This document shows, piece by piece, positions 1-64,000 of a stretch of 64,000 nucleotides of DNA. Origin of the DNA: Halichondria panicea (taxonomy: Eukaryota > Porifera > Demospongiae > Suberitida > Halichondriidae); contig NC_087380.1 of NCBI RefSeq assembly GCF_963675165.1, positions 7,574,517-7,638,516 of the forward strand. The letters are read 5' to 3'. A program made the translations under genes and the position numbers. The notes beneath the pieces were generated by a model that had not been told where the DNA came from, ran no database searches, and saw only the letters and a list, made by a program, of their open reading frames with translations. How positions within the stretch are numbered: position 1 is the stretch's first letter; every line of letters starts with the position of its first letter.

Positions 1-2
1 AC

Positions 3-2077
3 GAAGTGGAAGATGTTGTGCTATTAGTGACACACCCTGGGGGCAAACTAGGCCCATACACGCTCAGAGAACACTCCATACACAAGCGCTTCGTGAAAGA
101 TGGGAAGGCTACAATCAGACTCATCACACAGAAGATGCATCTACTCATTTCCAACTGCCCATCAGACCAACTGAGATTGTTCATACATTGTATGACAATT
201 AAATTAGCGGCCATGGGGAAAAGTCAAGGTTCTCACCGACGAATGCTTGGCGACGTTTCCGTTCAGTTTGACGAAATCAGCCCTCTAAACGAAAAGGATT
301 TGGAGCTAGCACGAAAAAATACAGGCAGGGAGGCAAACTGCGTGACCCCCAGACAGAAAGCAACTTCATCGAAGATCAGTGGAAAAGAAAATCTCACCAC
401 ACCGCGACGAATTGATAAGTGCCCACAGAAAGGCATCAAAAGAAAACTATCAGAAATGAACACAGCGAGAGAAGAGGATCTGAAATCGGCCCCCTCAAAA
501 CGACCTGTCATGTTAAAACCCCTCGGGCTTCCATTATCAAAAGAGCAGACGCAAGTTTTACAAGCTGTACGGAACGGCGAAAGTGTTTTCTTCACGGGCA
601 GTGCTGGAACTGGGAAGTCATACCTGCTCAAGAAAATCATCAGCTCCATGCCACCTGACTCCACCTTCTGTACGGCCAGTACTGGAGCAGCTGCCTCGTT
701 AGTGGGAGGGTCCACACTTCACGCCTTTGCAGGTATTGGTATCGGAACTGGATCCATTGAACAGTGTTTGCGATTGGCATCGAGGGAATTCCCCTCTTCC
801 AACTGGAGGAGATGTCAGTGTCTGATAATTGACGAGATTTCGATGATTGATGGAGACTTCTTTGACAAGCTGGAGGTGGTGGCTCGGACCCTGAGGAGAT
901 CAAAGAAACCGTTTGGAGGGATCCAATTGGTCATCTGTGGGGACTTCCTTCAACTGCCCCCTGTTGCTAAGGACGGAGAGGAGAAGAGCTTCTGTTTCCA
1001 GGTATCCTAATTAACTATTGTACGACGTACCTCACAACATTAATTGGTTGTATACGTGTTTGCTACAATTCTCACCATTGCGTACACATTATATAAAAGA
1101 TAATTAATTGTATATCTCTCACGGTAATTTACGGCAAATTGATGGATAGTTATGATAGCTGTCATCATCCCCCTCAGGCCAACAGTTGGAGCACTTGTAT
1201 CACGCGCTCTATCGAGCTCACGGAAATATATCGACAGAATGACAAACAATTTATTGCCGTACTACAAAACATTCGGATTGGTCGCTGTCCACCGGCCGTT
1301 GCCGAGCTCCTCAGGTCTACGGCAACCAATCAGATTGAGCGCGGAGGTATACGAGCAACGCAGCTGTACACGCACACAGAAGATGTTGAGAGTAAAAATG
1401 TTCGAGCTTTGGAAAGTTTAAGAGAAGAGTCGAAAACGTTCAGTGCAGTGGATAGTGACCCTCAGCTGAGCAAAATGGTAGACAACCTTTGCACTGCGGG
1501 TAGTCTAATCGAACTCAAAGTGGGAGCACAGGTAGTAACAAGTTTTAATTACTCTCCTACAAAAATTACATGGTTTTAATTAATTACCTCGATCCTGCAA
1601 CATTGCTTCTTAATTTTGTTAATTAATTGGTTCAATAGTTCGCTGGCTTTGATTGTTGGGTGTTCATTTTAGGCATTTTTTGGTGCTTAGATTTTAATTG
1701 GTACACATGTATATATGACTGCATTCGTTTCTTCAGGTGATGCTGACTAAGAACATTGATGTACTGCGTGGACTGGTGAATGGGGCAAGGGGCGTGGTCA
1801 AGGAGTTTGAGGCAACTAAAGGTACCTACCCTTATACCCTATCAAATATTTTGTCCGTAATAATTATAATTATTGACGTCCTGGATAGTATTTCCCTCCT
1901 ATATAAAACTTGAGGATCTTAGTTTACATTCCATGGTAGTTGTGTATACTAGACCATAATTCCTTTATCTGACTAGACTAACTGAATTGATTTGAATTAG
2001 TCGGATCATTGCCCCCCCCCCACAACACACACACACACACACACACAACACACACAACACACACACACAACACACAC

Positions 2078-2144
<67 letters not shown>

Positions 2145-2629
2145 CACACACACACCACAGGCCACCCGGTGGTCCAGTTCACCTCTGGACCGCGCCTACC
2201 CGTGCCCCCAGAGAGGTGGAGTGTACGGACCAGTGGAGGTGTGGTGGTGACAAGGAGACAGCTGCCACTCAAACTAGCCTGGGCCATCTCCATTCACAAG
2301 AGCCAGGTAAAGAGATGATGTACAAGGCAGCTAGCATATAGCCTTAGGCTGAACTACTGAGTGTACGTATAATAAACACTTAGTGCTGCCCTTCACTCCC
2401 CCCTCCCCCCCCCCCTCCCTCGTAGGGGATGACTCTGGACTGCGTTGAGATGAGCCTCGGTCGATGTTTTGAGGACGGGCAAGCATACGTTGCACTCTCC
2501 AGAGCCAAGAGTCTGCAGTCGCTGAGGGTCAAGGACTTTGACCCCAAGTGTGTGCGTGCTAAGAAAGATGTGTTGGACTTTTATCGTGCCCTGAGGCAAA
2601 TGAGGAGAAACTATATAGAAAACAGCTGA
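3..2629 (+). CDS. PIF1: PIF1 5'-3' DNA helicase (5' partial)
   Basis: ATP-dependent helicase of nucleus and mitochondria that unwinds G-quadruplexes and stalled forks (family knowledge). Five exons read in phase: 3-1001, 1178-1531, 1737-1821, 2161-2306 and 2426-2629, giving 595 codons plus stop. Seen in order: an N-terminal region like the vertebrate PINT domain; Walker A GSAGTGKS (about 597-620); Walker B IIDEISM; motif III CGDFLQLPPV; motif V SIHKSQ/GMTLD, split by the last intron; motif VI QAYVALSRA. The frame is open to the window edge and the first residues match mid-N-terminus of the vertebrate protein, so the true start lies upstream; the GTG at 6 is not a start. The fourth intron carries a long CA repeat running into its acceptor. 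It is convergent with MPV17L2, 218 bp away. Confidence 0.96.
2021..2159. repeat. (CA)n microsatellite at a PIF1 3' splice site
   Basis: Nearly pure CA with interspersed AAC units. It fills the end of PIF1 intron 4 and supplies the AG of the acceptor (exon starts 2161). Open reading frames across it are low-complexity artefacts. Confidence 0.95.
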
Positions 2630-2847
2630 TAGCTTTTCCATTTGTATATAATTTCTTTTGAATTAAATTATTATGTTCATATACAAAAACAAAAAAAAAC
2701 AAGAGCACATAGAAAAGTGCCACTTCACATAAAATTATAACAAACGATATTATCATGAGCAGCTACAATAATTATGTAAAGATGAGCTAAAATATGAGCC
2801 TGCTACTGTCTGTATATAATAATTGAGTGGTAAACGTTAACGAGACA

Positions 2848-4452
2848 TTATCTGTTGTTAGAGTCAACCAAAACAGTTTCTGTAATTACAGAGGGTACTT
2901 GAGAGGGGGCGGAGGGGGCGGCTGTGCTGGTTGTGCTGCTGTGCTCTGATTCGGCCATTAACTCAGACTATGGGGGCGGGGGGAGGTGTGAAAGGAGGAA
3001 ACAGTAATTATTGACAAATTGCTTTAAATGTAGAACATATGTTTTCTGGTCTGCAATGCTTTGAGGATAGTAGCTTCATACATCCATACCTTAACACCCA
3101 CAATATAATGATCAACTGTACAAAATTTCCGAGTCCATACCTTGTGTTTCATGTAAGAGAGGTAGACGGTCCAGAACAACGTCACAACGTTGACGTATGT
3201 AACTCGAAGATGGGAGGGAACGAAATAGAAGTTAATCACCTGGAGAACAGAGCAATGGATTATTATCCCAGAAATAATTATATTGATTTTCACGCTATGA
3301 ATGTTCTCAGGCATTATAGAAGTAATAATCATGAAGTGCAAGCATGACGTGTCCACATGTCCAGCATGTATACAACATCACATGCACACACACTGATCAC
3401 TGACAGACAGTTATTACCACGACTACAGCCTAGGTAGCCCTATATGCAATCCCTCAACATTAACACCTGTGCAAGAATTTAAGGGAATCTCCATTTTACT
3501 AACATAGGCTACCAATAAACAGTTATTAACACGAACTTTGTGAACCTAAGGCAATGTTTGTAAACAACAGAACAATTACTCAGAAAATAGTTTCTTTGCA
3601 ACAAAAATGCCAATATAAAGAGCTCAGATTTCACTAGCTCTGCATGTGGTATTAGATACTAACCTGTGCCGCAGGCCACAACTTCCAGTCCGTCTGAGCG
3701 TGAGAGGAAGAACGATTACACACATGCAGCTATAGACATAACTCTACCAATTACTACGAATCAATATAATATAGCTTTCTCATGCAGTAAACGCCTTATA
3801 TATATAATTAAAATTATGCTTATTAATTCGTCTACCTTATAGGTCGGCCAGAATTTAGATTGTAATTCAGTTCTTATATCTTCTTTTCCTCGGCCTTCTA
3901 ATACACACATTCCTGTATGGTGTGAAAATCAATCGCTATTAGAAAATTGTTCTGATATTATTACGTGCAGGGCATTTGACTACCCGTACCGTATACGTTT
4001 GTTGAATATATAAATTATACCGACAAGTGAGAAAAAATTAAAAGTTCCAGCTACAACGGCCGGCACCGTGCGCAAAACTGTTTGCACACCATTGACTCAC
4101 CTACGTAAAAGACACTGCAACATATAGGAGCCATCACTAGCTGGTCTGCAAGGACTTTCTTGCCCACAATTCTGAGACCATGTCCCAAAATAGCTCTGTC
4201 CAAGAGTAAGTACCATGAGTGGTTGAGAGGCCCCATGCAAAATCCCAGTGTAGCCATTCGCCCTGTTCTCCTCCAGTCGATCTTCTCACAGCCTTCTATT
4301 CGTTGCTGCAGTAGGTCTCCAACAGTATACAATGCACAACATGTCCCAGTGTTGACAAGAAGCAGGCGACGAGACAGTATTTGTTTGCATTTTTGCCATA
4401 GCTGTAGCTGCTGAAGAGACCTCATTGTGAAGCGAGCAGTGTGCTCTGCCAT
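2848..4452 (-). CDS. MPV17L2: Mpv17/PMP22 family protein, MPV17L2-like
   Basis: Small multi-pass protein of the Mpv17/PMP22 family; MPV17L2 acts in mitochondrial ribosome assembly (family knowledge). Five exons on the minus strand: 4452-4101, 3912-3836, 3693-3664 (30 nt), 3239-3141 and 2967-2848. All phases agree, giving 225 residues. The family signature is assembled across exons: MGPLNHSWYLLLDR in exon 1, TDWKLWPAAQ in the 30-nt exon, and NFYFVPSHLRVTYVN followed by LSYMKHK in exon 4. The last exon is a Ser/Thr/Pro-rich tail with no obvious counterpart. The start ATG (4450-4452) precedes a basic, Arg-rich N-terminus compatible with mitochondrial targeting. Length matches the family. The paralogue choice (L2 rather than MPV17 or MPV17L) rests on overall resemblance. 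Confidence 0.9.
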
Positions 4453-5649
4453 CTTTGGATAGTTCAGCTAGCTAGCTGCTTAGAAAAAACTCACTCGACA
4501 AGAGTAAAACCTGACAAAGCAGGCGGCCTATTTATGTACGTACATGCAAACAACAATAGAATTGAAGGCAGGAAATAGATTTCTATCAAAACACATTCCA
4601 CCCACATGGCACCACCTTATGCTCTGCAGAAGTATGGCTCCTCACACCAGCACATGGCTGCATGTGGCTGGCCGGTTGTGGATGCTCCATAATCATGGCT
4701 CCTCTATGCAAATGGCTAGACAGTAGTAGTGTATTTCACCCCACACACAGTACAGACACATGCAGACTGAGAGGTTCATTCTCGTTACCAATCCCTTCTC
4801 AATATATTAGATCACTTACGTTGGTAAAAGTTTATTGATCCTATACCCAAAACAAAAGATATGTTACTATAGTGAAAACATTGCATGCATTCTTCTGTGT
4901 TCTATTTAGGTGTGTGTGGGTGTGTGTGCAGTTCGCTTTTATATGGTTTGTAGGACTGAAGCCCATGCAATACTATACAATCATGAGCACCGGAAAAGAT
5001 TCCTTACAATTATAGTTCACCCCACATCCTCGTGGGTAGACATAACCTGCATCGAATTTCCTATTTTAGTATATGCTTAATTAGCAATAAATTATAGCAA
5101 CTTCAAACCTGTTATAGTTTTCGTATAATATAATTGACATGAGTACAATAATTATAATGTGGTCAGGTGATATAATTATAGTGGCCGGGCGTAGACAACT
5201 CCAGACAAGGGGAGCTCTAAAGTTGGCAGGGCTCCCCTCACTGGCTCTAAATATATAACGAGGATTATTTTAAGAAACTGCATGAGAGGGGGGGAGGGCT
5301 TCAGCCACCAAAGCCCCCTATTGCCTATGGCCTTATAGGCATTCACCTTAGTTCCTGAGTGTGGTAGGTATAGTGTGTTGTGGACTAGTAAATGCATACC
5401 CTACTTTTAATTAGAACAGCACGATAATTAGAGCATGACTGCATGTTGTATGGTACTTCATACGTGCGAATATGTTGATACAATTCCATGGTACTTAACT
5501 ATAGTATTGTTTCCCTGGACAATGCTGCATGCTGCTGACAAGACTGAGCATATATATAATTATAGACAGAGAGCAAAAAAAAAAACTAATTGTGAGAGCT
5601 ACAACTTTCCTCTACACCAGATCACTGCATGTATTTATTGTTCACGAGT
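4453..5649. other. Intergenic stretch, no gene seen
   Basis: AT-rich DNA between the start of MPV17L2 and the 3' end of the dehydrogenase gene, both on the minus strand. It should hold the MPV17L2 promoter and the 3' UTR of the dehydrogenase. No coding pattern, RNA gene or recognisable repeat was found. Confidence 0.6.
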
Positions 5650-5989
5650 TTATGCATTTTTTAGTTTCATTGGCTCTACTTTCAGCTCAACAGCAAGCTT
5701 GTCCTATAAGGTGTGAAGAGAGGGTATTGAGACAGGTTATAATTATTAACAGGTGTATATATAGATGTCTCCTAAATGTGCAGTAGAACCACGGCCATGC
5801 ATTTGTTGTGACTGCAACCAAAAATGGGTTATTTTAAACTATTTTTTTTTACAGTGTGTATAGGTCAATAAGGAAGTGCAAGGTTTAGGGCAATATAGAG
5901 CAGGGAATGCATGTTGAAATGAAGTTTGTTATTGTATGCAAAAGGTCTACACTCCACTGTATACTATACAGGAAAATTATTGTAGCTAG

Positions 5990-6079
<90 letters not shown>

Positions 6080-9000
6080 GTGTACCATTGCTGTGATGAG
6101 GCTCCTATGGTACCAGACTCCGCCCTCCTCAGTCACTCTCTTCTCGTAACATCTCTCCGGGTCACCAGCCACAAGCACTGGCTTATCAGGGTCAGCCTAA
6201 AGGGGGCGGATAAAGCTGCAAGTTACAATATACATAGCACATGTATTCATTACCAATAAGGTAGCTACTTTCTGAAATTCATATTTAAACACATGTTCCC
6301 CATGCATGCAGAGTACTAAGCTCTGTAACTAGATTTGATGACCGAATTTAAGACTATCTGAAAGCTTAGAAGGAGTCCGTTCAGATGGTATGCTCAAATC
6401 TCAAATTTGTGTTTATATATACAATTGGTAAATAAACACACTATAGTCTTACTGGCTCCATAGCTCTCATTTCTTGCATGAACTGTCTCATTCTCCCAGT
6501 GAAATCCGGAGCAAACATCTCAGGATTTATGGCAACAAATGTCTGCCCCTGTAACAAAGCAATCTATCTGAGAACAATACAAGCTAGCACGCAGGTGTCT
6601 ATTACTCACTACCATGCACAATCGTGCATCATGCTGAGAATACATACACATTATTATAGCATCCTTGTTCTATGCACAAAGGCAGAGCTAACCTGTCGTC
6701 AGCACACACACAATCCTACACTGTATATAGCGGGTCATTTTCATTGGTGCACATTTTCGTATAAACTACCAAGTTTAATATTTCGTATTCTAAATATGCG
6801 TACAGCTCAGAATGGTGACATAGAACCTATTGCGCATTAATACATCATAATGATTCCACATGCAGTTTTAATAATGCTCTAAATTTCCATACGAAAATAA
6901 CCCGCTATCCGCTATACGGTAAGCTAGCTGAAGAGCTCTCACCAGATCAGCAACTCTGTCATCTTTCTGCCACTTGCGAATGTGCGTTCCGTACGGCCCC
7001 CCTCCTAGAATGCCCCCCATGATCTCAACCATCATCCCTAGGCCGTAACCTTTGTAACCCCCAGTCTCCTCAGTGCCCCCCAGATACAGCAACCCCCCGC
7101 CGTCCATGACCTTGTTCGGGTCTTTGGTTTCTTTCCCGTCACTATCGACCCCCCAACAGTTAGGCATTGGCTCCTCCTTACGACGCTGCATCTCCACCTA
7201 CGCACGTACACATGACATGTAAGCAGGTCATAATATTGGTATTAATGTGGTTAATGATATAATGGGTTCACAGAGATGATAATAGTAGTATGGGTAGCTC
7301 CCTAATAGCTACAGAATGCATAAAAAATTTGACCCTTCAAAATTTTTTATGGGTAAACAAATTTCGTTCATAATAAACGGTTACTGTACTCAGTCACACA
7401 TACACCACTAGGAATTGTTCTACCCATGCTGTTGTAGACTCTGACCTTTCCGAGAGCTGCAGTGGTGGTGGCCATGTCCAGGACAAATGAGTCGTTGTCA
7501 TCAGCAGGTGCCCCAAAGGTGAATGCATTAGTACCGAGTGCCACCTGGAGAGGGAACGATGATCAACTATCAGTCATTGAGCGATGAGGATGCATAGGAG
7601 CAATTAAATGCTGGGTCTTCTGTATTTTGAGAGTACTAGAGTTGGCTCTGTAACTAGAGCTCTGGTGATCTAAATTCACTGATTTTATGATTTTCTGAAA
7701 GCTTAGAAGGAGCCCGTGCAGATGGTATGCTCAATTCTCAAATTTGGAACGAGCCATAATTTTCCATTTTCAGAAAAATACCATGGTATTTTGTCAAAAA
7801 CAGGCCAAAAATAGACTTTTGATTTCAAGACACCACTTTAACGAGCTTACTGTTAGCTTAATTGGATCAACGGAAATAAATGTATGGTCGTTCAAAGATG
7901 CTTTATTCAACGCTGGGTATATTTTATCTAGCAGCCAGGGGAGGGGGTACATGCCTTTACCGAATGTTGTCACACAGTTCCCAATTTAAAGTTTTACCTC
8001 TTTAGCTCTGGTTGGTACCGCTATTGGCGATGTGTTGGTAGTTGCCATACCCTGTAAAGTTAGAATAATGGTTAAATAGATACAAACAGTTATAGATACG
8101 TATGTATTAGCCTCGGTCCCACATATTTTTCTTTAAATAACGGAAAGAAACGTTTAATTAGAGAAAAGTTGGGCCGGGAACGAGGCTACATATGTATATA
8201 CTATACTTACCAGTAAGCCTTCTTTGATGGCCATCAGTGAGTAATAACCAGCAATCCCAAAGTGATTTGAGCCTGCGTCATTAGTACCATTGTGATGTGA
8301 TCAATACACCATTAAGAGTGATGAATACAATACTCACCTTTACAAGACACCCATCCAATTCCAACATTCTTAGCTTTCTTGATAGCTAGATCCATACAAA
8401 ATGTCCCAACCACCTACGAAAGAGAATAAATTTAAATAATCTTTTCATCCAAAAAATAAGATTGTGGTGTAATTTTACGTACAGTTCCGATGGCGTTTTG
8501 TCCATCCACATGTCCGGTTCCAGGCGATTCCTTGATAATAGTGGGTGTGGCTTTCCCGTCACACTGTCCAGCCTGTAGCTCCCACACATACATCTCTATA
8601 GCAACAGAGGAGAGCAAAAATAAATTTACGTTCGTCAGAAATTTATATAATTTGGACAATGGAATTATGAGACCCAATTCCCAGCCATAGCTGAGCTACT
8701 GGGAAATCGTTTGAGTCATTTAGCGAAACTATCCATAATTATAGTGTATAGATTACCCAGGGATGTGCTCACACTGTTCGGGGGTTGGTACTAACCACCT
8801 CTAGACAACTGAAGGCTATAAAGAAAATGTGTCACCACTTAGACAATTCTGGGGCACATCCGTGACTAATTATGGTACATAACTATACTCTAAGGCGACA
8901 CTCTAAATATGCGACATTTGGATATTTCTCCCATATTAGCACCATTTGTTCGTCTTGCAAAATATAATGTCATTCTTAATAGAGGTTTTACGCTACACAA

Positions 9001-9210
9001 AATTGGCATGACCACTGACCCAGCCCACTGACCCAGCCTATTGAGACCGTGGCTGTAGTGGCCCCTCGTATCTGCAGCCAGCAACACATCAGCCAGACAG
9101 CTAGCGTGGGAGGGAGCACCTCCTGCTGTCTCTACGCAGCGACACACAAAGGAGCGAATCTCCTCCACTTCCAATAGCCCCATCTGGGAGCGATCTATGG
9201 GGGCAGCCAT
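5650..9210 (-). CDS. Malate/L-lactate dehydrogenase-2 (YbiC/YiaK-type) NAD(P)-dependent oxidoreductase
   Basis: Member of the LDH2/MDH2 oxidoreductase family, NAD(P)-dependent 2-hydroxyacid dehydrogenases unrelated to classical LDH. Ten in-phase exons on the minus strand: 9210-9033, 8595-8483, 8413-8338, 8272-8211, 8051-7998, 7544-7446, 7197-6943, 6548-6453, 6196-6086 and 5703-5650. They give 365 residues, the usual length. Landmarks: ADTRGHYSHGLNRL (substrate-binding RG-x-x-SHG) ending exon 1; VDGQNAIG; GSNHFGIAGYY with the catalytic His region; MATTNTSP-IAVPTRAKE; a Gly-rich segment ETGGYKGYGLGMMVE; and the typical C-terminal ADPDKPVLVAGDPE. The last exon (DKLAVELKV to stop) was found only by following phase. 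The substrate cannot be told from sequence. A hairpin repeat, a CA repeat and small MITEs sit in the introns. Confidence 0.9.
5992..6077. repeat. (TG)n microsatellite
   Basis: Nearly pure TG repeat in the last intron of the dehydrogenase gene, just downstream (in gene sense) of the donor at 6085. Confidence 0.95.
6725..6919. repeat. MITE-like element, TATAGCGGGT termini
   Basis: The left end TATAGCGGGTCATTTTC is matched in inverse at the right end (GAAAATAACCCGCTAT followed by CGCTATACGG). The same termini recur at 18,607-18,725, 26,600-26,720 and 45,705-45,914, and partly at 19,250-19,361 and 27,630-27,703. There is no coding capacity. It lies in intron 7 of the dehydrogenase gene. Confidence 0.6.
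7618..7990. repeat. Dispersed hairpin repeat with CTGAAAGCTTAGAA motif
   Basis: Palindromic element centred on a CCATGG-containing apex, with inverted arms carrying CTGAAAGCTTAGAAGGAG. It belongs to the family also at 41,430-42,060, 44,162-44,481, 51,041-51,353 and 62,942-63,425, with a half copy at 6,316-6,417. Non-coding; located in an intron. Confidence 0.7.
8108..8188. repeat. Short MITE-like element, TAGCCTCG termini
   Basis: Begins TAGCCTCGGTCCC and ends GGGAACGAGGCTA as an inverse match, about 80 bp, in an intron of the dehydrogenase gene. The same termini occur at 22,733-22,874 and 34,068-34,816, with solo ends near 24,061, 26,849, 26,943 and 47,313. Confidence 0.55.
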
Positions 9211-9559
9211 CTTGAAAAAGACAACTGTGTGTGTGAGGGGAAAGCATTGCTTGCGATTAACATGAGTTGGAGGTATTAAAATGCAAGTAAAATTTAATGC
9301 ATTAAGACATACAGATCTCACGTACATTGATGATTGAGTAGAACCTCTGTTGACCAGATTTGTAGGGAAAAAGCTCAGAAGCTAAGAAGACTGAAAAGAT
9401 GGGAGTGGCTCGTAAAAATTTTTTTAGTCCTCAGTTTAAGCCGCTGGATTGACCGCCCTCGATTTGTGATGCTTTTCTGAGGGTGGTGTTTGATCACGTG
9501 AGCTTTCCACTGCCTCCTGCTCCTGTCAGACACTAGAGTTAGTTGGGCTGCAAGGAATC
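9211..9559. promoter_or_regulatory. Putative shared promoter, dehydrogenase / PKA-C
   Basis: 349 bp between divergent start codons. It contains a CACGTG E-box-type site near 9,494. Function is inferred only from position. Confidence 0.4.
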
Positions 9560-12719
<3,160 letters not shown>

Positions 12720-13030
12720 AGACAATCTTAGAGATCTTATAATGATGCTAGTGTACTGTACACTCAGCATACTTACTCTACTCAGCACTCTGTACAATGA
12801 TTGTGATCTGTTGTGGTATAATTATAGCTCTCTGTATGTTTTAATCTTTAGACTTTGTATTGGTAGACATACTTGTTCAAAAAATTCAAGAGTCAAAAAT
12901 TGTAAACATGTTATTGAGGGCGGCGTTGATACAGGGCGTGAGTTAAGTCCAATGAGGGCGGCGAATATCCGTGGCATTATCAAAAAAGTACATGTACATA
13001 CTAGAAGTGAGCTAGCTAGCTTGTAGCATC
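12720..13030. other. Intergenic region between PKA and the kinesin-like gene
   Basis: 311 bp holding the 3' end of the PKA transcript and the start region of the next gene on the same strand. No feature beyond AT-rich DNA was seen. Confidence 0.6.
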
Positions 13031-16000
13031 ATGTCAAAGCACTTTAGATCTATTCTACGACTAGTCTCAGATGATGGAGTCGCCCCAGTTACACAGGGAG
13101 GGGAGAGACTGTCAATCGGCTTCAACAGCAGCTCTAAAACAGTCACATTTCCTGAGCAGCCCCGCCCCCCTTTTGCAGAAGGTAAATTAGCTAAGCCTAT
13201 TAATTGTGCTCATTTAATATTAATTGTTGTATTCCCTCTTTGGTAGCATCTACCGAATACAGTTTCGATGGAGTTTTTGCTGAGAAGCAATCAAGCGTCT
13301 ACAAGGACTCAGTTAGGCAGATTGTCGACAACGTCCTGGCTGGCTACAATGGCACTGTCATCTCAATGGCGACACAAGCCGCTCATCTGGTACGAACAGA
13401 AACTATGAACGCTCCGAAACGAGGTGCTATTTTGAAAGCATCACAGCAAATTTTCCGTCGTTTGATGAAATCTCGAAAGAAGCAAGCTCAGGCTTGCTCA
13501 AATCTTGTCGTATTATGTACTCTTGTAGTAGTCATAAACGAAAGTGTTCATGACCTACTAGCTGGGTTCTCGTCAGCAGGAAGCAACCATAAGATGAGTC
13601 AAGAAGATACCGCAATTCCACCCAAGCTTTCTTTGCCGGAGGAGGGGTGTTTGATGGTTGGAGCCTCACAGCAAGAAGTACAGGGTACAATCAAAATGGC
13701 ATCCCTACTGCAGTACGGGATGGACATGGAGAAGAAAATTTTAGAAGCCTACAGAAACGAGGATGATAGGAAAACAATCCATCACACAATCTGTACGATC
13801 TCAGTGGAGTACGCTCAGTTTGGTACGATGAATGCTCCTATTAGTGGTAGCCTCTCCTTTGTGGAAGTGTGCCCATCCGACCTCCTGTCATGTGATGTTG
13901 TCACATCCAAAGAATTAGTCTCTCTCCACACCTTTGTTGAGATGGTGAAATCACTCACACAAAACGGCCCCACAACTCTTAGTGCAGATTTTTCAACTGA
14001 ACTTACTTTTGAAAAATCCCCCGAAACTCTCGATCTCTGCAAAAAGTCCGTTTTAACACAGCTGCTCAAGGAAGCTCTCGGCGGAAACTGTAAAACTCTC
14101 CTATTAACATTTGCTAAAAAGCAATTTCCTGCTGAAAACTATTCCAAGATTCGTTCTGTTCTTGAACTAGCTTCTCGAGCTCGTTTAATACAAAACAGCC
14201 CCAACAGGAAGGACATAGCTGAGAAGGCACTAATGAATGCGTACATGCGAGAGTTGCACGACATGTATGGAGATGGCGGCAGTGCAGCTGAAGGAGACAA
14301 GAAGATTGTCCTAAAGCCTAAGCCAATTGCTAAATCTCCAACAAATTTGTCTGAAAATGGAAAAGATGAACGGTGAGCAAATTTGACATGTACCGCAAAA
14401 GCCTACCTAGCTATAATTATAGCAGCCACCCTTGAGCAGTATGGGACTCTGTGATTTTTGAGCATTAAACTTGTTGAATGTCCCTATTACAACTTATACA
14501 GTAGAATTATGCCACTATCAATGTTTTTCGTTTTTGTTTCTAGGCAGCACAACATGGAGATGGCAGCCTTTGCCCTGGTAACGGCTATAGAGGGAGGAGG
14601 GGAGGTGGGCACTGACAGTGACAGCTGCAGCGACGGTGAGTGCCTTAGGGAAATATCATCATCTTCTTTAATTTAATTGTTCACAGATGATTTGGACTCA
14701 TTGTCAAAAAGTGTGCAGCAGAAGTGCACAGGTAGCACTCGGCCTCGGAGCACTAAAGTGAAAATCAGACGACGAAAAACTAAGACGGAAGTAGGTAAAC
14801 AAGTTCACTGCATGCATTACTTAGTCATACATGCTGCAGCTGCACGCATAGACTAAGTTATTTCATGTAGACTCAGCAGAAAGCTTAAGTGCCAGTGGTT
14901 GTGATGATGATATTGGTGTTGATGCCCTGATCACCATCTTGCAAGACCCGGACAATGGTGCCCCCAGACCAACTGTGGCAGCACTGGACAATGTCAAACT
15001 GAGGCCAGGTATATATCACAAGTGAAGAAATTCACGTACATAATTATAGTAATGAGCGTTGATATTGATTACATCAGCTGTTTCGAGGCTTTATCATTAA
15101 ACTGTTGTTCTTGATAACCCCCCTCCCCACCCACACGCACACACATCATTAGACGCTGGTGCAATATTCTCGGGAGCTGCAATAGTGCGTTGGCTTATGG
15201 AGAGTGTGGCTGGTGTAGAGACAGAGGAACAAGCCGTGTGCTTAGGAGACCTCCTCCTGACCAGGGGGGCACTCGTACACTCTGAGGGCTCCATGTCAGT
15301 TATTTATAATGTGTTAGTACAATACAATTCATACATTGCTAAGCCTATGACTACCATTGCTATGACAACCATGTACCTCACAAGCCTGCAAGTATGTATA
15401 CCTATAATTATAGTACAGTCTGTTTTGCCAGTTCAAATTTTTCGCGGGAATTCATTTATTTTGTTGGCAGGGTGTTTGCGAATGCCGAGTCGTTGTTTTA
15501 CTATGCAAAGGAGGGGCGACCAAATCGCAGAACTCTAAGTCAACAGGAAATACAGTCCCTATTAGCTCAGGCCCGGGCTGCCATGGCAACAGAGGTGACG
15601 GCTGGCGAGAGATCACATGACAGGGGCAATAAAGAGAGGCTGCACAATATTCACCAGGTGGATATGGATTCTTCAAGAGATTTGCAGTCACAAATAAATC
15701 TGAAATCTACCACTCCTAATGTGCATGAGATCTACAATTGTGTTGAGGGAGAAACTGGAGAAGTTCTGAATACTGGTACAATTGAGAGTGTACAATCAAT
15801 CAACTCTGAGACTTCTTTGTCGTCCTCCTACCCCATCACTTCTCTGTCGTCCTTCCAGACCACTCCTCCATCCTCTTCTTGGTCTGTTAGCGGCAGTGCA
15901 GGTGAAGTGTCTAGTCTACTGTGCAGTGCTGATGGAGCAGTGGAGGGACTAACCCCTCCTGGGGGTCGTAAGAGCGTGAGGTTTCAGGACGACAAGGTAA

Positions 16001-18141
16001 TCAAGTTGATGTATGTTTAGAACGTATGTAATTAGTATAAGAATGTGCATGCGGTTATAATTGCTAAAACTGTACTAATAGAGTGTCAGTGTTGATGAGG
16101 AGACCACTAGTGATCCATACACAGCACCAGTCGAGTGTCTCCCCACAGTGCACACATTGGAAAAGTAAGTACTCCTCTCATCACTTCATGGGCTTGTTTT
16201 CGGAGCTAACTCTGACTCTCCATAATTTGCAGTGGGTTAGAAAGGTCCAATTTCTAAAATATGGATTAATTTTAGTAGCTGCTATCTTCCGCCCCCTCCC
16301 CTCACAGCACACTCAACTATCCCCACCCCCTCCACACACACACACACACACACACCCTCACAGCACACTCAACTATCCCCACCCCCTCCACGGAGCAGTG
16401 GCCATTGGTAAGAGACCCGGAGTGGTGCGTGAGCTAGTCATGATGTTTGGGATCAACAAAGAGGACGATCACAAACGCACTCCTCTCATGTTTGCTGCCC
16501 TCGGCAACAACAAACGATCGTCCGTTTCCACGCTGATCGAGTGTGGGGCTGACTTGAACAGACAGGATGTTAGTGGTCTCACGGCTCTACATGTGGCCTG
16601 CTACCATGGCAACAAGGCCGCAGCAAACGTACTGCTGAATAAAGGAGCAGTAATCGAAATCTTAGATGCGAAAGTGAGTCTATGTTGAAGTGGACAATGC
16701 ATAGATTAGAGGAGCTGGATATGCCTAATAATTATAACTTGTCTGCATCTTGTACCCTGTGAATGTACACAGACTTGCCATTACTACAGGGTCACAGTGC
16801 ATTTCATTGGAGCATGGTTCCCGAGACACACAGCTGCCTCCAACTGCTATTGAGGGTGATAAGGTCTCTTGAGCTAGCTAGCTACATATGAGTGCAATCT
16901 ACAATTTCTGGCTGATTTTGATAGCCCATATTAGCTTGCATGAGTTTGGGACGTCCATGCAATTTAAATGGCATAATTATTTTTGAGCAGCTAAAAGAAG
17001 GCCCTATTAATACATGACATGATTCACCTTGTACAGGCATGCCTCTCCAAGTATTCTGAGGGAAGCTGACAGTGGCGGACTAACCGCTCTACACTGGGCC
17101 ATTCATTTCAAGAGACCACATCATCTTGCACTGCTATTGAAGAAGTGAGTACATAATACAATAGCACTGAATAGAAGTGAAACTAAGCAATTATTTGTGT
17201 GATAGCACTGCTTACTTAACCTCAGGGCATGTATAGCCACAGGAGGCATGCAATAAAGATGACTGTGTATGTGTATGTGTACGTGTATTCAATAGTTGAT
17301 TTAGAAGTGAAAGCAATCAATTGTGTGATAACTTTCTCCTGCATGTTTGGTCTCATTATCATTACATCAGACTCTCTGCTGTACCCATGCATGCACTGTA
17401 GGTATGGTGACCCTGTTCACTTGGACAAGGAGGGGAGGTCTCTAGTCACGTACGCACTGCAGAAGGAATCACTCGACTGCATGAAGGTTCAACAAATACG
17501 TAGTTTAATTTATATTAGGTACAAACACTATAACCTTTCAAATGATGTGCCAGAGTTACTGACTGCTTTACGTAGACTTTACCATAATTATATAGCTGAT
17601 AAAGTACGCTGCTCCCCCCCCCACACACACACAGGTGTTGATATCCGCCCACCCCACACTCCTCACATTCCCTGACATCACACAGAGCACCCCCTTCCAT
17701 CACGCCAGTGCACACCCCTCACCACACCCACTCCTATATCTCCTCTCTCACGAGAGCACGCCCCTGTTAATCAACGCCACCAACAGCTACCAACGTACTC
17801 CCCTCCATTGTGCCGTGGCCTACAACAGTGTGTACAATACAGACCTATTGCTACGGCGAGGGGCGGACGTACAACTGTGCGATAATGAGGGGAAAACCCC
17901 TCTTGATTACGCCCACGAGCTGGAGAATGGAGAGGACATGCTCGCAATACTAGAAGGTGATATTAAATTACATAACTAATTTGTAGGAATGCATGTACGT
18001 ACGTATAATAATTATTATTGATCAATTAGTTTTTTATATACAGGACACGCCTCCTTTGAGTGGACTGATGTGGAGAGTTCACGACCTCACGAACAGAACG
18101 ATTTAGCACCACCTGGTAGTAGATTCTGTACCGTCTCGTAG
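13031..18141 (+). CDS. Degenerate kinesin motor + DEP + ankyrin-repeat protein
   Basis: Fourteen in-phase exons: 13031-13181, 13247-14372, 14544-14635, 14687-14794, 14871-15008, 15153-15294, 15471-15996, 16082-16164, 16364-16673, 16790-16863, 17037-17144, 17402-17486, 17635-17956 and 18044-18141; 1120 residues. Residues 1-375 follow a kinesin motor fold: YSFDGVF, LAGYNGT, LVVVINESVHDLL, HHTICTISVE, LTQLLKEALGGNCKTLLLT and LASRARLIQNSP. The nucleotide-binding parts are gone: after YNGT comes VISMATQ instead of the P-loop, SSRSH is replaced by KTIHH, and DLAGSE by EVCPSD. Residues about 540-605 resemble a DEP domain (FSGAAIVRWLMESV, AVCLGDLLLTRGALVH, SLFYYAKE). A Ser/Thr-rich linker follows, then ankyrin repeats at about 789-1085 (RTPLMFAALGN, GLTALHVACYHGN, RTPLHCAVAYN). 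Likely a non-hydrolysing scaffold (inference). I know no named orthologue. Confidence 0.82.
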
Positions 18142-19587
18142 CTCTCAATTTTAAAATCCTTTAGTTTTTTCTTAAATTATTATAGAAGAATTATCAAATC
18201 AAAGAAACTGTCAAATGACAGGGGAAACATTATACCATACAACTATATACAAATGATGAGATTCTGGAAAAGCTATTGATTGATTTATCACACTGAATTA
18301 ATACAAAAACTGAAATGTTCTGAACTAGTGGAAACAGTCACATGCATGAAATGAATGCTGGCCGTTCATTGGCTGACGGAATCATCTGATGAGTCCATGT
18401 TCCTCAGGGAGGGGGGGTAGGGGCGTATGCAGTCTTAGTTGTCATGGAAACTGTGGGTGTGCGTGAGTATGTGCGTGTGTGAGGGGGTGGGTGAGTGGGT
18501 GTGTGTACTGTAGTAGTAGGTATTGAAGCTGTAAACATTATATCTTAGATTAAGGTTTGTATTTTGAATTAACTTTCAGTTTGAGTAGACTGAGTACATA
18601 TCAGCTTATAGCGGGTAACTTTCGAGGGTCTAATTTTTTCCGCAGATTAACCATTTTTGTAAATTTTGCGTATAATATAAATTGGGGAAATCCGCAAAAA
18701 TATTAGCCCTTGAAAAGCTATACGATAGTTCTAGAAGCCACCAATGCTCAGGTTGTTTGCATAGCAACATTGTATGGTGGTTTTGTGGTAATGCAGTGAG
18801 TTGATTAGTATCTTGCAAGGTCTATGCAAACAGCTGCTACAGTAAACAAGTTTCAATTCCAGTATTATTCAGATTTTAAACACACTTAAGTACATCACAT
18901 TTAGCAGTTAGTAAATGGACTTTTTGTAAGTAGATACACAAAGTGATATTGTAGTATAGGTGAAAGATAGAAGTTGCATCCGTTATGAAAGCGGTACTTT
19001 GCACAATCAACATAGAGCTAGACAAAGTCAATAACCTAATGCTCACAACAGATGCATGCGTGTGTGTGTTGACACTCTCTCTTAGCTATTGCTTGAGTAG
19101 TTAAACCAATCACACGCACGCACACACACACACACACACGCACGCACACACACACACACACGCACGCATATACTATAGGGATGCTTAGACTTATTTCCAC
19201 CCAGTCCACAACTGAATTTACAGTCTTTTAAGAAACTACTAAATATTTGTACAGCTCAGGATAGTGACATTGAACCTACTGCGGTAGAATAATTTCAATT
19301 TTCGTATGATGCTCTACTACAATACGAAAAATACGAAAATAACCTGCTATACGGTATATACAAGGGGAAGGCTTCTTGTAAATGAATAAGTTTACCACAA
19401 TAAACTGAAGTATGTACATGCACATTCACTAAGGGGGAGGCTTTTTTTTCTTGTAGTACACTAAAAAAATAAACTGTAGTACACAAATGGAAGCAAAGTA
19501 AATGTAGAGTTAAGGAAGGATTCCATGCAGGTACAATTAATGCAAATGAATGCTACATTCGATAAATCCTAATCGAAACAAAGTCAG
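18142..19587. other. Non-coding spacer between the ankyrin gene and receptor copy 1
   Basis: Contains the 3' UTR of the ankyrin gene, a TATAGCGGGT-type element (18,607-18,725), GT- and CA-rich tracts (18,460-18,510 and 19,115-19,165) and a partial copy of the same MITE family near 19,250-19,361. The same stretch recurs after the degraded ankyrin copy 2 (26,129-27,794), so it is part of the duplicated unit. Confidence 0.7.
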
Positions 19588-22407
19588 TTACACTCTCTCT
19601 TTCTCATTCAGTGCAGCTATAGTGATTGACCCACCTTTAATGGACATTGAGTTGTTGTCCTTCATGGTGGAGAGAGTGTCCTCTGAGCTGGGATTGCGGG
19701 TTATGGTGGTTAGGTTGACAGCTGTGTCTTTTCCAGTAACCTTCTGATTCGGTTTATTCTGGTCGGGCCTGAAGAAAATAATAAAGAGTTTCGGCCCAAA
19801 CAAACAGCCGAGAACGGCAAAAGCACTCAACACAGAGGCTAGCCCAGTGATGGCATTTTGAATCTCTTGTCTCTTTTCGATTATAAAGTAAGCATACAGT
19901 CCAACAAAAGCAGCCCAAATGATTGCAATAATGAAAGTACAAAACGAAACAAATTTGGCTTCATTGAAATTTTTCGGATATTTGAAGCTCAGCACACCGA
20001 GTATGGTAGACAAAATAATGAGGATTGTTTCGTAGATGGCACAGATTATCAAAATAGCAACGTGATCGACAACACAAGACACGACGATTTCCGGGAGTTT
20101 ATTTTGATCTTCACGATTCGGTCGCACATTTCTGGAGACGCCTGGATGTACAACAATTAAACCTACGACCACAATAAGTACTTGACCAAATATTATTATG
20201 CTCGTGAAAATCACTTGATAGTAAGGCTCCGTGAATCTAGTTCGTGACAAATTTACAGACCTGTAAAATATTCTCGTTACTCGAACAATCTTGACCAACA
20301 GAGCGCCAAATATAATTGAATAACATACCCAAAATCCCATTCTCTGTACGACACAGACTCCCGGCTCAGGAGGACTCACATACACAAATGCCAGAATAAA
20401 GATCAGTCCGATACCACTGAGTAAAGTAATCATTTGTTCTCTTCCTGAAGATTTTACAACCGGTGTCTTCCAGTATATAACATACATTATGGTGACGGCT
20501 GCAACAGCTATGAGGCCCAACACAGCAAGTATTATCACAATAATCGAGAATGTATCACTATGGCGAATAAACGACTCTGGTATTGGAACACACGAGTCGC
20601 TGCCAACCAGCGGATTGTTTCCCCAAGTCTCCCCTCCACACTGCAGACACTGCATGCCCATGGGATTTGAGGAATAGTTACCGCCTACACACGGGTCACA
20701 TGTCCCACAACACGAAGACTGTACAATTCTTCTGTACTCACCCACCTCACATCTCCCACACTGCGATATCTGAGGTTGCCTGCGAATGGAATTAGTTGAA
20801 TTGTCTATTCCGAATTGAAGATTTTGCATATCAAAAATTGTTAGTGCTTCAAGATTGCTATCGTTCAGTACAGAACTGTCCCATATTCCTGCTCTATAAA
20901 GGAAGTAATCTCCATTTCTGATATAACCCTTTGCTTGATAGTTTAATATCTCATATTTCCCCTCAATGTTTCCTTGGCTATCGAAAACGATTCTGTTTCC
21001 AGTGATATTATTAACAAAGTCCAACTGACGGATGTACTGAAGCAGTACGCTTCCTGTTAGTTGTTGAGATTGTCCAGCACACGATCGGTTGGTTTTGTCC
21101 CAAACTATTGGTAACTGACAATTGTCGTGGAGAAAGTTCTGTAGAGCATGTGCATAAGCATACACGGCATCTATTACCAGGGGAACCAAATTTCCTTGAT
21201 GGTATTGAGGTAGACCTGTCACACTCTCATTCTGTGAGCATACGTTTAGTACGCTTGTATTTAATATGTCACAGTCTGCAAAGGCGGCGTAATATTCTGT
21301 GAACCACGGATTTCTGGCATTGCTATCGATAGTAACTTGTGAGAAGTATTCGTTGAATTGTGTCACATGTTCAGTCAAGGGTGCAATTCCGTATAAACCA
21401 GCAGCTGTCTCACTAAACTGGCTCACGATATTATTAGACCTTGCCCAAGAATCACTAGCTATCCAAGTGAATCGAGTTCTGGCTGACGTCGAGTTTGCAA
21501 TTCTACGAAGCACTTGCTCAGCGTTGTCTAGAGAAGCAAACACAATTACAACATTTGCTGACGAGGCAATGAGTGCATCAGCTAACGTATCGAAATCCGA
21601 GTCCACGAAACTATCCTCGATTCCCATATCCAGATCGATACAAATACTATTGTTTGAAGCTAATTCCCTAAATTCAGATATTGCAGGATCTCCGTACGAA
21701 TTTCGTGAGTAGATAGTAGAAACGTATGTCCAGTTGAAATTCAGTAAAATGTCGAGCATAGCTCTAACCTGTTGGTCATCTGGTGGAATTGTTCGGTAGA
21801 AATATTCGTAGCGATCTCGATTGCTCAAAATAGCCGAGGTAGATGAATAACTGATTTGAGGGATTTGGAATAACCGTGCTAGACTAGCTACCGGGACACT
21901 GACTCGGCTTGCAGCTGCACCAATGATACCAGAAGTGGGAGGGTTAATGGAGACATTATTCACCGTGTTGTTAGGGCCCATACATGACAACTGACAGCTT
22001 TGAATGTCCAATTCACTTCCTGTGATTACCAAATCAATCGTTTCGTCCAGTCCTATATTCTCACTGATGCATGTGTCTCGAATGTCATAGCCTATTTCTA
22101 GCCCTGCCAAAAGTTCTGAGTCGTTGTTTATAAGGTCGATTGCAAAAAGCATTGCTTCCATCATCTGCAGACCGTCCTCAGTTGCAATTGCTCCGCATTG
22201 ACCTCCACCTGAACCGGGATCATCTGAATGAACTGGAATGAGTCCTCCAAACACAAAATCTTTGTTTATTCTGTTCTGAGCTCCTCGTATGCGATTGTCT
22301 GTCGTACGCAAAACTTCCGATGATTGTGCATAATTAAATTGCAATGCAGCGACAGTTGAGAGTGTTACCAGTAGAAGGATGAACAAAGATGGTGTCATTG
22401 TGAGCAT
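19588..22407 (-). CDS. Family C GPCR, metabotropic-glutamate-like receptor, copy 1
   Basis: Intronless, 939 residues. Signal peptide at about 1-21; Venus-flytrap ligand domain to about 545; cysteine-rich domain at about 547-605 (CGRCEVGEYRR, CCGTCDPC, CLQCGG); seven hydrophobic segments from about 614 to 875, including the mGluR-typical NFNEAKFVSF before TM6; cytoplasmic tail ending KERV. By eye against mGluR1, several glutamate-site positions are kept: Ser/Thr in YSSTS, Asp in PPDDQ, Tyr in SYGD and Asp in ASDSW. The position of the mGluR Arg that grips the distal carboxylate is Met82 here but Arg82 in copies 2 and 3. The ligand is therefore uncertain. Plasma-membrane location is family knowledge. 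The ATG at 22405-22407 was chosen because a hydrophobic signal peptide follows. Confidence 0.95.
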   Translation of the reverse strand: MLTMTPSLFILLLVTLSTVAALQFNYAQSSEVLRTTDNRIRGAQNRINKDFVFGGLIPVHSDDPGSGGGQCGAIATEDGLQMMEAMLFAIDLINNDSELLAGLEIGYDIRDTCISENIGLDETIDLVITGSELDIQSCQLSCMGPNNTVNNVSINPPTSGIIGAAASRVSVPVASLARLFQIPQISYSSTSAILSNRDRYEYFYRTIPPDDQQVRAMLDILLNFNWTYVSTIYSRNSYGDPAISEFRELASNNSICIDLDMGIEDSFVDSDFDTLADALIASSANVVIVFASLDNAEQVLRRIANSTSARTRFTWIASDSWARSNNIVSQFSETAAGLYGIAPLTEHVTQFNEYFSQVTIDSNARNPWFTEYYAAFADCDILNTSVLNVCSQNESVTGLPQYHQGNLVPLVIDAVYAYAHALQNFLHDNCQLPIVWDKTNRSCAGQSQQLTGSVLLQYIRQLDFVNNITGNRIVFDSQGNIEGKYEILNYQAKGYIRNGDYFLYRAGIWDSSVLNDSNLEALTIFDMQNLQFGIDNSTNSIRRQPQISQCGRCEVGEYRRIVQSSCCGTCDPCVGGNYSSNPMGMQCLQCGGETWGNNPLVGSDSCVPIPESFIRHSDTFSIIVIILAVLGLIAVAAVTIMYVIYWKTPVVKSSGREQMITLLSGIGLIFILAFVYVSPPEPGVCVVQRMGFWVCYSIIFGALLVKIVRVTRIFYRSVNLSRTRFTEPYYQVIFTSIIIFGQVLIVVVGLIVVHPGVSRNVRPNREDQNKLPEIVVSCVVDHVAILIICAIYETILIILSTILGVLSFKYPKNFNEAKFVSFCTFIIAIIWAAFVGLYAYFIIEKRQEIQNAITGLASVLSAFAVLGCLFGPKLFIIFFRPDQNKPNQKVTGKDTAVNLTTITRNPSSEDTLSTMKDNNSMSIKGGSITIAALNEKERV

Positions 22408-23487
22408 CGTGTACCTGCATGTGTATTAAAGAATTTATATGTTTATACCATATCAAATGTGCAATCACTAATAGTTTCATAGCTTATTATATCTAGCTGC
22501 CATACAATATATAACACTGACACTTACTGATTATGCAAGCAGCTATACTGAGCTAGATCTGTAACATTAACTTCCAAGTGCAACTTTTATAGCAGACTTT
22601 TGTTATACATGACATCGACAGTGAACTTCCTCCGCTTTGCTAAGCAAGGAAGAAATTTACCCACAGCATAATTATGCGCATGCGCATAGATACAGTGTCA
22701 GAGGAATGAATGACTCCCCGGTGGGAGTGACCTAGCCTCGTTCCCAGGCCTTACTTTTTCTTGCTGTTGTCACTGTTCATCCATAAATCACTACATGTAG
22801 AAAGACATAGTGAGGCAGCAAAGAAAGAAATGGGCGTACAGTTAAAGAAAAGTAAGGCCTGGTTTGGGAAATCGCGTGATCCACAAGGATTTTTATGAAC
22901 GTGGGCGATATGTAGCCCACAATCGTGACGTAAGGTATTCTCCCACGCATTCAGAGTTAATAAGACTGTATATGTACTGAGACAACCACCAAGCTGTGCT
23001 GCAAGTCAGATCAGAGAACCAGCGTGGCCAGCTCTAGTGGCAGTAGCTACCTGCTATATATGATAATGATGACTAAGCTATTCTTGATCTATACTAGCAT
23101 GTAGAAAGACACAAGAAAAGGTAATAGTCTGATAGAATCTGAACACACAATCTAGACTAGTAGATCATCTAAGGCATATAGCTAGCTATAGTGCTTGCAA
23201 ACTTCCAGTTCCAAGTCCATGTCCAGCTTGCTGCAGGCAAAGTTTTATTAGTCATAGATATCTGCGTGGGCAGTCCAACATCTCTAGCTCAGCATGCCCA
23301 CGCTCATTTTCACCCTTCTACCACCCTTCTACCCTCACGCGACTTCCCGATACAGGCTCTCCTTTTTCCTAATTCTACGTCTATTTCTTTCTTTATTCCT
23401 CCAATTAATACCGTATTTTATGTCATTCCTGCCGCCCTAAGGTGTGGGGGACTCCCCAAGGAGTGAATGACTCCCTATGCGCATGCC
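22408..23487. other. Non-coding region upstream of receptor copy 1
   Basis: The first ~290 bp match the upstream regions of copies 2 and 3 (promoter side, ending around a GCGCATGCGCAT palindrome). Then comes a MITE-like insert (22,733-22,874) and AT-rich DNA with no gene seen up to the foldback element. Confidence 0.65.
22733..22874. repeat. MITE-like inverted-repeat element
   Basis: The left end TAGCCTCGTTCCCAGGCC with TTACTTTTTCTT is matched inversely by AAGAAAAGTAAGGCCTGG near the right end, about 140 bp in all. Same terminal family as 8,108-8,188 and 34,068-34,816. Confidence 0.6.
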
Positions 23488-25009
23488 TATGGGGTGCCGT
23501 TTGTGTCAAAATGCTAATTTTATCCACTTATGCAGAAGTACACTGACTTATACACAAGTGCACAGACTTATACACAAGTACACTGACTTATACAAAAGTA
23601 TGCTGACTTATGCACAAGTATGCTGACTGATACATGATACACAAGTGCACTGACTTATACGTAAGTATGCTGAATTAATTTAACCTTTAACCTTTAACCC
23701 TTTGCACTTACAGAAGCTCTGTAAACATTACTAAGAACAGGCACGTGCATCAGGGGCGGATCCAGGGGTGATTTTGAGGGGCTGAAGCCCCCCCCTTTTG
23801 AAAAAACTACCTATGTATTGCTAGTCTGAGGTTACAACAATTTTGCCACCAACCTTGTTACTTATGCATCTGCATGTAGACTCACTGACTTAAGAGATGC
23901 TAGACAACAGCCAAGTCTAGCTACTAAGAGTATAAAGGATGTAGGCTAGCTAGCTGGACATACTAGCTAGCTAGCTAGCTAGCTAGAACTAATATAAAAG
24001 TGCATAGGTCAACAACTATTGCTGCATGTTGCTGAGTCAGCTCCTTGTGCAATGTTTGTAGCCTCGATCATATCCCAGGCCTCTCTTCCTAGGGGAGGCT
24101 ATTGTGCATGCTGTTGAGCTGCAACATGGAGCAGATCTCAGACTTTTTCAGCTAGTTGCAAGAACCAGCCTTACCTCCTCTCACTCTCAGTGCAGTCTGG
24201 GTAGGCATTGTGATTCTTTCATGTACCAAGAGTGCATGAATGTAGATGTAACATCTACAGTATACATCCTTTTGTTGATTAGAACGAGTTTTTTGATTAA
24301 CTTTTTCATATTCAGTATTCACTTATTAACTCGTACGGTGCCCCTCTCTACTAGCCCCCCCCTTTCATTTTTCCTGGATCCGCCCCTGTGCATGTACAGG
24401 CAGAGTCAAGGCAGACAATAGTAATGTTTACAGAGCTTCTGTTAAGAGTTGTAGCAGCTTGAATTGCATTAGTAAACAGGTTTAAAGCGTTTGACAATAC
24501 TTGCACATTAACTGAAGATTCTGCCATGTCTCGATCTAGTCTATAGACAACCATGTGCAAAGGGTTAAAGGTTAAAGGTTAAATTAATTCAGCACGTGCA
24601 CTTGTGTATAAGTCAGTGCACTTGTGCATAAGTCGGTGCACTTGTGCATAAGTCAGTGCACTTGTGCATAAGTCAGCATACTTGTGCAAAAGTCAAAGTA
24701 CTTGTACAAGTCAGGTTATTATGTATAAGTCAGTGCACCTGTGTATAAGTCAGTGCACCTGTGTATAAGTCTGTGCACTTGCGTATAAGTCTGTGCACTT
24801 GCGTATAAGTCGGTGCACTTGTGTATAAGTCGGTGTACTTGTGTATAAGTCTGTGTACTTGTGTATAAGTATGTGCACTTGTGTATAAGTCAGTGTACTT
24901 CTGCATAAGTCAGTGTACTTGTGGTATAAGTCGGTGCACTTGTGTATAAGTCAGTGTACTTCTGCATAAGTGGATAAAATTAGCATTTTGACACAAACGG
25001 CACCCCATA
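23488..25009. mobile_element. Foldback-like element FB1, arms of ~20-bp tandem repeats
   Basis: The outer ends TATGGGGTGCCGTTTGTGTC (23,488) and its reverse complement (ending 25,009) bound inverted arms. The arms consist of degenerate repeats of ACTTATACACAAGTGCACTG (about 7 in the left arm, many more in the right). Next inward, both arms hold TTTAACCTTTAACCCTTTGCA and AGAAGCTCTGTAAACATTACT. The centre carries a second element (23,751-24,388). No transposase reading frame is visible. The structure matches Foldback/TIR elements with repeat-built termini. A target duplication is not clear (CATGC lies close to both ends). Confidence 0.75.
23751..24388. mobile_element. Non-autonomous element with CAGGGGCGGATCCAGG termini (hAT-like), nested in FB1
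   Basis: Starts CAGGGGCGGATCCAGG and ends CCTGGATCCGCCCCTG, an exact inverted terminal repeat with the CAG...CTG ends usual for hAT elements. The body of about 640 bp has no transposase. Flanking TGCAT is shared on both sides, but an 8-bp duplication is not exact. Confidence 0.6.
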
Positions 25010-25250
25010 CATGCTTGTTTGTTCCCGCCAATGTGACTGTTTTCAATTTAGTAGAATGAAGAGCCAGGATAAAGAGCAAGGTTAGTAGCAAGGTAGCAAT
25101 GAATAGTAGACAGCAAGTGACAGCTGGAATGTAGACCTATGCATGTAAATGAAGAGTATGGTTGCAAGGTTAATATGGGAAAGAACTGGAGCCAAGTGGC
25201 TGAGCTGCAAATCACCCAAATGTACAAGCACACAATGGGTTGCCCTCATG

Positions 25251-25490
25251 AGATGGGAGGGGGGTATTATGAGACGAGAGGGGGGGGTATTGTGAGACGG
25301 GAGGGGGGTATTGTGAGACAGGAGGGGGGTAATATGAGACGAGAGGGGGGTATTGTGAGACAGGAGGGGGGTAATATGAGACGGGAGGGGGGTATTGTGA
25401 GACGGGAGGGGGGTAATATGAGACGGGAGGGGGGTATTGTGAGACGGGAGGGGGTATTGTGAGACGGGAGGGGGGGTATTATGAGCCTAT
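25251..25490. repeat. G-rich minisatellite, GAGACGGGAGGGGGGTATTGT units
   Basis: About ten 21-23 bp units, each with a run of five to seven G plus GGG. The plus strand could form G-quadruplexes. Reading frames through it are repeat artefacts. Confidence 0.9.
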
Positions 25491-25629
25491 AGTGTGGTCC
25501 TACTGTAGCTAGTGTACAGAGCCTATAGTGTGGTCCCACTGTAGCTAGTGGTGGACTTATATTTTCAGGTTTGCATAGTGAAAGGGTTTGTATACCATAT
25601 AGAGTACGCTGCTCCCCCCACACACACTG

Positions 25630-26128
25630 GTGTTGATATCCGCCCACCCCACACTCCTCACATTCCCCGACATCACACAAAGCACTCCCTCCATCACGCC
25701 AGTGCACACCCCTCACCACACCCACTCCTCTATCTCCTCTCTCACGAGAGCACGCCCCTGTTAATCAACGCCACCAACAGCTACCAACGTACTCCCCTCC
25801 ATTGTTCCGTGGCCTACAACAGTGTGTACAATACAGACCTGTTGCTACGGCGAGGGGCGGACGTACAACTGTGCGATAATGAGGGGAAAACCCCTATTGA
25901 TTACGCCCACGAGCTGGAGAACGGAGAGGACATGCTCGCAATACTAGAAGGTGATATTAAATTACATAACTAATTTGTAGGAATCCATGTACGTACGTAT
26001 AATAAATTATAATTGGTCAATTATATACAGGACACGCCTCCTTTGAGTGGACTGATGTGGAGAGTTCACGACCTCACAAACAGAACGATTTAGCACCACC
26101 TGGTAGTAAATTTTGTACCGTCTCGTAG
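25630..26128 (+). pseudogene. Degraded copy 2 of ankyrin-gene exons 13-14
   Basis: Near-identical to 17,635-18,141 (exon 13 copy 25,630-25,950, then intron and exon 14 copy). Three things argue that it is dead. The acceptor reads CACTG instead of CACAG. One base is lost early in the exon (the copy has CTCCCTCCATCACG where the gene has CCCCCTTCCATCACG), which shifts the frame. No upstream exons are present; they are replaced by the foldback element and the G-rich minisatellite. Confidence 0.8.
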
Positions 26129-27794
26129 CTCTCAATTTTAATCCTTTAATTTTTCTTAATTAAATTATTATAGAAGAATTATCAAATCAAAGAAACTGTC
26201 AAATGACAGGGGAAACATATACCATACAACTATATACAAATGGTGAGATTATGGAAAAGCTATTGATTGATTTATCACACTGAAAAAAACTGAAATGTTC
26301 TGAACTAGTGGAAACAGTCACATGCATGAAATGAATGCTGGCCGTTCATTGGCTGACGGAATCATCTGATGAGTCCATGTTCTTCAGGGAGGGGGGGGTA
26401 GGGGCGTATGCAGTCTTAGTTGTCATGGAAACTGTGGGTGTGCGTGAGTATGTGTGTGTGAGTGGGTGGGTGAGTGGGTGTGTGTACTGTAGTAGAGAGA
26501 AAGCTAAATATTGAAGCTGTAAACATTATATCTTAGATTAAGGTTTGTATTTTCAGATAAAGTAAATAAACTTTCAGTTTGAGTAGACTGAGCACACACC
26601 AGCTTATAGCGGGTAACTTTCGAGGGTCTAATTTTTTCCACAGATTAACCATTTTGTAAATTTTGCGTATAATATAAATTGGTAAAATTCCCAAAAATAT
26701 TAGCCCCTGAAAAGCTATACGATAGCTCTAGAAGCCACCAATGCTCAGGTTGTTTGCATAGCAACATTGTATGGTGGTTTTGTGGTAATGCAGTCTAGTT
26801 GTTCGCCTAACCGTTATAAAAGCGAAAACTCGGCCTGGGATCGAGGCTACTGTTTGCATAGACCTTGCAAGATACTAATCAACGCACTGCAGTTGTTCGC
26901 CTAACCGTTATAAAAGCGAAAACTCGGCCTGGGATCGAGGCTATGCAAACAGCTGCTACAATAAACAAGTTTCAATTCCAGTAGCAAAAATATTAGCCCC
27001 TGAAAAGCTATACGATAGCTCTAGAAGCCACCAATGCTCAGGTTGTTTGCATAGCAACATTGAATGGTGGTTTTGTGGTAATGCAGTGAGTGTTGATTAG
27101 TATTTTGCAAGGTCTATGCAAACAGCTGCTACAATAAACAAGTTTCAATTCCAGTAGCAAAGGTCTGTAGGGAGATGTCTATCTTCTCTGACCAACAGAA
27201 ATGTAGTGGTATAGGTTAGAGGTATTATTCATATTTTAAACACACTCAAGTGCATCACATTTAGCAGTTAGTAAATGGACTTTTTGTAAGTAGATACACA
27301 AAGTGATATTGTAGTAGTCTATAGGTGAAAGATAGAAGTTGCATCCATTATGAAAGCGGTATATACTGTGCACAATCAACATACAGCTATACTATACATT
27401 ACACAAGAGCATCTGTTACATCACGATAAGATATTCTAAAAACATAGCAAGTTTAATTTGGGACAAAGCAATAACCTAAAGCTCACAACAGCTGCATGTG
27501 TGTGTGTGTGTGTTGACACTCTCTCTTAGCTATTGCTTGAGTAGTTAAACCAACCACACGCACACACACATACGCATACTATAGGGATGCTTAGACTTAT
27601 TTCCACCCAGTCCAACTGAATTTACAGTCTTAATAATAATTTTAATTTTCGTATGATGCTCTACTACAATACGAAAAATACGAAAATAACCTGCTATACG
27701 GTATATACAAGGGGGAGGCTTCTTGGAAATGAATAAGTTACCACATAATAAACTGAAGTACGTACATGCACATTCACTGAGGGGGAGGCTTTTT
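26129..27794. other. Non-coding spacer, copy 2 of the duplicated unit
   Basis: Homologous to 18,142-19,587. It additionally carries two ~50-bp copies of a MITE end (26,797-26,849 and 26,893-26,943) flanking a short inverted piece, and a second copy of the surrounding 150 bp (26,990-27,160). No gene seen. Confidence 0.7.
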
Positions 27795-30740
27795 TTATTG
27801 GTAAAAATTATAAATTGTAGTACACAAATGGAAGTAAAGTAAATGTACAGTTGAGGAAGGATTCCATGTAGGTACCATTAATGCTACATTTGATAAAATC
27901 CCAATTGAAAACAAAGTACAGTTACTCTCTCTCTCATTCAGTGCAGCTATAGTGATTGACCCACCTTTAACAGACATGGAATTGTTGTCTTTCATAGTGG
28001 AGAGAGTGTCCTCTGAGCTTGGATTGCGGGTTATGGTGGTTAGGTTGACAGCTGTGTCTTGGCTTCCAGTAACCTTCTGATTCGGTTTATTTTGGTCAGG
28101 CCTGAAGAAAATAATGAAGAGTTTCGGCCCAAACAGACAGCCGAGAACGGCAAAAGCACTCAACACAGAGGCTAACCCAGTGATAGCATTCTGTATCTCT
28201 TGTCTCTCTTCGATTATAAAGTAAGCATACAGTCCAACAAAAGCAGCCCAAATTATTGCAATAATGAAAGTACAAAATGAAACAAATTTGGCTTCATTGA
28301 AATTTTTCGGATATTTGAAGCTCAGCACACCGAGTATGGTGGACGCAATAATGAGGATTGTTTCGTAGATGGCACAGATTACCAAAATAGCAACGTGATC
28401 GACAACACAAGACACAATGATTTCTGGGAGTTTATTTTGATCTTCACGATTCAGTCGCACATTTCTGGAGACGCCTGGATGTACGACAATTAAACCTATG
28501 ACCACAATAAGTACTTGACCAAATATTATTATGCTCGTGAAAATCACTTGATAGTAGGGCTCTGTAAATCTAGTTCGTGACAAATTTGCAGACCTGTAAA
28601 ATATCCTCGTTACTCGAACAATCTTGACCAATAGAGCACCAAATATAATTGAATAACAGACCCAAAATCCCATTCTCTGTACGGCACAGACTCCTGGCTC
28701 AGGAGGACTCACGTACACAAATGCTAGAATAAAGATCAGTCCGATTCCACTGAGTAAAGTTATCATTTGCTCTCGTCCTGAAGATTTCACAACAGGTGTC
28801 TTCCAGTATATAACATACGTTATGGTGACGGCTGCAACAGCTATGAGGCCCAACACAGCAAGTATTATCACAATAATCGAGAATGCATCACTATAGCGAA
28901 TAAACGAGTCTGGTATTGGAACACACGAGTCGCTGCCCACCAGTGGATTGTTCCCCCAAGTCTCCCCTCCACACTGCAGGCACTGCAAGCCCATGGGATT
29001 AGAGGAATAATTACCGCCCACACACGGGTCACATGTCCCACAACACGAAGACTGTACAATTCTTCTGTACTCACCAACCTCACATCTCCCACACTGCGAT
29101 ATCTGAGGTTGCCTGCGAATGGAATTAGTTGAATTGTCTATTCCGAATTGAAGACTTTGCATATCGACAATTGATAGTGCTTCAAGATTGCTATCGTTCA
29201 GTACAGAACTGTCCCATATTCCTGCTCTAGAAAAAAAGTAATCTCCATTTCTGATATCACCATTTGCTTGATAGTTTAATATCTCATATTTCCCCTCAAC
29301 ATTTCCTTGGCTGTCGAAAATGATTCTGTTTCCAGTGATGTTATTAACAAAGTCCAACTGACGTATATATTGAAGCAGCACACTTCCTGTTAGTTGTTGA
29401 GATTGTCCGGCACACGATTGATTGGTTCTGTCCCATTGTATTGGTAACTGACAATTTTCGTGGAGAAAGTTCTGTAGAGCATGTGCATAAGCATACACGG
29501 CATCTATTACCAGGGGAACCACATTTCCTTGTTGGTATTGAGGTAGACCTGTCACACTCTCATTCTGTGAGCATGCGTTTAGTACGCTGGTATTCAATAC
29601 GTCACAGTTGGCAAAGGCGGCGTAATATTCTGTGAACCACGGATTTCTGACGTTGCTATCGATGGTAAGTTGTGAGAAGTATTCGTTGAATTGTGTCACA
29701 TGTTCAGTCAAGGGTGCAATTCCATATAAACCAGCAGCAGTCTCACTAAACTGATTCACGACACTATTAGACCTTGCCCAAGCATCGCTAGCTATCCAAG
29801 TGAATCGAGTTCTTGCTATCGTCGAGTTTGCAATTCTACGAAGCACTTGCTCTGCGTTGTCTTGAGAAGCAAACACAATTACAATATTTGCTGACGAGGC
29901 AATGAGTGCATCAGCTAACGTATCGAAATCCGAGTCCACAGAAATATCCTCGATTCCCATGTCCAAATCGATACAAATGCCATTTTTTGATGCTAATTTC
30001 CTAAATTCAGTTATTCCAGGCTCTCCGTACGGATTTCGTGAGTAGATAGTAGACACGTACGTCCAATTAAAATTCAGCAAAATGTCGAGCATAGCTCTAG
30101 CCTGTTGGTCATCTGGTGGAATTGTTCGATAGAAATATTCGTAGCGATCTCGATTGCTCAAAATAGCCGAGGAAGATGCATAACTGATTTGAGGGATTTG
30201 GAATAGCCGTACTAGACTAGCTACCGGGACACTGACTCGACTGGCAGCTGCACCAATGATACCAGAAGTGGGAGGGTTAATGGAGATATTATCCACCATG
30301 TTGTTAGGGGCCATACTTGACAACTGGCAGCTTTGAATGTCCAATTGACTTCCCGTGATTACCAAATCAATCGTTTCGTCCAGCCCTATATTCTCACTGT
30401 TGCATGTGTCTCGAATGTCATAGCCAATTTCTAGCCCTGCCAAAAGTTCTGAGTCGTTGTTTATAAGGTCGACTGCAAAAAGCATTGCTTCCATTCTCTC
30501 TAGTCCTCTCTCAGTCCGAATTGCTCCACATTGACCTCCACCTGAACCGGGATCATCTGAATGAACGGGAATGAGTCCTCCAAACACAAAATCTTTGTTT
30601 AGTCTGTTCTGAGCTCCTCGTATGCGATTGTCTGTCGTACGCAAAACTTCCGATGATTGTGCATAATTAAATTGCAATGCAGTGACAGTTGAGAGTGTTA
30701 CCAGTAGAAGGATGAACAGAGATGGTGTCTTTGTGAGCAT
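27795..30740 (-). CDS. Family C GPCR, metabotropic-glutamate-like receptor, copy 2
   Basis: Intronless, 981 residues, collinear with copy 1 and very similar throughout: signal peptide, Venus-flytrap, cysteine-rich domain, seven TM segments. Residue 82 is Arg (AGA), as in mGluRs. Near the C-terminus, where copy 1 reads NEKERV-stop, a net 4-nt loss shifts the frame and adds about 37 residues that end in NFYQ. The ligand domain differs from copy 1 at scattered sites (for example TERGLERMEAM). The frame is fully open with no disabling change, so it is probably expressed. It could instead be a recent duplicate drifting at its tail. Confidence 0.94.
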   Translation of the reverse strand: MLTKTPSLFILLLVTLSTVTALQFNYAQSSEVLRTTDNRIRGAQNRLNKDFVFGGLIPVHSDDPGSGGGQCGAIRTERGLERMEAMLFAVDLINNDSELLAGLEIGYDIRDTCNSENIGLDETIDLVITGSQLDIQSCQLSSMAPNNMVDNISINPPTSGIIGAAASRVSVPVASLVRLFQIPQISYASSSAILSNRDRYEYFYRTIPPDDQQARAMLDILLNFNWTYVSTIYSRNPYGEPGITEFRKLASKNGICIDLDMGIEDISVDSDFDTLADALIASSANIVIVFASQDNAEQVLRRIANSTIARTRFTWIASDAWARSNSVVNQFSETAAGLYGIAPLTEHVTQFNEYFSQLTIDSNVRNPWFTEYYAAFANCDVLNTSVLNACSQNESVTGLPQYQQGNVVPLVIDAVYAYAHALQNFLHENCQLPIQWDRTNQSCAGQSQQLTGSVLLQYIRQLDFVNNITGNRIIFDSQGNVEGKYEILNYQANGDIRNGDYFFSRAGIWDSSVLNDSNLEALSIVDMQSLQFGIDNSTNSIRRQPQISQCGRCEVGEYRRIVQSSCCGTCDPCVGGNYSSNPMGLQCLQCGGETWGNNPLVGSDSCVPIPDSFIRYSDAFSIIVIILAVLGLIAVAAVTITYVIYWKTPVVKSSGREQMITLLSGIGLIFILAFVYVSPPEPGVCAVQRMGFWVCYSIIFGALLVKIVRVTRIFYRSANLSRTRFTEPYYQVIFTSIIIFGQVLIVVIGLIVVHPGVSRNVRLNREDQNKLPEIIVSCVVDHVAILVICAIYETILIIASTILGVLSFKYPKNFNEAKFVSFCTFIIAIIWAAFVGLYAYFIIEERQEIQNAITGLASVLSAFAVLGCLFGPKLFIIFFRPDQNKPNQKVTGSQDTAVNLTTITRNPSSEDTLSTMKDNNSMSVKGGSITIAALNERESNCTLFSIGILSNVALMVPTWNPSSTVHLLYFHLCTTIYNFYQ

Positions 30741-31079
30741 CGTGTACCTGCATGTGTATTACAGAATTTATATACCATATCAAATGTGCAATCACTAATA
30801 GTTTCATAGCTTAGCTACAATAATTATTATATCTACATGTAGCTGCCATACAATATATAACACTGACACTTACTGATTATGCAAGCAGCTACTGAGCTAG
30901 ATCTGTAACATTAACTTCCAAGTGCAACTTATAGCAGACTTTTGTTATAAAGTAGAGACATGATATCTACAGTGAACTTCCTTGCCTTTGTGCTTGATAA
31001 TGCAATGAAGGAAGAAATTACCACAGTATATGCGCATGCGCATGGATACTAACTGCTCTACACGTACACTGGGCCATTC

Positions 31080-31133
31080 CATAGTCTCGCAAGCAGACTT
31101 GTTCCCTCCCTCCCACGTCTGCTCGCGAGACTA
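31080..31133. mobile_element. 54-bp inverted-repeat insertion
   Basis: TAGTCTCGCAAGCAGAC and GTCTGCTCGCGAGACTA form 17-bp inverted ends with one mismatch around an 18-bp spacer. It is flanked by GCCATTC on both sides (31,073-31,079 and 31,134-31,140), while the paralogous exon at 17,037-17,144 has one GCCATTC and no insert. Far too small to be autonomous. Confidence 0.65.
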
Positions 31134-31344
31134 GCCATTCGAGACCACATCATCTTGCACTGCTTTGACGAAGTGAGTACATAATTATACAATTGCACAC
31201 TGCTTTAATATAAAGTTAAGTTGTGTGATAGCACTGTGCTATTATAGTCTCGGGGCTTATAGCCACACAGGGGGCATGCGGTAAAGCTGACTGTGCATGT
31301 ACATGTATGTGTGTGTCTGTATGCATGCGTGTATATTCAAATAT

Positions 31345-32237
31345 TACGGTGGCCCTGAGTGCTACTCCAGTTGGTAGTTGGCAGTTGGTAGTTGGCAGTT
31401 GGCAGTTGGTAGTTGGCAGTTGGCAGTTGGTAGTTGGCAGTTGGTAGTTGGCAGTTGGCAGTTGGCAGTTGGCAGTTGGTAGTTCGCAGTTGGCAGTTGA
31501 CAGTTGGCAGTTGGTAGTTCGCAGTTGGCAGTTGGTAGTTCGCAGTTGGCAGTTGGTAGTTCGCAGTTGGTAGTTCGCAGTTGGCAGTTGGTAGTTGGCA
31601 GTTGGCAGTTGGTAGTTCGTGACCTTTAAACTTTGCAGTTAGCAAATGTTGTATATACATGTAGATCTTTGCACTGCCTCTAATCTTTTAACCATAACTT
31701 TAAATAGCCTCAATAGAATCTAAAAGTGCCATGCAAAACCTGTTTCTATAATTCCCCCCTCCCTGCTGGGATCTGGGAATATAGGTAGAGGATTAGACTT
31801 GAAATGATCTCCCTACCTACATGTACATATAAGATTAATATTGACGTCTTAGGCCAGCTAGATATCGGTGCCAGTATCATAATTTAAAAGCAGGCTAATT
31901 ATTGTTGCAAAGTTTAAAGGTTACGAACTGCCAACTCCCAACTCCCAACTGCCAACTCCCAACTGCCAACTCCCAACTGCCAACTCCCAACTACCAACTA
32001 CCAACTCCCAACTGCCAACTACTAACTCCCAACTCCCAACTACCAACTCCCAACTCCCAACTGCTAACTGCCAACTCCCAACTCCCAACTGCCAACTACG
32101 TGTTTGAACTATCAAGTAGCAACTGCGAACTACCAACTACGCATTTGAACTATCAAGTAGCAACTGCGAACTACCAACTACGCGTTTGAACTATCAAGTA
32201 TGAACTACCAACTAGAGTAGCGCTCAGGGCCACCGTA
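31345..32237. mobile_element. Foldback-like element FB2, arms of 7-bp repeats, 6-bp target duplication
   Basis: The ends TACGGTGGCCCTGAG (left) and CTCAGGGCCACCGTA (right) are exact inverted repeats. The left arm is (TTGGCAG/TTGGTAG)n (about 31,370-31,620) and the right arm is the inverse CCAACTG/CCAACTC repeat (about 31,925-32,215, ending with three 40-bp units). Internal ends CTTTAAACTTTGCA and TGCAAAGTTTAAAG are also inverted. AAATAT flanks both sides (31,339-31,344 and 32,238-32,243). The paralogous intron at about 17,285-17,305 lacks the element. No transposase. Confidence 0.85.
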
Positions 32238-34067
32238 AAATATAGAGCTGATTTAGAAGGGAAAGCAATCGTTTGTGTGTGTGATAACTATTAATCCTGT
32301 TTGTGCATGTGTGGTCTCATTAACCAGACTCTCTGCTGTACCCATTCATGCCGCACTGTAGGCATGGCAACCCTGTTCACTTGGACAAGGAGGGGGAGGT
32401 CTCTACTCTAGTCACGTATGCACTGCAGAAGGAATCACTCGACTGCATGAGCGTATATATTAAGTTCATGTACTAGACCTAGCTGATGTAAATCCTATTG
32501 CTTTAGAGGCTGCAACCCCCTTTCACCTCACTTTAAAAGCATGCAAGAAGCTGAAATGATATGTGTAGACTAGTGTATACGTTACAGAGCCTATATATAT
32601 AGTGTGGTCCCACTGTAGCTAGTGGTTGACTTGTGTTTTCTCTACATATAGTGAAGGGTTGTTTGTATACCATATAGAGTACGCTGCTCCCCCCACACAC
32701 ACACAGGTGTTGATGTCCGCCCACCCCACACTCCTCACATTCCCCGACATCACACAGAGCACCCCCCTCCATCACACCAGTGCATACTCCTCACCACACC
32801 TACTTCTATATCTCCATCACACCAGTGCATACTCCTCACCACACCTACTTCTATATCTCCTCTCTCACGAGAGCACGCCCCTGTCAATCAACACCACCAA
32901 CAGCTACCAACGTACTCCCCTCCATTGTGCCGTGGCCTACAACAGTGTGTACAATACAGACCTGTTGCTACGACGAGGAGCGGACGTACAGCTGTGCAAT
33001 AATGAGGCCCCTATTGATTACGCCCACGAGCTGGAGAACGGAGAGGACATGCTCGCAATACTAGAAGGTGATATTACTTGTATAACTGAACAACTTGGAC
33101 TTATATAATTTTTTACTTCTATAGGACTTTGAGTGGACTGATGTGAAGAGTTCACGACCTCACAAACTGAACGATTTAGCACCACCTGGTAGTAGATTCT
33201 GTACCGTCTCGTAGCTCAATTTTAATAATAATAATTATTAAACAAATCACTTTATAAATAAAATTAATTATGGAATTATCAAGAAATGTCAAATGACGGG
33301 GAAGAACACACACATGCAACTATACGATAATTATAATAAGATTTACCACACTGAATTAATACAAAAACTAAAACGGTCACATGATATCAATGCTGGCCGT
33401 TGATTGGCTGAGTGGGCGACTACAAATCATCTGATGAGTCCATGTTCTTCGGGGAGTGGGGGGGAGGGACGTACGCATTCTTAGTAGCCATGGAAACTGT
33501 GTGTGTGTGAGGGGGTGGGTGAGGGGGTGGGTGAGTGGGTGTGTAGTAGAGAGAGCAAGTATTGAGCTGTAAACATTATAGATTTGTATTTAACTTTCAG
33601 TTTCATAATCTCTTAGTAGACAGATCACACATGCAGTAGTGAGGTCTAAACAAGTTTCAATATATAGCAAACAGGCAGGGCAGGGGAAAAAATATCTCTT
33701 AACCAACGAAATGTAGTGGCTAGTACAGCAGACTCTGATCTAAACACAGGCTCAAGTACATTACATCGATCTGATGGTCTTCATGTAGTTTTGTAAGTAC
33801 GTACACAAAGTGACAATTATTGTAGTAGTATAGGTGATAGATAGAAATTGCTGACAGCAATACTTTGCCAATCAACATAGAGCTATAATTATTATATACA
33901 TCATAAAAGAACATCTGTTTCATCATATATATATGCAGCAGCTAGTATAACTTGAGACAAAGTCACTAGCCTAAAGCTCATAACAGCTGCACAACAGTAT
34001 TTTGATAATTTACTCCGAACAATGATATACCGGTACCTCTGCATTGTAATTATAATAACAGAGACGC

Positions 34068-34816
34068 TAGCCTCAATTCCAGGCCGCGCATTGAAAGGCG
34101 GCCTGGTATACTTTGTATGCGCGTACATTACCCCAAAAAGGGGGTAATCCGTGTATTTGTGGATACTGTCAGTAAAATAAACCGTATACTATTTGTATTC
34201 TGATTTTACAGTCCGTTACATAGAAGTATTGTGCAAAGATGACTGAGTTCTTACGCCCTTTATTGTATCAAGCCAATTCTCTACTTAACGACACCCTACA
34301 CTGTAAGGCTACAGATGTTATAGGAAAGGCATGATGTGTTCCCGTGGGTCCCCTGATGAGGCTGTGGTAATATGGACCAGGCAAGTCTTCTGCTACTAAA
34401 TCTTGCCTTTATGTTCGACAGGAAGTCATTGCTGAAGATAAAGAAGCTAATGATTACTCCTGAAAGCTTTTAATAAGCTTTAACTCGACACTCAGGAAGT
34501 TTAATATTCACTCAAGATCTACTGGTGTATTAAAGAGTCAACCACTCTTCCTAGCTGGCAGCTCTACTGTCTGGGAGGCCTTCTTGAACTGTCTCTTAAG
34601 TTTATCAATAAACAGAGCTAGAAGAAGCAACACTGCTGCAGCATAATTATTTTACTTTGATTAGTGTCTCTGAAAGCTGCCATTAATTGTGGTCACATTG
34701 TCATACGTATTCTTCTTTTTTGTGTTTTTTACTATGATGAAATTGTTGTCAATTATTTCGCGCATGCGCATACAAAGTATACCAGTCTTTCTCTTCGCGG
34801 CCTGGAATCGAGGCTA
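34068..34816. mobile_element. MITE-like element, TAGCCTCRATTCCAGGCC termini, 9-bp flanking duplication
   Basis: The terminal inverted repeat is about 60 bp (TAGCCTCAATTCCAGGCC... against ...GGCCTGGAATCGAGGCTA, including GGTATACTTTGTATGCGC). CAGAGACGC flanks both ends (34,059-34,067 and 34,817-34,825); the next bases TAGC also agree, so the duplication could be read as up to 13 bp. A 9-bp duplication would fit Mutator-like elements, but no transposase is present. Confidence 0.7.
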
Positions 34817-35229
34817 CAGAGACGCTAGCTCTCAAATAATTATGGTACAGTACTGCAGAGTACTAACTATATTTGGTACAATGCCACAATATTGAGTCAA
34901 CAATGACATCACCAAATTAAGTGAATATTAAGTGAATCAGGCGGCAGTCAAATACAATTATAGTCTACAACTCTGTCTAAGAATTGAAAACAAGACATGA
35001 TCTCTACCCACTCTCTCAAGCCCTCTAAGCTCATGGGACTACTCCAACTCACCCACACACACATGCACATGCAGCTACTACTCACCCACACTGACTTACA
35101 TGGGAGCTAGCTACTAGTAGGTATATGGCAATAAAGGCCTACAAGGTAAACTGTTTGTGGTACAACATTTAATTGCCACACATTGTTGCCTTATGAAAAC
35201 CATTTGCTGCATAGAAACCATATACCACA

Positions 35230-35352
35230 TGAACCTCAGGAACCACCACCATAGTGGAGAGGTGTCCCTATGAACCTCAGGAACCACCACCATAGTGGAG
35301 AGGTGTCCCTATGAACCTCAGGAACCACCACCATAGTGGAGAGGTGTCCCTA
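35230..35352. repeat. 41-bp tandem repeat, three copies
   Basis: Three identical units beginning TGAACCTCAGGAACCACCAC. Confidence 0.95.
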
Positions 35353-35486
35353 TAAAAGCTATGGGTGGAGTGGGAATATCTTTCCAAAGGTCACTTTCCA
35401 GCGTATAATTATTCGGCACTCACCACAGGATTATGTATTGGAACTGAATTTCCTTTGATCTCAGAGGTCAAAAGGCAACAAATTAC

Positions 35487-35522
<36 letters not shown>

Positions 35523-35717
35523 TGGGAGCTACTACAACTCAAGGAGAAGGAAGGCTTCTTGTAAATGAATATATACCACGTATAAACTGAAGTACACAAA
35601 TGGAAGCAAAGTAAATATAGAGTTAAGAAAGGATTCCATGCAGGTACCATTAATGCTATATTTGATAAGGCCGATCGAAAACAAAGTAAGTTACACACAC
35701 ACTCTCATTCAGTACAG

Positions 35718-38516
35718 CTATAGTGACCCACCTCTCACAGTCATGGAGTTATCATCCATCATAGTGGAGAGAGTCTCGTCCAACATGTTGGAGCTTGGAT
35801 TGCGGGTTATGGTGGTTAGGTTGACAGCTGTGTCTTGGCTTCCAGAAACCATCTGATTCTGTTTGTTCTGGTCAGACCTGAAGAAAATTACAAAGAGTTT
35901 CGGCCCAAACAGACAGCCAAGAACGGCAAAAGCACTCAACACAGAGGCTAACCCAGTGATAGCATTCTGTATCTCTTGTCTCTCTTCGATTATAAAGTAA
36001 GCATACAGTCCAACAAAAGCAGCCCAAATTATTGCAATAATGAAAGTACAAAATGAAACAAATTTGGCTTCATTGAAATTTTTTGGATATTTGAAGCTCA
36101 GCACACCGAGTATGGTGGACGCAATAATGAGGATTGTTTCGTAGATGGCACAGATTACCAAAATAGCAACGTGATCGCCAACACAAGACACAACGATTTC
36201 CGGGAGATTATTGTTATCTTCACGATTCAGTCGTGTATTTCTGGAGACGCCTGGATGTACGACAATTAAACCTATGACTACAATAAGCACTTGACCAAAT
36301 ATTATTATGCTCGTGAAAATCACTTGATAGTAGGGCTCCGTGAATCTAATTGGTGACAAATTTGCAGACCTGTAAAATATCCTCGTTACTCGAACAATCT
36401 TAACCAACAGAGCGCCAAATATAATTGAATAACAGACCCAAAATCCCATTCTCTGTACAGCACAGACTCCCGGTTCCGGAGGACTCACGTACACAAATGC
36501 TAGAATAAAGATCAGTCCGATACCACTGAGTAAAGTAATCATTTGTTCTCTTCCTGAAGATTTCACAACAGGTGTCTTCCAGTATATAACATACGTTATG
36601 GTGACGGCTGCAACAGCTATGAGGCCCAACACAGCAAGTATTATCACAATAATCGAGAATGCATCACTATAGCGAATAAACGACTCTGGTATTGGAACAC
36701 ACGAGTCGCTGCCCACCAGTGGATTGTTCCCCCAAGTCTCCCCTCCACACTGCAGACACTGCAAGCCCATGGGATTAGAGGAATAGGTATCGCCCACACA
36801 CGGGTCACATGTCCCACAACACGAAGACTGTACAATTCTCCTGACCTCACCAACCCCACATCTCCCACACTGCGATATCTGAGGCTGCCTGCGAATGGAA
36901 TTAGTTGAATTGTCTATTCCGAATTGAAGACTTTGCATATCGACAATTGATAGTGCTTCAAGATTGCTATCGTTCAGCACAGAGCTGTCCCATATTCCTG
37001 CTCTATAAAGGAAGTAATTTCCATTTCTGATAGTACCATTTGCTTGATAGTTTAATATCTCATATTTCCCCTCAATGTTTCCTTGGCTGTCGAAAACGAT
37101 TCTGTTTCTAGTGATATTATTAACAAAGTCCAACTGACGGATGTACTGAAGCAGCACACTTCCTGTTAGTTGTCGAGATTGTCCAGCACACGATCGGTTG
37201 GTTCTGTCCCAAACTATTGGTAACTGACAATTGTCGTGGAGAAAGTTCTGTAGAGCATGTGCATAAGCATACACGGCATCTATTACCAAGGGAACCACAT
37301 TTCCTTGTTGGTATTGAGGTAGACCTGTCACACTCTGATTCTGGGAGCATGCGTTTAGCACGCTTGTATTTAATACGTCACAGTCTGCAAAGGCGGCGTA
37401 ATATTCTGTGAACCACGGATTTCTAACGTTGCTATCGATGGTAAGTTGTGAGAAGTATTCGTTGAATTGTGTCACATGTTCAGTCAAGGGTGCAATTCCA
37501 TATAAACCAGCAGCAGTCTCACTAAACTGGCTCACGATATTATTAGACCTTGCCCAAGCATCACTAGCTATCCAAGTGAATCGAGTTCTTGCTATCGTCG
37601 AGTTTGCAATTCTACGCAACAGATGCTCTGCGTTTTCTTGAGAAGCAAACACAATTACAACATTTGCTGACGAGGCAATGAGTGCATTAGCTAACGTATC
37701 GAAATCCGAGTCCACGGAACTATCCTCGATTCCCATGTCCAAATCGATACAAATGCTATTGTTTGAAGCTAAGTCCCTAAATTTAGATATTGCAGGATCT
37801 CCGTACGAATTTCGTGAGTAGATAGTAGACACATACGTCCAATTGAAATTCAGTAAAATGTCAAGCATAGCTCTGACCTGTTGGTCATCTGGTGGAATTG
37901 TTCGGTAGAAATATTCGTAACGATCTCGATTGCTCAAAATAGCCGAGGTAGATGAATAACTGATTTGAGGGATTTGGAATAGCCGTACTAGACTAGCTAC
38001 TGGGACACTGACTCGGCTGGCAGCTGCACCAATGATACCAGAAGTGGGAGGGTTAATGGAGACATTATTCACCGTGTTGTTAGGGCCCATACATGACAAC
38101 TGACAGTTTTGAATGTCCAATTCACTTCCTGTGATTACCAAATCAAATGTTTCGTCCAGTCCTATATTCTCACTGAGGCATGTGTCTCGAATGTCATAGC
38201 CTATTTCCAGCCCTGCCAAAAGTTCTGAGTCGTTGTTTATAAGGTCGATTGCAAAAAGCATTGCTTCCATTCTCTGCAGACCGCCCTCAGTAGCAATTGC
38301 TCCACATTGACCTCCACCTGAACCGGGATCATCTAAATGAACAGGAATGAGTCCTCCAAACACAAAATCTTTGTTTATTCTGTTCTGAGCTCCCCGTATG
38401 CGATTGTCTGTCGTACGCAAAACTTCCGATGATTGTGCATAATTAAATTGCAATGCAGCGACAGTTGAGAGTGTTACCAGTAGAAGGATGAACAGAGATG
38501 GTGTCATTGTGAGCAT
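35718..38516 (-). CDS. Family C GPCR, metabotropic-glutamate-like receptor, copy 3
   Basis: Intronless, 932 residues, same architecture as copies 1 and 2 and alignable over the whole length. Arg82 (AGA) is kept. The tail differs: relative to copy 1 (GGSITIAAL to KERV), a 4-nt loss after GGTGGGTCA brings TAG in frame, so the protein ends RGGSL. The cysteine-rich domain has local changes (CGVGEVRRI, GDTYSSN) and the TM5 approach has VGDHVAI instead of VVDHVAI. No disabling mutation. Divergent from the EH-domain gene, with 446 bp between start codons. Confidence 0.94.
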   Translation of the reverse strand: MLTMTPSLFILLLVTLSTVAALQFNYAQSSEVLRTTDNRIRGAQNRINKDFVFGGLIPVHLDDPGSGGGQCGAIATEGGLQRMEAMLFAIDLINNDSELLAGLEIGYDIRDTCLSENIGLDETFDLVITGSELDIQNCQLSCMGPNNTVNNVSINPPTSGIIGAAASRVSVPVASLVRLFQIPQISYSSTSAILSNRDRYEYFYRTIPPDDQQVRAMLDILLNFNWTYVSTIYSRNSYGDPAISKFRDLASNNSICIDLDMGIEDSSVDSDFDTLANALIASSANVVIVFASQENAEHLLRRIANSTIARTRFTWIASDAWARSNNIVSQFSETAAGLYGIAPLTEHVTQFNEYFSQLTIDSNVRNPWFTEYYAAFADCDVLNTSVLNACSQNQSVTGLPQYQQGNVVPLVIDAVYAYAHALQNFLHDNCQLPIVWDRTNRSCAGQSRQLTGSVLLQYIRQLDFVNNITRNRIVFDSQGNIEGKYEILNYQANGTIRNGNYFLYRAGIWDSSVLNDSNLEALSIVDMQSLQFGIDNSTNSIRRQPQISQCGRCGVGEVRRIVQSSCCGTCDPCVGDTYSSNPMGLQCLQCGGETWGNNPLVGSDSCVPIPESFIRYSDAFSIIVIILAVLGLIAVAAVTITYVIYWKTPVVKSSGREQMITLLSGIGLIFILAFVYVSPPEPGVCAVQRMGFWVCYSIIFGALLVKIVRVTRIFYRSANLSPIRFTEPYYQVIFTSIIIFGQVLIVVIGLIVVHPGVSRNTRLNREDNNNLPEIVVSCVGDHVAILVICAIYETILIIASTILGVLSFKYPKNFNEAKFVSFCTFIIAIIWAAFVGLYAYFIIEERQEIQNAITGLASVLSAFAVLGCLFGPKLFVIFFRSDQNKQNQMVSGSQDTAVNLTTITRNPSSNMLDETLSTMMDDNSMTVRGGSL

Positions 38517-38962
38517 CGTGTACCTGCATGTGTGTTAGGGAATATATATACAACTCTATACCATATCAGATGTGCAATCACCAATAGTTTCATAGCTGGC
38601 CGGCTGTAGCTACAATCAACAAATATCTTAAAGCTAGCATTCCAATGATTAACACTTACTGATTATGCAAGCAGCTAGATCTCTAACCTCCAAGTCCAGA
38701 CTTTTGTTATACAGTACGCAGCTTGTGTAGAGGTGACATGACATGGACAGTAACTTCCTTTTCAATTAAGACCATGGAGCAGACACGCCCACCCTTTTTC
38801 TGCATGAGCCACGCCCCCTCTAGTTTACCGGGTGCAATTTGCAAAGGAGCTAGCTGTGAAGTGTTGCTATTTGCAGGCAGGCTAAAGAACTTCACTGAAG
38901 TCAAGATATACATATTCTCTCCAAGTGTGTGTCAAGTGCGTGTGAGGGATAAGAAGTGGACC

Positions 38963-39538
38963 ATGACTCAGCAAGGTGAGAACATAACCATCTTGCATGA
39001 GAAATGTGCAGCCTATATATTCAAATGAGCTATTTAATTAATAATTTTGCAGCATAATTTCTAGAGTATAAGGTTGTGAAGTACTTAAAATATAAGAACT
39101 GTTGTCGCTGCACCCAGCAGCTACATGCAATATCCCTAGTATCCTACAGTATACCCCAGAGCTGACTTGCCAGATATCGAGGCCATTAATTTTGTTATTA
39201 TAACCCCCAGCTGGCTTAATGAATAACAAAATAACAAACTGGCCAGTGGTGCTACCTGACCCGTGACATCCAATATAGCTAGGCCAAGTAATAGTTTGTC
39301 CAGCAATAATTGCTTCACTAGTTTGTTTATAACCCCGTGTGTGTGTGTGAAGTCAGAGGTGGTGGGGACAGCACTATACGTGTTGTGTGTAGCCATTGAT
39401 GGTTAGACCCTCATCATTGTGTGTGAAGTCAGAGGTGATGGGGACAGCACTATGTGTTGTGTGTAGCCATTGATGGTTAGACCCTCATCATTGTGTGTGG
39501 AATGTGTCAGCTTGTTAGCAGAGTCAGAGAACTACTAC

Positions 39539-39574
<36 letters not shown>

Positions 39575-42500
39575 CCACCCCTGGGAAGCCGTGGTCTCTA
39601 GCAGAGTCACAGAACTAGTTCTAGTGTGTGTTGTGTGTACATGTAGCCACCCTAGGGAAGCCATGATCGTTTAATAGCATAGCCATAGAACACAAAACAG
39701 GGAAGTGGTTGCAGAAAATTGGTGTGTGTGCAAATAATTATTGTTCTAGTAGGTACCAGTTCTCGGAGAAACTGACTTCAGATAATTGTATTTTCCATGA
39801 ATATAATATAACACTTATTGCTTGGCTTGCTTCTTTGATGTAATTATGGACAGTAATTTGTCATTGGTATTATGTTAGTGTGTGTAATACTCAATATAAT
39901 ACGTTATTATGACTGTGTTTAATGTGTGCTGAGTAGAGCTCTTGTTAGGTGTGTCAAATAGTAATCTGCGAACATGAGAATTGTGATCTGTTTAATGTTC
40001 AGATAATCATTTGTTGTAATTGTTAGTGGCTAGCAAGTTAATCACTAATAATGTATTGGCACGGATTATGGCAATTTAAGAAACTGAGCACACACAAAAA
40101 CACATCATTTTATTGACAAGAATAGAGCGATGTAAATATTGTCCCGCAATATTATGCAAGGTATGTCTGTAACCATGGCAATAGACACCCACCCAGTGTA
40201 CACACACAAGGTGTCAGTGTGTGTAGTGGGTCCCCAGGGGGTATTGACTATACCTACTGTGAAGCATACCTTCTAGACACTGCAATGTGACAATGCATGC
40301 AGGCATTGTCTCTTGTACCCAATTGTGTACATAGTAGCCGGGATTTACCAAAAAGCAGAAATGCTGAAATATTTTACAAATGTGTAGTTTGTCTTATGTT
40401 TTCTCTGATAGGTGACAAGGGCTTTATGGCTTGTCTTCATAGTCTACCCACTAACACCACATTGTGTCCACCATGACATTTCTCACCTATTATAAGCTCT
40501 GTTGCCAAGCGACTATTTTCTCATCTGAAGTCATTGCACTATGCATTGATAATTATGCTGTTTGCTTTTGCCATGGTTACAGAGAATGAGAGGTGGGACA
40601 TAACCCCAGTGGACTTCTCAGGCTATTACACCTACTACCACAGGGTCACTCCACCAGGGCTCCTATTATCAGGTAACCTATTACCATAGGGTCACTCCAC
40701 CAGGGCTCCTATTATCAGGTATTCCTGTTATGCACACCAGATTAACTAATTGCTTTCCTTGCACTTCACCTGCCCTAACTAAGTGGTACTAATTAAGCTT
40801 GAGGCATAATGGAGACCCAGCTGTGCTCTACTCCGGAGAGCTTGTGTGATAACCTACAAAGGGATGGCATGAATAAGTACTCAGTAGCTATGCTTGAATC
40901 TAAATACCCACCCAGACACTGCCTGATTCCAATGTTTCCATTCCAGGCTCTAGAGCTAGAGAGTTCTTCCTACAAACAAAACTGCCCCCACACACGCTCA
41001 GTCAAATATGGTGAGTTCAAAGGATGAACTTTTGAACCTAGCTATAATTATTATAGATGTGTCTACTTGTGAAGCTATGAATTTCATTTAGGTCCCAATA
41101 CATGCAGTGCTCAGTTTTTATGATTGTGTAGAGCTCCACTCATTAACCAATTATTTTTCCCCTGTGTACAGGAGGCTGTCAGATCTTGATCAGGACGGTT
41201 GTTTGAATGCCGCTGAGTTTGCAGTGGCCATGCACTTGATACGAGTGGTCCTGCGAGACCACACCCCCTTGCCCGCCACTTGCCCCGCCCCCATACAAGG
41301 GCTAGTGAAGCAGTGCATGTATCCGCAGCTACCAGTAGCAACTCAGGCACACCTGGACAAGTGTAGGAAGGCATTTGGAGCTTTCTTTGAGAATGTTGGC
41401 CATGGAGTCATGGGAGGTCAGTGCTATAGTGTTTCTTTGAACGGTCAAAACTTTTGTTCCGTTGGTCCAATATCGTTGATTTTTTGATTTTCTGAAAGCT
41501 TAGAGATAGGCCTTTCAGGTGATGTGTTAAAAAACAAAATTTCGTCAGGGCCATAATTTGTCATTTTTCGGCCTTGGACCATGGGCTATTATCCATGGTA
41601 CGGCCAAATTGGCAAATACTTTTATCTCTCAAATATCAACTTTGATAATACCATTTGAAAGGCCTCTTCCTAAGCTTTCAAACAATCATAAAATCGTTCA
41701 AATTGGATCAACGGAATTCAAGTTATGGCAGCTGAAAGAAATCCCCAAATCATTGATTTTACAGGGGGGGGGGTTGTAGTTGAATATCTTTCAACAGCCA
41801 TAACTTTATTACTGTTGATCTAACGTCAGCAATTTTATGATTTTCTGAAAGCTTAGAAAAGACCTCTCAAATGATGTGTTAAAAATCTAAAATTTCGTCG
41901 GGGTCATAATTTGTCATTTTTCGGCCTCGGACCATGGGCTATATATAATCCATGGTATCGCCAAATTGGCAAATAATTTTCTCTCTCAAATATCAACTTT
42001 GAGGACACCATTTGAAAGGTCTCCTTCTAAGCTTTCAGAAAATCATCAAATTCTTTAGATCATGACTGCCATGTACATGTACCTATTGTCCCAATCTTGC
42101 AGGGGACGCAGCACGCTACCTGATGCTCAAGTCCAACCTCCCCAAACCTCAGCTCTACCATATCTGGTCAGTCCATCCATTCTTAGACCATTCCCTTACT
42201 GTTTCGAGCCAGTTGTTCACTGTAACTCCAACTACTCCATAGCCTGTGATTTCAATGAAACTACTTTGTCTGTAAAAGTACCATGTTTTGAGTATTTATA
42301 ATTAGACGTTGTTTTCTCAAGTACGTGTGTACTTACTTTGCGATGTATGTACTACAGTAGAACCTCGTTAATCTGAATAGAGCGGGACCAGACCCCATCC
42401 GAATACATGAAATTTCCGGATTAACAGATGTCATTAATTGATTATGAATATCATTAACGAATACACTTTTGTACATGTATTATGATATTACTGTGGCCAG

Positions 42501-44825
42501 AAGGGAAGCTGCTAGCTAGAATAGTCTTTATGTCAACTTTCTCTCCAATACAGTGAGTCTTGTGAGCACTCTCTTCGTTTTCTTTGCAGTGGCCATTGTC
42601 TTCAGCAGTTTATCACAATAAAATTATTGCTGATTCAGCTAAGCAATTTACATTGCGCATGCGCAGTAGTCTATTCTACTGACAGCCCCTCCTCTTTTTC
42701 AGTTTGCCATTTTGTCCGGATTTGCGAGGTTTTGGATTAAAGGGGTCCGGATTAGCGAGGTTCTACTGTATTAGAATCTTTAAAAAATAAAAATGTATAG
42801 TTCTTGTTAGACTAATCTCCCCCTCTCCCACTCTAGGAGACTGTCAGATATAGATGGTGATGGGAGACTGAGTTTCCTGGAGTTCACTATTGCCATGCAT
42901 CTCATCTTCATTGCCAAGCTCGGCTACACACTTCCCGTGGACCTTGACCCTAACACTATTCTGCCACCATCGGTATACACTAGCTGTATGTGCCTGTAGA
43001 TTATGTTGCTGCGTACTAAGATATTGTTTGTGAAATATTTATAGAACATTAAGTATCAATTCTGTGGCTGCAATAAAGAGGTGGCTTGCTAACACAGGTC
43101 CAAGAGCATTAAGTATCAATTCTGTGGCTGCAATAAAGAGGTGGCTTGCTAACACAGGTCCAAACACATTATAATTTAAAGGGATGACCACGATTTTCAC
43201 AGTACTGCAAGTTTATACCTTACTCATGTGTTGCATTTATCCTCCGTACAGTTTTACAAGACATTGGAAGAGGTGCAGGACACAGCTAACAAGGGTCCAA
43301 AGGTCGCTCCAAGCAGTGGTGAACCCTTAGAGCCCTTCTCCCCACCCACCACCCCTCGTTATAAGAGCAGCCCCGCCTTCTTTGGGGAGAACCCCTTCGT
43401 TAGTGATGCCTTCATCAATATTCCTGCCAGACAATTTCGAGAAGGAGAATACGAGAAATTTGTTGGTGATCCGTTTGAAACCACGGATCCATTTTCCTCC
43501 AGTGATGACCATCACATCATCAGTACCACCAGCGAGGATTTCGTTGAGTCTCCAAACTCCCCTGACGTCTTTCAAAACAGTCACAATACTACAACTCCTG
43601 AAAATGAATTCTCAAAAGAGAAGCAAACTGGAGGCTCCTTGCGTACACAGCAGTCACTCTCACAGCCAATCAATGCAGAGACATCTCGTGACAGTAGTGG
43701 GCAACCCTCACCACCTTTGCATGACAGTGGAGCATCCGTGTCGAGTCAGACAAGCTCTAAGGAGTCGCTACAGAACAGCTATAGTTGTGCAAGTTCACAA
43801 GAGTCACTTAAGGATAGTTGCAGCAGCTCAAGACATTCTCACAGAGACAGCCATAGCTCGAAAGAATCACTCGGGGAAAATCAAACAATTCCATCTCCTT
43901 TGCTATCATCTCAAGAGTCTTTACAACACCAGCAGCTAGCGGCGTCTCAAGATTCCCTCGGGAGAATGTCCCCCCGGCTGATAGGATCAGACCACTCCCA
44001 ACAGAGTGCCCCCTTATCACGGCTGAGTCAGGATAGCCTGTCACCCGTATCCTCCCCTCGTCTCAAGGAAAGTAGATCTGAGAGAAGTAGCACGGCTTCG
44101 TTTCAGGAGATGGTTGTAGAGGAGAGGATTGAGCCAGTCCTTCAGGTACGAATTAGTTAAATGAAGCATCTTTGAACGGCCATAACTTTAGTTCCGTTGG
44201 TCCAATAACGTTAATTTAATGGTTTTCTGAAAGCTTACAATGAGCTCGTTAAGATGGTGTGTTAAAATCAAAAGTATATTTTCGACCTGTTTTTTGACAA
44301 AATACTATGGGCCCATGGTATTTTTCTGAAAATAAGAAATTATGGCTGTTCCAAATTTGAGAATTGAACATACCATCTAAACAGGCTCCTTCTAAGCTTT
44401 CAGAAAATCGTAAAATCATTGAATTTGGATCACCAAAACTCCAGTTACAGAGCCGATTATAGTACTCTCAAAACGAAGCGTACATGTACTACTGCCCCTC
44501 CCCCACACACACACACATGTACTACTGCCCCTCCCCCCCACACACACACATGTACTACTGCCCCTCCCCCACACACACACACATGTACTACTGCCCCTCC
44601 CCCACACACACACACACATGTACTACTGCCCCCCTCCCACACACACACACATGTACTACTGCCCCTCCCCCACACACACACACACACAGCAAGCTCATGC
44701 AGTGGATGTTGTGGAGTCACGTGAGGCGACCCCTATATCCAGTGGAGGGGGCGTGATTCCAGAGAGTGTGAGTGAAGAACTGGAGAGCCTGTCACGCGCA
44801 TCACGACAATTCCTACAGGTGTGGG

Positions 44826-44857
<32 letters not shown>

Positions 44858-47800
44858 ATGTGGAGGCGTAGGGGTGCCCGTAACTTGAGTGTTTGGTAGC
44901 AGAAATAATTTTTGTATAGTGTTTGGATTGTGGATCATGATTATTATCAAGTGCATTATTATACATGATAGCTAGAACTTAACTAACTCCTAGCTCAATG
45001 CAATCTTTGTGTGTGCAGGAGTCCCAAAGCAAACTAGAGGAGCAGCAGCTCAAGCAACAGACCTACACTGCTGTGCCTGACCATGCCAGCCTCAAGCAAC
45101 AGACCTACACCGCTGTGCCTGATCATGCCAGCCTCAAGCAACAGACTTACACCGCTGTGCCTGATCATGCCAGCCAGACCTACACTGCTGTGCCTGGTGA
45201 GTATCGCCATGCCAGCCTCAAAGGTATCTCAGCAACTATCAAAGAAGTTGATCAAGAGAGAACAAGCAGCTCAAGTGAACATTCCTCTGAGGCTAATGAT
45301 GATCTAGACACTTTTGATGTTATGTCCCAGCTTGATGACCTTGAAGCCGAGATGATGTCAGCATTGGAGGACAGCGACCTCGAATATTTGGATGACGAAG
45401 ATTTCCCTGATGATCAAGATATGATTGAAGTTGGGGCTCTGGATTTGAATTTGGAGGGTCCAGATTTTGTAGTGTTGCGGGATGATGATAGAAAGACGCC
45501 TGTTTCGGATGCACCCCTCACTGTTGATGAGGCCACTCCCACTCATGTAGACGCCACACCCACTCATTTAGATGCCACTCCCACTCATGTAGACCCCACC
45601 CACACACACATCAATGGTGTCAGTGTCAGAGAAACGATGAAACAAGTGAAGGAGGAACAAATGCGAAGAAAATCTCTCATGTGAGTCACACCTACACTGT
45701 AGTGTACCGTATAGCGGGTCTATTTCGAGAGTATAAACGTTTGCAGAATGACCGTTAGAAAGGCTTTTGCGGATATAATTTTCGCGGAATAGCAGCCTTT
45801 TTGCAGCATGCATGCATGTGATATTAAATTTGTGGGTATAAATGTTCACCGTACATGCTTAATCAGCAAACACGAATATTTTTATACCCTCGAAATATAC
45901 CCTCTATACGATATATACATGTACACGGAGTACTCTACAGCATTGTCTAGTTTCTTTTCTGTGTCCCGTCTCCTGTGAAAATGCAGTCATAATAATTATT
46001 ACTAGCTCAAGAGTGACCTATTGTGCAATTCAAGTATGCAAATTGTAGCCCTCAGTGAATGGCTCTCAAGTCAGAATACAGTTACTAGTGTCCCCTCAGT
46101 GAATGGCTCTAAAGTCAGAGTACAGTTACTAGTGTCCCCTCAGTGAATGGCTCTAAGTCAGAGTACAGTTACTAGTGTCCCCTCAGTGAATGGCTCTAAG
46201 TCAGAGTACAGTTACTAGTGTCCCCTCAGTGAATGGCTCTAAAGTCAGAGTACAGTTACTAGTGTCCCCTCAGTGAATGGCTCTAAAGTCAGAGTACAGT
46301 TACTAGTGTCCCCTCAGTGAATGGCTCTAAGTCAGAGTACAGTTACTAGTGTCCCCTCAGTGAATGGCTCTCAAGTCAGAATACAGTTACTAGTGTCCCC
46401 TCAGTGAATGGCTCTAAAGTCAGGGTACAGTTACTAGTGTCCCCTCAGTGAATGGCTCTAAGTCAGAGTACAGTTACTAGTGTCCCCTCAGTGAATGGCT
46501 CTAAGTCAGAGTACAGTTACTAGTGTCCCCTCAGTGAATGGCTCTAAAGTCAGAGTACAGTTACTAGTGTCCCCTCAGTGAATGGCTCTAAAGTCAGAGT
46601 ACAGTTACTAGTGTCCCCTCAGTGAATGGCTCTAAGTCAGAGTACAGTTACTAGTGTCCCCTCAGTGAATGGCTCTAAAGTCAGAGTACAGTTACTAGTG
46701 TCCCCTCAGTGAATGGCTCTAAAGTCAGAGTACAGTTACTAGTGTCCCCTCAGTGAATGGCTCTAAGTCAGAGTACAGTTACTAGTGTCCCCTCAGTGAA
46801 TGGCTCTAAAGTCAGAGTACAGTTACTAGTGTCCCCTCAGTGAATGGCTCTAAGTCAGAGTACAGTTACTAGTGTCCCCTCAGTGAATGGCTCTAAGTCA
46901 GAGTACAGTTACTAGTGTCCCCTCAGTGAATGGCTCTCAAGTCAGAGTACAGTTACTAGTGTCCCCTCAGTGAATGGCTCTAAGTCAGAGTACAGTTACT
47001 AGTGTCCCCTCAGTGAATGGCTCTAAGTCAGAGTACAGTTACTAGTGTCCCCTCAGTGAATGGCTCTCAAGTCAGAGTACAGTTACTTGTATGTTACTAG
47101 ACAGGGCGAGGTCCTTTGTTGATGCACTGTATCAGTGATTGCATGCACACTGTTTAATATAATTCCCAGCCTTACTAGAAATGTCTATTTTGGGTAATAA
47201 TAGTGAAAAGTTGTTTGCTTTTGCCAGCAATACAAGGCCTGTGTATACAACATTATTATAGCATCATTCAGCACCCTGCCACTAGCCTCTTTAACAAGGC
47301 CTCAACAAGGTGCGGCCTGGAATCGAGGCTACCCTGCCACAAAAGAGTGTTTACACAACTTGTGGTTTTGTTAAGACATGCAGTGTTCCTGGGCTTGTCA
47401 TATCACATTCCAATCTAACCACAATACACTCTTAATTCCCCTAAGGGAAGCTATCAGATCACACAAAGCCCTTAGCTAGCTAGCTCTCTAAGTTGCAATA
47501 TAATAGCTTCTCAAGAACCAAGGCAGATCTGTAAGTTGTTAGACTATCTAACAGGTAGTGTGTCATGACTTTGATGGTTGTTTTGAGGTCTTATTGTGGT
47601 CAGCTAGCTAGCTATATCTCAAGTATATACAAGTTTATGCTCTTTGATCTTCAGATTTGGACCTGGTCTCATTGTTAGCTCTATCATTAATTATTGTATT
47701 CAAGCTTGCAGGATTCATGTGTAGTACCCCACTATCATCTAATTACAAGCCAGTAAAACTACCCGGTATTATTGTATGTGTTTTATTTCTTACTTACCTA

Positions 47801-50696
47801 CAGGTTTTGCCCTGATACCATTAACAATAATCATTCTTTCGTGCATGTATGTTATCCCGTGTGTACATTGTACTTGACTGCAGGCTGGAGGCTACAATGG
47901 ATGAGTTAGACAACTTCCTCGGAGATGAACTTGCTGACATCAACGACATGTTTGAAGAATTTACAACGAAGGACAAGCAAGTGAAGGAAAAAAGACAAAA
48001 AGAAGTGCTGGATCTGAAGCATATCGACGAAGAGCTCAAGTTGAAAAATGAGGTACACATAATTGTCAATGATGTACTATTAGGTCACTGGATTGTGTGC
48101 AGTGAAGCAGTGCTATTAATCCCGTATCATATCTGGTCCAGTACATATAATCACACAGTCCGAATAACTGCCGCGGCTTAAAATGTAAAAAAAACAGCAA
48201 TTAGAGATCACTAGTAGTATGGAATCAATAGTAGTATGGTTACTCGTATAATAGCACTCATAACAATGGCAAGGTTAATAGCACGAGGCATATTAGTATC
48301 CTTGACAGTGCTTGTTACATGTACTCGTGCTATTAATCCCATGTGTGCACTATTAACCATACTATATCATACTAGTCATCTGCTAAAATAGTCTTCGAAA
48401 CTGAATTCAATATTCAATATGGCATAATTATAGTGATTAAATACACATAACTAAGTTTACACTATTGGATTATAGAAGAGATGACTATAATGGACTGAGT
48501 GTTATAACAGTGTCCTCTTGTGTTGCTATAGGACCCCACAGCTAAAGTGCCCCAGGGAGACACTGCAGAGTCAGTGGAGAGGATCTCCAGGAGGAGAGAA
48601 GATGAAAGGTTGCATTAGAGGACTTCTTACATCAGCTTAACTGGGCGTTTTATTGGGACCATTAAGTGATCAGTTATACAACCTCCCTAAGGCCTATGCT
48701 ACAATGAATATAATTACTATATGGACCCAGCACGCCTTAATTTCATTGTACCCCTCACACACACACACACACACACACACCCACACAGTCTGAAGCTGGC
48801 TGCACAGTGGGAGAATGAGATGGAGGTGCTGCAGGCTGAGAGGCTGAGGGACCAACAGAGGAGGGATATACTCAGAGAGGTGGAGTCAGACTCTATTGTA
48901 CAAACACTGGATGCTGAGATGAAGCAGCTCATTGAGGTGGGTCTGCCATATGTACACTAAATGTCTCGAACTCTAGTGTGCGTGTGCGTGGCTAGGTAGA
49001 TTGTTCTTAATGGTTGATATAACTTAGCATAACTTTTACACCAGGCCTATAACAATCACCAGATACAATTATGCATTTATACAACTGTTGTGCCCCCCCC
49101 CCAGCATGAAGAGGAAGGAGTAAGGATTGCTCAGAGGGAGAAGGAGCTGTTAGCAGTGAGAGAGAGAGAGGAACAGGAGCGCAGGGAGAAGGAACGGCAG
49201 GAGAGACTCAGCAGGAAACAAGACAAGGAAGGTGTGTTGTCGTTACATGTACTAGGTGGATTGTAGTGTGTCGCATGCAGGGTCACAAATTACAAAAAAA
49301 GGATATTTTTATTAATGATTTTTTAATTGGGCAGCTTTATAGTTGCATCTGTTTAGTGTCTCATTTAAACCAAAAGTGCAATCTCAATAATAGTCTATTA
49401 ATAGTTCCCCATGCTGCATATCTCCCCATGCTGCATCTCTCCTATATGCAGAGATGACCATTGAGGAGTGGATAGAATGGATGGAAGAGAAGAAGAAAGC
49501 AGGCATGAGTCCAGAGCAGGTGGCAGAGCTAGAGCGTCGGAAGGCTAACTGGCTCGAGCAACAGAAACAGAGGGAAGAGAAACGAAAGAGAGAGGAGGAG
49601 GAACAATTGGCAAAGACTCGGAAAAAGATGGAGTCTGAGTTGAAGTGAGTGTTACACTATACACAGTGTACTGTTAGTGAGTGTTACACTATACACAGTG
49701 TACTGTTAGTGAGTGTTACACTATACACAGTGTACTGTTAGTGAGTGTTACACCATACACAGTGTACTGTTAGTGAGTGTTACACTATACACAGTGTACT
49801 GTAGTTGAAGTGAGTGTTACACCATACACAGTGTACTGTTAGTGAATGTTACACTATACACAGTGTACTGTAGTTGAAGTGAGTGTTACACCATACACAG
49901 TGTACTGTCTAATCAATAATTTATTATGCCTAGTCCTTTTGATGTACATGTACATGTACATGTAAGGCCGGTACACGTAGTGTAAAAATGTTATTTTGGG
50001 TAAATTAACTATGCAGTCATGTTGTGAAGGATTGTCTAGTAGTTGAGAGTGCTGTAGTAACAACGTGACTCTTTCTTAACCCCCCCAGGGCAATTCGTGA
50101 TCGTGACCGTGAGATCAAAAGCAATCGACTCACAAACGAAGAACTTGAAGCAAAGAGACGAGAAAAAGCTCTCAGAGATCAGCAAGAGTCTGAACAACGA
50201 AAGGAGCGCTCAAGACATGTCAAGGAGGCCATGAAACAACAGGAGATTGACGAGCTGAAGCCCAAGGCACGCTCGGCACTGGCTGCTCGCTGGGAAGAGA
50301 GGATAAGAGCTCGTAGCGAGGGGAAGATCACTCGCGAGGAGAATAGGTCCACCGTGATAACAGGGAAAGGCATGGAAGTGAGTACTGTACAGTGGAGTAT
50401 AACTGTATGTGGCTAGCTGTGTGTGTACAGTACTCCCACACACTAATGATGTGAGATTGTACCACCCGCAAATGGAATGTCATAACTAATGTCCATACTA
50501 AACAGCAATCATAATTCCTGCACTATAAGACTTCTGTCTTAAAATTGTATTATTTCACGGCATCTACCCCCCACCCCCCACTATGCAGTCCCTGAAACAT
50601 GAAGAGGAGAGGATCACTCGGCGTATATCTAACGGCAGACCTGTGTCTACCAGCAGTAGTGAGGGCGATGAGAAAAAGAGGCAATCTATAGCTTAA
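38963..50696 (+). CDS. Two-EH-domain, NPF/DPF-motif, coiled-coil protein (EPS15/intersectin-like)
   Basis: Sixteen in-phase exons: 38963-38975, 40583-40672, 40947-41010, 41172-41416, 42103-42166, 42837-42972, 43252-44145, 44690-44818, 45019-45680, 47884-48052, 48532-48608, 48789-48936, 49105-49231, 49452-49644, 50089-50377 and 50589-50696; 1135 residues. EH1 is at about 7-85 and EH2 at about 118-200, both with intact EF-loops (DLDQDGCLNAAEF, DIDGDGRLSFLEF) and the phase-2 IW/RLSD exon junction. Then ENPFVSD and GDPFETTDPF (endocytic adaptor motifs), a serine-rich stretch with six S-(K/Q)-(E/D)-S-L repeats, three TYTAVPDHAS repeats, an acidic region, and about 370 residues of charged coiled coil. 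A role in clathrin-mediated endocytosis is inference. It lacks a third EH domain and SH3 domains, so it is neither EPS15 nor intersectin as known. The start is less certain than the rest, because the short first exon was fixed by phase. Confidence 0.84.
40641..40718. repeat. Tandem duplication of an exon end plus 5' splice site
   Basis: GGGTCACTCCACCAGGGCTC through TATCAG/GTA occurs twice, ending at 40,672 and 40,718. The second donor would read through an in-frame TAG, so only the first is usable. Confidence 0.85.
41430..42060. repeat. Two head-to-tail hairpin repeats of the CTGAAAGCTTAGAA family
   Basis: Two units, each with arms carrying CTGAAAGCTTAGA and an apex of the form CCATGGGCTATTATCCATGG, in an intron of the EH-domain gene. 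Related to 7,618, 44,162, 51,041 and 62,942. Confidence 0.75.
42355..42768. mobile_element. Non-autonomous pogo/Tigger-like MITE
   Basis: Terminal inverted repeats CAGTAGAACCTCGTTAATC and GATTAGCGAGGTTCTACTG (as GGATTAGCGAGG...CTACTG at the right), with TA on each side (42,353-42,354 and 42,769-42,770). These termini and the TA duplication are typical of pogo-group Tc1/mariner elements. The 414-bp body has no transposase. Located in intron 5 of the EH-domain gene. Confidence 0.75.
43047..43168. repeat. 61-bp direct duplication
   Basis: Two copies of a segment containing AAGTATCAATTCTGTGGCTG through ACACAGGTCCAA, in an intron of the EH-domain gene. Confidence 0.9.
44162..44481. repeat. Hairpin repeat of the CTGAAAGCTTAGAA family
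   Basis: Inverted arms around ATGGGCCCATGGT, flanked by TTTCTGAAAGCTTACAATG and CCTTCTAAGCTTTCAGAAA. Intron of the EH-domain gene. Confidence 0.7.
44480..44689. repeat. CA-rich minisatellite abutting an EH-gene acceptor
   Basis: Six units of about 30 bp (ATGTACTACTGCCCCTCCCC plus CA repeat). The last CA run ends in the CAG acceptor (exon starts 44,690), so every unit carries a pyrimidine tract. Confidence 0.9.
45705..45914. repeat. MITE-like element, TACCGTATAGCGGGT termini
   Basis: The left end TACCGTATAGCGGGTCTATTTCGAG is matched inversely by CTCGAAATATACCCTCTATACG at the right end. In intron 9 of the EH-domain gene. Same family as 6,725-6,919. Confidence 0.65.
46051..47087. repeat. Minisatellite, ~24 copies of a 43/44-bp unit
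   Basis: Unit CCCCTCAGTGAATGGCTCTA followed by AGTCAGAGTACAGTTACTAG and TGT. Units differ mainly by one extra A or C after GGCTCT. Copies are contiguous, without spacers. Intron 9 of the EH-domain gene. Confidence 0.97.
49645..49906. repeat. Minisatellite that multiplies a 5' splice site
   Basis: Eight units of about 32-38 bp with GTGAGTGTTACACTATACAC. The first GTGAGT is the donor of EH-gene exon 14 (exon ends 49,644), and two inner units also carry the exon-like TTGAA before GTGAGT. Confidence 0.9.
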
Positions 50697-51472
50697 ACAC
50701 ACCAACTGTCCTGCATGGCTTTTTATTTCACTGGTAGATTAATTGTCTAAACCTCTTGTATAGTTTTGATAGCTCCTTTTTTCTCTAGTGCTGTTTTTGT
50801 CAATCATTTCAACTCATTATTGCAGCAGACAGCACTAGCTATTAATAGCTGTCTTTTGTCACCCACGTACATATCACATTGACCGTGACGTTATATCCCC
50901 TTCCTTTTGTTTTGGTGTGGTTTGTCACTATCATTACGTACTTCTGCTGATTGAATTATTAATTTGCTGTAATTATACACTTTCTACGTACGTATCTTGA
51001 ATAAGTATGTGACAGACTGTATGCACATATTTAATCAATGGTTTGGGGATTCTTTCAGCTGCCATAACTTGAATTCCGTGGATCCAATTTCAACGATTTT
51101 ATGGTTTTCTGAAAGCTTAGAAAAACAAATAGTGTCATCAAAGTTGATATTTGAGAGATAAAAGTATTTACCAATTTGGCCGTACCATGGATAAATAGCC
51201 CATGGTCCAAGGCCGAAAAATGACAAATTATGGCCCTGATGAAATTTTGAATTTAAACACCTAATATGAAAGGTCGCTTTCAGAAAATCATAAAATTGTT
51301 GACATTGGATCAACGGTATTAAAAATGTAGCTGTTGAAAGATGTTCAACTACAACCCCCCCCCTAGTTAACTGTCATTCACATGATCACAGTAATAACAA
51401 TTTATTAATAGAATAGTTCTCACGTACAACACAGACATAATAATACATACATACATGATTGCATGTGACTGC
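50697..51472. other. Intergenic region, convergent 3' ends
   Basis: Holds the 3' UTRs of the EH-domain gene and the opposing CIMAP2-like gene, and a hairpin repeat of the CTGAAAGCTTAGAA family at 51,041-51,353 with apex CCATGGATAAATAGCCCATGG. Nothing else seen. Confidence 0.7.
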
Positions 51473-53741
<2,269 letters not shown>

Positions 53742-53992
53742 TGCTGGACCGTGGGCAGAGAAAGAAAAACCTTTTTTCACGAGTTGGTTTCCAAGGTGAT
53801 TAATGAACAGTACAGAGGGAAAAAAACGGCTTTTTTTAACGAACATATTTCCCTCGAAACTAAGACGCTGATTAGCTTTAATTACAGACGCCTTCGAAAA
53901 GCATTCTGTGGTGGCTAAATTAGATATTTATAGCCGCGGATAATATCGAGGCTTAAGTTCAGTAAAGGTTTTTTCTTTCTACACACCCCACG
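53742..53992. promoter_or_regulatory. Putative bidirectional promoter, CIMAP2-like / MED8
   Basis: 251 bp between divergent start codons; no recognised core element. Inferred from position. Confidence 0.4.
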
Positions 53993-56090
53993 ATGAGTCA
54001 GAGCTCCTCTGGACAAGATGCTGTCGGTGTAAGTCCATTGTAATAGCAGTAAACCACTGTACACATCACATGTGCTGTATCATATCATTTGTATCTAACT
54101 GTAGAGTGACAAAGATGTGGAGGTTGCGCTGGCGTCAGTTCATGCAAAGGTCACAGGGGTCAAAGAGGCACTCTCCAACTTTGTAGGCAAGATGGAGCAT
54201 GAACTACTCACATGGTTAGACATGGTCTGCATGCTATCGTAACTTAATAATAATGTGTCCTTCATTTAATACGTATTGTGTGTACTGTACGTTTGATCCT
54301 AAATGGGCCGTTTATGTGCATGCATGGTGTATGCCAGTGGAATAGTAAAAGTGTGGCATGTACAGCACACTTCACTGAGTGATAAGATGACATCTTGTAC
54401 CCCCCTGGCCCCACATTCAGGCCTAGTGTTCTGGACAGCTTTGCGTCAGTGTCAGGCCACACCAGTGTACTCATGAAGCAGCTCTGCAGTGAAAAGATGC
54501 CCCCTCTACACACTCGAGTGCTGCTACCCCTCGAGGTCTCTAGTGACAGGGACCCAGAACTAGAAGTAATACTATTAATGTCAGTAAATTTTAATGGAAT
54601 TATGTGTTTACAATCTGCAGAGGCACACTGAGGGAAGAGTGCCCACCCTACATCATGAAGTAGGTATGTGTTCAGGCTACGAGTTCAATCACACACACAC
54701 ACACACCTCACACTACCCTCCCCCACACATACCTCACACACACACACACCTCACACTACCCTCCCCCACACATACCTCACACACACACACACCTCACACT
54801 ACCCTCCCCCACACACACCTCATGCCCACCCTGCATCATGAAGTAGGTATGTGTTCAGGCTATGAGTTCAATCACACACACACACACACCTCACACTACT
54901 CTCCCCCACACACACCTCACACACACACACACCTCACCCCCACACACACCTCACACACACACACACCTCACACTACCCTCCCCCACACACACCTCATACA
55001 CACACACACACACACACACACCTCACACTACCCTCCCCCACACACACCTCACACACACACACACACTTCACACTACTCTCCCCCACACACACACACACCT
55101 CACACTACCCTCCCCCACATACACCTCATACACACACACACACACCTCACACTACCCTCCCCCACACACACCTCATACACACACACACACTTCACACTAC
55201 TCTCCCCCACACACACACACACCTCACACTACCCTCCCCCACATACACCTCATACACACACACACACACCTCACACTACCCTCCCCCACACACACCTCAT
55301 ACACACACACACACACACTTCACACTACTCTCCCCCACACATACCTCACACATACCTCACACACACACACACCTCACACTACCTCCCCCACACACCTCAT
55401 ACACACACACACACCTCACACTACCCTCCCCCACACACACCTCATACACACACACACACCTCACACTACCCACCCCCCCCCACACACAGTACCTAACTAC
55501 CTGCGTACCAAACTGGACCTGGACTTGGAGGCCAAACAGAACAAATTAGCATCGAAAGCAAAAGAGGAAGAACCTAATGTCAGGAATAAGATCCAGAATT
55601 TCAACAAACTATTATCAAGCTCTCTTGAGAAAATTGTAGAGCTTAGAGAAGTTATTGATGATCAGAAATCAAAGAAAGGTCTGTCCATTCAACTGTGCAG
55701 TACCTTTGTACCTTATACATATCTATTTCTGATTAGACCTGTACATTTTATTCCTTGGCTGATTATTGTAACACTTAAACTATAATTATATACTGTGCAA
55801 GTGTCCTCAGTTTAGCTCACTGCACTGTGCTCGTAAAGTTGTTCACACATTCTCCACACGCAGGTACTGCTCAGACAAGTTCAGCTGAGACTAAGAAACT
55901 AGTGAGTGTGTACCTCCATGGTACAGGACTGCCACCTCCTATGGCGATGAGGAGACCACTCCCTCAGCAATCACCCGGGAAGATGGCGACACTGGCTAGA
56001 GGAGTGGGCGGGAGAATGCCAAGTGCTGTGAGAACTGATTTGAAACAAGGCATACAGACTGCAACAGCTCCTTATGGTAGACCAAAGTAA
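53993..56090 (+). CDS. MED8: Mediator complex subunit 8
   Basis: Head-module subunit of the Mediator complex, a nuclear RNA polymerase II coactivator. Six in-phase exons: 53993-54028, 54105-54214, 54421-54565, 54621-54663, 55490-55678 and 55864-56090, giving 249 residues (human about 268). Diagnostic matches are WPSVLDSFASVSG, RHTEGRVPTLHHEV joined across a long intron to PNYLRTKLD, and the coiled stretch IQNFNKLLSSSLEKI. The C-terminal region is Pro/Met/Gly-rich and basic, as in the family. Intron 4 is an 826-bp CA-rich minisatellite that also contains a second copy of the exon 4 end with its donor (54,824-54,876). The gene converges on ALG2, with only 130 bp between stop codons. Confidence 0.96.
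54690..55489. repeat. CA/CACTACCCTCCCCCA minisatellite in MED8 intron 4
   Basis: About 20 units of roughly 30-40 bp built from CACACCTCACACTACCCTCC plus CA runs. It ends at the CAG acceptor of exon 5. Long His/Thr/Pro reading frames across it are artefacts. Confidence 0.95.
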
Positions 56091-56220
56091 CAATCTGTCA
56101 TTTATAGATTTATCAATTTATTTTTGGAGTATAATTATACTGTAACTTCAATATAATAATAATCAGTATTTAATACACATGTCAACTAGATCACTGTAAA
56201 CAGCAGATTATACAGTACAT

Positions 56221-57432
56221 TCACAATAGAGTCTCTACAATGCTATTCAGTTTCTCAGTAAAAGCTCCAAATGAGAAATTAGCAATCACATGATCTCTTC
56301 CATTCTCGCCCATCTTCGCACTATCCTCTGGACTACGGTACACATACGCCATCTTCTCAGCAAAAGCCTCGGGAATAGCATCACACAAAAAACCCGTAGT
56401 TCCATCAATCACAGTTTCCAGCGGCCCCCCAGTGTTGACAGCAATGACAGGCCTTCTTAGATACATACCCTCCAGAGGGCAGATCCCAAAGTGCTCGTTA
56501 GACGGTGTGTAAATAAGGGCTCTGCAACCATCAAGTAGATCAATCTTTTGCTGGTCAGTAAACGAGCGAATAAACGTAACATTGTCACCTAGTTTGTGAG
56601 TTTCAACAAGTTTTCGTAGCTCCAAATAATGTTCTTTATTTTCCATCACTCTTTCGTCATAACCTCCCGCCATTGCAAGGTGGACCTCTTTCTTTTCAGA
56701 TGGATCCAGGCCTTCTAGAGTTTTGGCAAATGCTTCTATGGCCAGAGAAAGGTTCTTTTTTCGCTCAAAACGGTTGATTGATAGGAACAGACATTTCACA
56801 GAGCTTGGGATCGTATCTTTGAGTTCACCAGCAGGGGATACGTCGAATGCAGAAAAGTTTAGTGATGGGTGTAGCACAGTAGGTCGAATACTTGCCAGTG
56901 ATTTGAAGGTCCGATGGAAAATGCCAGCAGTGAAGTTGCTGTTCACGAGTATCTGATGAGCTAGACCTGTTGTCCATTCTTCCCATTTATCAATCGGCCA
57001 TCGATAAACTTTCTTCAACCAGTTCTTTCGTTGAGTCAAAAGTTGATCGGGAAAATGACAATAAAACAAGATTTTGGCTCGGCTCAAACGCAGTACTGGA
57101 ATACAAGCAGAGATTTGATCGCAAATAATTACATCGAAACAATCTTGGCCCAACACCATACAGTAGACAAGATAGAGTGCTGTGTACACCATCCGAATGT
57201 AGGCCCACAATGCATAGCCCTTGTTACAACAAGACCTTGGTAGCCAGTCACCTGCACATGTAACTTTCAGAGTTCCATCTCTAGTTTCAGAGAAGCAGTG
57301 ATTGGGGTCATGATGAGAAGTGAACATCTCAACATAGTGGCCTTTTGATTTGAGAGCCAGGGCAGCGTCCACAATCAGCCTCTCTGCTCCTCCAATGCCA
57401 AGATCAGGGTGGATGAAAGCTACTCGTACCAT
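56221..57432 (-). CDS. ALG2: Alpha-1,3/1,6-mannosyltransferase ALG2
   Basis: ER-membrane GT4 glycosyltransferase that adds the second and third mannoses to the dolichol-linked oligosaccharide for N-glycosylation. Single exon, 403 residues. Matches run from [21 protein letters not shown] through [36 protein letters not shown] and [11 protein letters not shown] to the donor-site region [20 protein letters not shown] with the two spaced glutamates (E-x7-E) of GT4 enzymes. [14 protein letters not shown] is also present. Start is the ATG at 57,430-57,432; the preceding in-frame GTG is not needed. A hydrophobic stretch at about residues 76-100 would anchor it. Length is normal. Confidence 0.97.
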
Positions 57433-57657
57433 CACTGAGGACTAGACTCACTTGATGTGCCTTTTTTAATAGACAAAGACTCGAATTTGGTAAAGATCAC
57501 CAAATTCTAAAATGAAAAAGGGTAGGACTGTTGTGTGTTTTCCTTCGAGGATCTTTACCGATTACAGTGAGCTGCAAAGATGCCTTTGTTTCTATTGGAT
57601 AACTAACTTCACAATGTCCACAAATGTCCTAAGAAGTCACTGGTTGCCTCTAATAGA
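57433..57657. promoter_or_regulatory. Putative bidirectional promoter, ALG2 / TTC33, with an inverted repeat
   Basis: 225 bp between divergent starts. Contains a perfect 9-bp inverted repeat GAATTTGGT and ACCAAATTC (57,483-57,491 and 57,499-57,507). Function inferred from position. Confidence 0.4.
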
Positions 57658-58354
57658 ATGACGTCTTTCAGCTGGAAGAGAAAGTCCAAGCTCAGTACAA
57701 CTTCTGCCATTGCATTTTCAGAAGAAGCCGAAGATGAAGCAGAACTTAATGTGTTGGATCGGTTGTGCCCTACAAAGCGTCTCTGCTTGTCTAGTCTGGA
57801 GGATGATTCAGTGAAGAGCAAACAATTGCTAAAGGAGGGAGCTGCACTGGCAGAGAGTGAGAGGTATTGGGAAGCAATAAAGTACTGGGACGAGGCCATT
57901 CAGCTCACGCCTGGTGTTGCGGCTATTTATGAAATGAAATCACAGGTATATGTCCCTCATGATTAAGAAAGGTGTGTGTGTCTACACTTGTATTCATACA
58001 CAGGCTCTACTTGAACTAGGAGAGTTGTTTCCTGCTGTACAGTGTGCAAAGAGAGCGGTGCAGTTAGAGCCACAGTGGGCCACTGCCAGACAGACACTGG
58101 GGAGAGCTCAGCTAGGAATAGGAGAGCTGGAAATGGTATAAATAATAATATGTACACAATTCATGAACATGTTTGTAAGTGTAATTATATACAGGCTTGT
58201 GAGAGTTTCCAGAAGGCCATCCATTTGCTACCTTCTGATCAAGAAGTAAGCGTATGATTTATGCATTCCTATTTATACATCGTTGCAGATATTATCAGAC
58301 TTGAAATGGACATTGGAATTACTGGAGGAAAAGAAGAAGCCATTGAGAGAGTAG
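57658..58354 (+). CDS. TTC33: Tetratricopeptide repeat protein 33
   Basis: Four in-phase exons: 57658-57945, 58004-58135, 58195-58245 and 58289-58354, giving 178 residues. The start MTSFSWKRK matches the conserved TTC33 N-terminus. TPR-type helices follow: KQLLKEGAALAESERYWEAI, YEMKSQ-ALLELGELFPAV, TLGRAQLGIGELEM and ACESFQKAIHLLPSD. The last exon (ILSDLKWTLELLEEKKKPL-RE) aligns with the end of the TPR region. The protein stops there, so the acidic C-terminal part of the vertebrate protein (about 260 residues) is absent. AATAAA occurs near 58,535. Molecular role unknown. Confidence 0.88.
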
Positions 58355-58582
58355 CGCGCTATGTAGCGCTAATAAGAGGCAGCACTAGATGCCCTCATTA
58401 TTGGATGATACTTTTTAGTGCCATGCTTCACTTGTATTACACAGTATGTACATTGCACTGGATTGTCATCAGTTTTTAATTTTAATTATTCGTTGTGCAA
58501 CAACTTTGACAATTAATTGTGAATACGAGGTACAATAAATGAAGTAAGTAAAGGAGCTACTCATAATAAACCCCCCACACAG

Positions 58583-59104
58583 CTACTCATAATAAACTCC
58601 CCAGACAGTGGCGATTGCAAACAGAGTTTTGTTGGTAAAGTTTGCAGTAGCGAAAGTGTCCCATTTGGCATCCCAGCAACAACGACTTCCCATCCTAAAG
58701 CCCTGCTCATTCACTTGTCCAATGCTCACCATAGTCATTATCTTGTATCGTTTGTAGTCGAGGTCTTTAACTCTTCCTTTGACAATCTCACTGAGTGTCT
58801 TGACCAATTGACGGCATGACTTCGGATCGTATTTCTCATCTTTGAGATTTTTCTCCAAAACGTCTTCAATAATTGCTTTCACTTTGCTGGCTTGGAATTT
58901 TCTCTCTGGTTCTGTTTTGTAGGTATTCTCGTAGACATGTCTTGGTCTTCTCTTAGGGGCATTGTCTGGTTCCTGTCCTAGAGCCAAAACACTTCTGCTG
59001 GACGTGTCTTTCTTTTTCATGTGCTCGTGGAAGCTTGCTGTTGAGAAAAGGCTTGAATCCTTGGCCAGTTGGGAGAGCTGTGAGGGAACTCCTTTGTCAG
59101 CCAT
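58583..59104 (-). CDS. Tctex1-domain dynein light chain, DYNLT5 (TCTEX1D1)-like
   Basis: Intronless, 173 residues. The C-terminal ~110 residues form a Tctex1 domain: VKAIIEDVLEKNLKDEKYDP, CRQLVKTLSEIVKGRVKDL, RYKIMTMVSIGQ, GSRCCWDAKWDTFATANFTN and FAIATVWGVYYE. The N-terminal ~65 residues are basic and low in structure, as in TCTEX1D1-type proteins. Tctex light chains dimerise and bind dynein intermediate chains in cytoplasmic or ciliary dynein (family knowledge). The ATG at 59,102-59,104 is the first real methionine; upstream in-frame codons only extend the frame. Paralogue identity within the TCTEX1D group is tentative. Confidence 0.88.
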   Translation of the reverse strand: MADKGVPSQLSQLAKDSSLFSTASFHEHMKKKDTSSRSVLALGQEPDNAPKRRPRHVYENTYKTEPERKFQASKVKAIIEDVLEKNLKDEKYDPKSCRQLVKTLSEIVKGRVKDLDYKRYKIMTMVSIGQVNEQGFRMGSRCCWDAKWDTFATANFTNKTLFAIATVWGVYYE

Positions 59105-59365
59105 GGCTGCAGCTACCAAGTACCCGTACCGTACAGGCTATCTGGGTCTTTGCGAAGGGAACAGAGAGCTAAGCTAAGCTGCAGCTGAGATACGCCCACT
59201 TCTTAGAGATATAATAGTGGTCTCCAGGGCAGGGATTGCTCAAATTTACGCCGCCCTTACCTCCACAAGTTACTCGAATACACAGACGCCCTCAATGTCA
59301 TACCTATTCACGCCCCCCCAAAAGGCCTTTGATGATCATTACCAGCCATACAGACACCAATAATT
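59105..59365. promoter_or_regulatory. Putative bidirectional promoter, DYNLT5-like / NKAPD1
   Basis: 261 bp between divergent starts. No core motif recognised. Confidence 0.4.
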
Positions 59366-60281
59366 ATGGAGAGAAGCTCAGCCGGTAAAAGCCTTCTTTC
59401 CAACTACATTAGACATGCTACCACACACAACAAAGTAAGTACATTATAGAGGTACACTCTGAGGCGTATGATAGTAATACTGATTGATGGTTTCCCTCAG
59501 ATTCGTGAGGAGAGAACGATGTGGAATCAGAGAAAGTTGGAGCTATCCAGGGAAGACATCCTCCCCGGCTGGAGTGAGAGAGCTGCCAGGAGGAGGCTGC
59601 CTCTAGTAAGGTTAGGAGATATTGAACTGTCCATTTTCAGAGGAACTTTAGTCTAACGCTTGTAACTGTATAAATGACGGACCTTTTATGATTTGGATGA
59701 ATACAGCCGGTATGTGTTTTTGTTTTCTTTGTCGTAGAGGTCATTTGGTGAGTGATATGGGGTCAAGTGGTGAGCGCTGTGAATCAGATCCTCCTCGAGC
59801 AGAGTCTGATTCCCATTCTCCATACCACTGGACTAGGCAACTCGTAAAGGCCGAGGAGCGTGATCCATACCGGTACATGCCATTGCGTTGTTTGTATTAG
59901 TTTATTATTTGGGCAGCAGTTATTAATTTTAATATAATTTATATTGCTCAGAATTCTGAACTAACTTTTCTTTCCTTACACTATAGGTGGGGTCATTCTG
60001 GGTACAAGGAACAACATCCTGAAGAATTTGTCTCCTCCAGTAATGAGGCGGCAGAGGCCACACCCACTTCTACGAAGAAAAAGAAATCGAAGAGGAAAAG
60101 AGTCAAAAGAGAGAGTAGCTGTTCACCTCCTCCAACCAAGAAACGAAAACACAGTAAAAAGACCAAAAAATCTCACAAACACAAAAGAAAGCATAAAACA
60201 GACTCATTGTCATCATCTCATAAGTCACGTAGAAAGAGACCAGCTTCTAGTACCTCATCATCCGAGTCTGACAAATCATAG
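59366..60281 (+). CDS. NKAPD1: NKAP domain-containing protein 1-like
   Basis: Four in-phase exons: 59366-59434, 59501-59610, 59738-59872 and 59987-60281, giving 202 residues. The N-terminus (GKSLLSNYIRHATTHNK, then IREERTMWNQRKLE) and the signature RWGHSGYKEQHPEEF match C11orf57/NKAPD1. The rest is Lys/Arg/Ser-rich and probably disordered, with several nuclear-localisation-like basic runs and a phospho-serine-type end SSSESDKS. Shorter than the vertebrate protein (about 290), mainly in the basic tail. AATAAA near 60,412. Function is poorly known in any animal. Confidence 0.85.
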
Positions 60282-60437
60282 CAACAATTTTATTTTACAC
60301 GGCATCATTATTCTTCATTTTTAACCTTCTTACATGTTGAACATGAAATTAACACTAATGATGTGTATAATTATAATTATAAAGGTACAGTAAACATGGC
60401 ATGGTTGGGGGAAAATAAAGTGTATATGCACGCAATC

Positions 60438-61493
60438 TCAGTACATCATAAATGAATCAAATCCTCTGATGTCTTTACCGTCACCATCCTCAGTAACTTG
60501 ATTTTGTTTCTTCTTCTTACTCTTTTTCTGTTCTTTAGTCAACCCACCACTTCCTTTAATAATAGGCTCCCTAATTTTCTCTGCACGCACACCATACGGT
60601 TGTTGGTTGAATCCCTCCAGTCTAACTCTTTGTTCATTGGTTATGTAACTCTGCTCCCTCAACCATCTCTCATGGCTGTATGGCTCCTCACTCCCGTCAA
60701 CATCGTCTTCCTCCAGCTCTTCCTGCAATTCTTGCAGCTGCTCATGAGGCTGCTGCCACGGTGGAAACGAGAAACTAGTGCTCATCCCCCCGGCCAGGTG
60801 CTCTGGTTGCTTATACGGAGAACTGTATATGTTTGTTACAGGTGCATGATGGAGGTTAGGCAAGACAGGGAGTTGTCTTATCGCAACAGCTCTTCTTTCT
60901 CTTCGATTGGACCGTGGATCGCTGGACGGGTTAGAAGGTTCTGATGTTCGCAATGGTCTTCGTGGCAGCTCCGGACTGAGATAGGAGGAACTTGCTTGAG
61001 CACGGGTGACAGGTATAGAGTGTCTACGAGGGCTTAGGGGTGGAGGTGATATGGAAATGATGGGGGGATTCTTTGGCTTCAGTTGGGGGCTATTGTACAT
61101 TGGAAACACGTTGGCTAGTGAAGGACGATTGGTCTTGCCTACAAGAGCATCGGGGTCAAATCCACCTCTCGTGTGATCATCCTCTGACGAAGAGGGGGGG
61201 TCAGTTTGTGGTCGCATCTGCGCTCCAGGTGTGTAGTTTGCAAGGTGAGAAATGGGATTTCCAGAAAATGGACCATTAAATGCACCGAATGGAATTGGAC
61301 GTGGAGCGAATGGATTCATGTTATTGTAACAATCTTTAATAGAAGGCTTTCCAACTGGTGACGGCGTTCTGTCCTTCTCCTTTTTTCTCCTAATCCACGG
61401 CTTCATGATTGCTTGTTTCCATTTGGGCTTGCTCTCTCTCTCTCTTTCCAGGGTACTTGGAGCACTCCAGGGTGGGTAAGGTATTGAAGCCAT
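60438..61493 (-). CDS. Unknown proline/serine-rich protein with an NPF motif
   Basis: Single open exon of 351 residues from the ATG at 61,491-61,493. Not recognised. Visible features: a basic N-terminus (KPWIRRKKEKDR), NNMNPFAPRPIPFGAF with an EH-binding NPF motif, several SPP/PRR proline-basic sites (ISPPPLSPRRHS), a glutamate-rich stretch (QELQEELEEDD), a conserved-looking segment SHERWLREQSYITNEQR, and a lysine-rich tail before GFDSFMMY. Predicted mostly disordered. A CTGCAG acceptor-like sequence just upstream suggests a possible 5' UTR intron. It faces DPYD head to head and converges with NKAPD1 (156 bp). Confidence 0.72.
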   Translation of the reverse strand: MASIPYPPWSAPSTLERERESKPKWKQAIMKPWIRRKKEKDRTPSPVGKPSIKDCYNNMNPFAPRPIPFGAFNGPFSGNPISHLANYTPGAQMRPQTDPPSSSEDDHTRGGFDPDALVGKTNRPSLANVFPMYNSPQLKPKNPPIISISPPPLSPRRHSIPVTRAQASSSYLSPELPRRPLRTSEPSNPSSDPRSNRRERRAVAIRQLPVLPNLHHAPVTNIYSSPYKQPEHLAGGMSTSFSFPPWQQPHEQLQELQEELEEDDVDGSEEPYSHERWLREQSYITNEQRVRLEGFNQQPYGVRAEKIREPIIKGSGGLTKEQKKSKKKKQNQVTEDGDGKDIRGFDSFMMY

Positions 61494-61878
61494 GCTAGCA
61501 AACTGCAGCAAATAAATTTTTAACAGTAAAATAAATTGGTAGCTATAGCAAGCGCTAGCAGTACTGAAAGGGCAGTTTATCTTATTGAACAGTCTTGCAG
61601 GAGTAAAACATACCTTTGTGTGTTCCCTTGTGTGCCTGCAACATCAATGGGCTAATGATATTCATGGCCTGTTTGCAGGTTGCAAAAAGCTACAAGATCC
61701 ACCCCCTTTTCTATCCCATCCAGCCACTCCCTCAGCATCACGTGACCGCATGCTTCATGCAGCTTTTGTTGTTCTTTAGAAAGGTGGGCGTGGTAGGTCT
61801 GACCTTCCTACAGTTTCATAGCTACTCTGCCCACTCGTACTCCTAGATCCTCCAGCTTGTCCAGCTCGCCCTCTCAGA
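61494..61878. promoter_or_regulatory. Putative shared promoter, unknown gene / DPYD
   Basis: 385 bp between divergent start codons. Short open frames within it show no resemblance to known proteins. Inferred from position. Confidence 0.35.
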
Positions 61879-62736
61879 ATGACCCACATATATGTATCTA
61901 AAGATACACCAGATATAGAGGTAGGTATAGTGCAGTGGTCCAATGCACTGGTTGCAATGAGTGCATGCTATACCTCACAGAGTCTGCTTGCCCTGAACCC
62001 TCGTGTGACTAACCATGCCAGCCTGGTCTCCACTAACAAGACAAAGCAAGCTCGCAAGTACTGGAGAAGGAACAAGGACAAGTCATGCTCTGTAAGGAAC
62101 GGTTTATTTATAATCATGCTGTTAAAGTGATCCACCCACTATTATTAACTATGGGATATAATTATAATCATTATTTCCTCATGCACGTGTATACATGATT
62201 TTTGTTGCAGTACACTAAATTATGGACAGCAGAAAATTGAAGAGTCAGAATATTTGTGTAATGTGTAGTACCAAGGGCGTATAAAAGAAGAGAGGGCATG
62301 CAACTCCACTATCAGTACACGTAGCTAGCAGAGTTCAAACGTGGGCGGAGGAATGTGTGCATTTGCATGAAGTGCTAAAAATAGAAGTTTCATTTCATGC
62401 ACAGTCATGCACATTCAACCGCCCACGTTTGAACTCTGCTCATATAGGAGTTGCATGCCCTCTCTTCTTTTATACACCCTTGGTAGTACAATGTATAATT
62501 AGTACTATGTCTATTCTTCTCATTGTAATGTCTATTGTATCATTATTTACCATTATATGCAGTCATGTGCTACAACCAAAGAGCACAACTTTGATGACAT
62601 CAAGCACACTACACTGAGTGAGAGAGCTGCTCTCAAGGAGGCGGGGCGTTGTCTCAAGTGTGCCGACGCCCCCTGTCAGAAGAGCTGCCCTACTCAACTT
62701 GACATCAAGTACTTCATCACCTGCATCTCAAACAAG
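61879..62736 (+). CDS. DPYD: Dihydropyrimidine dehydrogenase, N-terminal exons only
   Basis: First enzyme of uracil/thymine catabolism (cytosolic, NADPH-dependent, FAD/FMN/4Fe-4S). Three in-phase exons: 61879-61920 ([14 protein letters not shown]), 61981-62091 ([15 protein letters not shown] to CS) and 62563-62736. The third carries [12 protein letters not shown], then the first cluster-binding segment [20 protein letters not shown] with its Cys set intact, and ends SNK/GT. The family protein is about 1025 residues and only the first 109 are here. The following 690 bp hold repeats and then 18S rRNA, with no further exon seen. The gene is cut by the end of this locus or by a bad join, not by a stop codon. 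Confidence 0.95.
62266..62489. repeat. Foldback element in DPYD intron 2
   Basis: Inverted arms of nearly 100 bp each: GTAGTACCAAGGGCGTATAA..., GAGGGCATGCAACTCC and CAGAGTTCAAACGTGGGCGG on the left are mirrored on the right. No coding capacity. Confidence 0.8.
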
Positions 62737-62941
62737 GTGTGTGATAAGAAAGTTAGTAGATTTTTAGTAGAGTTTCTTTTGAAGCGGTGAAGAATTAGTT
62801 GTTTCTCAAGAAAGAACTACACTAGCAGGTTTTGACTGACTTTTCTCTCATTGTATTCATTGTCTATACTCAATTAATTGTGACAGCTGGTGCATTGAAT
62901 GACATACATGTGTGCGTACCTGCTTCACCCCACAGCGTTAA

Positions 62942-63425
62942 ATAATATCTTTCAACAGCCATAACTTTAGTATTGTTGATCCAATGCCAAAAATTTCTGA
63001 AAGCTTAGAAAGAGATCTCAATCCAAAATTTTGTCCGTGCCCTAATTTGTCATTTTTCGGCCTCGGACCATGGGCTATTTATTATCCATGGTATCGCCAA
63101 ATTGGCAAATTCTTTTATCTCTCAAATATCAACTTTGATGACACCATTTGAAAGGTCTCTTTCTAAGCTTTCAGAAAATCATAAAATTTTTGACATTGGA
63201 TCCACAGAATTCAAGTTATAGCAGCTGAAAGAGTCCCCGAACCATTGATTAAATTGTGGAGGGGGAACATCTTTCAACAGCCATTAACTTGAGTACCGTT
63301 CATCCAATGTCAAAAATACTATAATTTTCTGAAAGCTTAGAAGGAGACCTTTCAAATGATGTGTTTCAATCCAAAACTCCTTCGGAGCCTAAATTTGACA
63401 TTTTTCGGCCTCGGACCATGGGCTA
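62942..63425. repeat. Hairpin repeats (one full, one half) ending at the rRNA junction
   Basis: A complete unit (62,942-63,235; apex CCATGGGCTATTTATTATCCATGG) is followed by the left half of a second unit (from about 63,270). That half stops inside its apex at CCATGGGCTA, where 18S sequence begins. Same family as 7,618-7,990. Confidence 0.75.
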
Positions 63426-63526
63426 GGTTAAGGTCTCGTTCGTTATCGGAATTAACCAGACAAATCACTCCACCAACTAAGAACGGCCATGCACCACCAC
63501 CCATAGAATCAAGAAAGAGCTCTCAA

Positions 63527-63557
<31 letters not shown>

Positions 63558-63589
63558 GAGTTTCCCCGTGTTGAGTCAAATTAAGCCGC

Positions 63590-63668
<79 letters not shown>

Positions 63669-63781
63669 GACTTTGATTTCTCATAAGGTGCCGATGGAGT
63701 CAAACATTAACATCCACCGATCCCTAGTCGGCATAGTTTATGGTTAGGACTACGACGGTATCTGATCGTCTTCGAACCCCT

Positions 63782-63829
<48 letters not shown>

Positions 63830-63832
63830 CTA

Positions 63833-63864
<32 letters not shown>

Positions 63865-64000
63865 CTGACAATTAAATACGAATGCCCCCAACTGTCCCTC
63901 TTAATCATTACTTCGGCCCTAGAAACCAACAAAATAGGACCGAGGTCCTCTTCCATTATTCCATGCTAATGTATTCAGGCGATAGCCTGCCTTGAACACT
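63426..64000 (-). rRNA. 18S rRNA, internal fragment (3' side cut, runs off window)
   Basis: The reverse complement contains universal 18S landmarks in order: GTGAAATTCTTGGATTTATG, CGATCAGATACCGTCGTAG, AACTTAAAGGAATTGACGGA, TGCGGCTTAATTTGACTCAA, TGGTGGTGCATGGCCGTTCT and GATAACGAACGAGACCTTAA. This is roughly the third quarter of the gene. It breaks off at the low-coordinate end just after AACGAGACCTTAACC, inside the molecule, where repeat DNA takes over. Small oddities at usually fixed sites (ACTAGTGCGAAAGC where ACT-N-CTGCGAAAGC is expected) leave open a degenerate copy or another eukaryote as source. Confidence 0.97.

Follow-up and report, generated by a model that had tools for sequence, protein, structure and literature searches.

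Pseudo-enzymes are, to our knowledge, well known among kinases and GTPases and rare among kinesins. The heads of the yeast kinesin-14 proteins Cik1 and Vik1 lie at the C-terminus and pair with Kar3 through a coiled coil, kinesin-2 motors combine ATPase activity with a coiled-coil stalk, and KIF26 (kinesin-11), as far as we know, carries neither a DEP domain nor ankyrin repeats. In the parts of the reports cited here, the motor homology domain of Cik1/Vik1 is described as unable to bind or hydrolyse ATP (PMC4338441), KIF26 (Kif26a) as having a divergent motor domain that lacks ATPase activity and binds microtubules (PMC7862435), and pseudoKinesin-21, a named pseudo-kinesin group, as currently confined to fungal taxa (PMC5076506). 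Going by these partial accounts, non-catalytic kinesin heads are already known (Cik1/Vik1, KIF26, fungal pseudoKinesin-21); the joining of such a head to a DEP domain and ankyrin repeats, described here for a gene of the sponge Halichondria panicea, is without a precedent that we could find. The initial annotation of this DNA knew of no described kinesin of this kind, in agreement with our searches of the open-access literature, which, judged by titles and abstracts and missing most subscription papers, returned no account of a kinesin head with DEP and ankyrin repeats.

The window, a stretch of 64,000 nucleotides, is C4:7574517-7638516 of the 131 Mb, 39-contig H. panicea assembly that was searched. 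Rebuilding the gene from the DNA confirmed the 14 exons joining in phase into 1120 residues that had been annotated: they lie on the plus strand at 13031-18141, all 13 introns are GT-AG with agreeing phases, and the single stop is at 18141. Exon 1 (13031-13181) holds the start codon, in a start MSKHF common to Ephydatia, together with the kinesin fold's strand 1, whose RxRP is lost. Exon 2 (13247-14372, 1126 bp; residues 51-425) alone encodes nearly the whole kinesin-like domain and the neck, as judged by Pfam and a structure model, and its frame was open in none of 2000 base-composition shuffles. A linker follows in exon 3 (14544-14635), with an EMAA.AL motif conserved in the Ephydatia alignment, and in exon 4 (14687-14794), first acidic and then basic. 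The DEP region begins in exon 5 (14871-15008; Ephydatia alignment), has its core in exon 6 (15153-15294; Pfam) and ends in exon 7 (15471-15996), which by composition also holds a long low-complexity linker; exon 8 (16082-16164) is linker as well. Ankyrin repeats 1-3 are encoded by exon 9 (16364-16673; Pfam and alignment), at 68% identity with Ephydatia; by eye, repeat 4 falls in exon 10 (16790-16863), repeats 4-5 in exon 11 (17037-17144), repeats 5-6 in exon 12 (17402-17486) and repeats 6-9 in exon 13 (17635-17956), and exon 14 (18044-18141) carries the C-terminal tail and the stop. An exact 37-base repeat (16299-16335 and 16355-16391) doubles the acceptor and the start of exon 9; use of the upstream acceptor copy, 56 bases away, would shift the frame.

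The Pfam Kinesin model matched residues 50-365 with 77.3 bits (E 1.4e-21), above its cut-off of 29.3 bits, so the kinesin-like domain first proposed holds. As for the DEP and ankyrin parts proposed with it, the ankyrins stand over cut-off (Ank_2, 113 bits, E 8.5e-33; nine repeats counted by eye, residues 793-1096), whereas DEP (PF00610, residues 544-597, 27.0 bits, E 4.3e-6) remains below the 32.7 cut-off in the window and exceeds it, at 41.1 bits, in the Ephydatia muelleri protein Em0011g73a, which also has Kinesin (83 bits) and ankyrin matches. Searched against PDB sequences, the DEP piece matched only weakly: DEPDC5 (E 2.5e-4) and P-Rex1 (E 0.0044), in neither of which any stretch passed by itself, and an engineered repeat protein (E 7e-4), RGS7 (E 0.038) and Dishevelled-1 (E 0.11). 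Both species have an acidic DEP core (net charge -5 and -6), and the long linkers are low-complexity. DEP-domain exon groups were also seen elsewhere in the genome, two at C4:4997938-5000029 and four at C3:7800775-8079293, the latter at 50-52 bits.

Em0011g73a (P0001; EukProt), whose name follows the pattern of the E. muelleri genes in PMC7385117, has 1157 residues and came from a search of 5.8 billion proteins; this and a second whole-protein search scored the best 7989 and 7987 candidates by common words, taken from the first 500 residues. Other sponges had been named as a place to look for the same order, and this protein has Kinesin-DEP-Ank from end to end; it also shares the lost ATP motifs, and differs in a P-loop-like GVKGSG without the Lys-Thr (the window has none) and in a longer low-complexity linker. 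This repeated order supports a single gene in which a motor-dead kinesin fold is joined to DEP and ankyrin repeats, and a mis-join of two genes was rejected because the Ephydatia gene model, which is independent, has the same domain order. BLASTP aligned the two proteins at 36% identity over 58% of the query, and the start-to-tail alignment gave 41%, distributed as 42% in the motor, 30% in linker 1, 52% in the DEP region, 22% in linker 2 and 51% in the ankyrins; such unevenness between domains and linkers is what would be expected of a single protein that is old, under selection and loosely linked. Two ENA entries (P0002 and P0003) share this motor with Ephydatia at 81-82% identity and then turn into intron-like sequence, so that four motor sequences of the family, 39-82% identical, could be compared. 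Intron 2 seems by eye to lie in the same place in these relatives: P0002 and P0003 match up to '..KPPSEK' / '..KPSEK', where the intron-like sequence begins, and in P0003 the match is taken up again at VEMAASAL, in agreement with window exon 3. Among the 15 and 18 matches listed, three (P0001-P0003) are family members and the others are kinesin or ankyrin proteins, not both. A search with the DEP region, among 445 candidates, gave no match and also missed the known orthologue P0001, although the two have words in common, and thus has no negative value. No second full copy was found in the genome, the sole other match to the motor having E 0.06 among 5 candidates scored. The whole Ephydatia protein matched this locus and ankyrins elsewhere (best 40 of 630 candidates scored), a search unfit for counting copies, since it did not list the 3' copies inside the window described below, and for which the motor-only search is the better test.

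Loss of the P-loop, switch I and switch II, noted initially, was borne out by alignment to a reference whose motifs are all intact, the unnamed kinesin P0012; names of motifs and fold elements follow common usage. The P-loop GQTGTGKT is replaced by ATQAAHLVRT in the window and by GVKGSG-FS, GVKGSG-LS and GIKGSG-QS in its three relatives, so that GxxxxGK[ST] is absent from all four; switch I SSRS..H reads DRKTIHH in the window and PEQGLHH in Ephydatia; and switch II LVDLAGSER reads FVEVCPSDL, with QVGAAD in Ephydatia where DLAGSE is expected. SSRSH, DLAGSE, the strand 1 RxRP, the L12 HIPYRDSKLT and the P-loop lysine are missing from 4/4 family sequences, which indicates that the death of the motor is old. 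We strongly infer from these motifs that the protein neither hydrolyses ATP nor walks; it is almost certainly not an active motor. The structure model of exon 2 matches the kinesin fold by Foldseek and VIA-align, as the initial annotation would predict, in a medium-confidence model whose input alignment included five real kinesins and which therefore leans towards that fold. The neck is drawn as a helix in both models, with pLDDT mostly <50 there. Behind it, the full-length Ephydatia model, of low confidence (pLDDT 45, too poor for judging the DEP fold), predicts no coiled-coil stalk, residues 376-474 being without helix.

Compared with PDB sequences, the N-terminal domain scored 79.3 bits with OSM-3, 77.5 with KIF3C, 74.2 with kinesin-5 and 74.0 with kinesin-8, which is a ranking of scores and not a tree, the domain being a long branch and named kinesins few; given a spread of about 5 bits, no subfamily of origin is assigned. 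The best sequence and Foldseek matches are to kinesin-2 (OSM-3/KIF17, KIF3), whose active, stalked motors are unlike the window protein. By description, KIF26, with its divergent ATPase-less motor domain, and pseudoKinesin-21 resemble it. In contrast to Cik1/Vik1, the head is N-terminal (residues 1-395) with DEP and ankyrins behind it, and the kinesin-14 partner-head layout is absent.

The switch II-helix 4-L12 cluster is the main microtubule interface in active kinesins. With segment borders set by hand from motif positions, identity between window and Ephydatia was 5/35 in the nucleotide segments vs 126/263 elsewhere (Fisher p 1.1e-4) and 12/51 in this cluster vs 119/247 elsewhere (p 1.1e-3), two tests that overlap because switch II is counted in both sets. 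The other two family pairs agree and are not independent, the three spongillid-like sequences being 81-82% identical. For active kinesins, 5 of the 10 possible pairs were run, and all odds ratios exceeded 1 (1.69-2.56 for the nucleotide segments, 1.30-2.49 for the cluster), with p <0.05 in 4 of 10 tests. Least kept in the family are the P-loop (0-1/13), L12 (5-6/29), switch I (2/10) and switch II (3/14), followed by helix 4 (4-5/18) and the L8 hairpin (4-8/23), and best kept are helix 5 (10/13), the beta6-L10-beta7 hairpin (15-19/26) and the neck (16-17/26), together with the beta4-beta5 region (13-14/21) and helix 6 (10/18). The charge of helix 2 is +9 in the window and +4 in the other three sequences. 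By these per-segment identities, conservation is inverted: constraint has gone from the ATP site and much of the microtubule interface and still acts on the core and neck.

Upstream of the gene lies a protein kinase gene (kinase exon 11619-11924, Pfam Pkinase, PKA-like by eye) and downstream, on the minus strand, a class C receptor gene. Three such receptors (ANF_receptor + 7tm_3), intronless-looking and ~93% identical in DNA, stand in tandem on that strand at 19591-22425, 27798-30758 and 35721-38534, recalling the large metabotropic GABA receptor clusters mentioned for Ephydatia in the cited part of its genome report (PMC7385117). Between them, on the plus strand, are truncated 3' copies of the kinesin-DEP-ankyrin gene. 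The copy at 25599..26801 (exons 13-14, 93% identical), a pseudogene fragment, lacks one base of exon 13 and has an altered acceptor. The other, at 31141..33580, contains pieces of exons 11-14 at 76-93% identity; its exon 13 stays open, the lengths of a 45-base insertion and a 6-base deletion both being divisible by three, and the start of its exon 14 has lost bases. No motor or DEP exon copies were seen beside them; the 3'-end pieces were carried along when the class C receptor gene duplicated in tandem. They were set aside as a neutral control, one being frameshifted and the other's exon 13 still open. The window also contains a tandem array at 46049-47087 (unit ~44 bases, copies ~98% alike) and an open frame at 3-1007 with a PIF1-like helicase domain behind an LRR1 pleckstrin-homology match, which may be ordinary for PIF1.

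The locus is one intact animal gene for a kinesin-derived pseudo-motor that low-complexity linkers join to a DEP domain and some nine ankyrin repeats, a layout that, given those linkers and the lack of a predicted stalk (low confidence), may resemble beads on a string. The kinesin fold may have been kept as a rigid protein-binding module, conserved in the neck, the beta6-L10-beta7 hairpin and helix 5, of which the first two are candidate partner surfaces; further protein partners would be bound by DEP and by the ankyrins, the acidic DEP core favouring a protein partner over charge-driven lipid binding, and the whole would be a signalling or cortical scaffold and not a transporter. Our judgement is evenly balanced on whether a DEP-ankyrin scaffold does retain a former motor as a fold for protein binding. 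Against it speak the conserved helix 5 and helix 6 and the basic helix 2 of the window, and a pure binding-module function is further weakened in that ATPase-less proteins can bind microtubules (as described for Kif26a and Cik1/Vik1). The chief rival is a static scaffold on microtubules or cilia, in which the dead motor grips tubulin without ATP, as described for Kif26a, and DEP and ankyrins gather signalling proteins at choanocyte flagella or at transient microtubules. It is live because Kif26a is described as binding microtubules without ATPase activity and because helices 5 and 6 are conserved, helix 5 being part of the microtubule face, and it gains from the top-scoring solved relatives being kinesin-2 motors and from the existence of non-catalytic microtubule-binding motor domains, as far as the cited parts of those reports go (PMC7862435, PMC4338441). 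Kinesin-2 leads by only a few bits, however, and the switch II-helix 4-L12 cluster is poorly kept, with HIPYRDSKLT gone throughout the family, so that we regard this rival as rather unlikely. The microtubule- or membrane-bound role suggested initially finds no support in a cluster among the least conserved segments and an acidic DEP core; overall, the analysis speaks neither for binding to microtubules or membranes nor decisively against it.

The conserved neck, helical in both models, would also suit a non-catalytic head that pairs through it with an active kinesin, as Cik1/Vik1 do with Kar3, yet this is improbable given the missing stalk (a low-confidence prediction), an N-terminal position unlike that in kinesin-14, and the lack of a close active paralogue in the motor search, with its one other match at E 0.06 among the 5 candidates scored. 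Recent decay of a kinesin gene, or an artefact joining two genes, could account for the lost nucleotide sites and for truncated copies nearby, one of them frame-broken, but with 14/14 exons open, the order repeated in Ephydatia, and motif losses common to four sequences 39-82% identical, we consider it very improbable.

Returning to the retired motor as a binding fold, a broader proposal, towards which we lean slightly less than away, is that of a retired-kinesin family, so far in sponges only, that shed both its ATP site and its microtubule constraint, its motor fold being purely an interaction domain before a DEP and ankyrin array and the protein no longer cytoskeletal. Ephydatia, for which the cited part of the genome report describes a chromosome-level assembly and ready laboratory culture (PMC7385117), makes localisation and binding directly testable. 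If true, the kinesin fold would be reusable as a plain binding module, with the ATP site and the microtubule face drifted and the core and neck fixed, in contrast to Kif26a and Cik1/Vik1, which are described, in the cited parts of the reports, as keeping microtubule binding (PMC7862435, PMC4338441).
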